Assembly (NCBI GenBank): GCA_004565275.1
Contig: SDOX01000010.1
Span: 629,446-693,445 of the forward strand
DNA from: Nannochloropsis salina CCMP1776
Taxonomy: Eukaryota; Sar; Eustigmatophyceae; Eustigmatales; Monodopsidaceae
DNA: 64,000 nt
Direction of reading: 5' to 3'
The translations under genes and the position numbers were made by a program. Under the pieces are notes generated by a model. That model searched no databases and was not told where the DNA came from. It was given only the letters and a program-made list of their open reading frames with translations. How positions within the stretch are numbered: the stretch's first letter is position 1; the number at the start of each line of letters is the position of its first letter. Positions 1-64,000 of this stretch are shown one piece after another.

Positions 1-222
1 GACGACTTCGAGGTAATGGATGAGGGGTGGGCGAACCTGTTTGTGGACGGAAAGGTGCCGAGCACCGTGAACGTCGAGTATGAGATGCCGGGGCTGACGA
101 CTCTGGGCAAGGGGGTGAAGATGGTGGAGCCCGAGTACTACGTGCCGCCCTCCCTCCCGGACGAGGACGGGGAGGAAGGGGAGGGAGAGGAGTACGTGGG
201 TGTAGAGGAGGATGAGGCCTGA
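1..222 (+). CDS. 3' end of an unrecognised acidic-tailed protein (partial)
   Basis: The first base of the window is already in an open frame that runs to a TGA at 220-222, so this is the last 73 codons of a gene that starts upstream. The in-frame ATG at 16 is internal to that frame and is probably not the start. The segment has a compact, mixed stretch (EYEMPGLTTLGKG) followed by a very acidic tail made of Glu, Asp and Gly. I do not recognise the family. Codon use is GC-rich like the neighbours. The next gene is on the other strand and ends at 492, so the two genes converge with about 270 bases between them. Confidence 0.5.
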   Translation, partial: DDFEVMDEGWANLFVDGKVPSTVNVEYEMPGLTTLGKGVKMVEPEYYVPPSLPDEDGEEGEGEEYVGVEEDEA

Positions 223-491
223 GGTAAAGGGGGTTTCCCTGCTTGGTTTGTAGGGAGGGAAGACCTACTGAGGAAGGGTAATCGACTTAGCAGGATAGAA
301 GGGAAGCATGCAATACCGGCCATGCGCAGCCCGCACAAAGTAAACAGTGTGTCCGACCAGCCATGTGGAAGACTTCGACCAGTCCCGGTCAATTGTTGCT
401 TTTCACATGTATTGAGGGCTTTGATGTTTCATTAAATTGCTGCGTAGGTCGATGAGATTTCCCTGTCCCTGGAGGCTGTCCAGTGTCAGCC

Positions 492-2054
492 CTAGGGAGA
501 GGTAGGGGAGGGGGGGGCAGTTTCGACCAGCCCCATCTTTCCGCACAGGTCTTCGCGGAGCTGCCGGACTTCGGCGTCCGACAGACGACGCAGGCGAGCC
601 CGGCCCCCTTTGTCGCGCGTCAACGAGGCCATCTCCAGATGGTCAGGGAAGGCGCAGGTCTCTCTCGAGGGGTCCGTGACTTGGGATCTCCCCGTCTGCT
701 CGTGCCTGTGCTGCGGCCGAGTCTGGACGCGCGAGCTGGAAGAATCTTCCATGACGGAGTCACATATATGGATCGCCAAGCGTTGACAATCCTCTAAGGT
801 CAATCCTGGGCGGTACCGGGACTCCAGGAGGGCCTCGGCGCGATCACCACGCTCTCCGATTGCCCGGGCGGACCAGCGGACGAAGAGTCCGGAGGGCCCC
901 ATCTCGTACACCGTCCAAGGCGGGTAGGTCGAAGACGCTTCCTTCGTAGGTCTGCTTGTGCCTACGTCGGTCGACGACGCAGGATTGTCGCCCTCGTTCA
1001 TCTCATCTACAGGTGTCGGAGCCCTGCTGGCAGTCAGCGGCCCTGCGAACAAGAAACCCACCCCAAAATAGCGAGCTGGTAGGCCTTCTTTTTTAAGCTC
1101 CGCCTCTGCATCCCCAATCGGGTCTACCGACGGCTTCGGCCTGATTTCCTCGAAGAAAGAAGCGCCTTTCTTTTCTCCAAGCGGACCCTCGGGTGGTAGA
1201 CGGTAGTGAGCAGACGTCAAGACCTTGCTCAGGTCCATTAGCAAACCTGGAAGTCCTACTTCTTCGCCGTATACAAACCAATGCTGTTGTGAGAGTAGAC
1301 GGCCTCGTCGAACAACGTATCGCCCGTCTGGTACTAGGCCTGCCATCACGTACGCAATATGCTGGTCCATCTGACCGATTTTGGGTGTAGGGCCGACCAA
1401 TAGAGGAGATAGGTTACGACGTGACCCAACAAGGACAACCCCGTCTTTGGCTACGAGAGCCATGGCTAAACTTCCTTTATTAACGGCTTGCTGGGCGTGC
1501 GTGAGCTGTCGAATGAGGCCTTCAGGTGTATACGGGAAAGGATGATAGACTTCGACGAGGCGGCGCCCTCCGTTGTTTCCACTTTCAAGAGCAGCATCAA
1601 CTGCGCAAACGAAATTCAACAATAGGGCAACAATAGCCAAGAGGAGACATGGTGGGTTGGTATGCCGCAGCCGGCGGAGGAAGTGGGGCGATGGAATTGA
1701 CAAGGAGGGAGAGGGGGGAGGTTGTGCGTTTGGAGGGTCTACCGGCACGTCCGGCGCAATGCTTCGTTTTATTCTCAAGCAAGCCAGGATGTCGCCGCCC
1801 GTCATACTAGTACCCTGTTTTGACGGTGACGTGACTGGAATTAGAGTTCCATTTTGGTACCTGAGGGAGAGGCGGGGATGGCGTGCCCAAGAGAGTGGGG
1901 ATCGCCGACTCCGCCGCGGAGCCGGGGAAAAATGATGAGCGAGCAAAGTAAAACACTTGCTTCCGCCTTTTCTGCGTTTTTCTAGCCTGTTTTTGTAGTT
2001 TGTCGTGGCTTTTGATTTTTTTAAAATGACAAATTGTGAGCTCGCGTAGTCCAT
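492..2054 (-). CDS. Divergent proteasome alpha-subunit-like protein with hydrophobic N-terminal segment
   Basis: Residues about 170-285 and 328-436 follow the alpha-type 20S proteasome fold in order: a YTPEGLIRQLTHAQQAVNKG segment in place of the usual YSPEGRLYQVEYA, then AKDGVVLVGSRR, AGLVPDGRYVVRRGR, and MGPSGLFVRWSARAIG near the C-terminus. Canonical alpha subunits begin about 10 residues before the first motif. Here that motif is preceded by a hydrophobic stretch (residues 136-154, ending VCAVDA) that looks like a signal peptide or membrane anchor. There are two insertions and a charged C-terminal extension of about 80 residues. The start is uncertain: ATG at 2054 gives 520 residues, ATG at 1805 gives 437, and an unseen intron could shorten it further. 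The family call is firm for the core. Membership in a working proteasome is doubtful because the gate-forming N-terminus is replaced. Confidence 0.6.
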   Translation of the reverse strand: MDYASSQFVILKKSKATTNYKNRLEKRRKGGSKCFTLLAHHFSPAPRRSRRSPLSWARHPRLSLRYQNGTLIPVTSPSKQGTSMTGGDILACLRIKRSIAPDVPVDPPNAQPPPSPSLSIPSPHFLRRLRHTNPPCLLLAIVALLLNFVCAVDAALESGNNGGRRLVEVYHPFPYTPEGLIRQLTHAQQAVNKGSLAMALVAKDGVVLVGSRRNLSPLLVGPTPKIGQMDQHIAYVMAGLVPDGRYVVRRGRLLSQQHWFVYGEEVGLPGLLMDLSKVLTSAHYRLPPEGPLGEKKGASFFEEIRPKPSVDPIGDAEAELKKEGLPARYFGVGFLFAGPLTASRAPTPVDEMNEGDNPASSTDVGTSRPTKEASSTYPPWTVYEMGPSGLFVRWSARAIGERGDRAEALLESRYRPGLTLEDCQRLAIHICDSVMEDSSSSRVQTRPQHRHEQTGRSQVTDPSRETCAFPDHLEMASLTRDKGGRARLRRLSDAEVRQLREDLCGKMGLVETAPPSPTSP

Positions 2055-2187
2055 GTGTGCTGGGTAGCTTGTTGCCGATCATGAAATGCTATCCTTCATT
2101 TAGATTTCTCTCATGTTTAACCACCTGCAGGCGCCTATTTCTTCGCCCAGAAGAGCTAATCCTGTGTAATACGTCTTCCACCCTGAG

Positions 2188-4872
2188 ATGGCCATTACGG
2201 TTTGTAAAGGAAATGGACATACGCTCCCAGATAAGCTTGCAGAAGAGTTGCGGCTGTTGGAGTTGCCTTACCTTGCCTCATCCAAGCGTGTTGTGGCAGG
2301 GCCGACGGAACTAGGTCAATTGACTTGGGAAACTCGACAAGCCTGCTTTTTGGCACTCTTAGCGGAAATTCCGGGTGCAGAAACGGCAAAGAAATTGAGC
2401 GCACTTGTACACAAACGCAGACAGGGCCGGAAAGCCGAAAGGGCGCTGGAAAAAAGCGGACGTGTCGAAGACTTGGGCTTCCTCCCAGAGCATTGCCGTA
2501 GAGAAGAGGACTCCTTTCGAGACGCATTTATGGTCGCTGTGGTTGAGGAATTGCAACGACAGCAAGCCCCACGAGGGATATGCGACGCCCGCCGGCTGAA
2601 CAAGGACAAAGGGTTGTGCCTTCAAGCAATCGTATTCTTTGCTGCCCGGCACAAGTCTCGATTGCGACGACGGGATCGCCAAGATGTGGTTGGGCCCCGC
2701 GGGGTAACATCCTCCCCCCCACCCGCGCATCAGACCCCGCCAATATCATTTCCGAGTAAGAGCGACAAAAGTTTGCTATCGATGCCCGATGGGAACCTCC
2801 GCGGGGACAGCAAGGTCCGTGGCCATCGACTCGATCGAGACTACCTCCCGTCCGCCCACAAGACTCCAGTATTGCCAGGCAGTGCCTCGCGCCCCTCGCG
2901 TCAGAGCGCCGGTTTGCGTGGATCATCTAAGGGTGCCTCGCTGGCCGTCATGCAAGAAAGTTTAACAGAAAGCTTCGCACAGAGAGAGGCACAAGAAATA
3001 TGGGAGGAGGGAAGGGAGCAGGGAGGAGGGGTGCGGTGCGCTGGTCGCATCAAAACCGCCAGCGAAAAGAACTGTCGGGAATGGGAAAGCGATGGGAGTG
3101 ACCACGATGGAGGCGAATCCGGGTCTGTGTCCTCGAGCGCGTCAGAGCGGCCCCCCACTGATCCCGTGCCGGCTTCTCCTTCCCACCCACGACGGCGCTC
3201 AGAGGCCCAGGAGGGAAGCAAGCCCGTCGAAGACCCTGCCCACGCGCATCGCCCTCTGCTCACCACTGCGCATTCAGCTACATTTAAGGCAGCGCCAGCT
3301 CAGCGGCGGCACCGACCTCTTTCCCACCGGGAAAAGGCAAGGACGCCTAGGCCGGAAGCCCCTCCTAGCCTGCCCTCGCCCCCCTCCGCCCCTTCCCCGA
3401 CCCGACCCGCTTCTCCCACACGCCCGCTCCAATCGAAGCCGAAATCCACCGCCGTAGGATCTGTTCTTCGGAAGGGGGCTGTCGCTCGCCGGGTCCCATC
3501 GCAGACGAACCACACGAGCCAGGGGGCACGCCCTCTCCCGCCTCCACACCCCGCCCTTCCTCCCCCCCTCCCTCCCCCGGCGGCGGATTGCCCAGAGAGC
3601 GAGCTCGAAGAGCGGCTACGGGCAGAGAACGTGGCCCTGCGCCAACTGTTGCAGGATCGGATCGCGCTGGACGAGGCCATGGCGGCCTCGCATCCCGAGC
3701 CCTCGTCTATCGCCGTGGACGAGCGCTGCCTGCGTTTGTTGCAGCAGCAAAACCTGCAATTGCAACGCCGACTGCGGGCAGAAGGCGACCGATGGGGCGG
3801 GCAGCAAGAGGTGGTGGATGGTGTGAGCGCCTTGCTGCGACAGGCGGAAGCCCTCTTCTCGGACGCGGTAAATGGGGGGGCCGGGGGAGGCAGGGAAGGA
3901 GGAAGGGAGGAACGGGCGGGCAGGCCTGGACCGGGGCGGCATCCATCATCCTCCAAGCCGGGTATGCACATGGACATGTGCCTGTCCTTGTTGGAGGGGG
4001 TCAGGATGCTGCAGCAGCGGTGGCGAGGCCTGCGACGCGAGGCCCGGGCCTTGCACGCGGCGCAACGTCTCTTCCTCCCCGCGGACTCCGCCCTCTGCCT
4101 CAAGCGGCCAGGGGGGGGGCAAAGCGTAGGCGGGGAGGGACGGGAGGGCACGCAGGGGCTTGGGTCGAGCCCGAGGGGGGAGGATTGGCAGGGCCGGGTC
4201 CGCTTGTGGGGCCTCCGGGGGGGGGAAGGGGAGGGGGAGGGAGGGGCCTTGGTGCTGGACTCGCAGGTGGTGCACGACCTGCAGCGGGAGCTTCGTGCCC
4301 TCCTGGGAGGGGTGCAGACTATGCTGGGCGTGCCAGGCAGGGACCAGGGGCGGTGGGAAAAGGCCTGGCGGGCGGTCCACGAGCAGGCGGGGGCGCTCGC
4401 CCTGACCGCCGCCCACGTGGGCGTGGCCGTGGGGGCCCTTGCTGCCTCCGCGCCTGCCTCCCCTCCCTCCTCCATTTTCCCTCCCACGCCCTCACTCCGC
4501 TCTCCGCCCCATGACGAACACCTGGAGCGCGCCTTCGAGGGTCTGTTGAGCGAGCGGTTGCGGCCGGCAGAGTTGGCTCGACGGGTGAGGGAGGTACGGC
4601 ACATGGTGCTCGAGGAGCGCCGGGGCTTGATATGGGTGGCGCGAAACGCGACCACGAATCTCAGTAAAGGTGATGGGGGAGGAGAGCAGGGGCGTTTGGT
4701 AGGGCAGGAGGAAGGGGAGGAGGAGGAGGAGGAGGAGGAGGAGGAGGAGGAGGAGGAGGAGGAGGAGAAAGCGGAGGCAAGGAGGGAAACGACAGAGAGG
4801 GCGTGGAAGCCCGCTGATCGTTCTCTGTATGGTGCGCGGATACGTTCTATCAGAAGTGTGGCTGGGAGGTAA
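2188..4872 (+). CDS. Unrecognised large coiled-coil protein
   Basis: A single open frame of 894 codons. I do not recognise the family. The first 150 residues look like a folded, helical domain (a Leu-rich stretch around residues 15-75). Residues about 170-460 are rich in Pro, Ser and Arg and are probably disordered. A clear heptad-like coiled coil follows at about 468-535 (ELEERLRAENVALRQLLQ and a second LLQQQNLQLQRRLRAE segment). More helical segments lie at 600-640 and 690-830. Close to the C-terminus a GAG repeat encodes a run of about 17 Glu. Coiled coil plus disorder suggests a structural or cytoskeletal role, but this is a guess. It is divergent from the proteasome-like gene with only 133 bases between the two starts, so the promoter may be shared. 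Confidence 0.6.
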   Translation: MAITVCKGNGHTLPDKLAEELRLLELPYLASSKRVVAGPTELGQLTWETRQACFLALLAEIPGAETAKKLSALVHKRRQGRKAERALEKSGRVEDLGFLPEHCRREEDSFRDAFMVAVVEELQRQQAPRGICDARRLNKDKGLCLQAIVFFAARHKSRLRRRDRQDVVGPRGVTSSPPPAHQTPPISFPSKSDKSLLSMPDGNLRGDSKVRGHRLDRDYLPSAHKTPVLPGSASRPSRQSAGLRGSSKGASLAVMQESLTESFAQREAQEIWEEGREQGGGVRCAGRIKTASEKNCREWESDGSDHDGGESGSVSSSASERPPTDPVPASPSHPRRRSEAQEGSKPVEDPAHAHRPLLTTAHSATFKAAPAQRRHRPLSHREKARTPRPEAPPSLPSPPSAPSPTRPASPTRPLQSKPKSTAVGSVLRKGAVARRVPSQTNHTSQGARPLPPPHPALPPPLPPPAADCPESELEERLRAENVALRQLLQDRIALDEAMAASHPEPSSIAVDERCLRLLQQQNLQLQRRLRAEGDRWGGQQEVVDGVSALLRQAEALFSDAVNGGAGGGREGGREERAGRPGPGRHPSSSKPGMHMDMCLSLLEGVRMLQQRWRGLRREARALHAAQRLFLPADSALCLKRPGGGQSVGGEGREGTQGLGSSPRGEDWQGRVRLWGLRGGEGEGEGGALVLDSQVVHDLQRELRALLGGVQTMLGVPGRDQGRWEKAWRAVHEQAGALALTAAHVGVAVGALAASAPASPPSSIFPPTPSLRSPPHDEHLERAFEGLLSERLRPAELARRVREVRHMVLEERRGLIWVARNATTNLSKGDGGGEQGRLVGQEEGEEEEEEEEEEEEEEEEEKAEARRETTERAWKPADRSLYGARIRSIRSVAGR
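4716..4767 (+). repeat. GAG trinucleotide microsatellite (poly-Glu)
   Basis: About 17 uninterrupted copies of GAG/GGA inside the C-terminal part of the preceding coiled-coil gene. Read in that frame it encodes a pure Glu run. Such a tract is likely to vary in length between strains without breaking the frame. Confidence 0.85.
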
Positions 4873-5072
4873 TGAGAGGAAGCGAGAGGGCTTCGAAGAA
4901 GAGAATCCTCCCGAGAGAGAACAGAAGCACGCGGGTGGGCCCCATCGTGGCACCGGTCCATCCTAAGCTTTCTTTCGCATTATAAGTGGGTTCAAGAAGC
5001 GGTGTGTTCCGAAGCTATTTACACGGACGCCGACTGACTGAGTCCTTATGGCCTGTACAAGACGAGGATTCA

Positions 5073-5834
5073 TCACTCGCCGTCGCTTCGGTTTCCTCCA
5101 TGAGATTCCTCCCCCCCTCCCACCCCCCTTCCTCTCGAATCCCTTTCCCCCGCCCCCACGGCCTCCACCACCAGGAAGGCCTGCCCTTCCTCCCCACACA
5201 CTGCCTCCCTCACAGAAGCCACCACGTGCTCCGCCCCGCCGACAAGCACAGGCGCCGGGAGCTTCGAGTCCATCATCCACCACCTGATCTGCTCCCCTCC
5301 CGACGCAGCCGACCCTGAAGGCCAAGGAATAAGCGCCAACCAATGTCGCCCTTCCAGGAGCCAGCGCGCTGCCCATGTGCGTGACTTCCGATTCAAGATG
5401 ACGCCTATCGCCCGCTCTCCTCGACCCTCGTCCTCGGTCGCTTCCGGTCCCCGCCCCGCCCCGCCAGAGAGCCGGGCATGCAAGACGGCCAGGTCCTCCT
5501 CCAAGCGCCCGTTCTTCAGCACGTGCATGCCGAAGCGCGCGTTGCGCATCTTCAAGGCCTCCACCAGCACCGACACGTCGTAGCTTCCCAAGCCCGGGAC
5601 CAAACTCCGGTAGGCCGTGGGGGCGAACGGGTCGGACGCGCGGCGCAGGGCGCTCTCTAGCCAGCCCGAGCCCCTGTGTTGGCCACTGCTAGCTTTATCA
5701 GCCGCTCCAAGCGCGCTCGCCAGACGGTCCATCGTGGCCGTGTCAATCCAATGGTGTTGGTAGAGGTTATTGAGGGTGTGGGTACCGCAACAGAGCCGAC
5801 GCTGGGTTTCGTGGTAGGCGGGCCCACTCGCCAT
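5073..5834 (-). CDS. Josephin-domain deubiquitinase (Josephin-2-like)
   Basis: Cysteine protease of the Josephin (MJD) family, which removes ubiquitin. The start chosen is the ATG at 5834 (good purine at -3 and G at +4); an in-frame ATG at 5849 is the alternative. From that start, residues 7-22 read YHETQRRLCCGTHTLN, matching the Josephin YHExQ...C..H.LNN motif; the second of the two adjacent Cys (residue 16) is in the catalytic position. GLGSYDVSVLVEAL, a GRHWLALI segment (catalytic His) and WWMMDSKLPAP (the usual YYNLDSKL, with the catalytic Asp) follow in the order seen in human JOSD2. The length, about 253 residues, is longer than JOSD2 because of a Glu/Gly-rich insert and a Gly/Arg-rich tail. 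All three catalytic residues are present, so activity is expected. Confidence 0.8.
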   Translation of the reverse strand: MASGPAYHETQRRLCCGTHTLNNLYQHHWIDTATMDRLASALGAADKASSGQHRGSGWLESALRRASDPFAPTAYRSLVPGLGSYDVSVLVEALKMRNARFGMHVLKNGRLEEDLAVLHARLSGGAGRGPEATEDEGRGERAIGVILNRKSRTWAARWLLEGRHWLALIPWPSGSAASGGEQIRWWMMDSKLPAPVLVGGAEHVVASVREAVCGEEGQAFLVVEAVGAGERDSRGRGVGGGEESHGGNRSDGE

Positions 5835-6755
5835 CACTCTCACTGACATCAGAAGAAGGATATAAAGGGGATAGGACCAAAGGATCGGGTTAAGATACCG
5901 CCACTTCACTGCGACTTCATTTGCACAGGTATGCTCACACGGCGCTCGGGGGGAGCAAGCCAAATTACATTGCGAATACACGCCCAAGCTGTCGTTGTAT
6001 GAGGACAAGGACTACGAATTTCGCGACTAAATGGAGACTCACAGGGGTATGCTGGCCATAAGGGCTGTGCCACCTGCATGCACTATGATGTCGCCTTCAC
6101 TTTTGGAGGTGGACAGGCACTAGGGCAAGCTGGGGGATCCGAAAAAGACTCTCAGAGGGCCCCCAGAACGTCCCGTCCCTTGCTGTCATGCACATGCACG
6201 ACGGAGGACGGCACCCACAGCTGCTGTTGACCCTCCCTTTCTCTTGGTACGCTTGAGTTTGCATCGAAGAGAATAAAAATTTGCTTACATGCATGTTGCT
6301 CTTGCCCTCGCTTCACGAGCACACTATAGGCAGGGCAGCTTCTCGCCCTGCATGACTATGAACCGCGCGCACCTAGAAATGGCATGAAAATCTTGTCAGA
6401 GGGCTGGGATGAGTATTTCCAAGACGTGCATGCCTGCTCGAGGGAGGCAAAAACCAGCAAGAGCACAGCGGACTTGGTCGTATCATCGTCGCTCGACTCG
6501 CGGAGCTCGCCATTTCCTATGACGGCTCCGTGTGGAAATACATGACACTCCCCTCGTCTATTCGCCCCGCTAAAACCACGTCTACTACGACACACTACAT
6601 GTCGATGGATCTCTAGAGTTCGTGTCTTCCTTTTCTAAGTTATAAAACAGGACGGTTCGACGAGCGCTCATTCCCGCCATGATACTTCTTTTCTTCCCTC
6701 CCTTATCCCCCTTCCGATTAAAATACAGAGGGGTAGCCCGCTTGGACACACAAGC
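5835..6755. other. Intergenic region between divergent genes (921 bases)
   Basis: Holds the upstream regions of the Josephin gene (leftward) and the plastid-protein gene (rightward). A coding-looking plus-strand stretch lies near 6330-6532; it has a short ATG frame at 6387 (MKILSEGWDEYFQDV...), open upstream to a possible acceptor at 6328. It could be an exon of a small gene whose other exons I cannot find. No RNA gene or repeat was seen. Confidence 0.4.
6640..6648 (+). promoter_or_regulatory. Possible TATA box for the plastid-protein gene
   Basis: TTATAAAAC lies about 110 bases upstream of the ATG at 6756, a plausible distance for a short 5' UTR. Supported by sequence only. Confidence 0.3.
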
Positions 6756-7580
6756 ATGAAATCTTCCGGCTTATTTCTGGCTTTGTTGCTGACATGCGTA
6801 AGCACTGCTCTTGCTTTTGTTGTCCGTCCAGCTTATCAGGTCTCAAAATTACGCCGAATTCGCGGTGTTGTGACAGCTGGGCTCTTCGACGGTCTATTTC
6901 TGTCGGAAAGTGAAAAGGAGGAGGCGTATCAGAAGCAACAAGAAATTTTGCGGGCTCGCCAAAACCCAGACAAACAAAAAGCATACTTCCAAGAGGTAAA
7001 CAAACGGCGGGCAGAGGCCAACAAGAACTACAAGGAAAAGTTCAACCTCTCCAAGAACGGGAAGCAAGACCCGGCCATCAAATGGATGGAGCTCAGAAAG
7101 AAAGGAGTGATTGGGGAGAGGGAAAAATACGAGCAATACGGGGAGACCAACCGCGGCATCATCATTCCTCAGGTGTGTCGATCACGACGGATATATGGTT
7201 GGCTTTTTCGGTCGTAATTTATCCTCGATATCCCGGGGTGGCCGCGCCCGAATAAGACTGGCGGTGTCTGGTGTCTGCGGGTCTGCAAGGGTGGGAGGCA
7301 GCCTTGCAATGTATTGCTCCCTCTATCCAACCGATTTCCTCATGCAACATGTCCTCTTCAGGTGCCGTTCGGGAACACCAAATACGACGAGGGGGAGCGC
7401 TTCGACCTCCGCTTGCCGTACGTGGACGATGGCTACGTGGATGAGTCAGCCAGCCTGGGGAACACGATCAAGCGCCTGTTCGGCTTCGGTAAAGCCTCCA
7501 AACCCACCATGCTCCCACAGGGGCTGGACTCGGACGGCCCCAATAGTAAGAAAGGGGCGAAGGGCGGGAATAAGAAGTAA
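6756..7580 (+). CDS. Plastid-targeted protein of unknown function, two exons
   Basis: Exons 6756-7172 and 7362-7580 join in frame to give 211 residues. The intron (189 bases) starts GTGTGTC and ends CTCTTCAG. Residues 1-20 are a signal peptide, and the junction STALA-F is the Phe-containing cleavage motif that marks stromal proteins of red secondary plastids. A basic, hydroxylated transit peptide follows. The mature part starts GLFDGLFLSESEKEEAYQKQ and has a long charged helix (residues 45-110), then LPYVDDGYVDESASLGN and a Lys-rich C-terminus. No known domain was recognised; it may belong to a lineage-specific plastid family. The targeting call is strong, the function unknown. Confidence 0.75.
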
Positions 7581-7770
7581 TGCGAGGATTTCCGGAATCC
7601 CATGCCTGCGGCCACTGAACAAACTGATTAATGCATTAATTGTCTTTTCCTGGTGCATATTGACGACGAAAGAATAAACTGGAGCGCGCAGTGTAAGACA
7701 AGGATTCTCGAACGTGAAACATAGTTTTGTATTCCTATTTTTCTGGCGTTATACTGCGTGACGCAATGGT

Positions 7771-8619
7771 TTATCTCCTGTTGAGAAACTCCTCCCCCCG
7801 ACTCACGATCACCGTCCGCCACCGGCGCAAATATTCCTCCACTGACATGTCCATCCGCGTACCCACCCCGCCCCACACTAGCAGGTCTGGCACGCACCGC
7901 AGGTCATTGGTCACCTCCTTCACGCTCACAAAGCCCGCAGTGCGGTAGAAGCCAAGAAGCAGGCGATGACTCTTTTCGTCGTCATTGATTGCTAGGAGCT
8001 CGGCTTTACTGCAGCCCTTGTCGTACGCATACCGCATTGCAGCGGCCCCCAAGAGGAGCCCACAACCGTAGGGAAATCTGTTGCTGCCATCCAGCTGCTT
8101 CCAGTAGCGACGGCGCACCTTGTGTTTGTGAGGGAGCAGGTGAGCGCAGAATATGACATAAGGATTATCCATGCGGAAGGAAATTCTTCGCATCATGTCG
8201 TCCATTGGAGTGCGCGCATTACCATAGGCTCCGGTCAACTTGCACCCTACCTGCATGGTATCTAAATGTACAAGCTTGAAGAAGGGTGCTACAAAGCCTG
8301 AAGTATATCCTATGGGCTCAACTCCTTCTTTGTCGTTTGTCAAGCGCGCGATTATGCGGTAGAATGGGCCTAGAGTAGAGAGTCGAAGCTGGATTCCAAA
8401 GGCGGCAGCACAAGCTTCAATTTCAGCCTGGGTCACAAGGGGCTCCTTTCCAGACAAGGGAGCGGAATCGGTGGGAAAAGGCAGCGCCGCGATTGATGTT
8501 TTCAGGTCTCGTTCTATCCGTGGGCGAAGAGATGGAGAGAACCCCACGGTGACTCCCGGTGTGAGGAAGACGAGGACGAGAAAGAGCACGCTCGTGAGGG
8601 GCTGGGGTCGTGGGCTCAT
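7771..8619 (-). CDS. Plastid-targeted GNAT-family acetyltransferase-like protein
   Basis: The ATG at 8619 gives 282 residues that begin with a signal peptide (TSVLFLVLVFLTP) and a TVG-FSPSLRPR junction, so the protein is probably sent to the plastid. An upstream in-frame ATG at 8700 would add 27 residues and bury the signal peptide, which is why it was not chosen. The C-terminal part has the GNAT layout: AELLAINDDEKSHRLLLGFY, then RTAGFVSVKEV (the beta-bulge and alpha-4 region seen near the C-terminus of these N-acetyltransferases). The acetyl-CoA loop is not of the canonical Q/RxxGxG/A form, so enzyme activity is uncertain. Substrate unknown. Three other genes in this window share the habit of secretory or plastid presequences. 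Confidence 0.65.
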   Translation of the reverse strand: MSPRPQPLTSVLFLVLVFLTPGVTVGFSPSLRPRIERDLKTSIAALPFPTDSAPLSGKEPLVTQAEIEACAAAFGIQLRLSTLGPFYRIIARLTNDKEGVEPIGYTSGFVAPFFKLVHLDTMQVGCKLTGAYGNARTPMDDMMRRISFRMDNPYVIFCAHLLPHKHKVRRRYWKQLDGSNRFPYGCGLLLGAAAMRYAYDKGCSKAELLAINDDEKSHRLLLGFYRTAGFVSVKEVTNDLRCVPDLLVWGGVGTRMDMSVEEYLRRWRTVIVSRGEEFLNRR

Positions 8620-9005
8620 GATACCACGCAATGGAAAAATGAGGAGCGTGTAAAATTGCCTCCTCACAGATGTATAGCTACGTAGTAGTAATGAGGCCAA
8701 CTAGCGTCACCATGGATAGACCCTGTCTCCATAAAGGAAAGACTAGGAAATTAGATGAGATAACCTCCTGCCCCCTGGAAGTCCCTCGCAGCGAGCTCGT
8801 CGCCTCGGGCCAAGGATGAGTGGCGGAGCCCGGTAGAGAGGTAGCTGTCAGTCCTTTGAATCGTGCGTTGTTTTGTTTTACAAGAGTGTTACGTTCTTTA
8901 ACGATGCGGTGCCTTGTAGCAAAGCGGCTGTCGTGGCAACTTGCCCGCTGTGGCGGTTCTTTTTGCCAACCACTCATTGAGTATCTTGTCAACATGTAAA
9001 CAGAC
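8620..9005. other. Intergenic region, divergent promoters (386 bases)
   Basis: Separates the leftward plastid acetyltransferase-like gene from the rightward NIFK-like gene. No RNA gene, repeat or further coding region was seen. Confidence 0.4.
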
Positions 9006-10229
9006 ATGGCCCTCAAAGCAAAAAAGCCAAAGGACACCTCATTGGATGCAGGGGGGGGGAAAGGAAAAACTGGTCAAAAGAAAGAAGTTGATTCCCGCCT
9101 AGCAAAGCCAGTAAAGGACGTAAAGAAGGGTAGCAATGATGCGGAAGACCGTAAAAGCGGGGCTGAAGGCGCTAGTAATAGTTCCTCTGACAGCCCTCCT
9201 GAGACATTACAGACCAACAGCGCGGATTTTGTTGCCTTGTCTGAAGCTGTAAAGAAGAAGATGGCGATTCAAGCTGCAAAGGATCAAAGAAAAGAAGGAA
9301 AAGCCAAGGCGCGAAAGGCCGCTGCCGCTGCGAAAGCAAGCAAACCCAACACAGTCATTTACTTGGGCCACGTCCCCCACGGGTTTTTCGAGGACCAGAT
9401 GCGAGCTTTTTTTGGTCAATTTGGAGACGTTAAACATGTCCGCTTGAGTCGGTCCAAGAAGACAGGAAAATCTCGCGGGTACGCGTTCTTGGAATTCGCG
9501 GAGGCGGAAGTGGCAAGCGTTGTGGCTGAGACGATGCAGGGATATTACCTGGGAGGCCGCAAGCTAGTGTGCGAGGTGCTGCCGCCCAGCAGGGTGCATC
9601 CCAAGCTTTTCTTAGATGCCGACAAGAAATGGCGCGTCATTCCCTGGCGACAATTAGAGAAGGATCGTCGCACAGCGCCCAAGACGGAGGAGGAAGCGCG
9701 AAAATGCCTGAGCCGGTTGATACGGGGGGATAACCGTAAACGCAAACGGCTGGCCGGCTTGGGCATTCAATACGACTTCCCTGGTTATGAGGCAACGGCG
9801 TCCCAGGCATATGTGAAACGGAAGAAGGACGATTTGGCTGTGGAGGCGGAGAAGAGTGAAGGGAAGTCGGGGGCCGGAGGGTTGGCGCAGAGGGTGCGTG
9901 GGCAGGGGGGGGACAATGGCGGAGGGAAAGGGAAAAGAAGGATGACAGAGCCCGAGGCTGAGGCGGTGCCGGAGGAGAAGGTGAAAGGAAACGCGAGCAG
10001 CAAGAAGAAGGCCAAGGTCGGCACTCTGGATGAAGTTTCCTCGACCCCGAAGGGGGGCAAGCGCACCGAAAAAGAGACTGGAGGGGCAGTGGCTACACCG
10101 AGCACCACCGGCAAAAAGTCACCTGCCGTCCTTGATGCAGACCAAGTAGTCAAGAAATCGGCGGCCCAAACAGGGGGAGTAGGGGGAAAGAAGGGCGGAA
10201 AGAAAGGCGCAGCAAGCAAGAAAAAGTGA
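9006..10229 (+). CDS. Nucleolar RRM protein, NIFK/Nop15-like
   Basis: RNA-binding protein of 407 residues expected in the nucleolus, where Nop15 and human NIFK act in 60S pre-rRNA processing. An RRM lies at about residues 117-195: RNP2 is VIYLGHVPHGF and RNP1 is KSRGYAFLEF. The typical NIFK/Nop15 continuation follows: LVCEVLPPSRVHPKLF, then an Arg-rich helix and GIQYDFPGY. The N-terminal 100 residues and the last 150 are Lys/Glu/Gly-rich and disordered, with several Lys clusters that would serve as nucleolar signals. The gene has no visible intron. It converges with the CMSS1-like gene, another nucleolar protein, with 185 bases between the two stop codons. Confidence 0.85.
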   Translation: MALKAKKPKDTSLDAGGGKGKTGQKKEVDSRLAKPVKDVKKGSNDAEDRKSGAEGASNSSSDSPPETLQTNSADFVALSEAVKKKMAIQAAKDQRKEGKAKARKAAAAAKASKPNTVIYLGHVPHGFFEDQMRAFFGQFGDVKHVRLSRSKKTGKSRGYAFLEFAEAEVASVVAETMQGYYLGGRKLVCEVLPPSRVHPKLFLDADKKWRVIPWRQLEKDRRTAPKTEEEARKCLSRLIRGDNRKRKRLAGLGIQYDFPGYEATASQAYVKRKKDDLAVEAEKSEGKSGAGGLAQRVRGQGGDNGGGKGKRRMTEPEAEAVPEEKVKGNASSKKKAKVGTLDEVSSTPKGGKRTEKETGGAVATPSTTGKKSPAVLDADQVVKKSAAQTGGVGGKKGGKKGAASKKK

Positions 10230-10414
10230 GCTGGTTGCCTCCCCAGGAGGGAGTCCTCGTTTGACGTGCGGCGCCATGCTCTCTAACACCTCGTCCTTTG
10301 GCACAAGAAAGAAAACAACAATATGGCGAAAAGACTACAGGCATCCATTTTGCCATGCTTTGTGAATGTGTAGGTGCTTTTTTTGTTGGACGCTCCCCTC
10401 CCAGCTTCCTCCCC

Positions 10415-11353
10415 TTAGAACAGGGCTAGTCTCAAGCGATCCCTCGCCTCTGAAGAAGACCTGGCCGCCATGGCCTTCAAGACGTGGTCCCGCAGGAAGA
10501 CGGCCGTGTCCGCGGCCAGGCCCGGGAGGTGGAGGAGGTCGAAACCTTTCGAGTCCTTGAAGCTGGTGTCCAGAACGACCAGCCGACAACGATCCAGGGA
10601 GAGGGCGCCCATCTCCAGCAACTTGGACAGACGGTTCGGCGTACCCACTGCCAGGGCATGGAATTCACTTTGCAGCACTTCTACCTGTGCGGGCACTTTT
10701 AGATGCTTCGCGAAGAGTTTGGCTGTCTTGAGGTTCCTGAGCTTGATCCGGAGATCCTTGGCGAGCTCATTTGCCCGCACGGCGGAGGAAGAAAGCAAGA
10801 CAACGAAGGGCATGCCCTTTTCACGCTGAGATTTGTCGGTGGCTATCATTTGCAGCTGCGGAAAGGCACTTTGTAGAAACTCGGTCACGTTGGCGCCACC
10901 TTCAGCGGTGGGTTGCGCAGGCTGGCTCCGTGGCAACGGTCTGGATTTCCTTTTCCGGCCGGGCGTGGACGCGGATGGCATGGACGAGGACACTGGTAAG
11001 GCAAAGCAGTCGGGAGGAAAGAGGTTCGCGTCCGCGTCGAGCGGGGAAATGCTCAGCAGGCTCACATACCGCTTCCATAGGTAGGAGGACAGTGCCTCCG
11101 CCGTCACCAACGACGGGGTCGTCTCCATGAGCTGAGGCTTCCTTTTCCTTTTCTTTTTCTTCTTCTTCTTGTCTGATGCCTCTCCAGCTGTCTCCTCCCC
11201 GACCTCGTCCACGGCTCCGCCCTCATCCTCACCCTCTTTAACCTCCTCCCGCAAGTGTTTCTTTACGGGCAAACCGCTTTTGGAGTGCCTGGATGCAGCT
11301 CTTTTGGTTCCTTTCGCGAGTTCTTGGTCAGACTGTGTGTCGAGTGTCTCCAT
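10415..11353 (-). CDS. CMSS1-like ribosome biogenesis protein
   Basis: 312 residues. The C-terminal half matches the Cms1/CMSS1 (C3orf26) family, which is linked to the small-subunit processome: VVLLSSSAVRANELAKDLR, KLFAKHLKVPAQVEVL, LAVGTPNRLSKLLEMGALSL and VVLDTSFKDSKGFDLLHLPG appear in the family's order. This resembles a DEAD-helicase-like fold that lacks the helicase motifs. The N-terminal 75 residues are acidic and then carry a long Lys/Arg run (DKKKKKKKRKRKP), a strong nuclear or nucleolar signal. The start at 11353 is the only ATG before that region. It shares its upstream region with the glycosidase gene. Confidence 0.85.
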   Translation of the reverse strand: METLDTQSDQELAKGTKRAASRHSKSGLPVKKHLREEVKEGEDEGGAVDEVGEETAGEASDKKKKKKKRKRKPQLMETTPSLVTAEALSSYLWKRYVSLLSISPLDADANLFPPDCFALPVSSSMPSASTPGRKRKSRPLPRSQPAQPTAEGGANVTEFLQSAFPQLQMIATDKSQREKGMPFVVLLSSSAVRANELAKDLRIKLRNLKTAKLFAKHLKVPAQVEVLQSEFHALAVGTPNRLSKLLEMGALSLDRCRLVVLDTSFKDSKGFDLLHLPGLAADTAVFLRDHVLKAMAARSSSEARDRLRLALF

Positions 11354-11718
11354 CTCATCGTTATTCGAGGGCGCTGGTTCAAACTAGAGGCAGGACGTTC
11401 GTGTATATGAGCACGGGGCGGTTTGGATAGTCAAGGGCTGCGGGCCTTTCAGTGTTTCCAAAAGGACTTTTCTCACCTCGTCTCCTTGCAGCCCCTCCGC
11501 GTCGGCCTCCATGTCGTAGGCTTCAATATTGTCGTCCAACGCGTCCCCCATGCTGCTGTGAGGAGGTTTAAACGTGTCGAATGTGTGACTGCGCGCGAGG
11601 AGGGGATCGTGGGTGGAACCCGATGACTCGCTGCTGTGTCGCCCACTCCCCCTCTCTGGACAAGTTGACTTCCGGTTTCCAAGTTCACTTGAACATATGC
11701 ACCACTGTCACTGCAGGG
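11354..11718. other. Intergenic region, divergent promoters (365 bases)
   Basis: Lies between the CMSS1-like gene (leftward) and the GH3 gene (rightward). The GH3 frame is open back to an ATG at 11581, but that part does not look like protein of this family. Nothing else was seen. Confidence 0.4.
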
Positions 11719-14573
11719 ATGCCGGCCATGGATGAACGGCGCCAACGACTGCGTTGCGGCGGTCGTTTGCTTCTCTTCCACTGCGTCCTTGCCGTCATAG
11801 GTCCCGCAAAGGCTCGCGAGGCGACCTCTGATCCTATGTTCCGCCCCTTTAATTCTATCGACCGAGCCCACGCCTGTGACTCTGCTGGTTCATTTGCCGA
11901 CGCCGCCTACTGCAATATGTCCTTGTCAATAGACGAGCGCGTGGAAGACCTACTCGCTCGCCTGACGCAGGAGGAAAAGGTGAGGATGGCTGGGCTTGTA
12001 CATATAATTTCATTTGAAAGGGCTACACAGGGAAACGATTTCAAGCACGTGTATCGTGATTTTCCGCTTGACCATCTATCTCCGCTTGGCACTCGTCACC
12101 AGATCTCCCTCCTCGTGAATGCAGCGCCAGGGATACCGCACCAAGCCCTGCCCGCGTACGAGTGGTGGTCCGAGGCCCTCCACGGGGTCGGCCTCTCCCC
12201 TGGGGTGACCTTCGCGCCTCCTACCCCCACCGCCACGTCCTTCCCTCAGGTCGTCACCACCTCCCAGTCCTTCAATCCGGCCCTCATGCAGGCCATTGGG
12301 GCCGCCATCAGCACTGAGGGTCGCGCCTTCAACAATGTGGGGCACGCGGGCAACACCTACTGGGCCCCAAACATCAACGTCTTCCGCGACCCTCGGTGGG
12401 GCCGGGGCCAGGAGACGCCCGGGGAAGACCCCTTTCTATCGGGCGTGTACGCGGCCAGCTTCGTCCGGGGAATGCAGGAGGGCGAGGACCCCCGGTATTT
12501 GAAAACCTCGGCCTGTTGCAAGCACTTTGCGGCCTACTCGGTGGAAAACCTCTACAATGGCACACACCGCCACAATTTCGACGCGCGGGTCACGCCGCAG
12601 GACATGGCTGACACCTATCTCCCTGCTTTCGAGGCCTGCGTGAAGGAGGGTAGGGCCTCGGCACTCATGTGCTCGTATAACGCCATCAATGGCGTCCCTG
12701 CCTGCGCGGACGCGGAGCTCCTCAACGCGCTGGCCCGGGGATCCTGGGGCTTCGACGGCTACATCACCAGCGACTGCGGCGCCATCGCCGATATCTGGAC
12801 TCGGCACAATTACACGAACACGCCCGAGGAGGCCTGCCAGGTCGCTTTGGAAGCCGGATGCGACCTGGACTGCTCGACCTTCTATCAGGAGCATTGCCCC
12901 CACGCCCTCTCCCAGGGCCTGGTCACGGGCGCGGACGTCGACACGGCCCTCAGCCATCTCTTCCGCGTTCAGTTTCGGCTGGGCATGTTCGACGCGGAGG
13001 AGGGACAGATCTACACCAAGTACGGGCTGGAGCGCTTGAATACGCCGGAGCACCTGGAGTTCGCTCTGGAGGCGGCCAGGCAGGGCATCGTGCTCTTGAA
13101 AAATCAGGGCCCGGTCTTGCCTCTGCCGCGCGCGGGGCTTACGAACGAGCAGGGTGGGGGGCGTCTGCCCGCTGCTCCCTTGGGGGCGGACGCGTGGACA
13201 AGCACCTTTCTCCGCCATCATCGACGTGTCGAGGCCCCACCCGAGGGGCCGTTGCCTGCGGGTGAAAGCGTTTCCCTCGTGGCGGTGGTTGGGCCCCATG
13301 CCAACGCCACCCAGGCCCTGCTGGGCAACTACCGAGGTATTCCACCCTACATTGTCAGCCCGATCGAGGGAATCCGTGCCTATGTCCCCGACGCTCTCTT
13401 CGCGCCAGGCTGTGGCATCAACAGCTCCTCGGAACAGGCATTCGCGGATGCTGAATCCGCGGTTTCATCGGCCCATGTGACGGTGCTGATCCTGGGCTTG
13501 GACGTGTCCATCGAGGACGAAGGGAAGGATCGGACCAGCCTCGAGCTGCCCGTGCCCCAAGTCGAGTTGGCAGGTCGGGTCCTGGACGCCGCCTTGGGCC
13601 GCCCGGTGGTGGTGGTGCTCGTGGGCGGAGGGGCAGTCGACGTGGACTTCTTGGCGCGGGATGACCGTGTCGCCGCCATGCTCTTTGCGGGCTACCCAGG
13701 TAGGAACCTTACTCGGTGCGAGGCATGCGAGGGAGGGGTGCGAGGTGGGAGAATCCGAAGTGTCCGGGACATAGAAGGACTCAGGTCATGTCTATGATTC
13801 GTCAGAGGGGCGCATTCCATGCGTTGGTGACTCCAGCCTAAACGCGAAGGCCTGCAAGTGGTAGACTCCGGTGCTATACTTCTCACGATATGTTTCAATC
13901 CTTCTCCTTCCGCTCGTGCACAGGCCAGGCAGGCGGGCAGGCGCTCGCAGAGATCCTGTTTGGAGACGTGAACCCCAGCGGACGCCTCACACAAACCTTT
14001 TACCCAGCATCGTTTGTGACGCAGGCTGATGCAGGGGACATGCGGATGCGACCTGACCATAGCGATGGCTTCCCTGGACGTACGTATCGGTTTTACGATG
14101 GCCCGACTGTTTTTCCCTTTGGGCACGGCCTGAGCTATACATCGTTCGAGATCGAAGCCATTGCGTGTCCAGAAGAAGAGAGAGATAGACCACACTATGC
14201 AGGTTACGACGTGGTCGGAAACCGAGGGACTGGTGGGAGAGAGGCTGCAATCTATTTGACAACCGCTAGGCCCCACGATTCGAAGGTAATGAGCCGGATA
14301 TGCGTACGGGTTAAAAACACCGGCTCTCGGGCAGGGCGTGCCACACTCATAGGATTTCTGAGGCCGCCTTACGGCGTTGGTTCAGACGCACCGCGACGCT
14401 CGTTGCGTGCCTTCGGTAGCATTTCGCTTGCTGCTCAGCAAGAAGCCGTTGCTATTGTGCAGGTGACGGAGGCGGATGTCAGCTTGGCAGATACTGCGGG
14501 GATGTTCCACCGTGTGCAAGGCGAATGGACTTTTGAAATGGAGGGCTTGCAGGTACCGGTGCTAGTCGTGTGA
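11719..14573 (+). CDS. Secreted GH3 beta-xylosidase-like glycoside hydrolase
   Basis: Exons 11719-11979, 12103-13699 and 13924-14573 give 835 residues. The start was placed at 11719 (or 11728) so that the protein begins with a secretory signal (GGRLLLFHCVLAVIGPAKA). The plant and fungal beta-xylosidase pattern is complete: LARLTQEEK, then LVNAAPGIPH, YEWWSEALHGV, FPQVVTTSQSFN, WAPNINVFRDPRWGRGQETP, GEDPFLSG, KHFAAYSVE, YITSDCGA (the Asp is the expected nucleophile), SIEDEGKDRTSLELP (acid/base Glu region) and, in the last exon, FGDVNPSGRL and FPFGHGLSYT. A C-terminal fibronectin-like domain ends the protein. The first intron (123 bases) is in frame and stop-free; without removing it, 41 residues would be inserted between EEK and ISLLVN, where the family has none. 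Role: probably removes xylose or related sugars from cell-wall glycans. Confidence 0.88.
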
Positions 14574-14818
14574 GTGGAAGTACTGTGGAGAGAAGGAAAG
14601 CAGACAAACGGGGTAGGAGGTTGACCGGCACAATATGGTTAGTAGCCACGTAAACCGCAAAGCCCGAAAAGGTATGGAAGAGGACAAGAGCGTCTAGCCA
14701 AAGAAGCAAAAATTGTACAGTAAGAGTAGTCACGGACTGGGAATTTTCAGAAAATTTCACCTGGTCTCCATGGACAGATTGACATAAGTCCCCGCTTGGA
14801 ATACTTCTAGGCCCATGC

Positions 14819-16114
14819 ATGCTTCCGTTTGTTCGCGACTCCTTTCTCACTCACTTCCCGACCCACAATCGCTACTATTTTCTTCGTAGGAAACATTCTC
14901 ACGACAATCAGCTGCATGCAAGCCCCATAAAGTCAATGAAGACAAAGTATTATGCCGTGAAGGTGCCCATGCGCGCCATTTTTACCTCCTGGTCCGAGTG
15001 CCACGCAGTGGTGAACGGGGCAGGAAACGCTACCTTCAAGTCTTTCTCGTCATTAGATGAGGCCAGGGCATTTATGGAAGATGGCCTGGAATCACAACAA
15101 TACACAGGACAGGAGAGAAGGAGGAAAAGCCATGGCTCGCAGATTTTTTCAGAGCAGGATCTCAAGGATTGTGGGATGCTTCAAGATGGGATTGATGAAG
15201 AGCGGGAGCAAAATATCGAAGGCTTACGTGCAAACAGTGGGGCAGAAACACGAAAGGAATATATGGCAAGATCGTCCACTCCGCACACTGACATGGATAA
15301 TCATGCGTGCGGGACAGGAGGCGCTCGTTGTGCAGCCAATGAGGAGCGAAGGAAACGGAAGAGGACGAAAGAGGAACATGCACAGGACGTAAGCCAGGGA
15401 CAAGACCCTTTTGCCCAGGAATGCGGTGACGCTCCATTGACAGGCCGCCTGGGATCCAGAATAGGAGGCGGTTCTATTTGTACAGTTGGCATGAAAGAGC
15501 TAGCCGGAGAGGGCCGTGGCGACCAGGAAGATGAAGATGATGACTTCGACGATGAAAGCTCCCGAGTGACAGAGCCAATACCCGCCATCATTCTTTCCCC
15601 CACCGATATATCTCCCAACATTCCTAGCCAAGACGTGTCCTCGACTGCTTTCCTCCAGAGGAGCCCGCGCTTCGTCGATGCGGGAGTTTTGTTTTTCGAT
15701 GGTGGGGCTCGGGGCAATCCGGGCGTCTCCGGCGGCGGTGCAGTCATGTTCGACTGCGACAACAAGCAATTGTGGACCCTTTCCGTGTTCCTGGGCTCCG
15801 ATAAAACCAACAACCAAGCGGAATATTTGGCGCTTTATCACGGCTTGGAGGAGGCGGCCCGTAGGGGGGTCAGGACCCTCCACGCCCGAGGGGACTCATT
15901 GCTGGTGATCCGGCAGATGGAAGGCGTTTGGAAGGTGAAGAACAAAGCAATCATGCGCCTCCACGCGCAGGTCAAAGCCTTGGCGCGTCGTTTTCGCGCG
16001 CTCACCTTCCAGCACGTCCCCCGGGCCGAGAACACAGTGGCGGACGCCTTGGCCAACGTCGCCATGGACAAGAGGCACGCGATCCCCGTCGTGGAGGAGG
16101 CGGGTCTGGGCTAA
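14819..16114 (+). CDS. Ribonuclease H1 with N-terminal hybrid-binding domain
   Basis: Cuts the RNA strand of RNA-DNA hybrids. The ATG at 14819 gives 431 residues; an in-frame ATG at 14936 would start directly at the hybrid-binding domain (KYYAVKVPMRAIFTSWSECH, then FKSFSSLDEARAFM). The 39 residues before it are basic and could be a mitochondrial presequence, so two start sites could give nuclear and mitochondrial forms, as in animal RNase H1. A disordered, charged linker of about 200 residues follows. The catalytic domain has all four acids: Asp in FFDGGARGNPG (about residue 293), Glu in NNQAEY (about 332), Asp in ARGDSLLV (about 357) and Asp in VADALANV (about 408). Confidence 0.9.
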   Translation: MLPFVRDSFLTHFPTHNRYYFLRRKHSHDNQLHASPIKSMKTKYYAVKVPMRAIFTSWSECHAVVNGAGNATFKSFSSLDEARAFMEDGLESQQYTGQERRRKSHGSQIFSEQDLKDCGMLQDGIDEEREQNIEGLRANSGAETRKEYMARSSTPHTDMDNHACGTGGARCAANEERRKRKRTKEEHAQDVSQGQDPFAQECGDAPLTGRLGSRIGGGSICTVGMKELAGEGRGDQEDEDDDFDDESSRVTEPIPAIILSPTDISPNIPSQDVSSTAFLQRSPRFVDAGVLFFDGGARGNPGVSGGGAVMFDCDNKQLWTLSVFLGSDKTNNQAEYLALYHGLEEAARRGVRTLHARGDSLLVIRQMEGVWKVKNKAIMRLHAQVKALARRFRALTFQHVPRAENTVADALANVAMDKRHAIPVVEEAGLG

Positions 16115-16440
16115 GGTTGTTAGACAACGTCGAAAAGGGAAGACCGGGGATACGACGGACCGCGCGCCTGGGATCAGCATGGGGAGGGAGCCAAGCGGTC
16201 GTGGAAGGGCCGTGCCTGGCACTCTCTGGCGTGTGCGTGTGCTCGGAGTTTTGTATGTGTTCATTAAAAAAGAGAGGAAAGGCGTAAACTTCCCACAAAA
16301 AAAGTCTCAGCCCTCGCTCGTGCACGCACTGCGCTTGACCCGAATTATCTGTGACAGACCTCAGTCTGACATTGTCGGGACGCTTGCTCTAGATGACTTC
16401 GATTTTTATTACCAATGATTAAGTCCGCCGCGTGGAAAAA
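16115..16440. other. Intergenic region between convergent genes (326 bases)
   Basis: 3' flanks of the RNase H1 and PfkB kinase genes. It is AT-richer than the coding sequence and holds no gene that I can support. Confidence 0.4.
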
Positions 16441-17676
16441 CTATACATCACACCTAATTTCCTTCAAATTGTCAATTATTTCCAGTTGATCCCGCGGAGG
16501 CGCCGACGCGCCCGCTTTGGTCACATTGTGGCCGCCCATGGCGCATCCCATCCGCAAGGCCTGTCCCCATTCCCACGACTCCCTTGTCCCGTTCCCCGGG
16601 GCCGCGATTTTTTTCACAAAATCCGTCAGAAGGCTGTACAAGACTCCTGCATTAAAAGCGTCACCTGCGCCTGTGGTATCTACAATTTCTTTGAGCGGAC
16701 ATGTCTGCCTCATTTCGCGGCGTCTCTCCCCTTCCTTCACAGATGCGAAAGCTCCTCCCGCCCCCAACGTGACGATTACATGTTTCACCCCACTCTCTAC
16801 AAAGTAGCGACATGCGTCCGCAATTCCATTTTCTCTGGAGATTGCCAAAGCCTCCATCTCGTTGGGCACAATTAAATCCAGGTGGGGTAATGTGTCACGA
16901 ATGCCACCCTCCCACTTGCCCGACGCGTCGCACTGCGGGCTGAGGCTTGTAAAAATGCCTCGTGACTGACAATCACGTAGCAGCCCTGGCAGAAAGCGCC
17001 AGAGCGATGGACAGTTGTAGTAGCCGGCAATGTGTATGAATTGGCTCCTGTAGATGGTGGAGACGTCGAGTTGATCGCCACTGAGGGTGGCGACGACTCC
17101 CCGATGTGTAATGAATGCACGGTCCTCAGACCCGGAGAGGCAAATACATACACCCGTTGTTGCATTTGTGGTTTCCTTGTTGGGCGTGGATCCAGACGAC
17201 TCTTTCCTGGAAGCTTCTTCGAGAGATGAGGAGGTGGAAATCCGTACATATTGGCCTTGCACCGCGGCCTTAATTTTTTCCCTCAAGAAGGATCCAAAAG
17301 AGTCGTCTCCTAAAGCTGTGTGCAACACCACCCGGGGTGTAATATGGGATTCTAGAGGAAATAAGCGCAGCAAGCTGGCAAGTTGCAGCGCGGAGTTGCA
17401 GGCAGAGCCCCCCGGAGTCAGTTCTATTGGGGCGTCGGTCAGAGCGTCTGTTCCCCATTCGGGCAAATTTTTGATGCCTTGAACCACGACATCGCAAAAG
17501 GTATCCCCAAGAATCGAGATTTGATAATGTGGCGTGGGGGGGGGGTTGTCTTCTGACGCGTGCTCCGCTTCTTGTTTTTTCTTTTTGAGTGCCTGACGAC
17601 GAATGTACAGAGCTCCTACTAGAGCAAGCACAGCAATTGCTGTAATGGACGCGGCGGAGCGATTTCTCACAGGCAT
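16441..17676 (-). CDS. Membrane-anchored PfkB-family sugar kinase
   Basis: 411 residues. ATP-dependent kinase of the ribokinase/PfkB family: near the N-terminus of the domain lies the ILGDTFCDVVV strand, then the substrate-side motif TPGGSACNSALQLA (the usual GGxxxN), then DLIVPNEMEALAISRE, and the C-terminal signature IVDTTGAGDAFNAGVLY (about residues 333-350; the Asp of GAGD is the catalytic base). A single hydrophobic segment at residues 9-25 (ASITAIAVLALVGALYIRR) precedes a Lys-rich stretch and probably anchors the enzyme in a membrane or directs it to an organelle, which is uncommon for this soluble family. The substrate cannot be told; adenosine, fructose and ribose kinases all share these motifs. 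Confidence 0.85.
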   Translation of the reverse strand: MPVRNRSAASITAIAVLALVGALYIRRQALKKKKQEAEHASEDNPPPTPHYQISILGDTFCDVVVQGIKNLPEWGTDALTDAPIELTPGGSACNSALQLASLLRLFPLESHITPRVVLHTALGDDSFGSFLREKIKAAVQGQYVRISTSSSLEEASRKESSGSTPNKETTNATTGVCICLSGSEDRAFITHRGVVATLSGDQLDVSTIYRSQFIHIAGYYNCPSLWRFLPGLLRDCQSRGIFTSLSPQCDASGKWEGGIRDTLPHLDLIVPNEMEALAISRENGIADACRYFVESGVKHVIVTLGAGGAFASVKEGERRREMRQTCPLKEIVDTTGAGDAFNAGVLYSLLTDFVKKIAAPGNGTRESWEWGQALRMGCAMGGHNVTKAGASAPPRDQLEIIDNLKEIRCDV

Positions 17677-18215
17677 ACCTTGAACAATGTAGAAACAAAA
17701 GACTATCAGACTATCATGAATGTTATAATATCAATTTGCGGTGTGCAGGTATTCCTGTAAAAGAATTAACAACAGCAAAGCAGGAGGGGGTGGGGAGGTT
17801 ATTGCCCCTTTGAAAGAAAGAAGCACGCCACGATGCCATTATGCGTCACGGTACAACGTCGAAGAAGAATTTTTTGGTTCGGTGCAGAAGGGAAAAGTAA
17901 AGTGAAATCCCGCAAGCATCGGCATTGAGCAAAAGGATGAAATGATGTGCTTTACCATCTACTAGTAGTTTTGCCGCAGCCAACTGGAAGACCTGCTCTC
18001 GCCGTACACGCGCCCCTCTCATTACCTGGAATAAAAAAACACAAGCATCGCAAAACCAAATTGTAGTTGTCAAACCCAGCTCACAAGTTACCTTATTTTC
18101 TAACTAACTTCCTCTGGCTATCAGCTTTCAACAGGCACAGGCTTAACACCTCTCGTTGGTCGTTTCCTATGCCTCTCTTCCTCCGAAGAACTGCATTCCT
18201 CTTCTCAATCCAGAA
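17677..18215. other. Intergenic region between divergent genes (539 bases)
   Basis: Upstream of the PfkB kinase (leftward) and the G-patch gene (rightward). A minus-strand stretch at about 17846-18030 reads as an open, plausible peptide (VRREQVFQLAAAKLLVDGKA) after an acceptor-like TTATTCCAG, but I found no joining exon, so it is not called as a gene. Confidence 0.35.
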
Positions 18216-21152
18216 ATGAGTGCCTACCGGGGCAAAACTCAAAAAGACGAAGTTCGCGACGAGGAAGGGAGACGTAGATTCCACGGGGCTTTTACTGGGG
18301 GTTTCTCTGCAGGCTATTACAACAGCGTAGGCAGTCAGGAGGGATGGCAACCATCTACGTTCAAGTCCTCTCGGGACAACCGTGCGTCAAGCCGCCCCTC
18401 CGGGCAACGTCCCGAAGACTTCATGGACGAAGAAGATGGCTTGTTGGGACGGGATTTGCAGACACAGTTGCCATACGATACGTTGGGAGTATCGTCCAAG
18501 CAGCTCTTGCGGAAGGAGGTAGAAAAAGAGGCGGCCGGGAGCAGCATTCCGGGCCTGGGTATGGTCGATGAACTGCTCGTCCCGACAGAAGTGGCGATTG
18601 GAAAGAAATTACTTCAGATGATGGGATGGAAGGAGGGAGTGGGAGTCGGCTCACGACAGCGGCGGCCCCGGAAGAAGCGAGGCAAGGACTCGGGGGAAGG
18701 GGAGGCAGGGGTGGAGGAGGCGGTGGACGACGACGTGGCCTTCTTGCCCGAGCATTTGCGAGACGATTCCACCCTCGTTCAGCAGGGGAAAATCACATTC
18801 GCCCGGCCCACGCTAGGCTTGACGCTCCTCCCAAGGCCTAAGAATGACCGGTATGGGTTGGGGTTCGATCCCGAGAAAGATGCTCCGGAGTTGGCGGCCT
18901 TTCGGAGGCAGGGCCCGGATGACTGGGGCGGGAAAGACGACAGTCGAGGGGTGTACCGGATGGGAGATGTATTGGGAAAGGATACGTCGTCTAGGGCGGG
19001 ACGGAGGAACGCCTCGGGATTCGCCTTGGACGAAGATGAGGATGACGTGTACGACCAGGTGACGGAGAGGGCGGGGCAGGGCGAGAGGGGAGCAAGGGAG
19101 GGAGGGGCGACGGGAAAGCAAGGAGGGAGGGAGAGCATGTATTTGAGCACCTTGGGCGAGCCTGAGGACGAAGAGGAAGAGAGTCGCTCGGGCCAGGCCT
19201 CCACCCTGATGGCCGGGGCAGCGAAGCGGGTGGCCCTGGAGGCTTGGATCTCGGGGGGGGGAGGGCGCGGAAGAGGTGCGGAGATTCCGGGGGCCGTGGG
19301 GCTCCGATGTCCCACTGACTCGCGACCGGTGCTGGAAGGATTTGTCTTGGGCGTTAAGGACTTGGGATATCAGCCCCCCGCCTGGCCCCTGCCCACGCCC
19401 CCCCGCGGATTCGTCCCCTACCACAGCTTCGAGGCCGAGGGGGTAGGGGTGGAGGGGCGGGGAGAGGACCACGTCGGCACAGTCCGGCGTCACCGCGATG
19501 CCAACCAAGGACGGCTGCGGGCCGAGACCCGGGGCGGCTTGCTGGGAGAGGCCCCAGTCCAAGCGGCCGCCGGGACTTCCTCCATCTTCGACCTCATGTC
19601 AGAGGCAGACCGGGCGCGGATCGAGACGTTCAAGACCCAAGGTGCGCCGGCCCTGGCGCACGCAGGGGCCTCAGAGGCGGCGGAATCCCCGTCGGCCTCG
19701 TTTCCCCCCGTGCCCTCCGCTTTCCAGGGCATGCAAGGGGCTCTGGCCAAGCGGTTTAGTGTGGCTGAGAAGCCCGCGACTACCGGGCCGACGCTACCGG
19801 AGGGGTTGACGGAGGGAGGGAAGGGTGCAGGAGGTATCGCCCCCTCTGTCGCGCTTGCCGGCCCCGCTCTGCCCAAGGTGAAAACAGTCGCGGCGCCCGC
19901 CCGCAGCCAGGTCCTCTTCCAGCCCGTCTCCCTGCTTTGCAAGCGCTTCAACGTGTCAGTGCCGGGGCATGCCAGGCTGACTCCGGCCATCAATCTAGGT
20001 GGACAGCCCCCGTCCGCGCGACCGGCTTACGCCCTGCCTCGGGCCTTTGGAGGCGGGAGAGCGGAAGCGCTGAACCCGCCACCTGTGCCGTTGGATCCAG
20101 GGAAGGGGAAGGCGGGACCCGTCTCCCTGTTGAGCAATAACTTCGACCGGGAAATGGAGGCGCTCTTGCCAGGGGAAAACTTGGTCGTGCCTGACGTCGT
20201 GCTAGAGGATAAGTTGGCGGAGGGCGAGGTAGAGGAGGAAGGAAGCGGAGGAGGAGGCTTGCCAGCCTTCGAACAGAAACCTCGACCCAGTAAAGACTTG
20301 TTCAAGGCTATATTTGAGGCGCCATCGTCCTCGGAGAGCGAGGAGGAGAGTGAGGATGAGGAAGAACCGGAAGAGGAGAGAAAGGAGGAGGGGGAAAAGA
20401 TGGAAGGGCAGGCGTCAGAAGGGGTACTTGGTGCTCAGACAGGAGATGCGCTTCACGCTTCGACGGCGGGCCATGCCAGCACCAATTCTCATTCATCTAC
20501 AGCACGAGACCACTTCTTACAACCTGCCCAGGTGGCGGGGTTGGAGACGATGGAGGATCTCCTTGCCAAAGGGCCCATGCTGCTGAGTAAAAAGAGGAAG
20601 GCGCTCAAGGAGGACGAAACGGTGGATGGCGGCGACGAGGAAGAGGAAGAGGAAGGTTTAGTGTTCGGTTCAGGGGTGTTAAAGAAGCCAAAGCTGAAAT
20701 CAAAAAAAGGTACGGCTGGGAGTAAAGGCGTAGCAAATGACGCCGCACTACCACTGGAAACACATCCGTCACAGCAGGCACAAAAAGGTGTGCTGCCTAC
20801 CTCACGGTCTGGGGACCTCAAGACGAATGCGGTTGGGTTGGTCGAAGGAACAAGTGATGAGCTCGAAAGAGGAAAAAGCCGGTGGGATGATCCAAAGCTG
20901 AGCCCTACAAATTACGGAAATGACAGGAGGAATGGCAGTGATGACAGTGACGAAAGCAGTGACGACAGCGTCGGCCTCAGTAGCAGCAGCGCTGGGAGCA
21001 CGATGGATGCCCGGGAGAGACGAGCCAGAAGAAGCCGGCAGGATTCGAAGGCGAAAGTGAAGTCCAAGGACCGTAAGAAGCACAGCAAAAAAAGGAAGCG
21101 CAGCCATAGCAGCAAAAAAGACAAGAAAAAGCGGCATCGGCGCCAAAAGTAA
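18216..21152 (+). CDS. GPATCH1/TOUGH-like G-patch RNA-processing protein
   Basis: The ATG at 18216 gives 978 residues. The N-terminus has the family's DUF1604 block: DEEGRRRFHGAFTGGFSAGY, then FKSSRDNRASSRP and EDFMDEEDGLLG. The G-patch follows: IPGLGMVDELLVPTEVAIGK, then LLQMMGWKEGVGVGSRQRR, closely matching human GPATCH1 and Arabidopsis TOUGH, which bind spliceosomal helicases and affect splicing and microRNA processing. The middle (about 330-700) is low-complexity, and the C-terminus is a Lys/Arg/Ser-rich tail typical of nuclear splicing factors. In relatives 20-40 residues precede DEEGRRR, so a short upstream exon is possible: the frame is open to 18156 but has no ATG there. Confidence 0.85.
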   Translation: MSAYRGKTQKDEVRDEEGRRRFHGAFTGGFSAGYYNSVGSQEGWQPSTFKSSRDNRASSRPSGQRPEDFMDEEDGLLGRDLQTQLPYDTLGVSSKQLLRKEVEKEAAGSSIPGLGMVDELLVPTEVAIGKKLLQMMGWKEGVGVGSRQRRPRKKRGKDSGEGEAGVEEAVDDDVAFLPEHLRDDSTLVQQGKITFARPTLGLTLLPRPKNDRYGLGFDPEKDAPELAAFRRQGPDDWGGKDDSRGVYRMGDVLGKDTSSRAGRRNASGFALDEDEDDVYDQVTERAGQGERGAREGGATGKQGGRESMYLSTLGEPEDEEEESRSGQASTLMAGAAKRVALEAWISGGGGRGRGAEIPGAVGLRCPTDSRPVLEGFVLGVKDLGYQPPAWPLPTPPRGFVPYHSFEAEGVGVEGRGEDHVGTVRRHRDANQGRLRAETRGGLLGEAPVQAAAGTSSIFDLMSEADRARIETFKTQGAPALAHAGASEAAESPSASFPPVPSAFQGMQGALAKRFSVAEKPATTGPTLPEGLTEGGKGAGGIAPSVALAGPALPKVKTVAAPARSQVLFQPVSLLCKRFNVSVPGHARLTPAINLGGQPPSARPAYALPRAFGGGRAEALNPPPVPLDPGKGKAGPVSLLSNNFDREMEALLPGENLVVPDVVLEDKLAEGEVEEEGSGGGGLPAFEQKPRPSKDLFKAIFEAPSSSESEEESEDEEEPEEERKEEGEKMEGQASEGVLGAQTGDALHASTAGHASTNSHSSTARDHFLQPAQVAGLETMEDLLAKGPMLLSKKRKALKEDETVDGGDEEEEEEGLVFGSGVLKKPKLKSKKGTAGSKGVANDAALPLETHPSQQAQKGVLPTSRSGDLKTNAVGLVEGTSDELERGKSRWDDPKLSPTNYGNDRRNGSDDSDESSDDSVGLSSSSAGSTMDARERRARRSRQDSKAKVKSKDRKKHSKKRKRSHSSKKDKKKRHRRQK

Positions 21153-21291
21153 ACTTGTAGTTGAAATAAATTAAAATCCGAATTGTTACAACTAGGGGCA
21201 AGCCACATCTTTTTTTGTCGATTGCGACAGCATTGCAAGTGGACCATGCACCACACTTTCTGTGTTTTTCATGTAAGCCATTGTTATAGGC

Positions 21292-23129
21292 TCAAATTTC
21301 TTCTCCCCATGCCCCAAAAAAATGACCGAGCTGTGCAGGATCACACCTGTCATCGGGGCCAGGGTATTGAACAGGAACTGCTGTGGCGTTATAAGCCTCT
21401 AGGCGGGCCAACAAATCTGCCACCACTGCCAACTCAGTAGAAGCGAGATTGCATCGTTCCTGAGGATCCTTTTCAATGTTGAATAGGCACACGCCGGTGG
21501 TTATGTTCTCCTGAGTGAAACGGCAAATTTCGCATTTTCCTCCATACATTTTTGAAATCAAATCTTCCTGACCCTGCCCCGACCAGTCCGGTGGCGGTAT
21601 CCATTTATCTTGATTGACATTTTGGCCGGGTGCGCCTAGAAGCAGCTTCCAAGGACCCCGTCGGATAGCCGCTTGCTTCGTCCCTGTTAATGGGTCGCCC
21701 GAGTCCATGCCCATGGGATCAATGGTGTGTAGGAGCTCATACCGCGGCGGCAAGGCTCCCCTTGAGATTGCCGCCCACTGGTCAATTCCATCAACGCTCG
21801 AGTTCCGATCTCCACCGAGGCCGGGGCTGCCATAGCTGTTGCCGACGCTTGGGGCAAACCCACTCGGCTTTTCTTTTTTTTCGTGTGCTCTGTCTACCAG
21901 TCCCAGCAATGTGGGGAACCAGTCAACAACGTGCATGAGGTTGAAACGCTCCACCCCCTTCTCTTCTAAGAGAGGTGAATGCACAAAAGCCGTCCCCCTT
22001 ATCCCTCCTTCCCAATATGTTCCCTTCTGCCCGCGCAACGGCCAGTTGTTGCCACCAAAGGCTGGGTGACCCCCATTGTCAGTAGTGAAGACCATCACTG
22101 AATTTTCGTAAAGCCCTGCCTCTCGTAAGGCGCGTGTAACGTTGCCCACCCCCTCGTCGAGCTTCCACACCATGGCCGCGTAAGTTCGTCTCTTTTCGTC
22201 TGCTACATGCGCAAATCGATCAATGTCCCGCTGTGGCGCCTGAAGACGACCGTGGACAGCTTGATACGACAGATAAAGGAACAAAGGTTGATTGCTTTTG
22301 TTCAAGCCGTGAGATGAAATGATCTCTACCGCACGTTGCGTCATAACATCCGTGGAATACAGTCCCTGGTCCTCAAATACCGGCGTTTCTTGGTCAAACC
22401 AATCTAGACCCCAGCCAGATGTGGACCCTTTGAAATCATAAAAGGGAAATTCACACCGAGCAACGTGGGAAAAATAGTACTCGGCTCCGGTCAACATGCC
22501 TTTGAATGTGTCAAAACCCCGTTGCAAGGGCTGGAATTTCTTCAAGTAATAACCCAGGTGCCACTTTCCCACCATATGAGTAGCATAGTCCCGCTTTTTT
22601 AGCGCCTCCGCAAGAGTCTCATGCTCCGTACCGAGTCCAGAAGGGTGACCGCTTTGAATAATAGAATGCTGGAGGCCCAGATGAATTGTATATTTTCCTG
22701 TTAACAACGCAGCTCGGGTCGGCGTGCAAACGCTTTGGGTGTAGAAGGACTTTAGATTCACACCCTCACGGCATAAGTGATCCAAATTGGGTGTTTTGAT
22801 GACATTTTCGTTATTGCGGTTCATCCATCCGACTGGAAGCACCGAGACATGAGAATAGTGAGGGGGGAAGGGGAAGTTGAAGGAGTGGGTGAAGTGGACA
22901 TCTGCATGCCCTACAGAAGGTTCTTTCCGGGCATAGACTTACCATCGTTCCAGCCGAGATCATCTGCAAGTATATATATAATATTTGGTTGTGTATCATG
23001 GTCCACTTGTTGGGCAATGTTGAGTTTGGCCCTCGATGCCTCTGTTGCGCCTTGGAGCTCATGAGAATCGAGCAAAACAGTCACACATGCAAAGGTGAAG
23101 GCGATGACCGTGATGTCCCTTCTGCTCAT
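21292..23129 (-). CDS. Arylsulfatase (ARSB-like), two exons
   Basis: Exons on the minus strand are 22943-23129 and 21292-22832; they join through GTAAGT and TTCCAG to give 575 residues. The first exon carries a signal anchor or signal peptide (ITVIAFTFACVTVLL) and the metal-binding strand IIYILADDLGWND. The second begins VGWMNRNN and has the sulfatase signature CTPTRAALLTGKY, in which the Cys is converted to formylglycine by the maturation enzyme, then MVGKWHLGYY and VFTTDNGGHPAFGG. The order and spacing fit the N-acetylgalactosamine-4-sulfatase/ARSB-ARSI group. It probably acts in the secretory path, vacuole or outside the cell on sulfated glycans. It is head-to-head with the cupredoxin-like gene. 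Confidence 0.9.
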
Positions 23130-23567
23130 ATACGGTCTTATGCCTATTAGAAAGCTTAGCCCTTTGCTGCGTGAAGATTTGAAAAGAGTGGCGGTCAACA
23201 CGGGCGTGGGGAACAAGCACCTTTTCCCTTCAGACCTCGGAGCTTCGCGGAATTTCCGAGTTCAAAAACTCAAGTTGTCGTTGCTCTGCTTCCAGCCGTT
23301 TCGTCCCCCCCGCGACGTGTCGGTTCGTTATGCATTTATGGTTGTCTTCCCTCATGGAAGGCACGTAAGGTGATATTCTTCAAGTAAACGGAAGATTGTG
23401 CAGATATTTTGTCCTACATCTTCGCCGTCCCTAACTTGACCGACTGGAACAACGAATTGGGTAACATCCACTTTCTTGACCTAATTTACAGGCTCTGATC
23501 CGAGGAAGCACATCGTGCGCGTCGAAGCAGGGACATATAAAAGTGGCTCGACCGTAAATTTACAAAG
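23130..23567. other. Divergent intergenic region of sulfatase and cupredoxin-like genes (438 bases)
   Basis: Shared upstream region of two secreted or membrane proteins. Apart from the TATA box on the right side nothing else was seen. Confidence 0.45.
23536..23543 (+). promoter_or_regulatory. TATA box upstream of the cupredoxin-like gene
   Basis: A textbook TATAAAAG lies 25 bases before the ATG at 23568. Transcription would start very near or at the ATG, so either the 5' UTR is extremely short or the first ATG used lies further downstream. Confidence 0.4.
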
Positions 23568-26542
23568 ATGGCATATCGCGCAATTGTAACCTTCCTTCTA
23601 TTGGAAGTGTCTTTAAATCATGCTTGGGGTATGCAGGATACAAAGACATCAACTTTGCTCTCTGCAAAGCCTTCGACGCTAGACAAAGAACCATTCCAAG
23701 ATGTGACATCTGCTGACGGTTTTCTAAGGGTTGACTTGACTGTGGCACCTTGGCTAGAGCAGGTATGTGCAGACCCCCTTGAAACCTTACGGAATAATTG
23801 GGTCCTGTACGGTAGACGTTACCAGCTTTGGTAATTATTGCCTAATGTGTCGCTTGTTTACTAACGCTGACGTTCGATTCTTAGAGGATTTAATACAAAG
23901 ATCTGATTCGCTTAATATCGTGTCTCACACCATTCCACAAGGGTGCTGTTCCGGGCAAGGTCGCTCTTTTTCATCAGGGTGTTAAAAGCTCCCTTGCACC
24001 AATCTTGCGAGCCTTTCCAGGTGATACTGTTCAGATTCGCGTCCGGAGCGAGCTTCCTAATAATGTTAAAAACGGACGAGACGATGCCACGAGTCTGGCG
24101 CTACATGGTATTCGCTTGACCGCGGCTACCGATAAAGGAGGCTTGCACTCCCGCCTCGCGGGACCGCAGTTGGCCATACATACATTTACCGTGGATAAGC
24201 AGCATGCACCTGGACTTCACTGGTACAGTGTCGGCGGGGGGTTAGGCTTTATGGGCGCCCTCTATGTGCTAAGTGCAGACGCAGACGCGGCCTCTCAGTC
24301 AAAAGTTCCAGGGTCTCGACTGCTTGTATTCGAATCACAAGGCGCCGGGAGTACATATTTCATCAATGGTGGAGATAGCCCCGCTCCATTAAATGTTCGC
24401 TCTGGGGAGAGCCAGCAATTGGACTTGGCTTATGCGAGCGGTCCTGATCTACTTGATATTGTGGCCGGCAAAGGGTGTGAATTGGAGCTACTAGCCATAG
24501 ATGGCGTTGATCTGAACGAGCCTCGCGACGTGGACTACGTCCCCTTAGTTTCCCGACAGCGGGCTCGAGTGGCGCTCACCTGCCAGGAGTCGGGCGAATC
24601 AGCCTTGTTGGCCCGTCCTCGCGCTCACGGCATTGGCAGTAAGGCCCCAAAGGGTCAGGATTCTGCGCAAGATGGGATGCAACGCCTGCTGGCCGTCTCC
24701 GTATTCAAAGCCAAAGGCTTGCCTTTCAGTCGCTTGCCTCGCGTTGTTGCCCCTCGCCCGTTCAAAGACACAGCACTCGCTGGTGCTACTTACTTGAAGG
24801 ACCTTGCTTCCGAAAATAGTGTCTCCAATTCATGCACGATCTCGCTGTATCCGTGTCACGGCAAGGCCTTTTGTTCAGCCGACCGTTCTGCTTGTCTTAC
24901 GTCCCCTTCCACCTCCGATGGGGAGGTCGATGCAGGTCGGTTGGGAGCCGCATATGACATTGACGACTTTTCTGCCCAAGGCCGCGTAAGAGAGCTCTTT
25001 GTCCATACGAAAATTGCTGCCCAAGGCGCCTCCCTGCGGCTCTCTCCGCCCCAGCATTTTCAAGTTCTCGACTTCATACCAGACGAGGAGGAAGCTGTGA
25101 ATCCTTATTTGGCCGAATGGGGAGCTTTCGGGGAATGGCGGGACGTTTTCCCTCCTTTAAAAGGCACTTTCCGTGTCCGCTACCAGGCGCGGGAGGAGCA
25201 CGACCACGAAGGCACTCATGTTGAGTACGACGGCTTCCAACCTTTGGGCAACGGACAAAGGGAAGATGAGGCCGCCCTAGGGGGGGACAGGCGGGATAAG
25301 AGGAGCCACCGGGCCTCGTGGACATTTCCCGGCACCAGTGCTACCGAAAAGCCGGGGGACAAGAACGTGGAATTCAGGGATGCCTACCTCCTCGTTCAGG
25401 CCACTGTGGGAGAGACTGATCGTGATCCTGCGTGGGTGGAAACCAGCATCAAGGCTATGATCCAAGAAGACCTCGTGGAAGAAGAGGAGCCGGAGCCCGA
25501 CGCGGATGATGACACGATCATGCCCGCCGAGCATATGCCCACAATCGTGGACAAGCACGAGCCAAACCGAGGCGGGGAGAGAAGGGATAGCCGTGAGAAC
25601 AAATCGCGTGAGACAGCATTGGAGACCAATCGCCTTTTGCTGGCGATAGGGGCCCCTTCCACTCTGGCCGTGCCCGTCCAGATGCCACGTCGTTATCTCC
25701 CAGCGGCCAGCCTGTGCAACGACAGTGCCCTGGTCTGGCCTACTGCCTTCACATTACACCTGAGGAACTCCTCCTCCATCTATTCAGTGGTGGACAAGCT
25801 CAATGAGCTGTTGCAGCCCAAGCATGGTGAGGACGAAAGACCTCAACTCTGTACGGTCAACGTAACTTTGCTAAGCAGCGTGAAAGCCGCCGCCTTTACC
25901 ACGGGCGGGGTGGCAGCGATCGGAAAGAACAACACAAAGTCGGCGCCGAAGAGGATGCCTTCGCACGTCGTGATTCTCCTCGGCTTTCTGGGCGGTGCCT
26001 GTATCCTCTTCGCCAGTGTGATGGCCGTCCGTCGTTTCATGGCTCCTGCGGGGCCCCCTCGCTCCTCGAGGCGGTCTTCTGTCCACCACGACCCGACAAC
26101 CATCGAGACGCAGATCACGGAACTGGACGACTCTACATCTTTGGGAGTCAAATCCTCCGCTCTCAGACACAGTTCCCGCGCGCGCACTAATTCACTTACG
26201 GGTGTGAATTTGGCCATCCTTCCCCCCGCCCGACTTTCGGCTGGGAATATCGCGGCGACTCCTGGTGGCGGAGGCCTCGGCGGCAGTTTGTCGGGGACTC
26301 GAACAATGCCACAGCACTACCGGTCTTCCTCCTCATTGCCCACCGATCTTGCAGCTTTCGGCCACGGTCGATCCTCTTCGATGCCCCTGCACGGCGGTGC
26401 TGGCCTTTTGCCCTCCCGAAAGCAGTCGATTGAAAGCATAAATATCAGCAACAGTGGGGCTCTTGGCGCCAGTCTTGGCAGTGACATGGAGCATCCAGAA
26501 GCTGCGGAGAGGAGTGGAAAAGGAGAGAGGAGTAGAAATTAA
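23568..26542 (+). CDS. Membrane-anchored multicopper-oxidase-like protein lacking copper ligands
   Basis: Proposed exons 23568-23762 and 23942-26542 (intron GTATGT...ACAAG) give 931 residues; the second boundary was chosen because the joined text WLEQ-GAVPGKVALFHQG gives a continuous cupredoxin strand. A signal peptide (residues 1-20) is followed by a multicopper-oxidase-type first cupredoxin domain: FPGDTVQIRVRSEL, SLALHGIRLTA and GLHWYSVGGGLGFMGALYVL. The family's LHWHG and WYHSH copper sites are reduced to LALHG and WYSVG, so it is unlikely to be an oxidase. The middle is acidic and variable, and residues with Cys pairs may form disulfides. One transmembrane helix (HVVILLGFLGGACILFASVM) lies about 190 residues before the end, followed by a Ser/Arg-rich tail that faces the cytosol. 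Role unknown; perhaps a cell-surface or wall protein. Confidence 0.65.
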
Positions 26543-26870
26543 GGCGCATGGCCGTAGGCGGAATTGAAGTGGGCGTACAATCACGACGTTTTCTTGGGAA
26601 GGAAGCAAACGTGATACATTCGCTGCAGGATGATTCGATCTTTGATGGAAAACCAACACCGATGTATTGAAGAGGGAAAGAAAGGAAGCAAACATACTAT
26701 GAATGTGGGCAAGTTTCCTATGATCAAATTACAAATTTATAATACTGGATGTGGTACTGTTGCTCCGGATTTCTCCTTCATTATGTAATCTTGCCGCGTA
26801 ACCTCGTAATTACAAATCCTCCCCCCACTCCGCCTCTGCCTTTTCATACATATTTCATGATTTGGTGGGT
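26543..26870. other. Intergenic region between convergent genes (328 bases)
   Basis: 3' flanks of the cupredoxin-like and STIMATE-like genes; AT-rich in the middle. No gene seen. Confidence 0.4.
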
Positions 26871-28286
26871 TTACGCAAGTGCGCCTCCGCTTGCGACGGC
26901 TTCGTCGTCCTCGTACGGTCGCCGCGGCTGCAGGATGGTGGCGCTTGTACTCGACATCCACGCCGGCACATTCGGATCCACAGGTCTAGTGGCTGGCACC
27001 GGTGGCTTGTAAAAGGTATTGGAGCAGGCGCTCAAGTCCTCGGCGCCGACAGACCCGGTGACGTCTCCTTTCCGCACAACTTGCCCGGGCCCACCGGGCG
27101 CACTGCCCCCCCACGACCAGGCCATGGGCCGGAGCCACGAATGCCCCGGTTCGTGTTTCTGCGGCGGGCCTCTGGACGAGTGCAGCGCATGCGGCGGGGA
27201 CCAGTCCGCCGCTCCTCCAGAGCCTTTTCGCCGTCGGCCGCGGCCGTTATCAGGGCCCTGGCCTTCGAAGATGGGCTCGTAGTTGACCTTAAAATGCTGG
27301 GTCTTTGAAGGAGAGAGCGGTGGAGAAGGTGCGCCGCTCGTGTCGCTTTTAAGCAGGTTGTCCAAAATCCAGAATTGAGCGATGTTGAAGATGCCGGGGA
27401 CGATGACCATGACTATCACCAGCTCCGCTTCCGGATGACTTTGAAGGGGCTGAAAGAGAAAGCGCCCCCACGCCCCGAACTGATCCCGAAAGGCGATCAT
27501 GAAGAAAAACAGCCCGATTTTGGACACCGTGACGATGCCCAACCAGATGAGTGTCTGCCAGTACCAGACGCGGCACTGCGGGGGATTGCCGTAGTTACCC
27601 GTTTCGGCAATGTAAAGCCGTTGCCAAGACCCAGCTTCCTTCCGCGCCGCCCAGCACTCGGCCAGTTTCACGAGTAGGAGGCAGAGCAACACTCCCAGAG
27701 AGCTGTCGATCACGTAGTTGGTAAAATACCAGGCACATTCGTCCCCGCCCCCCACGATACTCGTTAAGCCGATGGCCAGCAGCATGTTCAATAGGTGGGC
27801 GTAAAGGGACCCCAAGCACTGTTTTCCGACGTCCAATCCCCAGATGCGCCATGGCCGAGGGTGAGCTTCTTGGAACCGCTTGATGATAAGGCCGCCTATC
27901 CCCACAACGGCCAATGAAAGTTGCACGAGGTCTCCAAATTTCCCTCCCATCATGTGGCATTGCCTCCTCTCCGCTTCTGCAGGGTCGTCGGTTAAGGGTG
28001 CCGCCACATCCTGTAGCACTCGCATCAGCATCCCTGCTCCCTCGGCAAGTGACGTTGTCGCCATTGCAGACATCGCCCTCGTGACGATGGAGATACTGAA
28101 TGACGGCTGGTCTGGACGGTTGTTTGCAATTGAACTGGAAGGAAGGGCACTCCTGAGACCTGTCTCGGAGGGCTCGGGAAAGACCACACGGGGCGAGTCG
28201 AAGCGCTTCCCACCCGCGGACAAGCCGCAGACCTGTAATGGCAATGCAAGTGGGAAAGTGAGAGACGGCATGGAGAAGTTTGGCAT
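26871..28286 (-). CDS. STIMATE/TMEM110-like multipass membrane protein
   Basis: 471 residues from the ATG at 28286; the ATG at 28073 would give 400 and is also plausible because the animal proteins begin shortly before the conserved region. The conserved block matches the TMEM110/STIMATE and yeast YPL162c family: CHMMGGKFGDLVQLSLAVVG, then HPRPWRIWGLDVGKQCLG, LLNMLLAIGL, ECAWYFTNYVIDSSLGVLL, then NPPQCRVWYWQ and LVIVMVIVPGIFNIAQFWIL. Four or five membrane helices are expected. In animals STIMATE sits in the ER at plasma-membrane contacts and helps STIM1 activate calcium entry; the fungal relative is vacuolar. The C-terminal 130 residues are a disordered, Pro/Gly/Arg-rich tail. Confidence 0.82.
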   Translation of the reverse strand: MPNFSMPSLTFPLALPLQVCGLSAGGKRFDSPRVVFPEPSETGLRSALPSSSIANNRPDQPSFSISIVTRAMSAMATTSLAEGAGMLMRVLQDVAAPLTDDPAEAERRQCHMMGGKFGDLVQLSLAVVGIGGLIIKRFQEAHPRPWRIWGLDVGKQCLGSLYAHLLNMLLAIGLTSIVGGGDECAWYFTNYVIDSSLGVLLCLLLVKLAECWAARKEAGSWQRLYIAETGNYGNPPQCRVWYWQTLIWLGIVTVSKIGLFFFMIAFRDQFGAWGRFLFQPLQSHPEAELVIVMVIVPGIFNIAQFWILDNLLKSDTSGAPSPPLSPSKTQHFKVNYEPIFEGQGPDNGRGRRRKGSGGAADWSPPHALHSSRGPPQKHEPGHSWLRPMAWSWGGSAPGGPGQVVRKGDVTGSVGAEDLSACSNTFYKPPVPATRPVDPNVPAWMSSTSATILQPRRPYEDDEAVASGGALA

Positions 28287-28744
28287 TTTGAAGGCAATTT
28301 ATGAAGGAGTGAATGTCGTGGTATTCAGAGGGGGGTCGGCCTTACTAAGCATGGGCGAGCGACATGCATGGGGAGACAAGACTTCCCTTGTGCGCCCTAT
28401 CATATCGCGAGAATGCTCCTCGACAGCGACGATGATACACCTTGGCAAGCTAAAGGTTCAATTACGACGACGGCGTTTTTGAAGACATCCGTGGCTTTGC
28501 ATAAAGGCTGCAGAACCGGATGTCAAGGAAAACCAGACAACGCCAGGCCCACCGGCCCATGTACTACTCTCCCCTGCTAAAAATATTTGGTTGTCAATTT
28601 GCTTGCATTTCCTGTACAATTATGCTTAAAGGTTTACACGCGATTGTCCTACATCCGTTTTATGCGCTTTACACTAATGAACTTTATCCCTATCTCCCAT
28701 TCCCAAAAGACCTCCTTTTCGGGGACCTCCCCCGCTCGCTGCAA
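28287..28744. other. Intergenic region (458 bases)
   Basis: Between two leftward genes; carries the promoter of the STIMATE-like gene and the 3' flank of the glycosyltransferase gene. No further gene seen. Confidence 0.4.
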
Positions 28745-31090
28745 TCATCCCCCCCCCCCTCCCATCACTACTTCATGTCCATTTATTTCGTCGTGCCGAG
28801 CCTTGCGCCTCTTCTCTTCACCCCGCCATCGCCGTCGAATTGAACGCATGAGGAGCGCCAAAAGTACCGGTGTCAAATAGAAGAGCAACAGGTTGCGCCA
28901 CATGCGTACATCCGCTTTGTGCGCGTCCGTCTTCCACGATCCCATGCTCCCGTATCGAATTATTTCATAGCCAGCCATGGTATCCAAAATAACCGAGGAT
29001 GCTCGCAGCTTTTTTAACTCGGCTGATTTCCTCTCGTCCTCCACGTTCAATTCCTTTCCCTGTCCTCCTTTCCTCCCCTTGCGGGCACCTCCGCTTTCAC
29101 TTTTCATACGTAGCAGAGGAGCCAGCATGTAGTCCGTCCACACACCCGGTCCCGTCATTTCCAACGTCAGTGCACCAGTCATTTCCATGTCCTTCAATTG
29201 CGCGGAAGTAAATTTAGGATACGCTCTTCCCAGGTCCATGTGCCCGCTCCCTTCCCAGAGTAACACCATCTTTTTGATTCCTTGCATGAGCAGCAGCAAG
29301 TCGGGATGGCCCGATTGCGCGTAGAAGAAGGATTGTCGCAGCTGCGGTAAGCGTGAGTACATGGGGCTCATGCCCACCTTCCAGTGCATGCGGCCCCAGA
29401 CATTGTCGTAAGGGGAGTTCTCCACGATCCCCGCCAGAGCCATGCCCTGCCTGCCCCCCCCTCCCGCTTGTGCACCTTCCTTTCCTTGAACAGGCCCATG
29501 TTCCAGAAAGAAGAGTGCCGTCTCGGGCGTGGCCCCGATGTCGATGTCGCTGTAAATGCCTCCGTCCAGCCACGTGATCGCGTACCTCCAGAAATCCGCC
29601 CTTTGCACAGGATTTAAATATTCAAAAGCATGCATGAACTCCGAATCCCCTGTGGCCCGACATAACCTCCAAATATCTTCCAAGCACTCCGTGTCGTTTC
29701 GAAGCCTCACCTGAAATCCGTTCCGGCGCCAGGACATGTGCCACGCTTGTTTCGCGCCACCCAGCGCGTGCGTTTTCCAGGTCTGGTGCACTAAGGGCAA
29801 CAGCCGATCCTCTCCCGCAGCCTCCCCCCCCGCCTTTACCCCGCCCTGGCGCTCCCACCGCGCTCTCAAGGGTTTGGCAACCTTCTCCATGCGGGCCTCC
29901 GCCACTCGCCCGTAGTGCTCCATCAACTTCTCCTTCCTCGTCCCTTTCTGCCCGGCAAAATGTACGACAAACTCCGCCTCCGCGTAGGCGTCCACCGCGT
30001 TCCAGGCGCATTGTGGGGCTACCTCCACGTGCCTCCAGAGCTCCGTGGCCGAGGCCACCACCGACTGGTTCGGCCAGCGCAGGGGCAAGTCTTCCAGGGT
30101 GGGGCCAGGGGGGTGGCCGCGGAGGGAGTTTCGGAACCAGCCCACCACGGGGATGTGGCGCGTCCACCATTTGTAGCCCTCCCGCCACTGTGGGGTCTGC
30201 AAGGCGTGGTGAACGACCCGCTGCTCGTAGTAGAAGAGGCAGTCGCAGTCGACCAGGGACGCTCCCACCCTCCAGAGCTCCTCCAAGAACCAGAGGCTCC
30301 ACTCGCTCCGCCGGATCAGCATCACCCCCGTGTTCACCCCGTGCCGATCCTCCGCCACCAGCACGTCCTTTCTTTGGCTTTCCAGGCGGGCGATAAACCC
30401 CTCCAGGCTGAGCAGAGGCTGGACTAGGGCCACGTCCAGGTCCATGTAGAGTGCGTACTCGTGCGTCGCCAGCGCCTCCCGGAGCGCCAACAGCTTGCCC
30501 CAGGCCACCGGACGCCCTTCCAAGCGGGCGGTATGGTCTCCTTTTTCCCCCTCCCACAAAAGGTGGTCGTAGCCCCAAAAGCGGGCGTAGGCCTGTTGTT
30601 GTTCCAGAGAGAGGGCCATGAGCCGGTCACTCAGACGCTTGAAGGCCGGTGTGGCGCTTTCTCCCGCCTCAGACCTGGGCCGACGTCCCATGACGGCGAC
30701 AAGGGTGACGCGCGAGGCGCCCTGAGAAGGTCCATCATGGGATGCGATGTTCGATGTACGATCCGGGGAGAGAAAGGTGGAGGAGGGAAAACCAGGCGCA
30801 TGGGAGGATGAAGGCGTGAGAGCAAGTGCTTCCTCGAAAGGCATCCAAAGGGCTGGGTAGGCGCAGTAGCCGCGGGAAGCCGGATGCAGCATGACCCCAA
30901 TCTCGTTCGTGACCACCCACAGGTAGATCTGATCCGCTAGAAAGAAATAACCTAACACGGCCAGACCGACCACAACGAGAGCCGTCGCCTGAAAACGACT
31001 CATGTGGCTCCTGCTTTGAGCAACACCGGAGGTATTGGTGGCAAGGGAAGCATAATTGCCCCCGGCACTACGCATCATGAGCCTTGCCAT
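28745..31090 (-). CDS. Two-domain glycosyltransferase (GT34-like plus GT32/OCH1-like)
   Basis: 781 residues. A signal anchor at about 36-58 (ATALVVVGLAVLGYFFL) suggests a Golgi type II protein. Domain 1 (about 128-400) resembles GT34 galactosyl- and mannosyltransferases: QQAYARFWGYDHLLWEG, KLLALREALATHEYALYMDLD (DLD at 217-219 is the metal-binding DXD), VNTGVMLIRRSEWSLWFLEE and FVVHFAGQKGTRKEKL. Domain 2 (about 430-700) resembles GT32/OCH1: LPLVHQTWKT, YLNPVQRADFWRYAITWLDG and GGIYSDIDI (DID at 515-517). A second hydrophobic segment near residues 730-750 (LLLFYLTPVLLALLM) and a basic tail end the protein, so the C-terminus is probably also membrane-bound. Both DXD motifs are intact, so two transfer activities on one chain are expected. 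Donor and acceptor sugars are unknown; N-glycan or wall mannan work is likely. Confidence 0.8.
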   Translation of the reverse strand: MARLMMRSAGGNYASLATNTSGVAQSRSHMSRFQATALVVVGLAVLGYFFLADQIYLWVVTNEIGVMLHPASRGYCAYPALWMPFEEALALTPSSSHAPGFPSSTFLSPDRTSNIASHDGPSQGASRVTLVAVMGRRPRSEAGESATPAFKRLSDRLMALSLEQQQAYARFWGYDHLLWEGEKGDHTARLEGRPVAWGKLLALREALATHEYALYMDLDVALVQPLLSLEGFIARLESQRKDVLVAEDRHGVNTGVMLIRRSEWSLWFLEELWRVGASLVDCDCLFYYEQRVVHHALQTPQWREGYKWWTRHIPVVGWFRNSLRGHPPGPTLEDLPLRWPNQSVVASATELWRHVEVAPQCAWNAVDAYAEAEFVVHFAGQKGTRKEKLMEHYGRVAEARMEKVAKPLRARWERQGGVKAGGEAAGEDRLLPLVHQTWKTHALGGAKQAWHMSWRRNGFQVRLRNDTECLEDIWRLCRATGDSEFMHAFEYLNPVQRADFWRYAITWLDGGIYSDIDIGATPETALFFLEHGPVQGKEGAQAGGGGRQGMALAGIVENSPYDNVWGRMHWKVGMSPMYSRLPQLRQSFFYAQSGHPDLLLLMQGIKKMVLLWEGSGHMDLGRAYPKFTSAQLKDMEMTGALTLEMTGPGVWTDYMLAPLLRMKSESGGARKGRKGGQGKELNVEDERKSAELKKLRASSVILDTMAGYEIIRYGSMGSWKTDAHKADVRMWRNLLLFYLTPVLLALLMRSIRRRWRGEEKRRKARHDEINGHEVVMGGGGG

Positions 31091-32151
31091 GCCCTCCTAC
31101 GAGTCCATCATCGTCGACCTGGAGAGAAAGGGACTAAAAACGCCCGAGTCAATGCCATGAGTATGAAGACAGACAGCCGTAGTTCTTGACAAAATCTGAG
31201 GACAGCATTTGACACGTGGCATGCGCGATTGACTACTTAATTGTCCGTAAATAAAATAAGCGGACATGTCACACGCCCTCAGTCCATCTACTCCGCGCCG
31301 CCCCCTCGTATGGAAGTCGGCCAGCCTACCGCGTAATATCACACTCCACAATGCGATGTCGAGGGGTCAACTTTGTAACAACTCTTTCTCATACATCCAT
31401 TCTTGTGGTGTGGCCGTGGACATCACGGTCTTGATGACCGAAGGCGAGCGGTCGAGCGAGTTTGCCAAAAATGATGGTGACCTGAAATGTAAAGAACAAG
31501 CAAGCCAAGATACGCAGTGCGACCAACCCTTCGACCAAAATTCAGGGCGGGGGTAAATTTGTAAATTTGTAACCCTAACCCTAATCCTTCCTAGAGTTCT
31601 TGCAATATATCGACTGAAATAATAATACGACACAAATCGGGGGACAAGGAAGAAAAATTAGCAAAAAGGCAAAAACAGGAAAGGAAGAAAACAGGGCGGG
31701 TTGAGCACGCGGTGTCGGCAACATCAACCCGGCCATGGTTGTGCCGCAACTTTGACACGATAGGTGGACAAAACCGAGTTATGAATTCGAAATGGAGGCT
31801 TTGTGCATATATGCACGTCGCTTTAGTCACTTTTCAGGGTTTGTCTGAGTCGTCTGTTGCTGTCAGTGGCCCCCGCCATCCGTCCATGCTCAGACCTGGC
31901 GACGGTCGAGAGGGAGAGTTTGGAATCTCTGTAGCAGGGCACTGCAGTACGTTGTTCTTTATGCGCGAATAGCCCGAAAAATGCTAATTATGTATTCAAT
32001 TTCTTATTCTACAGTTGCGTCTGGAAAGGGCGTCTGAAACGCTACAGCTGCAGAGCTCGCGTGGTGAGGGAAAGGCGAAGCATTCTGGCAGCTTAGCTGC
32101 CACAAGGCTAGGGGCTACCAGGAGAAAAGACAGTGCTGTCAAGCCACCATC
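31091..32151. other. Intergenic region (1061 bases)
   Basis: Lies between divergent genes and contains the short telomere-type repeat described separately. Several short open frames (for example from an ATG at 31266) have no coding character that I can defend. It is AT-richer than flanking genes. Confidence 0.4.
31571..31587. repeat. Short interstitial telomere-type repeat (CCCTAA)
   Basis: AACCCTAACCCTAATCC, about 2.5 copies of the complement of TTAGGG. It directly follows a doubled GTAAATTT(GTAAATTT) motif. The length fits a scar of break repair or a chance or promoter motif rather than a true telomere. Confidence 0.6.
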
Positions 32152-35100
32152 ATGTCCAATGCTTCACTATCACGTGTCTCAAGCAACAAAACCAAACCGT
32201 CTCCTCTGATTGTTGGATTGTCGCCCGTGTCTGCGCCGCAGCTCGAGCGCACGCCCACTTTGTTTGACCACCTGCACTTGGAGCCCCACGAAAAAGTGAA
32301 TCACAAGACCTTTCAGCATGGTAAGTGCGCTCTAATGCTTTCTTGCACGCCACGTAACGAATCGTGGGGCGCCTTTTCTGTCTTGAAAAAACATGCCAGA
32401 GAGCATCGATGGAATGCCTTCTTGAGACTGGTCTGAAAGGATCTTTTGTTGTTTGCGTTCTTTTTGCCCCCCTAATGACCGACTTAGAACTTTGACAGCA
32501 AGGTTGCTAAAGCTGTGTTTTATTAGGGAATGGCTCGTCTGTCTGTGACTAAAATGGAAAGAAGTGGGTCTGACATCCGGTGTCCACTCACTGTATCTGA
32601 CAGTTTATCTTCCCTCTTATGCACTTGAAGCACGATGATACAATTCCCACGCCTTGCAATGACGATTTCATCTCTAATTGAACATTTTTACCAATCGTAC
32701 TCTCGCTTCTCCTCCCTTACACAGGGGTGCGGGTGCCAGACAAGTCGGAGAGTCAACGGAAACTCATCGAGCTCGCCCTCCATCAAAACTCCCTCTTCAC
32801 GTGCTTGGACGAAGAGCAGATTGGCAAGTTTATCAAGGAAGCCCGGCTTGTGGAGTTCGATCCTGGAGAGGTGGTTTTCGTGCAAGGCGAGAAGGGGTAT
32901 GACTGCTTTATTATTGACGAGGGCGAGGTAGAGATCATGGACGCGTTGGAGGACGGCTCCTTTGATCCTTTTTTGAGCAAGGGTCGGGGGGAAATTTTCG
33001 GAGACGGCTCTATGATATTCCATCGCCGACGCTCGGCGACCGTCAAAGCCAAACAAAAAGTGCGGACTTGGGTCGTGGACGACGAGGTGTTTGTGGAGAA
33101 AATTCTTCACAGCGCACGGATTAAGGCATTGTTCGACAAATACGCGAGTTTGAAAGACCCATCTGACCCCAACGGGGATGCCGTGATGACCATGGACGAC
33201 TTTGTACGCTCTTGCAACGACACGTCTGGCATCGATGTGATCAAGTACAGCCAACTTCGCTCCCTCTACAGAATCGTGCGCGGTGACCAGGAATTCGTGC
33301 GGTTTAAAGATTTCTCCCTCTTCAACATGTTCATGACTCGGCCCGACCCCGAGTACGACATCGCCTTTCTCCTTTTCGACCGGAACAAGCAGGGCTTTCT
33401 GACCAAGGAGGACGTGCTTCATTTCCTTTCCACCCACGTGGGCACCGCTTTTGACAAGGACTGCGATTTGATGAAGAGGTTCTTTGGGTCCACGGGCAAG
33501 AAACGCGTGCGCGTGGACGACTTTTCTTTGTTTTTCAACAAGCTACAGAACGAGATGACACAGCAGGCTTTCCTGCAGATGGACCCTGATGGCAATGGCT
33601 GGGTCTCCTTGGAAGACTTTTACCAGCTTCTCTCCAATTTTGGCCGGCGGCAACTTCCGGAGTCCCTTGTCGCCCGGATAAACGCGACCCGGCGCGGACG
33701 TTCGGTTTCTTTTTTCGATTTCTTGGCCTATCAAACGATACTGAACAACCTCCCTTCCCTCTGCACTACCATTGCCACTGCCGCGGATATCAAGTCGGGG
33801 CCTCTGAGCAAGGACGATTTCAAAGTCGCGTGCAGGGTGCTAAACCGGCGTTTTTCTCGCGCAGAATCAGATGTTGTTTTTGAGCTTTTTGATCTCAATG
33901 GGGACGGATACATCTCGCCCGACAACTGCAAGACGGTGCTCGGGGCGTCTTACATCAAGGTGGGAGTCGGTCACCGGTTGGGAGGGGTCAGGTGTGATGA
34001 CAAGGCACACTGCTCACAGGCGGGATATCCTTTGAATTGTTGCACGAAAAGAATTTTAGATGATAGCGGGAAAAAAGTCTTACATGGTCCATCTTGCTTT
34101 CAACAGGAACTGCGAGCAATCGTCGGTCGCGGGGGAGCCGTCACCTTTGCCCCGCCGCCCGGCTACACAGTGGAGAAATACTCCTCGCACCATAACGCGC
34201 ACATTGATGACGCAAAGGTGGTTCCCAAGACGGTAATGGAGCGTGTATTTCAGTTTTTGCAAGGCTTCTCTCTTGGTGCGATTGCGGGGGGTATCGGAGC
34301 CTTTGCGGTCTATCCCCTCGATCTAGTCAAAACGCGCATGCAAAATCAACGCTCGGGGAAAATCATGCCGGGTGCGGTGCAATACAAAGGAAATATCGAC
34401 TGTTTTCGGCAAGTGCTGGCACGGGAAGGGATATTGGGCTTCTATGGAGGGCTGTTGCCCCAGCTGGTGGGAGTGGCCCCGGAGAAGGCGATCAAACTGG
34501 CAGTGAACGACTTGCTCCGCGACATGTTTACGAATCGAGACAAGGTGACAGGCCAAGATTCCATCTATTTTCCACTCGAGGTGCTGGCAGGGTGCGGGGC
34601 AGGTGCCTCCCAGGTTGTGTTCACAAACCCTCTGGAGATCGTGAAGATCCGGCTGCAAGTGCAAGGCGAAACGGCGCAAGTGCTGATGGCGCAAGGAATG
34701 AAGGCGCCGTCGGCAAGTTCCGCCTGGCAAATTGTGAAGGAGCTGGGTTTCGTGGGGCTTTACCGTGGCGCCTCCGCGTGTTTCTTGCGTGACATTCCCT
34801 TCTCCGGGATCTATTTCCCTGCCTACGCGGCAGCCAAGCGATACGTCGCGGGGGACGCCGACAAGATTCAACCCTACCATTTGCTGATCGCCGGTGCGAT
34901 GGCCGGCGTTCCTGCAGCTTCCCTGACCACCCCCGCAGACGTGATCAAAACCAGGTTGCAAGTCAAGCCCCGCCCTGGGGAAGTGGCTTACGAGGGGATG
35001 GCGGATTGCGTCGCGAAGATCTACGCCGCTGAGGGTATCACGGCCTTTTTCAAGGGGGCCATTATGCGGGTCATGAGAAGCAGTCCTCAATTTGGCGTCA

Positions 35101-35270
35101 CCCTACTAGCCTACGAAGGTCTACGCTCTTTTATATCTCCTACGATGGAGCCTCGTCCGCCCACGAACGCGCCCATTTCGCAGAGTGACTACGACGCTTT
35201 CCGCAAAGAGCACCTGTCATTGATGGCGGACAACGTCTCGAACTTGGTATGGGGGTCTGAGAAATGGTGA
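32152..35270 (+). CDS. Mitochondrial aspartate/glutamate-type carrier with EF-hands and an added cNMP-binding domain
   Basis: Exons 32152-32320, 32725-33959 and 34107-35270 give about 855 residues. After an N-terminal linker (1-57), a cyclic-nucleotide-binding domain occupies about 67-185: FDPGEVVFVQGEKGYDCFII, then the phosphate cassette FGDGSMIFHRRRSATV (usual FGE...RAAT, with Glu replaced by Asp but the Arg kept). EF-hand units as in aralar/citrin follow (about 190-460), with loops DRNKQGFLTKED, DPDGNGWVSLED and DLNGDGYISPDN. The C-terminal half is an SLC25 carrier of three repeats with YPLDLVKTRM, NPLEIVKIRL and TPADVIKTRL, and APEKAIKLAVND and FLRDIPFSGIYFP as in SLC25A12/13. That family swaps aspartate for glutamate at the inner membrane and is calcium-controlled. 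The cNMP domain is not part of the family. The second intron is in frame and has no stop. Confidence 0.88.
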
Positions 35271-36210
35271 CGAGGCGATGGAAGGGACTTCAGACATGGA
35301 GGAGACGGAATGAGAGGGCAGGAGAACGCGGGTGGTGTGGATTGCGTTGTCGTGCCACTTGGGATCATGGGCGCAGTTTTTGCATTGAACAGGAAAGGTG
35401 GTGTTTCTGGGAAATAATGAACGCGGAATGAAAGTATTTCTTTAGACGTAGCATGTGCTTTACATTAAATCTTTTACATACATTCATCTGGAAAGCATGG
35501 CGCGCGTAGGGGATAAGCTGGAGGTGAGGCCGAGTGCGATTAAAGAAAAAAGCCGAGAGAGGAGGGACCACCTTATGGCACTATATTTCTTCGAAACTGC
35601 TCGGAAACCTCTCCGTGGGAGTGGAGCGGTACCTCTGTGATCGACGCATTTCTTTCCTGACAACACGACAAGGAGAAGACAGAAACGTCAACATCACTGA
35701 ATACCGAGGGGGCGCAAACGCTTCAAATTCATTGCTTTGGGTATTTTCCAGGTGCTCAACGCCATCTTTTCTATTCATTACTGGACTTTCGTTAAAATTC
35801 CCACGTGTCTTTTCGAACGGGCAGGCGTGCTCTTATCATAGCGCGTCTCCCGATTGGAGCTTCTCCATCGTTTTGAAGCGTCTATTGCCCTATCTATGTA
35901 CAGTATGTCAACCTACACAACCTATGTGGGCTTTCATTAACGACTATTCAAACGCGGCGTTTGTCGATGCACCCAGTCCTCAAACGTCCTTGTGGCCTCC
36001 TCCAAGGCCGTCGAGTCGGAGGACGCTGCATGGGCCTATCCCTACTATACCCCTCCAGGTCATGCACGCCGCCAGCCTATCTTCCCACCCACAGAGCCGT
36101 CCCAAGAAGGGAACGTTATCATCACGACTATTTGCAAAGGACTCGCTACTAAATGTAGTGCTTTGTTTTCCCTCCCGAGAACTTCCAGGACCTTGTAAGG
36201 CCGCTCCCCC
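35271..36210. other. Intergenic region between convergent genes (940 bases)
   Basis: 3' flanks of the carrier gene and the DUF1997-like gene. A short ATG frame at 35497 (MARVGDKLE, then a GTGAGG donor-like site) and an open stretch after an acceptor-like TTTTCCAG at 35751 (VLNAIFSIHYWTFVKIPTC) could be exons of a tiny gene, but the evidence is too thin to call. Confidence 0.35.
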
Positions 36211-37071
36211 CTACCCCGCCTCCAAAGCAGAAGCCGACCACCGATTGAAGTCCTTGGCCAGATTTTTCACAAACTTTCCTTTGGCGTAGCTCATGATGCG
36301 CCGATTGATCGCGATAGCCGCGCTTTCCAAGACGGGGCGGGGGGTCAGGCTTAGGAGGGACGGGAGCTGGCCCGAGGTCACGAACACCACCTCCCCCACC
36401 AAGCGTACGGGTCCTCGACCTTTCAAATCCCCAGGGCGGGCGGGAGGGACGTGGGCCCTCAATTTTCCCGTGACATCGATCCGTAGAGATTCGGCGAAGC
36501 GTTGTCCGAGAATCTGCTCTAATCCGTTCATGGAGTGCCCTAAGGACTCCACCGACAGAAGATGTCCCCCGCTCTCCGGCGCGCCCTCCTCTCTTCCCGC
36601 TTCCGGTGGTATGGCCGTGAGGCGTACGTCGATGGAGGGTTGTAGACTCAAGTGCACGAAGGACATGGGTTTCGTGGTGAGACGAAATACGTCGCTGGCT
36701 CGGCGATCGACTAGTTCTGCGTCCCAGGTGGCCAGGAGGACCCGGTCGGGTGATTCCGTGAGGTACCGACGGATGAGGGCAGGCTCGTCCCATAGCAGAA
36801 GCTCCACTTCATCGACTGTCCCAAACTCCATTTTCCCACGGGCGAGTCGGAAAAATTCCTTCGGGGAAGAAGCTTCACTGTTGCCGCGACTGCTCCTTAC
36901 TCGGTGGAGAAGTGGACTCCGCCAACTGTCCATGTCTGCGGCTGTGACGACTCTGGCTGCTTTGACTGCGAAAGGGCTGGAAAGACGAAAGGCGTCCGCC
37001 ACGCTGCTTAGGAGCAAAATCGAAATTGTAAGGGCTCCGAGCATCGCTCCTGATGAAAAAGCTGCAAGCAT
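36211..37071 (-). CDS. Plastid-targeted DUF1997-like protein
   Basis: The ATG at 37071 gives 286 residues. A signal peptide (GALTISILLLSSVADA) ends in ADA-FRLSSPF, the Phe-type bipartite plastid signal, followed by a basic transit region. The mature part has the DUF1997 layout known from cyanobacteria and plastids: PMSFVHLSLQPSIDVRLTAI near the start, a central strand region (LRIDVTGKLRAHVP, RLVGEVVFVTSGQLPSLLSL), then PVLESAAIAINRRIM and a C-terminal FVKNLAKDFNRWS. The molecular function of this family is not known; it is typical of oxygenic phototrophs and suggests a thylakoid or stroma role. Family call is moderate, targeting strong. Confidence 0.7.
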   Translation of the reverse strand: MLAAFSSGAMLGALTISILLLSSVADAFRLSSPFAVKAARVVTAADMDSWRSPLLHRVRSSRGNSEASSPKEFFRLARGKMEFGTVDEVELLLWDEPALIRRYLTESPDRVLLATWDAELVDRRASDVFRLTTKPMSFVHLSLQPSIDVRLTAIPPEAGREEGAPESGGHLLSVESLGHSMNGLEQILGQRFAESLRIDVTGKLRAHVPPARPGDLKGRGPVRLVGEVVFVTSGQLPSLLSLTPRPVLESAAIAINRRIMSYAKGKFVKNLAKDFNRWSASALEAG

Positions 37072-37446
37072 CAGAGGCAAGCTGAAAGGGCCCTGCCCAC
37101 TCGTGGCCTAAATGAGAGATAACATGCCAGGAAAACCAAAATGAATGCCAATCAATGCGCCACCATGGACATACACGCTGTATTTGGCTAAGTCGCGCTG
37201 TGCGCCCGGCGGTGGTACGTGTTTTTCCCACGCCCCCCCTATCATCTCCACCCTGAGTCGCTCGCTTACACAGCCCGCTCTTTCCAGGCAATCGATGTGC
37301 CCCCTACATGTGATCGTCCTATGCCATTTACTTCAACCTGCGCACCTTTACCACCCCGTGCACGTGCATCTACAGGGCTTTTGAAGACAGAAGGTGTCCA
37401 TGTGGTGACCTTCATTTTTGCGCACGGGAGTGGAGATGATATATCG
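37072..37446. other. Intergenic region, divergent promoters (375 bases)
   Basis: Upstream of the DUF1997-like gene and the HVA22-like gene. The latter's frame is open to 37321 (ATG), so part of this stretch may be coding or an upstream exon. Confidence 0.35.
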
Positions 37447-38334
37447 ATGTCTTCGGTAGGTGAAGGAGTTGCCCGCCTCGATTTTTCTTCCTCAGATTTT
37501 CATGGCAAACCTGATCGTGGGCACCTGGCAAAAATTCCTTCACCTGTCTGTCCCACTTGCTCATCACCAAACAGGGTCGGTATACTGTATGTATACCCCA
37601 TAATTGCCTCATGTCGAACGGTGTCAGAATTCCCGGGGCCACGGGCCAGCATTCCCGAGTCAAGCGCCGCGGCCCATGCCGACGTGCCCGACGTATTCGA
37701 CGAGTCCCAGAGCGCCGAGCATTGGTCTCTCTACTGGCTCATATCCTCCATCATTACCTTCCTACTTGAGAAGCCTGTGGACGCAGTCATATCTTGGGTT
37801 CCTCTCTACCGGTGGATGAAATTGGCATTTTTCCTGTGGTTGGCGCTGCCCAGATTTCAAGGTGCTGCTCGGCTGTACTACATGCTCCTACAACCCCTGC
37901 TGATAACGTATGAACCTGAAATCAGCAATGCCAGGGATAGTGTCTGGAAAATGACCAAAAAAAGCAGCCGCAGTGCAGCAGTTGCCGTCCTGTCCTTCCT
38001 GACAACCACCGTGACGGCCTCCGAGGTGACGACACGACGCAACCGGGAGGGAATGGCGGGGCTGGCGGATGCCGGTGGCCTGGAGGCCGCACAATTGCTA
38101 GTCTTACAGGCAGCCCGATCCGCGCTTGCGAATTTTTGGGCTTCCGCGGACGTCAACGACGCAGATGCAGGCGGCCCTCTGGGAGCGCATGCCGCCAGGG
38201 TGGAAGCAGCCAACACTGTGGCCGGGGGCCTGCGACGCCGCAAGGAGGGAAGGAAGCGCCGTAGTCCCACAAGCCGGATGGCTTACGAGGGAGGCTCGCG
38301 ATGTAAAAAAGGGGGTGGCGACTACAAAAAGTGA
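37447..38334 (+). CDS. TB2/DP1/HVA22 (REEP)-family ER membrane-shaping protein
   Basis: The conserved part reads YVYPIIASCRTV, then EHWSLYWLISSIITFLLEKP, VISWVPLYRWMKLAFFLWLA and LPRFQGAARLYYMLLQPLL, the standard TB2/DP1/HVA22 order with two hydrophobic hairpins. Such proteins (yeast Yop1, animal REEPs, plant HVA22) curve ER tubules. The insert between YPIIAS and EHWSLYW is about 25 residues longer than usual and rich in Ala, Ser and Pro. The C-terminal 110 residues are Ala-rich and then basic. The 5' end is uncertain: ATG at 37447 is used, ATG at 37321 is in the same frame, and an ATG at 37502 in another frame starts a peptide (MANLIVGTWQKFLHL) that resembles a family N-terminus. An intron near 37560 is possible. 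Confidence 0.65.
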   Translation: MSSVGEGVARLDFSSSDFHGKPDRGHLAKIPSPVCPTCSSPNRVGILYVYPIIASCRTVSEFPGPRASIPESSAAAHADVPDVFDESQSAEHWSLYWLISSIITFLLEKPVDAVISWVPLYRWMKLAFFLWLALPRFQGAARLYYMLLQPLLITYEPEISNARDSVWKMTKKSSRSAAVAVLSFLTTTVTASEVTTRRNREGMAGLADAGGLEAAQLLVLQAARSALANFWASADVNDADAGGPLGAHAARVEAANTVAGGLRRRKEGRKRRSPTSRMAYEGGSRCKKGGGDYKK

Positions 38335-39094
38335 AAGGAAGGAGCGCGAACACGGTGACGAACTCCTCTGGCTCGATATTCAATTGCTTTCCAGTTCCCC
38401 CTGTCCGGGCTTCCCAAAATGGAGCTTTGGATACAGTCTCCAAAGGTCCTGGACACTCAAAATTAGGTGTGCTTTGTGTTCCAAAAAGCACTCTTGCCCG
38501 CTTCACTTCACCCGTTGCTTGCCTCTTTCTCTCCCATCGCATTCCCCCTCCCGCGACACTCAATCTAAGCCAGCCAATGTAAATGGCCTCATAAGCGATA
38601 CTCTAATTGCCAAAATCTCCGAACCCGAAGGACGAAGGCCCTTCCCCCTTTCCCTTCCTCGAGACACGCGAGGGCAGGCCCAGCTTTTTCGTCCCCCACG
38701 CGGGGAACCTACTCAAGCCCACCCTCCCCGTCCTGCCAGACACCCCTCTCTTCTACTCTCCTTCTCCATTTCGTACGCACTCCTCGTGATCGTGTATTGC
38801 CTCCCAATGCTCGCTTCTTCCTTCTCGCCCGTCCTCCTACCCCTTCGCGCCCTCCAATTCTCCACCATTAAAGTTTCCTTCCTCTCTGGCTTGCGTACCA
38901 GCGCCCCATACATGACCACGCAATGCTGTCTCGCCGGCCACACCGTCGCATTCGTCATTTATCTTCCACCGCAGGCTCAGCTATATCCCTTGGCATCCCG
39001 TGGTACCAGCACATGTACTGCCGCCCTCCCTCCCTTTACCCAGCCCCCATTCCAAAATTTACCGCCCCCCCTCCCCCCCCCCTCCATCCGAGGG
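38335..39094. other. Intergenic region between convergent genes (760 bases)
   Basis: 3' flanks of the HVA22-like gene and the succinate/fumarate carrier. Long pyrimidine-rich tracts (C and T) occupy the right half. No gene that I can support. Confidence 0.4.
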
Positions 39095-40117
39095 TCACCT
39101 GGCGATGGAGGCTGTCTTCTTTGCCAAATCCCCAACCGCGTCCTCCACGCTCTTCATGTGACGGCTCACAAACTCGTAGGTCATGAAGGTGATGGCTTGC
39201 CCGGGCATGATGCGCATGAGCCGAGGCGTGATCCCTTTCCACAGGGCCAGCACCCCCTCCTCGCTCACTATTACCGGGATGGCTTGGAAGATGCCTCGGT
39301 ACTTGGGCAGCTGGCCTTCCACAATGCGCTGCTTTTGCAGGCGGGTCTTCACCACATCCAAAGGATTGTTCACCAAGGGCCCCAGACCGCCACTCAACCC
39401 GCCAAAGAGCATGGATTCCCAGGGCAAGAGCTCCTTCCTCTGCTGTCGCTCGAGCCAGGCGGTCTTGACGGCCTGGTAGGTGGTGAAATTCACCGCTTGG
39501 TTGATGCCCTGCCGCATGACTGTGGGCACCACGCCCTTGTAAAGCGCGCCAATCCCCTCCTCCCGCGCCACAACCAAGGCCGTTTGCAACACGTTCCGAT
39601 ACTTGCGATTTGCTAACTGGACAGGGTCGGCCATAGAGTGGAACTGCGCCTGGAGGCGGATCTTGCAGACTTCTGCCGGAGTGACCACCAGGACGGCCTC
39701 GGTGACCCCCGAGCCCAACCCCGCGAGGAAAGTCCCCACTGGGGACACCTTACCGTCAGCGCCGGCCAGGTAGCTTTTGTATGCTTCAAAGGAGGAGAAA
39801 CGCACGGCCATTTTTGGAACGATGCCCATGTAGACCGCTGTCAGCCCTTTGTAAAGTGCAGGAAAGGATTCCTTTTGGACGATGCGGAACGCGGTCATAA
39901 ATAAACCGTGGGTGGAGCCACCCGCTTGACGCAGCTGCATACGGGTTTTAATCGTGTCCAGCGGATGGCATATGGAAGATTCGACAAAGCCGGCCGCTCC
40001 ACCTGCGATAAGATGGTGCACAAAAGTCTTCTTCTTCGGAGTGGAGACCGCCTTCTGGGTGGCGGGGGTGTCAGGGGCCTTCACGTCTAAGGTCGCAGTG
40101 GCAGTCGAGGGCGCCAT
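39095..40117 (-). CDS. SFC1: Mitochondrial succinate/fumarate carrier (SFC1/ACR1-like)
   Basis: 340 residues, SLC25 family with three repeats. The repeat signatures are HPLDTIKTRMQ, TPAEVCKIRLQAQ and NPLDVVKTRLQ. Several stretches match yeast Sfc1 closely: GIVPKMAVRFSSFEAYKS, GSGVTEAVLVVTPAEVCKIR, GGLSGGLGPLVNNPLDVVKT and ITPRLMRIMPGQAITFMTYE. Sfc1 imports succinate made in the glyoxylate cycle in exchange for fumarate; the protein sits in the inner mitochondrial membrane. An N-terminal extension of about 30 residues precedes the first helix. Its upstream region (786 bases) is shared with the divergent isocitrate lyase gene, which produces succinate. A general tricarboxylate carrier is the alternative but fits the motifs less well. 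Confidence 0.85.
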   Translation of the reverse strand: MAPSTATATLDVKAPDTPATQKAVSTPKKKTFVHHLIAGGAAGFVESSICHPLDTIKTRMQLRQAGGSTHGLFMTAFRIVQKESFPALYKGLTAVYMGIVPKMAVRFSSFEAYKSYLAGADGKVSPVGTFLAGLGSGVTEAVLVVTPAEVCKIRLQAQFHSMADPVQLANRKYRNVLQTALVVAREEGIGALYKGVVPTVMRQGINQAVNFTTYQAVKTAWLERQQRKELLPWESMLFGGLSGGLGPLVNNPLDVVKTRLQKQRIVEGQLPKYRGIFQAIPVIVSEEGVLALWKGITPRLMRIMPGQAITFMTYEFVSRHMKSVEDAVGDLAKKTASIAR

Positions 40118-40903
40118 AGTGTTGATTCAAATAATGTACCGGGCTGGTCAAAGGTCCTCACCACGTATACGTCGGTGTGATTGTCTATTTTACTGTAAAT
40201 GTATTGGCATGGTCGATTGTGAAACATCAAATATGCGGGAGGCGCCGTCTTCCCTCCTGTGGGAGCACCAAACGCTCAGCCAAAGCGCGTGCCGCGCACG
40301 GCAATGCGAACATTATCTACCCCACTTAATGTTTCATCTTCAAATTACACCGTACCACGTACAAACACGCCTCTTGCATATCGTCAAGATGGTTGAAGGA
40401 AAACTCAAGTTGGACAGCTGGGATTATCTCATCACCAGTCGGTCGGCGCGGGCCAAAAATTTAACGCCGGCGCATTTACAACTTGCATTCATGACTTTTC
40501 CCCCATGGAAGCCTGTGAATCGCATGTTTTCACATTCCATGCCATGAAGCACGTGTGGCCCGCGTGAACGAAGTTCGTCTGCGCCTTGATTTTCTTTGGG
40601 TGGAGCGGCCATGGGGTGGCGAGAGGGTGGTGGCTGTTCTCATCGGAGTGCCACCTGCTTCAAGTTGACTTGCCCCCGCGCCATGCCCCATTCAAGCACA
40701 CCAGGGGCCCTTCAAAGGCTGACGTGTGTTGTCCTTATTTCAGGACGTCTGTGTATTGGAAGAGGACGTGTTGTGACTGTCTAGGGCTTCATTTCGGGAC
40801 CCTAATTCTCGACCTCTTCCCTTGCTCTGCTGGCGCCCTTCATTCCGACCCTTACAGACTTTCGGTGCGCAAGCCGATCAAGATCACAATCATCACAAGG
40901 ACA
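40118..40903. promoter_or_regulatory. Putative bidirectional promoter of SFC1-like carrier and isocitrate lyase
   Basis: 786 bases separate the two divergent starts (40117 leftward and 40904 rightward). No other gene with support lies inside, so the region probably holds both promoters and could co-regulate the pair. No binding site was identified. Confidence 0.4.
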
Positions 40904-43076
40904 ATGGAGGAAACACGCCTATATCATGAAGATGTTGCTGCGACAGAGCATTTTTTCCGCAACCCGCGCTTTGCCCAAACTCTTCGGCCCTATTCGGCGC
41001 AGGTATGTCCAGCTTGGTGTTGAAGGAGGAAGGGGGGGATTGGTCGGGCAGAGTTTGGCATCGGTCGAGAATGGCATCGTCCCCGCAGAAATCTTTTGTC
41101 TAGTCTGTGCACCGAGATGTTGAGTATATGTGCGCGTTGTGTTCATCCCTCGCCCAGTTGTTGCCAAATTGTGAAGGAGTCTCCTCCTCCGACCATGGAG
41201 GGCCTTCTGCGGCAATCCTACTGTCGCTTTTCTTGAGGGACCGATCACTCAGATTGGACTTTCAATGCAACATAGCTTTCTGGTTGTGCCTGCTTGTCCT
41301 GTCTCGCCCTTCTAATCCTCCGTATTCGGGTCTCACCCCGCTCTCCGCCCCTGGTAGGACGTCGTCGCACTCCGGTCCAGCCTCCTGGTCGAACCTGCCT
41401 CCAATCGACAGGCCCAGAAGCTCTGGTCCCTCCTGACCGGGCTGGCCGGTCAAGGAAAGTGCTCGTACACCTTCGGCGCCCTCGACCCCGTTCAGGTGGT
41501 GCAGATGGCCCCCCACGTCTCCACCATTTACGTGAGTGGCTGGCAGTGCTCCTCCACGGCCTCCACTAGCAACGAGCCCGGCCCAGACTTTGCAGATTAT
41601 CCCATGGACACGGTGAGTTGCGGGAGGGAAGAGGGAAAGAGGGAGGGGACAGGTTCAGAGGCTGGCAGCCGGGCCCATCCCCCGAAGGAGATCGCCTCCC
41701 CCCGTGTCATGCGTCGCGGGCCTCCACTCTCACACCGTCCTCCTTTGGTCGTTGCTCAGGTCCCCAACAAGGTGCACCAACTCTTCTCCGCCCAACTCTT
41801 CCACGACCGCCGCCAGCAAGAGGCGCGAGCCCGCATGACGGACGCGGGCAAGGTGGCGGAACCTCCTGTCGACTACCTCCGGCCGATCATCGCCGACGGC
41901 GACACGGGCCACGGCGGTCTGACTGCGGTGATGAAGCTGACCAAGATGTTCATTGAGCGAGGGGCGGCGGGGATTCACTTCGAGGATCAGAAACCAGGCA
42001 CTAAGAAGTGCGGGCACATGGGCGGGAAGGTGTTGGTGTCCGTCCAAGAGCACATTGACCGGTTGACAGCCGCACGGCTGCAGGCGGACGTGATGGGGGC
42101 GCAAACCATCATTGTGGCGCGTACTGACGGGGAGGCGGCCAGTCTTTTGGACACCAACATCGACGCGCGCGACCATCCTTTCATCTTGGGGGCCACGGTC
42201 CCTGGCACCCGCGCCCTGAATGAGGTGGTGGCCGAGGCGAGGGCCCAGGGGGTGACGGGCGCGGAGCTGGACCGCATTACGGACCAATGGACGGCGGCCG
42301 CCAATTTGCGTCGCTTCCCGGAAGCTGTTTGCGACGCCTTATCCACGCTATCCAATCCGGCCCCGAAGCTCGCCGTCTGGAAGGCTCAGGCCTACAACCT
42401 CTCCCTGCCGCAGGCGCGTGCGCTCGCGAAGGAACTGATGGGCCGGGAGGTGTACTTCGACTGGGAGGCGCCGCGTTCCCGCGAGGGGTATTACCGCATC
42501 AAGGGCGGGGTGGACTACTGTGTAGCCCGGGCGGTGGCGTACGCGCCGCACGCGGATTTGATTTGGATGGAGACGGCGAAACCGGATCTTTCAGAAGCAA
42601 GGGAGTTCGCCCAAGGGGTGCGGGCGGCCGTACCTGGTAAGATGCTCGCCTACAACCTCTCTCCTTCCTTTAACTGGGATGTGGCCGGCTTGTCCCCGCA
42701 GGAGATGGAGCATTTCAACTCGTCCCTGGCGGCCATGGGCTTCGTCTGGCAGTTCATTACCTTGGCGGGCTTCCACGCGAACGGGCTCATGACCACCATG
42801 TTTGCGCGCGAGTACGGAAAGCGGGGGGTGGTGGCCTACGTGGAGATGATCCAGCGAAAGGAGCGGGAGCAGGAGGTGGACATGCTTACCCACCAGAAGT
42901 GGTCAGGAGCCGCGTTACTCGACAAGCAGATGCAGACGGTGACGGGCGGCATGTCCTCCACGTCCTCCATGGGCAAGGGCGTGACGGAGGCCCAGTTTGG
43001 CGCCAAGGGACCTGGAGCGGCCGGCGTCTCATCGGGAGCAGGAGCGGCGCGTGCGGGGGCGATTTCTCGGTTGTAA
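40904..43076 (+). CDS. ICL: Peroxisomal isocitrate lyase, three exons
   Basis: Exons 40904-41002, 41358-41612 and 41760-43076 give 556 residues. Exon 1 encodes [18 protein letters not shown] and RPYSAQ, continued by [16 protein letters not shown] in exon 2, the normal N-terminus of eukaryotic isocitrate lyases. Exon 2 ends FADYPMDT and exon 3 begins [19 protein letters not shown], a seamless family join. The catalytic signature KKCGHMGGK is present (active Cys in KKCGH), and [19 protein letters not shown] precedes it. The C-terminus is SRL, a type-1 peroxisomal signal, so the enzyme should act in peroxisomes or glyoxysomes, splitting isocitrate into succinate and glyoxylate. Intron 2 (147 bases) is in frame and stop-free; if retained it would add 49 residues near the active-site region. 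Confidence 0.92.
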
Positions 43077-43831
43077 CACCCGTATCTATCGTGAGGGACT
43101 GTGGGGGGGAAGCGAAACGGGCCCGCCTGCCTTTTCCTGACAGAATCGATGGTTGTGGAGGGCTCAGTGACAGGTAGAAGATGCGAGAAGGACTAACAAT
43201 TTTTGAGACGCAAAGGACATAAGTGACGAAATTATCCAAGAGGAAGGGCGGTCAGTAAAAGGCATTACTAAACGTTTCTCTCTGTAGAGGGCCTCAGTTC
43301 CTGTGATATAGGAGGTTCAAAGAAGGCAGAGGCGAATATACGACATGTGTATCCTTCATTTTGGTAAGTCGACCGAGAGAGCAAGCCAGCGATGTGCGAA
43401 CAGCGACAGGATGACCGAAACAATTTTGAAGCAACCATTGTGACGGGCGGGAAAGGGTTTAGGAATACGTGTGACGAGAAATAATGAGAAGTGATGCCCG
43501 ACGATAGACGAATACGGTCCCATTACAGACGTAGGGTTTTGATGTGCGTATGAGAGGGAATCAAAGCCTTTGGAGACACATTTGAATCGGTCTCTATGCA
43601 TTTCGGACCCTTGAATTTTGACACCAAAGGGGGTGTGGCCCAATGATCACCAGCCCGGGCCACCGACGGGAAGAGAGACACGACACGGATAATAAGGAAA
43701 ACGAAGGAATATGGGACACGAAAAAGGAGATTCCGTAAAGAACCAATTTATCATTCACTTCAAACTTTATTGGGATGTACAGCGGCAACTTGTCTGTGAT
43801 AGTAATTTATTGCGGGGCCTGTGAAGTGAAG
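43077..43831. other. Intergenic region between convergent genes (755 bases)
   Basis: 3' flanks of isocitrate lyase and the Pol delta-like gene. No gene, RNA or repeat that I can support. Confidence 0.4.
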
Positions 43832-46800
43832 TCAAACGTAAGGCGACAAAGCTGCCTCCATCTCCTCAACCTTAAGCGCGGCCTGCTCCCTCTCGTATGC
43901 GAACTTTTCACGATGATACATGACTGGACATGTTTCGTTAAAACACCGCACTTTCCAATGTCGACTTCCTCGCTGACATCGACTACAATGACTGTATGCC
44001 TTTTGATGTTCGGTCTCGCAGAAGCGCAAGGCCTCTTGACAAGGGAGAATGCATTTGAGCGGAGCGTCCTTGCAGGATGCACACAACCTTGTTCCTGCCC
44101 TTTCGAGCCCTCCCTGACTTCTATCGTGGCGCTTGATATTCTTTTCACGCGTTTTAGGCAATTTTGTGCGGCAATTAAGGCATCGCAACCCCGTGTCAAT
44201 TGCGAAAAAGTGGCTGATGGAAGAGACACCAGAAACTTTGCCCGCCGGAGCTGCACGATATGAAGGTTTGAATAATTCTTCTGCCTCTGCCATAGGCATG
44301 ACGAGCTGTAGCATCCGCACCATGGGCATACGAATTTGTTTCAAATACTCCATAAGGTCCAAAGTCATATTGTTAGTCAGAGCCAGTGGAGGGGACTCGG
44401 CTTTTCTGTACAGAGGTGCATTCGCCTCGCGCTGTACAAATACGTAGGCCACCCGCTCCCCAACACGAAATTGTCGTCGAGGGTCCTGCGACTCAAGCTT
44501 CTCAACAAGATGCACATGCGGTAATTTTGCATCATACTCACCCAAACGCCAGAGGCCCTTCGTCCAAGTAAGGCTGTACAAGTCAATTTTATTAGTCATC
44601 AACGCTGCAACTTGCTGTCGAATGGTTTCTTTCACAGCTTCGAGATCGCCCTGGCCACTAGAGGCCCCAGAGGTTAAGATTATTGCTAACGTATCTTCCA
44701 TCATATTGACAAGAAAGGGCATGCTATTTCGCGCGACGGCCTCCTGTCAAGATAAATTTATTTACAGCATTAGCGTTTCGTACGAGAAAGTCCACCGGAA
44801 AGCGTTGCATACTGGCCATCAGACGTTTTTCGACCACTAACATCGACTTACCATTCCCTTGATGTGCAGTGATCGTCGATTAAATCTTGGGGATTCACCT
44901 GGAACTCTATTGACATACTCGTAGCCCGCATAGCGCCGAATGTGCTGTAATAGGAGCGGAGCTAACACTTTTTCGTGCTTAAGTTGGACACGAGACGGCA
45001 ATTGTTTGTTCAAAGCAGGTGTTAACAACTCTTTGGAGTGGGTTTCCGCTGCCTCTGAGGTCCAGGCGGGATATTCGACGAAGACAGAGTCCGTGTCACC
45101 GTAAACTACCTTCAGCTCTGGGTGGTCTTTACCGACTAATGAGATGACGTGTGACATGTATTCTCGGCCCAGAGCCAACACCGAATCACCGATCTCGCGT
45201 GAGAAAAGGCTATTGACTGTCGCCCCTGTGAAGCCATACACAGCGTTTGCAGCAAGTTTGAATGCCTTTTGCCGAGCGTCCAATACGCGCCTTTGTCCTT
45301 CACTAACGTATGGCTCTTTTAACACTTTTTGAGCCTGACTTCGCGCTTCCAGAAGGTCAGCCAAGAGGCTTGGTATGACACCCCGTCGTACCTCTGATTT
45401 CACAAAGCATGCACCGATCGGAGTGGAGAAGATGCCATCCTTTATAGGACAAGTACGTGTCTCGGAAGGATTTCTAATAAGTGTACTGTAGCATAAATTG
45501 TGGTGGATCATGATTGACGGGTAGAGGCTTCGAAAGTCCAGGACAGCAACGGGATTCGTGTGCAGACCCACGGTGCCAATGCCTTCGGGATTGGACGGGG
45601 AAGGTTGCGAAGGGTCGAGCAATAAAGCACTTTTGCCGAGTGCTGCTTTGTCTAAGAGCCCGTCGGTGCTCGTCGGGACCACGACTCCTTGACGCGAGGC
45701 GTGGATTTGCAGCAGGCTGGTAACACGCGCCATTTGTCCTCGTATATACACATGAGCCAATGACATGCCCGTAACACGGGCAATTTCAACAAGTTCCGCC
45801 ACCGCGTTCTTCTTAGCTATCACGTCTAAGGCAAGTACCGCGGGGCTTAGTCCAGCCTCCATTGCACGGGCCCAGTTTATGCTATCTTCCTCTGTCAGCA
45901 GTGCCTCTACGCTTCCCGTATCCAGCACTTCAAATGTCCGGCCCAATACATGCATAGAGATGTCTCCTAGGGTATAAAGACGCAAGGCTTCGCTCATCTG
46001 GATCACGCGCATTAAGTCGAGGACGACGCGGCCTGGACAATGTACTTCGGTCCCCTCTTGGTTAGTAGTCGCGCTCATACGTGGCTTGTCTTTCACCCAT
46101 TTGGCCCCATAGCTCTGTTGACTTTTCACCGATATCTTTTCTCCTCGCCTCCGGGAAAACGTGCCAAAAGTTCGCATTTTGAGCGCCTCCGCCCTCCCCA
46201 ACAGAACTCGTAAACTCTCCCCGACCTCGAATCCCGTCACTAGACTCGGATCTTCTTGGATCATAAAGTCGTCAAATGCCTGCAACAAGGCCTCCTCATC
46301 CTTGTAGAGGCGGGTTACCCAGCTTCCACCTACTCGTAGACCCCCAACCATCCGAGTGGTTTTTCCAGTCGAGCCACCGGCCTTGTCGGCGAGCTTTTCA
46401 AGCCCTGTCAAGTTGAGCATGAGTACCTTGGTGCGGGAGTGCGGTAAGTGTCCGCCGTTTTCGTACGTGGTCACCATACCAATCATGCGGATCGGATCTG
46501 GACACTCTTGTCCCTTGTCTCTCCACTGCGAGTCAGGAACGGGCGCACGGTGGCGCTGCACGGACAAAGACACGATCTTCAAAGGCGGTAGTGCACTCCA
46601 CCGCTGCGATTCCGCGAAAGAATGAATTTGAATTGTCCGGCCAAAGCATGTTACTTCCCTCTTCTTCTGATCCCAGGAACATGCGAGCTCTATGTCACAT
46701 GCGGATTTCCGGCTACCCCGCATTTTATGGTCCTCATGACTATTCGCCGCACCTTCAATCACAGGTACCTCAAGCCAATCGCCACCTCGTATGCCACTGT

Positions 46801-47314
46801 CCATGGAAAATCGAGTAGAGACGTCCACTTGCGTGTCATAAAGTATGACATTTGATTTCCCAAGCACTGCTTGAAATGCCGCCACTATCCTGTTCGTGGC
46901 GCTACGCTGCGTTGTCGGGTACACGCGCAGCATGAGAGCGTCAGGTTCATTCCGGTATAACACCAAACTCCGTCGCGTTACGGCCTCGTTTGTAAAATCC
47001 ACGTGCCCCCGGATTCGTGCCCGAATATCATGCTCAACGTCTGGTGATAAACCGTGGGAAGTGACGACACCAGCGGGAAGTTCCACAAAAAAGCTGTATC
47101 GAAAGCCCGCCAGGGAGAGAAGCACGCTTTTTCGGTCGTTTGTGCAGCCATAAATATATATTTCGCCACCTCGGCCAACTTCTTCAATGTCAAGTACAAA
47201 CATGGTCGTGATGCATGCGTCTAAATCGTGACTTCTTGTACTCGTCGTGGTGCGAGCTCTTTTCTTGGTGGTGCTCGGTGTGCATGGAGGAGGATCGTCC
47301 GTCAAATCAGCCAT
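43832..47314 (-). CDS. DNA polymerase delta-like catalytic subunit without proofreading residues
   Basis: Minus-strand exons 44852-47314 and 43832-44743 (intron of 108 bases, GTAAGT...TTGACAG) give 1124 residues. The polymerase core is complete: motif A DFRSLYPSIMIHHNLCYSTL, motif B KAFKLAANAVYGFTGA and motif C VVYGDTDSVFVEY, with both catalytic Asp. The join HIKGM-EAVARNS matches the family's KGLEAVRRD. Two Cys clusters close the chain: CLNCR...CASC (zinc-type CysA) and CSRCQ...CFNETC (iron-sulfur CysB), as in POLD1. The 3'-5' exonuclease region aligns but its four catalytic acids are gone: SFDIE reads SLSVQ, NFDLPYL reads ESLRVLL and LKDA reads KKNA. It may be a divergent second Pol delta-type enzyme rather than the replicative one. 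Best alternative is a zeta-like polymerase, but motif context is closer to delta. Confidence 0.85.
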
Positions 47315-47678
47315 CAGATCACGGCCTGGAAAATGAGTCCATAAGAATTTGAAGTAAGCATATGTGTGTAATATGTATTCTGGTACTCATCGGTAAACAC
47401 GACTTCAAGGAAGAGTGCTAAGCACGCGTGTGGAGCAAATTCAACGGCAGGTAACGGCTCGCCGTTGAACCTCCCCATAGATGACTAATAATTACAATAC
47501 TTTATAATGATGCAAGTTCCTGAAAATAAATAAACTACGCTTCCTCCTCCTGGTTGAAAGCTGTGAAAAGAAATATCAGATGCGCAATCCTTTCTTCATT
47601 TGTCTGCTATGTGCATTGGCTCTTTCCGTTAGCTCTTCAATGATACATTTGTGTCCACATACATCGTATACAGCCTAT
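47315..47678. other. Intergenic region (364 bases)
   Basis: Promoter side of the Pol delta-like gene and 3' flank of the upstream membrane-protein gene. AT-rich; nothing further seen. Confidence 0.4.
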
Positions 47679-49280
47679 TTAATCCATTTTTCCGGCTTTC
47701 CGAGACGTTTTGGGCGCTTTTTTCCCATTTCGTGAAAAAGCACTCCATCCCTTGAGCCCTCGCTTCATGCGGTACATTGCGTTTCTTGCTGACTCTTTTC
47801 CTGCATTGAAGGTCCGCTTCAGATCCTCAACCGAAGCCAAATTGGTCACCACCATCACGCTCAAAATTCGCCAAAAGGTTCCCCGCCAGGCTGGAATCGT
47901 GTTCCAGCTCGAGTAAAATGTGTAGGGTATAACGGTGACGGCAATCAGCGCCAGCGCCATAGCTCGATTCAGCCCATCTCGCCCGTCCTGCCACCATGCG
48001 TCCAAACTATCCCGCCAGCGGGGGAAATGGGATAAGAGCTTGTCGTGCACAATTTGCCAAAAAAGGGAGATGCCCAGCCCAACGAGGAAGTAGACGCTGG
48101 AGAGAAGAAGAACAGTGAAAGTGGGGAAGTAGGAGAGGCAGACTGTGAGAAGTGCGACGTAGGAATGGTAGGCAAGATAGAGGAGCAGGAATTTCTGTAA
48201 ATGCAGAAGCAGCTGACGGACAGTGACGAGGGCCTTGGAGTCAGCGTACAAAGACGTGGACGACGCAGAACGATAGTCCAGGAAGAGCACCAGGCCTATG
48301 AAAAGCAGGGTAACTTTGTAACACCACTTGCTCTGCGATGCCATAGCAATGCTTAGAGCTGCAACACTATAAGCCTCTACCTTCCATCGCACATACGGCT
48401 GCCAACGACGTCGCCTGAGGAAGCTCTGCAAGAGGAGCTCCCACAGGCAGCTCCTTGCTTTTCTGCACCAACCGTTCTCGAGCAGAAGAAGGACAACAGG
48501 AATAATTGCATACATCCACCAAGACTGCCGCCACAAGAGAAGGCATCCAACCATGGCAGCTTGATTTCTCAGGTTCTCCTCCTCCATGGACATGAGCAAG
48601 TTTCTTTCGAGCGAGGCAAAGAAGCCCACAAATTCCAGGGATGGGGCTGGGGGAAACCTGAAAACACCATCCTGGACCTCCATTGCGTGCAAGAACTGCT
48701 GCGCCACGGCCTTTCCTGTCTCCTCGCGGGGCTCTCCCTCCACGGGAAATTGAGTCGTGATCTCCACGTCCCGCAAGCACTCGTACACATCCTCCCTCGT
48801 TATGCCGCTGAGCAATTGCCCTTTCCTTTCCGTGTCAAGACTGCGCCAGTGTTGCAGAGCAGCTTCTGTGTAGCTTCTTCCAATCGAATGTTCACCGTCC
48901 TCAAAAAGCCCCGCGATGCATTCGTGCAAGTGAATGGCGGGTGCGGGGGCCTGTCCAATGGAGCTCCGCCTGCCTTGTGGACAAGATTTCCCATCCTTGG
49001 CACCAGCACGATCCTTACCTCCAGAAATGCCATCTGTAGCGCTGTCAGGTAATTTTGTAGCCCCTCTCTTTCTGCTGCCGGACATATCGGCATAGGTTTT
49101 CGCGTCGCTGTCGCTCCCGCCACCGTGTGGGTAATCACTTGGGTCTTGTAAGGTCTTTGCCTGGTCTGACGATGGAGCAGAAGCACAATTACTGAAAGGT
49201 ATGGATGCATCTGAAGTTAAGATCGGAGACTGTGACCGGTGGCGCTTATGTTTGCCCTTTTGATGCTTGTTGGTTGTCAT
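47679..49280 (-). CDS. Multipass membrane protein of unknown family
   Basis: 533 residues. Residues 1-120 are hydrophilic, Ser/Lys/Gly-rich and probably disordered. Residues about 120-240 look folded (ITREDVYECLRDVEITTQF) and are followed by at least six hydrophobic segments: WWMYAIIPVVLLLLENG, SVAALSIAMA, KVTLLFIGLVLFLDY, LLLYLAYHSYVALLTVCLSY, VLLLSSVYFLVGLGISLFW and AMALALIAVTVIPYTF. The C-terminus is short, basic and Lys-rich. No signal peptide is seen. The layout (cytosolic N-terminal domain, long hydrophobic hairpins) recalls ER or organelle membrane-shaping proteins, but I recognise no family. It is divergent from TRAPPC13 with 380 bases between the starts. Confidence 0.6.
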   Translation of the reverse strand: MTTNKHQKGKHKRHRSQSPILTSDASIPFSNCASAPSSDQAKTLQDPSDYPHGGGSDSDAKTYADMSGSRKRGATKLPDSATDGISGGKDRAGAKDGKSCPQGRRSSIGQAPAPAIHLHECIAGLFEDGEHSIGRSYTEAALQHWRSLDTERKGQLLSGITREDVYECLRDVEITTQFPVEGEPREETGKAVAQQFLHAMEVQDGVFRFPPAPSLEFVGFFASLERNLLMSMEEENLRNQAAMVGCLLLWRQSWWMYAIIPVVLLLLENGWCRKARSCLWELLLQSFLRRRRWQPYVRWKVEAYSVAALSIAMASQSKWCYKVTLLFIGLVLFLDYRSASSTSLYADSKALVTVRQLLLHLQKFLLLYLAYHSYVALLTVCLSYFPTFTVLLLSSVYFLVGLGISLFWQIVHDKLLSHFPRWRDSLDAWWQDGRDGLNRAMALALIAVTVIPYTFYSSWNTIPAWRGTFWRILSVMVVTNLASVEDLKRTFNAGKESARNAMYRMKRGLKGWSAFSRNGKKAPKTSRKAGKMD

Positions 49281-49660
49281 TGAGGTGTCAAACAGAGTGC
49301 GGACTAGAAGGCAGCCAGTCAGGCGAGCAATTGAAGAAAAGTTTCCATAAGCCTAAAAGCCCGGAGAAGCCCCACGCTTCCCCCCAAAAACACCTGTGGA
49401 TGTGCTGTGTAGACGTACCTGCTGTCATTTACCGAGACAGAAGCGCGAACTGCGGTTCTAAGTACTTGATATCATCCTTCGAGGAACGCTCGCTGAAGCC
49501 GTAGGACGACCTCGCAACTGCCATGCAGGCCGCCTCCTACGTGTCCTGAAAGCCCTCCTTTTTCACGCATATGATCCATACGTACAAGACTGAGTAACAA
49601 AATGAGTATATACTTTATTCCACTGTACCAGGGCACAATTTCGTCGCCGCTCCTGTTGTC
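49281..49660. other. Intergenic region, divergent promoters (380 bases)
   Basis: Between the unknown membrane protein (leftward) and TRAPPC13 (rightward). Nothing beyond promoter sequence seen. Confidence 0.4.
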
Positions 49661-51412
49661 ATGGCGTCAATAGGGACTACAAGTGGGCCACCATCGCGAG
49701 GCCCTCTGCCAGCCTACCTCCAACCACAACAGCATCAAGAACAACAGCAGCAAAGCACAAGTACAGCAAATCCTGAGATCTTTGTGCGACGATTGTACAA
49801 GCCGCGCCTCTGTGACCAAGTCAACACCACGGCCGGGACTCAGCTTGCGTCGCTCAGCCGCCGCATGAGTGCGGGTAACAGAGGGAGCGGCGCGGGAGAG
49901 GGAGTCAAAACGTCGACATGTACGGTATTGGCAGCTGAGCTGGTCCAATCCGACTATTTGCTTCAGCCCTCACTGACCCTGCCTGAAGAATTTGGTAAAA
50001 TCTACCTGGGCGAGACGTTCTGTGCTTACGTGTCTATAGTCAACACCTTGCCATTCTCCATCCTCCTCTTCGAGGCTCACGCCTCTCTGAAAGCTTCGCG
50101 AGGCAACGAAGTGCAGTTACAGAACACGGTAGCAACCCGGCAGGCTGATCTTGTCGGGGATGCGCCTCCTCCTGTACCTGACCAGTGGGGAGGGTTAGGG
50201 GTGCGTCGGGATCGGCCGCTAGAGCTGCGACCGGGCGAGAACTTGGATGTGGTGGTAGAGCATGTGCTGCAAGAGCTAGACTGGCATTACCTGGCCATCA
50301 ATCTGGAAGTTGCCCCGACGTCGAATACGGGGACGAGAACGGGCGGCGAGGCTCCCAGGGTGATGATGAAGCGTTTCAAATTCAAGGTGTCCAACCCTGT
50401 CGCCCTGACAACCACACAGAGAATCTTGCCCTCGGGCCAGGTGCTCGTGCAGGCACAGATCAAAAACATCACGGAGCGACACACCAATCTTTTCCTGGAG
50501 GACGTGACGTTCCTGGCGGCCGACAGGCTGCATTCGGAGGCGGTGGGGTTGGCGCCAAATGGGCCGTCGGCGTTGGGGGCGATGGAGCAATGGGGCGACC
50601 GAAGCCCGGAGGCAACACTTTCGTCCGAGGAAAGGGAAAGCGATCCACTCGACTGTGTGGCAGCGTTTGACCGACACGTGTACCTGCAGCCGGAAGACGT
50701 GGCGCAGTTCCTCTACCGCCTGTCTTACCTGGCCGAAGACACCAGGGGCCCGCCCGATCAGGACGGGATGCAAGCGTCATTTCCCGTCGCTCGTACCACC
50801 TTTTCTGCAGGGACACCCCTGGGGCAGCTGCGGGTGTCTTGGCGCACTACCTTGGGCGAAAGTGGCACCTTGTTGAGCCCCCTGGTTGAGTGCTCAAGTG
50901 CCGTCGCCTCCACCGCCCCGCCGGTCGAGCTGCGGCTGTCGCGGCCTTTGCGCGCACTTCGGAGAGAAGGTGATTCTGAGACACCATCTGTTGATGTCAA
51001 GCCTACAAAGGATGACCAGGAGGGGGCGGCAGTGCTGGTGCAAGCCCAGGTTTACGCGGCCCACTGTACTTTATACAACAACACCGATAAGGACATATGG
51101 CTCCAGGTGCAATTCCATCTCGACGCCATGCAAGGCGTCTATATCACGGGAAAATCATTCCAGAATGCTGGTCAGGTCCGTTCTCATGGGACTCAGAACC
51201 TGCTTTTCCATTTTCTCCCCCTGATGGCCGGTCTTCATGACGTCAAGGGGATCACCATTCTGGACATGGTCACCGCCCAGGAATATCATCAAGATCGCCT
51301 CTGCCAGGTAATGGTGTTGCGACGCTCTGAGTCCGTAGGACAGGGGTTGGGAAGCGGGAAAGGAACATCACTGCCAGCCCTTCCCCCGGAGGAGCCGTGC
51401 AAAAGTCATTAA
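49661..51412 (+). CDS. TRAPPC13: TRAPP complex subunit 13 (TRAPPC13)
   Basis: 583 residues. Family-typical segments in order: LPEEFGKIYLGETFCAYVSI, the VVEHVLQELDWHYLAINLEV strand, KRFKFKVSNPVALTTTQRIL, VLVQAQIKNITERHTNLFLE, YLQPEDVAQFLYRL, LGQLRVSWRTTLGESGTLLS and a C-terminal GLHDVKGITILD. This is the DUF974/TRAPPC13 pattern of an immunoglobulin-like beta protein that is part of TRAPPIII, a Rab1 exchange factor at Golgi and autophagosome membranes. A Gln/Ser-rich N-terminus of about 90 residues is added. Single exon, ATG at 49661. Confidence 0.88.
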   Translation: MASIGTTSGPPSRGPLPAYLQPQQHQEQQQQSTSTANPEIFVRRLYKPRLCDQVNTTAGTQLASLSRRMSAGNRGSGAGEGVKTSTCTVLAAELVQSDYLLQPSLTLPEEFGKIYLGETFCAYVSIVNTLPFSILLFEAHASLKASRGNEVQLQNTVATRQADLVGDAPPPVPDQWGGLGVRRDRPLELRPGENLDVVVEHVLQELDWHYLAINLEVAPTSNTGTRTGGEAPRVMMKRFKFKVSNPVALTTTQRILPSGQVLVQAQIKNITERHTNLFLEDVTFLAADRLHSEAVGLAPNGPSALGAMEQWGDRSPEATLSSEERESDPLDCVAAFDRHVYLQPEDVAQFLYRLSYLAEDTRGPPDQDGMQASFPVARTTFSAGTPLGQLRVSWRTTLGESGTLLSPLVECSSAVASTAPPVELRLSRPLRALRREGDSETPSVDVKPTKDDQEGAAVLVQAQVYAAHCTLYNNTDKDIWLQVQFHLDAMQGVYITGKSFQNAGQVRSHGTQNLLFHFLPLMAGLHDVKGITILDMVTAQEYHQDRLCQVMVLRRSESVGQGLGSGKGTSLPALPPEEPCKSH

Positions 51413-52684
51413 ACGGGTACGGTCCTATGAAAACGAGTTCAAAGCTAGAACAGGCATTTACTTTACTCTCATTTTCATTTCTTCCATAATCGTTCCGAGT
51501 GGGTACTTATCATGACGTATCGGATACATGATCCACCACGGATCTTCTGCGATTTCACAAAAGCGTGCCTAATCATCTTTATGCCACCCAACAAGCACTC
51601 GCGACATGACGCATGGTCGCAGGAGACCCATGTCGGCAGATTACGGAATTGTACAGAATAGTGGCTGACGTTTGGGCGGTCTGTCACCTTGTCGGGAAAG
51701 CTTCGACCCAGTGCGTCAGCGAATCTGTAAACACCAATAGGTGGTTCATATCATCGTTCCAACAGTGCGACCAGATATGCGATCTTTATCATCACTTCCT
51801 CGCCCTGCCTTTGCTCGGCGAAAAGGTCTGGCATTGGACATCAAGTGCCTCAAGTTCGTCATCGTGACGCATTCGGTAATGCGCCTGCTCAATGACGTGG
51901 GCCCCGATCTGGTGCAGCATGAGAAGCGATGTCATGAGCTGGAGCTTGGTTCCCTCCATCGTCTTGTAGGAGCTTGGCTTCCCTTCGTCGATCCGGTATT
52001 GCGGCTTTTCACGACCAGCACCAGTTGATGGGGCGGCTGGGGCGGTAATTTTGGGACCGACGATGGTGCCGCCGCTACCTGTTCCGGAAGCTCCATTTTC
52101 CTTTCTGTCCAATAAGAATGCCACCTATGTGTGGCGAGCTTTGAGTCCAAGAAGGAGAGACAGAGCGAAAAGCGTGCGGAGCGCATGGGCTTGATGGCCT
52201 TTTTTAATTTATTTGAGATATATTCACTCATTTGAAGCCCTTCGACAGCTTTCCTGGCCAAATTAGACACAGATAAATAGTTCTGAAATCCTGACCCGAA
52301 AAAGAACCGAATCCCACCCACCCACCACTTGCCCATCGCTTGGGCCCGTAAGCCTTCGGATCTTATCGAGCGGGCCCAGAGACGTCATGCATAGGGTACG
52401 GAGAAGTTACTTGTATCGAACCATATCATCGACGATATTAGACGCCATGATGCTGCAGAAACTGCCATCTTGTACGAGGGAGGTAATTGATGCAGTACAA
52501 CGGGAGGAGTGACGGCACCTATATGGCATGTAGGGGCTTGCAGAACGCACAGCTGACCTCTTCACTCCCCGGAACGTACAAGTTGTTCTGTGGTGCCATG
52601 CATCGCGATTGCATGGCTGTCTTGGAGTCGCTTTATTAGATACACATAAATGAAATACCTACATACACATAGCAGAAACTGACT
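51413..52684. other. Intergenic region with a possible small minus-strand gene (1272 bases)
   Basis: The longest gap of the window. Apart from the candidate at 51792-52336 described separately I see no gene, RNA or repeat. Confidence 0.4.
51792..52336 (-). CDS. Candidate small two-exon gene, unknown function
   Basis: Two adjacent frames on the minus strand look coding. The first starts at an ATG at 52336 and reads through VSNLARKAVEGLQMSEYI to about 52110. The second is open from about 52133 to the stop at 51792 and ends with a helical stretch, MTSLLMLHQIGAHVIEQAHY, then RMRHDDELEALDVQC. A splice between them would be needed; an acceptor-like TTGGACAG lies near 52108. I could not fix the junction and recognise no family, so this is a weak call. 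Confidence 0.25.
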
Positions 52685-53131
52685 ATGCTGCTGTGCCGTG
52701 CCCTAGCCTCATTTAAATTGCCTGGTCTCTGCCAAGGGCACTTTCTGAAAGCGACGACTTCAAGCAAGGCGAAAGACGTCAGTCCCAAACCCCCATCGAA
52801 TGCACGTGATGAGCGAGGCGGCACCACAGCAGAGCAGGTCGTGGATCCCAACCAGAATCATCTAGATTACCTGCCAGAGGGCAAGGGGCAGGACCCAGCG
52901 GACCAGGGGCTGTGGCTTAAGCCAGGGGACACGGGATACGTGCCCAGACAGGAACTTCCTCCGCTCGTCGAAGACAAAATAACCGGCGAAAAGGTGCCCA
53001 TGAATTTGCCGTCGGGCACTTTCGGAATTATTATTTATGTTAAATTTGTGTTGATGACACACCTTGTAATGTCAGATCATTTTGATGAGGATGCCACGAA
53101 TGTTTCTTATTTTCCTCCTCCTGTATCCTGA
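52685..53131 (+). CDS. Small protein with possible mitochondrial presequence
   Basis: 148 residues from the ATG at 52685. The first 30 residues are basic with hydrophobic faces (MLLCRALASFKLPGLCQGHF), as in mitochondrial presequences. A hydrophilic middle with Pro and Gly follows, containing GLWLKPGDTGYVPRQELPPL and VEDKITGEKVPMNLPSGTFG. The last 30 residues look less coding-like and AT-rich, so the gene may be spliced after TFG and end differently. I do not recognise the family. Confidence 0.45.
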   Translation: MLLCRALASFKLPGLCQGHFLKATTSSKAKDVSPKPPSNARDERGGTTAEQVVDPNQNHLDYLPEGKGQDPADQGLWLKPGDTGYVPRQELPPLVEDKITGEKVPMNLPSGTFGIIIYVKFVLMTHLVMSDHFDEDATNVSYFPPPVS

Positions 53132-53402
53132 CATCTTCATCAAGCTACTGGACACAGACGTCCTCGTTGACCGGCGATCAGGTTAAAGCGAACTTCACCA
53201 AGCAAAAGCTGCTTGAAATCAAGATAGAGACAATTCAGGGTCATCAAGGGACTAGTCTATTCACATAAAATGAGCAAGAAATACAAGTATTATTCGAGAA
53301 CATCGAATAAGTAGCGTTACGGACCCTCTCACACGTTTTGCCGTTTTCGTTCAAAAAATGTCGTTCATTTGCCTTCTAGTTAAGTCACTTTTTCGTTGTG
53401 GC

Positions 53403-56400
53403 TTACTGTGTTGCTGTCAGAAGGGAGACGGCATCCAAGTTCCGCTCATCATAGAGCTCGTGCGCCTTTGGCGGCAATGACAGTATCCATCCACGCGCCT
53501 TCATTAGGTCGACCAGTTCGCAAGTGGTGGAGGCTTTGCCAAGCGTAGTGGCAGAGCCAACGATCAAAAGCTTTTTCCTGGCTCGCGAGACCGCCACATT
53601 AATCCGCCGTCGATCCTGTAGGAGGTGGCCTACGACTCCTTCCGCGTTGGAGCGGACCATGGAAATAATGATGCAGTCCCGATCCATCCCTTGGAGCTTG
53701 TCCACCGTATTGATTTCCAGATTTTTGACGTGCTGGAGTCGCCTCCGCAAAAGCTTAAGCTGAGAACGCAAGGGGCTGATGACGGCGACGTTCTCTGCCG
53801 GCACCCCACCTAAGACCAAGGCAGTGACTAATTGGGCGACTAACCGGGCCTCTGTGGGGTTCGTCAGGTTCGATGGACACGTCTGGTCGTGCTTCCATCT
53901 CGGCCGCCCCTCGCTCTGCATTCTTTCCTCGAGCCGTCTCGTGGGATCATCCACACAGCCTTCATTTCCCCGCAACTTCACGATGTCGATCGGCGCGTCC
54001 TCTTGCTTCACCAATGCCTTGACCAACCCATCTTCGAGTGGATTCAGGCTAATACCATCCGTGTCCAGAAATAAAACCGACCGATGCGGGGCGAAGGACT
54101 CTTCCAACCATCCAGTCTTGCCGATCTGGACCTCGCAAGCGCCATCCGCCCGCAGAATACGTAGACGATCAAAGCGAGGCAACTCAAGTTTGGCATTCGC
54201 TACGCTGTCATCGCCACACTGAAGCTGATTGGCGTAGGCCAAGGAGTTACAAACAGACATGATATCACCGTTCATGCGATATTGGAATGTCAGACACTGA
54301 ACCGCCTGAGGATGGGCTTGAGAGAGGCGGGAGAACAAACTCTCGCCCATGCCGTCCTCGGCTGCCAGAGGACTGGCTACCAGAGGTGGCAACTGGTTGT
54401 GATCGCCCACCAGCACGAACGAGGTGGCGAGGCGCAAGGGCCCAAGGCAAACAGGCTCGAGGATCTGCCCTGCTTCGTCCACGATGCAGACGTCGAAGCG
54501 CCGCGAGGCAAGGGCGGCGTGTCGGACCCCTAGGCATGTCGTCGCCACCACCTGCGCCGTACCCAACTTGGCGTCGAGCGCGGCCATAGAAGCAAGCCCG
54601 TCGTTTGCCTCCAATAATGAGTCGTGCAACGCGGACTGGACCTGTGCGGCCCGACCCAGTCGTATGAAGGGTACTTGGCATTCGCGCAAATTAAGGAGCA
54701 CCGTGTCGACGCCAGTGTGTGTGTAGGACGTGATGAGCACACTTTTACCGGTCAGCACCAGAGCGCGGATGACGAAGGCAATCGTCCAGGTCTTGCCAGT
54801 CCCCGGCATCCCCAAGAGCAAAGCCATGTCTTGTGCTGTCAAGACTTTCTCAACGGCCCGTTGCTGGTCGGGATTAAGCCGTGAGAACTCCTCTCGGAGC
54901 TGTTTCTCCCCACATCCTCTCACCTCCCTACTCCCTTGCTGTCGCAGTAACGTGACCGCATCGAAGGGGACAGGGCAGGGCTTTTGGGAGAAGGATGGAG
55001 GCTGCAGATGGACGATGAGGCGACGCCGTTTTTCGTCTCCTGCTGTCGGGACTAAGCGTAGTCCTCCTTTTGGTCGAGGCTCCTTGTGTGCATGTACATC
55101 GGTGCCCTTTTTGGCATTTTCTACCGGTCCAGTAAAGAGACTCATGACGTTTGAGCGCATGGTTGTGAAATTCATTAAAGTGTTGTCTTTGTCTATCCTG
55201 AACACCACAACGTCCTTGGACGCCGGCAGCTGTGGCAGTCCCACATCTCTGAAATCGTCCTGGTAGGCTACAACCAACCCTCTGGAAACGTGATGGGCGG
55301 CCTGTCCATTGCCCGCTTGAGACGTGGATGAGGAAGCGAACGAAAAGTCCGGGTACCCCGGGACGGCGATTGCCTTGGAGCAAACGACCTCCACCGCCGT
55401 CTCGCTTATAGCGCTGACATTACCGCTTGTCAAGTTTACGTGCTGAAAAGGCAGCCACTCCGTTAGTCCCGCGCTGTCACCTGCCACGACCAGGCTCTCG
55501 GTACTCACAAGCACGCGATCGCCTACCGCGATTGCCATTTCGTGCAAGGAGCGTGCGACACGGGAGCCCTCACCACCCTTCATCTTGGCACCACCGGCTG
55601 CTGGGTCGGATCGACCTGCATCTTCCCAAGTTCGGCGGGCGAATCGATACAGATAGGCGGGGCCATCCATTTCCTTCAGAGCCTTTGCCTTGTTGCACAC
55701 CATATCGCTGAAACAACGACTCGTCCGTTCCTCTTGGGCCGCCCCCCGACGGTGCCACAATTCTCGTCCGGTCCGAACAGACGCGTTGGCCTCCAGGCCA
55801 ATGAGCCGATCCCATTTGCGGAGGTACACTCGATCATCTTCCTGGAGGTGACCGGTCAAATCATCGAAAAGCTGTCCGATGGCACTACTCTGCGCTGTAC
55901 CATCTTCGAAGGCTTGGTGGTAGACCATGCATTCCGCTACCTGGAAACACTTGGAGCACCCCCCTGGATGGGCCAAGACCGGAGGTAAGGGCCGTCCAGG
56001 ATTTTGCCCGGCTTGCATGCACGCTTGGGCGACGCGGTTTCGCACTATCAGCAATTGGCGGATTTCGGACTCTCGCCCAGCCACGGTGCGTGTTTCTACG
56101 CCGGTTGTTCTCAAGTAGGCAAGCAAACCCGAGTCCCCTGCTCTGGCTCGCGCGTTTTGTCGTGCTGAGGCCATTCTGCTGCGGCCGGCATGGCCGTACC
56201 GATCCTGGAGCAGGAGACCATAGAGCATGACCTGGCCCCGGTGCTCGGTTTCATTTATGGCGGAACCGCTCTTCAGTTCCAAGGGCAACAACTGTTCGCG
56301 TTCTCCGTCATTACGCCGATGCTCTTCCAGCGATTGCTGTTGCCGGACGGATCCTTGAGGCACTGCGCCGAGCGTGGCGTCAATATTCCCTTTGAGCCCG

Positions 56401-58835
56401 TAAGTGGACGACCAGATGCTCTCCTCCACATGCTGGACGCGTTGCACTTGCACCTCTGGGATGCCAGCTCCACCAGCGTGCTGCCGATCTTGAGGCGGAG
56501 AAAGATAAAGCAGACGAGCCCATTCCACCAGAGGGCGAATCAAGTCAAGAAGCTCCTGTCTGGCCTCCGCTTCCGGCACCCGTAGGCCGTAGAGCTGGAC
56601 ACGAAAGCGCTGTATGACGTGATCCGCGACCCGCTCAATCTCCTCGACGATGGAACCGTCGGCGAGGCGGGGCAGCAACCTGTCACGCTCGTTGAGCAGC
56701 AGGAGGGTGGTTTGAATCAGGCTGTGCTTGAGGTTGCCCATCATGGTCACGGGACTGGACCCGGAGGACGAGGACATGAAAAATTGCAGGACCGCCCGCC
56801 GGTCGCATCGCAAGCCGGCGATGACGGAGGAGGGGGAGACCAAGAAGTCAGGGTGTAGGACCAGATGGTTCCGTGTGCGATCTACCACTGTCAAAAGCCC
56901 GTCCTTTCTTCGTCCATGCTGGTCACAGTCCGTCGTACGCGGGTCTGTGCTTATAATATGGACCAAGTTTCCTCGTTGTGGAGGGCATTCCAGGCTCCAG
57001 GGAGGCCCAACGAGGAGATTTACGCGCTGGCCCGAGGCCAAATGCAAAGCGTCCACGACTAGGCTGTCGTCTCCTTGCGGTCCACCTTGCACATCTTCAA
57101 CCCGATAGCGAGAGTAGCCTTTTGCTTCCTCCAACCCCGGATAGGCGTCGTCGGCGGGCGAGGGGGTTGGGAGGGAGATAACACCGTGCTGGGGGGGGGC
57201 TGCTGGGATTTCAAGGGGACGCTCCTGCACGCAGGAGGGTGAAGGAGATGGCTGGTCTAAGATTTGAGTGGCAGTGAACAAAGGTGCCGCTGCTACTGTC
57301 TCCATAGGGGTCTCAGGAGCCGTGGATTTGGCTGCTGCTGCTCCATCTTCCCTCTTGGGGGAGGAAACGGATCGGCAAAGCGCCGATGGCGGAGAAGACG
57401 CAGGCGCTGCTTGTTGTGTGAGCTGCAAGATCTGGGCCCAGTCATTATCGGTCCACAGATTGGAATCATCTGCTTCCTCCCACAGCTTTGCCTTTTCCTG
57501 TCGCTCGACACATTCCCGCTCTGATTCCTTCTTTCCATCCACGGGTGCCGAGTTCGGTCCGCTGTCCTTGTCTGCCCGGATCTCTCCACCACCGTCCTCT
57601 TCCTGGCTCAGCTTTTCCTCAATCTGCTCCAGGATGTCCAAGAATCGGCGCCCGCCCGTCGCCCCATCTCCTTTTATCGGTCCGACACAGTCGCGGGTTG
57701 TCCTATCCTGGGGGACCTCCCATGATCTCGACGCGGGCCCGTCCCGTGATACCTTGTCCCTTGGTCGACGTGGACCAGCCGCGGACGGAGACGACTGCTG
57801 AATGTGGGTTCGACAATTTTTGGAGAAAAGTTCGGGCCTCAGGGATTTAGCCAGCTCATCCACTCCAGAGGACGCCGCTCCCAAGCAGCTGCTGTCAGTG
57901 TTGACATTTCCTGTCCAAAGACCGTCTTTTCCTGCCCCAATATCCAGCCCGCTCAGATTCTCATTCTTCAATTTCGGGGGATCAATCAGTGAGAGCCTCG
58001 AAGGTTGACCTAGCCCTGGTTTTGAGCGCTTCCCGACAGAAAGCGGAAGGCAACGGCCATTCTTTAGACAACCTTCGATATCCTCGGCCACACTATCTTC
58101 ACCCGCCGTCTCAGCTTGTTCCCGTTTATGCACTGAAGGAGACTTTTTGGTGCATTTCGACATGCTTGATTTTTCATTAATACTGTCGCCGGTGGATGTT
58201 TTGCAGGCGTGGCGATTTATTGCGGGCGACTTTCGGAATAAGAGGTTTCGCAGCAATGACGAAGAAAAAGAAGCACGCGGTTGTTGCTGTAGCAGTGGAT
58301 GCTCCTGATCCTTGTGAGAATGCTTCAGGTCGTCACCATTTTTATCGCTCCAATTATTGCTTCCATCAATGGATCGTACAGAGGACTCATCCTCTCTTTG
58401 ATTTGCATGGTGCTGATCCGATTGCTGCTCGAACAGGCGGGTCTGATCTATGTTTTCCTTGCTTGCCAGCATGTCCTGGATAATACTCAATTCTTTATGT
58501 ACTAGTCCAGTAGAATGTCGTTGCATGGGTCGAAATCGTTTCGGAGAGGCCTGCCAGATGACCTCTTGTGTGTTATCCATGGCAGGGGACTCGTCGTCAG
58601 CTACCTCTGAGGCTGCCAATGCGGGGGCTGCTGCTCCGGTTGTCGTGTAGGAAGACTCAGCAAACTGAATTCCGTCCTCTCCATGGCGCCTGCTTAATCT
58701 ATTACTGCCAGAGTCGTTAGCATTCATAAAAAAAGGTGGCGCGGAAGTCCGTCTTGTGCCATTACGGCCAACGTCGTCTTGCGCCCCAGCAGCCCCGGCG
58801 CTGTGCGGCCGCTTTACACCAGTAAGACGTCTCAT
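53403..58835 (-). CDS. DNA2: DNA2 nuclease-helicase
   Basis: 1810 residues in one frame. It processes Okazaki flaps and double-strand break ends. The RecB-type nuclease shows GLKGNIDATLG (metal Asp, about residue 800) and LPLELKSG...HRGQVMLYGL (Glu and Lys, about 845-865). The iron-sulfur Cys are in VIAGLRCDRRAVLQ and GGCSKCFQVAEC, as in yeast and human Dna2. The SF1 helicase has Walker A LLGMPGTGKT (about 1345), CIVDEAGQILEP (about 1450), LVGDHNQLPPLV, TFQYRMNGDIMSVCN (about 1515), TVDKLQGMDRDCIIISMVRS (about 1710) and INVAVSRARKKL (about 1745). The N-terminal 650 residues are long and largely disordered, with a short PIP- or RPA-like region that I cannot identify; Dna2 proteins are often longer here, and an unseen intron is possible. 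Divergent from SMC2. Confidence 0.93.
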   Translation of the reverse strand: MRRLTGVKRPHSAGAAGAQDDVGRNGTRRTSAPPFFMNANDSGSNRLSRRHGEDGIQFAESSYTTTGAAAPALAASEVADDESPAMDNTQEVIWQASPKRFRPMQRHSTGLVHKELSIIQDMLASKENIDQTRLFEQQSDQHHANQREDESSVRSIDGSNNWSDKNGDDLKHSHKDQEHPLLQQQPRASFSSSLLRNLLFRKSPAINRHACKTSTGDSINEKSSMSKCTKKSPSVHKREQAETAGEDSVAEDIEGCLKNGRCLPLSVGKRSKPGLGQPSRLSLIDPPKLKNENLSGLDIGAGKDGLWTGNVNTDSSCLGAASSGVDELAKSLRPELFSKNCRTHIQQSSPSAAGPRRPRDKVSRDGPASRSWEVPQDRTTRDCVGPIKGDGATGGRRFLDILEQIEEKLSQEEDGGGEIRADKDSGPNSAPVDGKKESERECVERQEKAKLWEEADDSNLWTDNDWAQILQLTQQAAPASSPPSALCRSVSSPKREDGAAAAKSTAPETPMETVAAAPLFTATQILDQPSPSPSCVQERPLEIPAAPPQHGVISLPTPSPADDAYPGLEEAKGYSRYRVEDVQGGPQGDDSLVVDALHLASGQRVNLLVGPPWSLECPPQRGNLVHIISTDPRTTDCDQHGRRKDGLLTVVDRTRNHLVLHPDFLVSPSSVIAGLRCDRRAVLQFFMSSSSGSSPVTMMGNLKHSLIQTTLLLLNERDRLLPRLADGSIVEEIERVADHVIQRFRVQLYGLRVPEAEARQELLDLIRPLVEWARLLYLSPPQDRQHAGGAGIPEVQVQRVQHVEESIWSSTYGLKGNIDATLGAVPQGSVRQQQSLEEHRRNDGEREQLLPLELKSGSAINETEHRGQVMLYGLLLQDRYGHAGRSRMASARQNARARAGDSGLLAYLRTTGVETRTVAGRESEIRQLLIVRNRVAQACMQAGQNPGRPLPPVLAHPGGCSKCFQVAECMVYHQAFEDGTAQSSAIGQLFDDLTGHLQEDDRVYLRKWDRLIGLEANASVRTGRELWHRRGAAQEERTSRCFSDMVCNKAKALKEMDGPAYLYRFARRTWEDAGRSDPAAGGAKMKGGEGSRVARSLHEMAIAVGDRVLVSTESLVVAGDSAGLTEWLPFQHVNLTSGNVSAISETAVEVVCSKAIAVPGYPDFSFASSSTSQAGNGQAAHHVSRGLVVAYQDDFRDVGLPQLPASKDVVVFRIDKDNTLMNFTTMRSNVMSLFTGPVENAKKGTDVHAHKEPRPKGGLRLVPTAGDEKRRRLIVHLQPPSFSQKPCPVPFDAVTLLRQQGSREVRGCGEKQLREEFSRLNPDQQRAVEKVLTAQDMALLLGMPGTGKTWTIAFVIRALVLTGKSVLITSYTHTGVDTVLLNLRECQVPFIRLGRAAQVQSALHDSLLEANDGLASMAALDAKLGTAQVVATTCLGVRHAALASRRFDVCIVDEAGQILEPVCLGPLRLATSFVLVGDHNQLPPLVASPLAAEDGMGESLFSRLSQAHPQAVQCLTFQYRMNGDIMSVCNSLAYANQLQCGDDSVANAKLELPRFDRLRILRADGACEVQIGKTGWLEESFAPHRSVLFLDTDGISLNPLEDGLVKALVKQEDAPIDIVKLRGNEGCVDDPTRRLEERMQSEGRPRWKHDQTCPSNLTNPTEARLVAQLVTALVLGGVPAENVAVISPLRSQLKLLRRRLQHVKNLEINTVDKLQGMDRDCIIISMVRSNAEGVVGHLLQDRRRINVAVSRARKKLLIVGSATTLGKASTTCELVDLMKARGWILSLPPKAHELYDERNLDAVSLLTATQ

Positions 58836-59612
58836 AAATACCTGATCTAAACTTAAAAAATGATGGAAAAAGTCAAATCCATAATCTATAGTAACATCAC
58901 ATGGACCATTGCCTCGCCTGGGTGTCCAAATTCCAGAAATTCACGCCGCTTGTCCTCCCTTTCGTCCTGCTGCCCTTCCATTCGCCGACTCCGATGACGC
59001 TCGCGGAAGAATTTTGGGCGATGGCCAGGCCATGGTTGTATGCCACATGCAGGCACAATCATCCCTGCCACGCGGGATTTTTAGCGCGCATGAAATCCGT
59101 GGATGAGATGGACTAAGTAGGGGACGTCCTGATCGGCCTCGAGGTGCCCCGTCTTATAAAATCCATTGTGTCTTCCGGTGTGCTTCCAGGCCAAGTCCGC
59201 GTACCCGTGTTAAGGAGGAATGCGGTGGAAGACGCATTGCGCATTCCTTCTCCCGACAGAAGTGGCTGACCTTTAGCTAGTTCTGCTTCGTATATCGCGG
59301 CATTAACATGTCCTTTTCCATTTTTGCCGTCCATCTTTCAGCATTTGTTCGTCTGCCGCGTTCCGTTGCCGGCGTCATATAAGCGAGCGTATGCTTTGTC
59401 AAGCATTTCGCGTGTGCTTGACATGTGATGCGCTTATCAATACTTCTTCAAATCTACACATTCACATACACGTAGTTTAGAAGTTCACCGGACTCCTCTT
59501 TTTGCCGTTTCTGGGGCGAGGCTTCCTGGGCAGCGTTTTCTCGCTTCCCTTCCCGCTCGTTCTTTTGCATTGGTCAGAAGACACCAACTTGGCCCGTCAT
59601 TGATTCGGAAGC
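58836..59612. other. Divergent intergenic region of DNA2 and SMC2 (777 bases)
   Basis: Upstream of DNA2 (leftward) and SMC2 (rightward). It contains a candidate short gene on the minus strand, annotated separately. Pyrimidine-rich stretches precede the SMC2 start at 59613. Confidence 0.4.
58886..59334 (-). CDS. Candidate small minus-strand gene, structure unresolved
   Basis: An ATG at 59332-59334 opens a frame of 73 codons (MDGKNGKGHVNAAIYEAELA). In the overlapping frame, bases about 59080-59200 also read like protein (HNGFYKTGHLEADQDVPYLV). A further open stretch at 58886-59071 contains KFFRERHRSRRMEGQQDERE and ends at a stop at 58886. The pieces suggest a short spliced gene, but no join could be established and no family was recognised. 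All could be chance. Confidence 0.22.
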
Positions 59613-62600
59613 ATGTACATTGAAGAGGTCATAATCGATGGATTTAAATCTTATGCGACGCGTACCGTCGTCTCTGGCTTTGACCCATGCTTTAATGCTA
59701 TAACGGGCCTGAATGGAAGCGGCAAATCCAACATCCTCGACTCAATCTGCTTCGTGCTCGGCATCTCCAACCTTTCGCACGTGCGAGTTGGCAATCTCCA
59801 AGAGCTCGTGTATAAGCAAGGGCAGGCAGGAGTCACCAAGGCTACCGCTACCATCAATTTTAATAACGCGGACAAAAAGAGCAGTCCCGTCGGCTATGAG
59901 CACTTTGACCGGATATCTGTGACCCGACAGGTGGTGATAGGGGGCAAGAACAAGTATCTGATCAACGGCCACGCGGTGCAGGCGTCTCAGGTTCAGAATC
60001 TTTTCCACTCGGTCCAGCTAAATGTGAACAACCCTCACTTTTTAATCATGCAAGGTCGGATCACCAAGGTATTGAACATGAAGCCGCACGAGATCCTGGG
60101 CATGATCGAGGAGGCGGCAGGGACCCGCATGTTCGAGAACAAGAAGCAAGCCGCGTTGAAGACCATCGAAAAGAAGGCGGCCAAGATGGCCGAGATTCAA
60201 AAGGTGTTGGTGAATGAGATCACGCCGACCCTGGAACGCCTCCGCAAAGAACGCAAGCACTATTTGCAGTGGTCGAAGAACAACGCAGAGATCGAGAAGC
60301 TCCAGAGGCTGTGCGTCGCACATCAGTACACACAATATCACGAGGAGGTGTCCCGGTCTGCAGAAGAGCTCTTGGGTATGGAGACTGAACGGGACCGGCT
60401 CAAACAAACTGTCCAGTCGCTGAAGGCGGCGGTGCAAGAACGGGGTGCTGAGGCGGCCAAGCTCCACGACCTGCGGGAGAAAGAATTTGGCAAAGCGCTC
60501 GAAAAGGCAAAGTCGAAGGAAGAATCACTTTCCAAGGAGCTGGTGAAGATGAACACGCATTGGAAGAACAAGAAGAGTACCCTGGATAAGGAGGAGAAGG
60601 CGTTGGAGGCCATGCAACAGCAGGTGGGGGATGCTCACGGGGCGCTCAATGAGAAGGTCAAAGAGCTTCAGGCGTGCGAAAGCTCCGTGTCGGCAGCGCA
60701 GGCGGTGCTCGTGGAAAAGGATAAGGTTCTGCAGGAAATGGACCATGCCTATCAGGCCATGTGTGCGGGAACCACAGAGGGTGGCGACAGGGAGGACGCT
60801 GCCACGTTGACCGACCAAATCGCTTCTTCCAGCCAGGCAGCCCATGCTGCGGAGGGGGAAGCAGAGCGCTTGGGCCTGCGGATCACTCATTTGGAAAAAG
60901 CCATCGTGGAGGCCAAGAAGGAGCTGAAAAAATCGGAGAAGGAAGGCGCCAAGATCCAGAAGGACAGGGAGACCCTAAAATCCGCTGTGGCGGACTTGCG
61001 TGGTAAGCTGCAGGCCCTAGGGTCGGAGGAAGCCGCCGCCGACCAGCTCCGAGCCCAGCTACAGGATGCCGAACCCCGTCGGGACGCGTTGCGCGACCAG
61101 ATTGAGACCCTGGCGGCGCAAGTGGAAGGCAGGCTGGCCTTCGAGTACCGTGATCCTGAAAAGGGGTTTGACAGGTCCCGTGTCAAAGGAACGGTGGCTC
61201 GGCTCGTGAATTTGAAGGACCCCGCCGCAGCCACGGCCATCGAGGTCGTGGCAGGGGGCAAGCTCTACCAGGTCGTGACCGACACCGAACAGACGGGCAA
61301 GTTGCTCTTGCAAAAGGGCGGGCTAAAGCGGCGCGTGACGATCATTCCCTTGAATAAAATCTCCCGACACGTCGTGGAGGCGGGGCGTCTCAAGAAAGCC
61401 ACCCAATTGGCGGAGCGGCAGGGAGGAACGGCGCGCCTGGCCCTGGAATTGGTCGGTTACGATTCCGAAGTGCGCGCCGCCATGGAGCACGTGTTTGGCA
61501 GCACCCTTGTGTGCGATACCTTGGACGTGGCCAAGTCACTAACTTTCAACAAGGAGATTGGGCGGCGCACCGTCACGCTGGCAGGAGACTCCTTCGACCC
61601 ATCTGGCACTTTGACGGGGGGGTCCAAGCCAATCGGGAACTCTATCTTGGGAAAGCTCCAGGAACTAAAGGGGGCTACCGCGGAGCTATCTTCTCTCGAG
61701 GCCCGCGTCAAGGAGCTGGAAAGCGCTCTGGCCAAGCAGGGCTCCGCCGATAAAGAGAGGGGCAAGTTGACGGCGGCTCTGGAGATGAAGGAGTATGAGC
61801 TTCGCTTGCTGGAAGAGCGGGTCTCGCAGAGTGTGCACGGGATGTACGCAACCCAGGTGGAGAAGCAAGAAAGCGAGCTTGCAGAGTCCAAAGCCGCAGT
61901 GGCGGCGGCCAAGGCCAAAGCGGTCGAGGCGGCAGCTCGACACAAGACGTTGCAGCAGCAGGAGGCAGGTTTGCGGAAGAAAAGGGAGGAAAAGTTGAAG
62001 GGCTTGGAGAATGATTTGAAAAAGGCCAAGAAGGCACAGGAGGCCGCGGCCACCGAAGTCAACACAGCGGAACATCGCCGGAAGAAGCTTGAGTTGGAAG
62101 TGAAAGAGCTCGAGGGGGAGGATTCAAGCGTGGCAGCCCAGCTGACTGCGTCCAGGGAGGGTTTGTCGAAATTGACATCGGAAGTGGAGGCCATGGATAC
62201 AGAATTGAAGGGAAAGCGCGAGGCGTACGAAACAGCGAAGCATACGTTGGCCGAAGCAAAGCAACAAGTGGCAGTGTGCGACAAGCAGATTCACAAGCTG
62301 GAGGCTGAGAATACCAAGGCCGAGAAAGAAATCTCAGCGTCAGAAATCGAAAGCAAAAAGCTTGAAAACAAAATCGGTCGCTTCCAAAAGGACAAAACAG
62401 CGGTTCGACGCGCCCTAAGCGCGCTCCTGGAGAAGCATCCGTGGGTGGAGACGGAGAAGCAATTCTTTGGACGGCCCCATACGGACTACGATTTTGAAGC
62501 CCGAAAACCCGCCAAAGCTCATCATCTGCTGGGGAAGCTACAGGAAGAGCAGGCGACTTTGGCGAAAAACATCAACAAAAAGGTCATGGCCATGATAGAG

Positions 62601-63341
62601 AAGGTTGAGGCCGAGTATGAAGAGCTGGGCAAGAAGCTCCAAGTGATCGACAATGACAAGATAAAAATGATGAGCGTGATAGAAGAGCTGGAGGTGAAGA
62701 AGAATGAGGCGCTGCAGACGACATGGGTCAAGGTCAATCGAGATTTCGGCTCTATATTCTCAACCCTTTTGCCGGGAACGAACGCGAAACTGGATCCGGT
62801 GGAAGAAGGCTCTGTGTTGGAGGGCCTGGAGGTGAAGGTCGCATTTGGGAGTGTCTGGAAAGAGACCTTGACAGAGCTGAGCGGAGGACAACGTTCTTTG
62901 TTGGCCCTCTCTCTCATATTATCCCTGCTGCTTTTTAAGCCCGCGCCCATGTACATTTTGGACGAGGTGGACGCTGCCTTAGACTTGTCGCACACGCAAA
63001 ATATTGGGGCCATGCTCCGCACCCATTTCTCTCACTCGCAATTCATCGTCGTGTCGTTGAAGGAGGGCATGTTCAACAACGCCAACGTTATCTTTCGGAC
63101 ACGTTTTGTGGACGGGGTTTCGACGGTGACCCGCACCCTCGGCAACGGCCCCGCGCTCAAGAGCAAGCAAGCTCAACTCAACAAAGCGACCTCTGTGTCG
63201 GCGCTCTCGGGCTCTAAAGCAGTCTCGAAGGGAATTGGCAACGTCGGGGAGGAGGGTGCCGAGAAGAAACGGAGCAAGAAGGGAGGTGGTACAGAGAAAA
63301 GTGCTCGCGGACAAGAAAAGTTAATGCTTGCGGAATGCTGA
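59613..63341 (+). CDS. SMC2: Condensin subunit SMC2
   Basis: 1242 residues, ATP-driven chromosome-compaction subunit that pairs with SMC4. It begins MYIEEVIIDGFKSYATRT, with Walker A GLNGSGKSNILDSI (about 32-45) and the family's RVGNLQELVYKQGQAGVTKA. Long coiled coils flank a hinge at about 520-680 (AFEYRDPEKGFDRSRVKG and VAGGKLYQVVTDTEQTGKLL), ending SFDPSGTLTGGSKP. The C-terminal head has the ABC signature LTELSGGQRSLLALSLILS (about 1085) and Walker B PMYILDEVDAALDLSHTQNI (about 1112). YIEEV and the SFDPSGTLTGG motif identify SMC2 rather than SMC1, 3 or 4. A Lys/Ser-rich tail of about 60 residues is added after the head. No intron is visible. Confidence 0.95.
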   Translation: MYIEEVIIDGFKSYATRTVVSGFDPCFNAITGLNGSGKSNILDSICFVLGISNLSHVRVGNLQELVYKQGQAGVTKATATINFNNADKKSSPVGYEHFDRISVTRQVVIGGKNKYLINGHAVQASQVQNLFHSVQLNVNNPHFLIMQGRITKVLNMKPHEILGMIEEAAGTRMFENKKQAALKTIEKKAAKMAEIQKVLVNEITPTLERLRKERKHYLQWSKNNAEIEKLQRLCVAHQYTQYHEEVSRSAEELLGMETERDRLKQTVQSLKAAVQERGAEAAKLHDLREKEFGKALEKAKSKEESLSKELVKMNTHWKNKKSTLDKEEKALEAMQQQVGDAHGALNEKVKELQACESSVSAAQAVLVEKDKVLQEMDHAYQAMCAGTTEGGDREDAATLTDQIASSSQAAHAAEGEAERLGLRITHLEKAIVEAKKELKKSEKEGAKIQKDRETLKSAVADLRGKLQALGSEEAAADQLRAQLQDAEPRRDALRDQIETLAAQVEGRLAFEYRDPEKGFDRSRVKGTVARLVNLKDPAAATAIEVVAGGKLYQVVTDTEQTGKLLLQKGGLKRRVTIIPLNKISRHVVEAGRLKKATQLAERQGGTARLALELVGYDSEVRAAMEHVFGSTLVCDTLDVAKSLTFNKEIGRRTVTLAGDSFDPSGTLTGGSKPIGNSILGKLQELKGATAELSSLEARVKELESALAKQGSADKERGKLTAALEMKEYELRLLEERVSQSVHGMYATQVEKQESELAESKAAVAAAKAKAVEAAARHKTLQQQEAGLRKKREEKLKGLENDLKKAKKAQEAAATEVNTAEHRRKKLELEVKELEGEDSSVAAQLTASREGLSKLTSEVEAMDTELKGKREAYETAKHTLAEAKQQVAVCDKQIHKLEAENTKAEKEISASEIESKKLENKIGRFQKDKTAVRRALSALLEKHPWVETEKQFFGRPHTDYDFEARKPAKAHHLLGKLQEEQATLAKNINKKVMAMIEKVEAEYEELGKKLQVIDNDKIKMMSVIEELEVKKNEALQTTWVKVNRDFGSIFSTLLPGTNAKLDPVEEGSVLEGLEVKVAFGSVWKETLTELSGGQRSLLALSLILSLLLFKPAPMYILDEVDAALDLSHTQNIGAMLRTHFSHSQFIVVSLKEGMFNNANVIFRTRFVDGVSTVTRTLGNGPALKSKQAQLNKATSVSALSGSKAVSKGIGNVGEEGAEKKRSKKGGGTEKSARGQEKLMLAEC

Positions 63342-64000
63342 ATGTGGAGCCTAGGTAAAATACGGGAAACGGGGTAAGTGGTGGTCACAGAAAGGTCTGC
63401 ATGGAGAGCAAATGCTTGAAAGCACGCCCGCTTGTGCTGCCTGCGATCGGGTAACACCTTGAGAAGAAAAGAGGAAGGAGCCGCCTACACCCGCCGTACA
63501 GAAGTGCAAGACAACTGCATAAAACTGGAGTCCAAAACAGAAAGAAAAAAGCATTCGACAGGAAGAGCTGATGCCTGAAATTTGATAGAGCATCCCGATA
63601 CTGATGTATAGAATTCTCCATTGTTTTTTGGCTTCGGGAGGGGCAACAACGGGAGGATATGAAAGGGTGTAAGCTAGACCAAAGCCCTTCTTCTTCCGAG
63701 AAGCACCTGGAGGCGACCAGAGATCGCGCCGCAGAATCAACACACCAGCCATTTTACACAAGCTTGTGACCACGTCTATCGCACCGAGCCGGCCGGCATG
63801 GTGTGGGCTGCATGCCTCTTCACCCAGACACCCACCAGCTGGTTCCACTCGAGGTCACGTGCGGCCTTCCTAACATGCAACTCATGCGCCCACTAGCGCC
63901 CTGCACCTTTGTGTGGCTCCCTCCACACTGCACCTCCCCACTCCGCCATCTCGCTCTCCTCCCTTTCCAACCCTAACCCATGTTGAAATTAAAGCTCCCG
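63342..64000. other. Downstream flank of SMC2 to the end of the window (659 bases)
   Basis: Contains short open frames on the minus strand without coding character. The last bases include one more CCCTAA-type unit at 63971-63980. No gene is called. Confidence 0.4.

What the first reader, a model, noticed from the sequence alone, without database searches (positions are those of the whole stretch)
43832..47314. Pol delta-like polymerase with all proofreading acids replaced
The polymerase motifs A, B and C and both C-terminal Cys clusters are intact. In the aligned exonuclease domain, however, all four acids used by Pol delta for proofreading differ: SFDIE is SLSVQ, FD in the Exo II motif becomes SL, and the Exo III Asp is Asn in KKNA. 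Losing every one argues for relaxed or lost function rather than sequence error. Either this lineage's Pol delta no longer proofreads, or this is a second, specialised Pol delta paralogue and an intact POLD1 lies elsewhere in the genome.
Basis: partly seen in the sequence, partly recalled or inferred. Interest (0 to 1): 0.75.

Follow-up and report, generated by a model that had tools for sequence, protein, structure and literature searches.

The report
Proofreading-dead polymerase resembling Pol delta
This gene encodes a DNA-copying enzyme built like the replication polymerase Pol delta, but every acidic residue needed to proofread its own errors has been replaced, so it is probably a specialised extra polymerase rather than the cell's main one.

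Summary
The core observation holds. A two-exon gene (47314..43832, minus strand, 1,124 aa) encodes a family-B DNA polymerase with Pol delta architecture, intact polymerase motifs A/B/C and eight C-terminal cysteines. All four proofreading acids are gone: Exo I D/E are S251/Q253, Exo II D is S367, Exo III D is P491. In 33 viral family-B polymerases these acids are 31/31, 31/31, 33/33 and 33/33. Decay is domain-specific: 8 of 18 conserved exo columns kept, 24 of 28 polymerase columns.
The protein is too divergent for an ordinary POLD1 (226 bits to human POLD1; a 509-aa yeast Pol3 query gives 701), which favours an extra, specialised copy. Its branch is unresolved: similarity, N-terminal architecture, motif B, fold search and the thumb/C-terminal tree favour delta; exo-containing trees place it beside zeta (bootstrap 81-99), partly through the exo motif columns. 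Whether an intact POLD1 exists elsewhere could not be tested: no genome is held. The "eustigmatophyte" origin is untested.

The parts
44852..47314 (-). Exon 1: residues 1-821 (N-terminal, exonuclease-like, palm and fingers domains)
   Evidence: Open frame; splice donor GTAAG from 44851
44744..44851 (-). Intron, 108 bp, GTAAGT...TTGACAG; splicing gives HIKG-MEAV, compare KG(L/I)E(A/T)V in Pol delta
   Evidence: Sequence; in-frame join
43832..44743 (-). Exon 2: residues 822-1124 and stop (thumb and C-terminal cysteine domain)
47252..47266 (-). KKRAR basic stretch (residues 17-21), possible nuclear localisation signal
   Evidence: Sequence; the parallel with the basic N-terminus of human POLD1 is recalled, not tested
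46748..47215 (-). Delta-type N-terminal domain (about residues 34-189)
   Evidence: phmmer to human POLD1 E 0.005, no zeta hit to E 10; strands in the model
46556..46570 (-). Exo I remnant SLSVQ (residues 249-253): D to S251, E to Q253
   Evidence: lies in strand 246-254 of the model
46208..46231 (-). Exo II remnant FEVGESLR (residues 362-369): D to S367
45842..45856 (-). Exo III remnant AGLSP (residues 487-491): Y to A487, D to P491
   Evidence: lies in helix 478-501 of the model
45803..45814 (-).
45515..45538 (-). Motif A DFRSLYPS (catalytic D593)
45233..45259 (-). Motif B KLAANAVYG, delta-type (YGFTGATV), without zeta's FSGRMPC
45086..45103 (-). Motif C YGDTDS (catalytic D740, D742)
44930..44941 (-). 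KKRY motif altered to IRRY (K792I, K793R)
   Evidence: K in 30/33 and 33/33 viral rows; 19/21 and 21/21
43910..44182 (-). CysA and CysB metal-binding region (residues 1009-1099)
   Evidence: Pfam zf-C4pol 2.5e-7; alignment with human POLD1

Best explanation
The gene encodes an intact, polymerase-competent but exonuclease-dead family-B polymerase of the delta/zeta clade, most likely a fast-evolving duplicate of POLD1 that works beside a normal proofreading Pol delta encoded elsewhere. Inferred mechanism: its C-terminal cysteine domain docks it on the shared B-subunit (POLD2-type) and PCNA, and it extends primers with the normal two-metal polymerase site; having no editing site, it does not chew back mismatched or lesion-paired ends, so it would favour extension past lesions, repair synthesis or gap filling, as Pol zeta does. 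Shown by sequence: the domains, the loss of the editing acids, the intact polymerase motifs and cysteines. Inferred: polymerase activity itself, the duplicate status, partners and cellular role.
For: All editing acids replaced. Domain-specific decay: conserved columns kept, exo 8/18, polymerase 24/28; leave-one-out over the 21 viral rows gave minima of 14/18 and 26/30 to 25/28. Frame open over 1,124 codons with a weakly coding-like codon score in frame 0 in each domain, exo included. Too divergent for a replicative POLD1: 226 bits to human, while a 509-aa yeast Pol3 query gives 701; polymerase identity 42% against 67%. Delta outscores zeta in the three regions where both could be compared: Exo 71 v 39, Pol 142 v 122, C-terminal 70 v 32 bits; in the PDB search the N-terminal region hits human delta (E 0.005) and no zeta to E 10. 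Foldseek: ranks 1-5 are all Pol delta, zeta at ranks 39, 45, 49 of the 50 shown. Thumb/C-terminal tree joins delta, 78/96. Pol zeta, a clade-mate, has an inactivated Exo domain and extends past lesions (PMC7544198, passages); for human Pol delta the extent of lesion bypass depends on proofreading (PMC9508823, abstract).
Against: No second POLD1 was seen because no genome could be searched. Trees that include the exo domain put it beside zeta (bootstrap 94-99; 81 with motif columns dropped), and five of six AU tests on such data reject query+delta at p 0.010-0.030, the sixth (motif columns dropped) giving 0.098. Homogeneous simulation does not reproduce this by long-branch attraction (0/100), and exo-dead Pol alpha is not drawn to the query. 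It lacks the insertion before motif C seen in human, yeast and recalled plant delta and in the fungal delta of L081. No expression, relative or activity data.
Confidence: 0.58

Rival explanations
1. It is a zeta-side polymerase: this lineage's REV3 in shortened, divergent form, or a sister lineage of zeta that shared the exonuclease loss.
For: Exo-containing trees join query and zeta: 99/97 with verified sequences only, 95/95 with archaeal outgroup, 94/95 with alpha. Zeta-like states at Exo II (GFE, S for D) and Exo III (LS.A). Homogeneous simulation under query+delta gives 0/100 such trees.
Against: Motif B is delta-like (YGFTGATV) and lacks FSGRMPC found in the human, yeast and Arabidopsis zeta rows (human and Arabidopsis rows are recalled). 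No zeta subdomain upstream of the exo domain (about 57 residues from NTD to exo). Thumb/C-terminal tree favours delta 78/96, though zeta is not rejected (AU 0.405). Support falls to 81/80 when exo motif columns are dropped. Letting exo rates relax separately in zeta and query yields the false join in 10/60 simulations. Delta scores higher in the three regions compared.
Confidence: 0.2
2. It is the lineage's only Pol delta, so the main lagging-strand polymerase replicates the genome without proofreading.
For: Delta architecture, intact polymerase motifs and cysteine domain. No other copy seen, but only the 64-kb window could be searched.
Against: Divergence far above that between yeast and human or yeast and the fungal L081 POLD1 (69% identity); loss of conserved KKRY lysines. 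In yeast, loss of Pol delta proofreading raises mutation and mutator states are readily suppressed (PMC3188538, abstract).
Confidence: 0.12
3. It is a captured viral polymerase gene.
For: NCLDV polymerases are close relatives of Pol delta (PMC7544198 section 18).
Against: The viral rows tested score lower than human delta and human zeta in the full, exo, polymerase and C-terminal comparisons; a pattern scan of viral contigs with the protein found no relative; intron; delta-type cysteine domain, against which the best viral row scored 3.3 bits. Few eukaryotic-virus rows were available.
Confidence: 0.03
4. It is a decaying pseudogene or a sequence artefact.
For: Long branch; many conserved exo residues lost.
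Against: No stop or frameshift in 1,124 codons (chance about 2e-24 at this composition) and frame-0 codon score above the other five frames in each domain; polymerase motifs intact.
Confidence: 0.04

Closest known systems
POLD1 / Pol3, catalytic subunit of DNA polymerase delta
   Same: Domain order NTD-exo-pol-thumb-CysA-CysB, motifs A/B/C, motif B YGFTGATV, best sequence and fold matches
   Different: All four editing acids and the Exo III Tyr replaced; KKRY is IRRY; lacks the insertion before motif C; 28% (exo) and 42% (polymerase) identical to human POLD1, where human and yeast share 61% and 67%
REV3 / REV3L, catalytic subunit of DNA polymerase zeta
   Same: Inactivated exonuclease domain, polymerase motifs kept, two cysteine clusters, some shared residues at Exo II and Exo III; joined with it in exo-containing trees
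   Different: No subdomain upstream of the exo domain, no FSGRMPC motif B, 1,124 aa against 1,504 for the yeast chain in PDB
Exonuclease-altered yeast Pol delta (PDB 7kc0)
   Same: Exo I Asp is Ser, as here: that chain reads SFSIS in the printed sequence
   Different: Within the 509 aa printed it differs from the other yeast chains only at Exo I (that this was engineered is recalled); here all three exo motifs have changed in a natural sequence
Pol alpha catalytic subunit
   Same: Eukaryotic family-B polymerase with inactivated Exo domain (PMC7544198, passages); Exo I reads FSMK, by inspection also Ser for Asp
   Different: Retains the KD of Exo III; sequence much more distant

Membership tests
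DNA polymerase delta catalytic subunit (POLD1) | Family-B polymerase motifs A, B, C with catalytic aspartates | tested here: met
   D593, D740, D742
DNA polymerase delta catalytic subunit (POLD1) | CysA and CysB C-terminal clusters | tested here: met
   zf-C4pol 2.5e-7; eight cysteines aligned with human POLD1
DNA polymerase delta catalytic subunit (POLD1) | Active 3'-5' exonuclease motifs (FDIE, NxxxFD, YxxxD) | tested here: not met
   SLSVQ, E...ES, A...P
DNA polymerase delta catalytic subunit (POLD1) | Groups with POLD1 in a tree | tested here: inconclusive
   Thumb/CTD tree yes (78/96); with zeta left out, a 96/94 group with delta; exo-containing trees no (AU p 0.010-0.030 in five tests, 0.098 with motif columns dropped); pol only and pol+thumb unresolved
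DNA polymerase zeta catalytic subunit (REV3) | Inactivated exonuclease domain | tested here: met
   By sequence only
DNA polymerase zeta catalytic subunit (REV3) | Unique subdomain upstream of the exonuclease domain (PMC7544198 section 18) | tested here: not met
   About 57 residues between NTD match and exo strand; 36 in human POLD1
DNA polymerase zeta catalytic subunit (REV3) | Zeta motif B, (Y/F)GYT(S/A)A.FSGRMPC, seen in the three zeta rows used | tested here: not met
   Reads YGFTGATVNSL; (two of the three zeta rows are recalled sequences)
DNA polymerase zeta catalytic subunit (REV3) | REV7-binding motifs | not tested
   -
DNA polymerase delta catalytic subunit (POLD1) | Binding to POLD2 and PCNA; Fe-S cluster in CysB | not testable with these tools
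   Only the ligand cysteines are visible

The most novel reading that the evidence does not exclude
The gene represents a further, exonuclease-dead class of eukaryotic family-B polymerase that branches near the delta/zeta split (beyond alpha, delta, epsilon and zeta), kept as a dedicated error-tolerant polymerase that uses the Pol delta accessory machinery.
Probability: 0.1. Interest if true: 0.8.

Novelty: new variant of a known kind. Interest (0 to 1): 0.5.

Why it matters
An inactivated exonuclease is known for Pol alpha and Pol zeta (PMC7544198), while Pol delta is known as a proofreading replicase (recalled). A natural Pol delta-like enzyme with the editing site gone would show a route by which a replicative polymerase becomes a specialised error-tolerant one, perhaps paralleling the origin of Pol zeta. 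It is a directly testable case: one genome search decides between an extra polymerase and a genome copied without Pol delta proofreading, the latter predicting an unusually high mutation rate.

Tried and rejected
The window's own genome could not be searched. Pattern scans with exon 1 found no relative in viral contigs or genome contigs; a human+yeast delta query found none in viral contigs. The polymerase-domain alignment brought 80 viral loci, the best of 316. The delta query brought 21 genome loci: 20 with archaeal titles and one POLD1 69% identical to yeast Pol3 in a record named as a Deltaproteobacteria MAG, taken as eukaryotic (fungal-like) contamination.

Control rows: of the 80 viral loci, 33 were read as open frames. 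Of these I picked 21 by eye, to keep the alignment small, after seeing the motif printout and without a fixed rule; left out were L008, L012, L015, L017, L019, L024, L028, L033, L036, L043, L045, L059. The acids were therefore recounted on all 33 with another MAFFT setting; the result is the same except one Exo III Tyr (H in L017) and motif C in L012. The conserved-column count and the fold alignment rest on the 21.

Alternative Exo I placements were considered and rejected; the Exo I columns of query and alpha were misaligned while those trees were built. Long-branch attraction as sole cause of the zeta join was tested and not supported (0/100 with query+delta recovered in 90; coupled rates 0/60 with 50 recovered); relaxed exo constraint can produce it sometimes (10/60, 44 recovered). 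Pol alpha, added as an exo-dead control, did not move to the query. In one search the zeta rows hold no N-terminal domain, so the NTD comparison with zeta rests alone; the yeast zeta row there ends at the KKRY motif.

Literature: in the rows shown by the searches no title or abstract start describes an exonuclease-dead Pol delta paralogue. Several lists were cut, and the library holds open-licence papers only, so this is no proof of absence. A table in PMC6680887 lists several POLD1 hits per dinoflagellate species (passages); whether these are paralogues or fragments was not followed.

Full report
WHAT IS THERE. The minus strand carries an open frame from ATG at 47314 to 44852, a 108-bp GT-AG intron (44851..44744) and a second exon ending in a stop at 43832. 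The spliced product is 1,124 aa. Pfam finds the exonuclease domain, family-B polymerase and the C4 zinc finger of Pol delta. The best PDB matches are human and yeast Pol delta for exon 1 (226 and 196 bits; zeta 133, alpha 90) and for exon 2 (71 bits to human delta; no zeta among the 17 hits to E = 1). tblastn of the window with human delta, human zeta (recalled sequence) and the protein itself returned one place each, all in this gene. Neighbours include isocitrate lyase, a Dna2-like helicase-nuclease and an SMC protein.

THE EDITING SITE. The exo domain was aligned to delta by phmmer, by MAFFT with delta, zeta and viral rows, with archaeal rows added, with 21 viral family-B polymerases and with all 33 that were read. 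In the last the Exo I Asp and Glu are present in 31 of 31 filled rows (2 of 33 gapped) and are S251 and Q253 here. The Exo II Asp is 33 of 33 and S367 here; the Exo III Tyr is 32 of 33 and Asp 33 of 33, and they are A487 and P491 here. The phmmer alignments begin after Exo I, so Exo I rests. Three other alignments placed different residues under Exo I; the only acidic one, residues 41-43, used references cut at Exo I and falls in the N-terminal domain.

CONSTRAINT. Of 46 columns at least 90% conserved among the 21 viral rows, 18 lie in the exo region and 28 in the polymerase region; this protein keeps 8 and 24. In leave-one-out over the viral rows the poorest keepers had 14 of 18 (exo) and 26 of 30 or 25 of 28 (polymerase). 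The exo losses include the four acids, the Exo II Phe and the Exo III Tyr. The polymerase losses include both lysines of KKRY (I792, R793). The frame is open throughout and its codon score is above that of the other five frames in every domain, though only slightly positive.

HOW DIVERGENT. Over the polymerase domain it is 42% identical to human POLD1 (90/212) and 39% to yeast (84/213), while human and yeast share 67% (147/221); over the exo region 28% (76/271), where human and yeast share 61% (172/283). This is hard to square with an ordinary replicative POLD1.

DELTA OR ZETA. For delta: higher phmmer scores than zeta in the exo, polymerase and C-terminal regions and an N-terminal match to human delta with no zeta hit; Foldseek ranks 1-5 are Pol delta and zeta appears at 39, 45 and 49; delta-type motif B; no upstream zeta subdomain; the thumb/C-terminal tree groups it with delta (78/96), where zeta is nevertheless not rejected (AU p 0.405); with zeta left out it falls in a 96/94 group with delta. 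For zeta: exo-containing trees join the two (99/97 with verified rows only and 99/98 with recalled human zeta; exo only 97/96; 95/95; exo only with alpha 94/93 and exo+pol 94/95) and reject query+delta (AU p 0.015 and 0.010; 0.024; 0.030; 0.024). Undecided: polymerase only (delta AU p 0.122, zeta 0.45; 0.239 and 0.394) and polymerase+thumb (0.125 and 0.197, best tree with delta and L001 at 80/83; delta 0.245, best tree with zeta at 55/49). Dropping the exo motif neighbourhoods weakens the zeta join to 81/80 with AU 0.098 for delta. Data simulated under query+delta gave the zeta join in 0 of 100 and 0 of 60 replicates, but 10 of 60 when exo rates in zeta and query were decoupled. Two of the three zeta references and one delta reference are recalled sequences. 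The placement is therefore open, with delta favoured by architecture and similarity and zeta by exo-containing trees.

FUNCTION. Shown: editing residues gone, polymerase residues and metal-ligand cysteines kept. Inferred: a polymerase that extends without editing. Pol zeta, of the same clade, has an inactivated Exo domain and extends past lesions (PMC7544198: section 18 and passages read). For human Pol delta, how far it inserts opposite and beyond lesions depends on proofreading (PMC9508823: abstract read). In yeast, loss of proofreading elevates mutation and suppressors arise readily (PMC3188538: abstract read). A specialised extra polymerase is thus more likely than the sole Pol delta.

LIMITS. 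No source genome, close relatives, expression or activity data. The organism's identity was not established; GC of 48-65% per 2 kb and compact genes fit many algae. For PMC6610115, PMC8570151, PMC2669801 and PMC6680887 only passages were seen; none describes this gene.

Noticed in passing
window 53403-58940 (-): Long open frame (1,845 aa) with Dna2 nuclease and AAA helicase domains: a DNA2-like replication and repair protein about 6 kb from the polymerase gene.
   Followed up: partly
window 59604-63341 (+): SMC protein with hinge and N-terminal ATPase domains; SMC2-like by inspection only.
   Followed up: partly
window 14783-16114 (+): RNase H1-like protein: RNase H1 N-terminal (Cauli_VI) domain and an RVT_3/RNase H domain.
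   Followed up: partly
window 32682-35270 (+): One frame joining a cyclic-nucleotide-binding domain, EF-hands and a mitochondrial carrier with three repeats, which looks an unusual combination.
   Followed up: no
window 47679-49352 (-): 557-aa probable membrane protein (by inspection) next to the polymerase gene with no Pfam match to E 0.01.
   Followed up: no
L081: A record named as a Deltaproteobacteria MAG (NYXK01000071.1) carries a POLD1 in several exons, 69% identical to yeast Pol3 over 509 aa: probably eukaryotic contamination in a bacterial genome collection.
   Followed up: partly
window 44930-44941 (-): KKRY motif is IRRY; the two lysines are 30/33 and 33/33 in viral polymerases, so DNA contact may be changed as well as editing.
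   Followed up: partly
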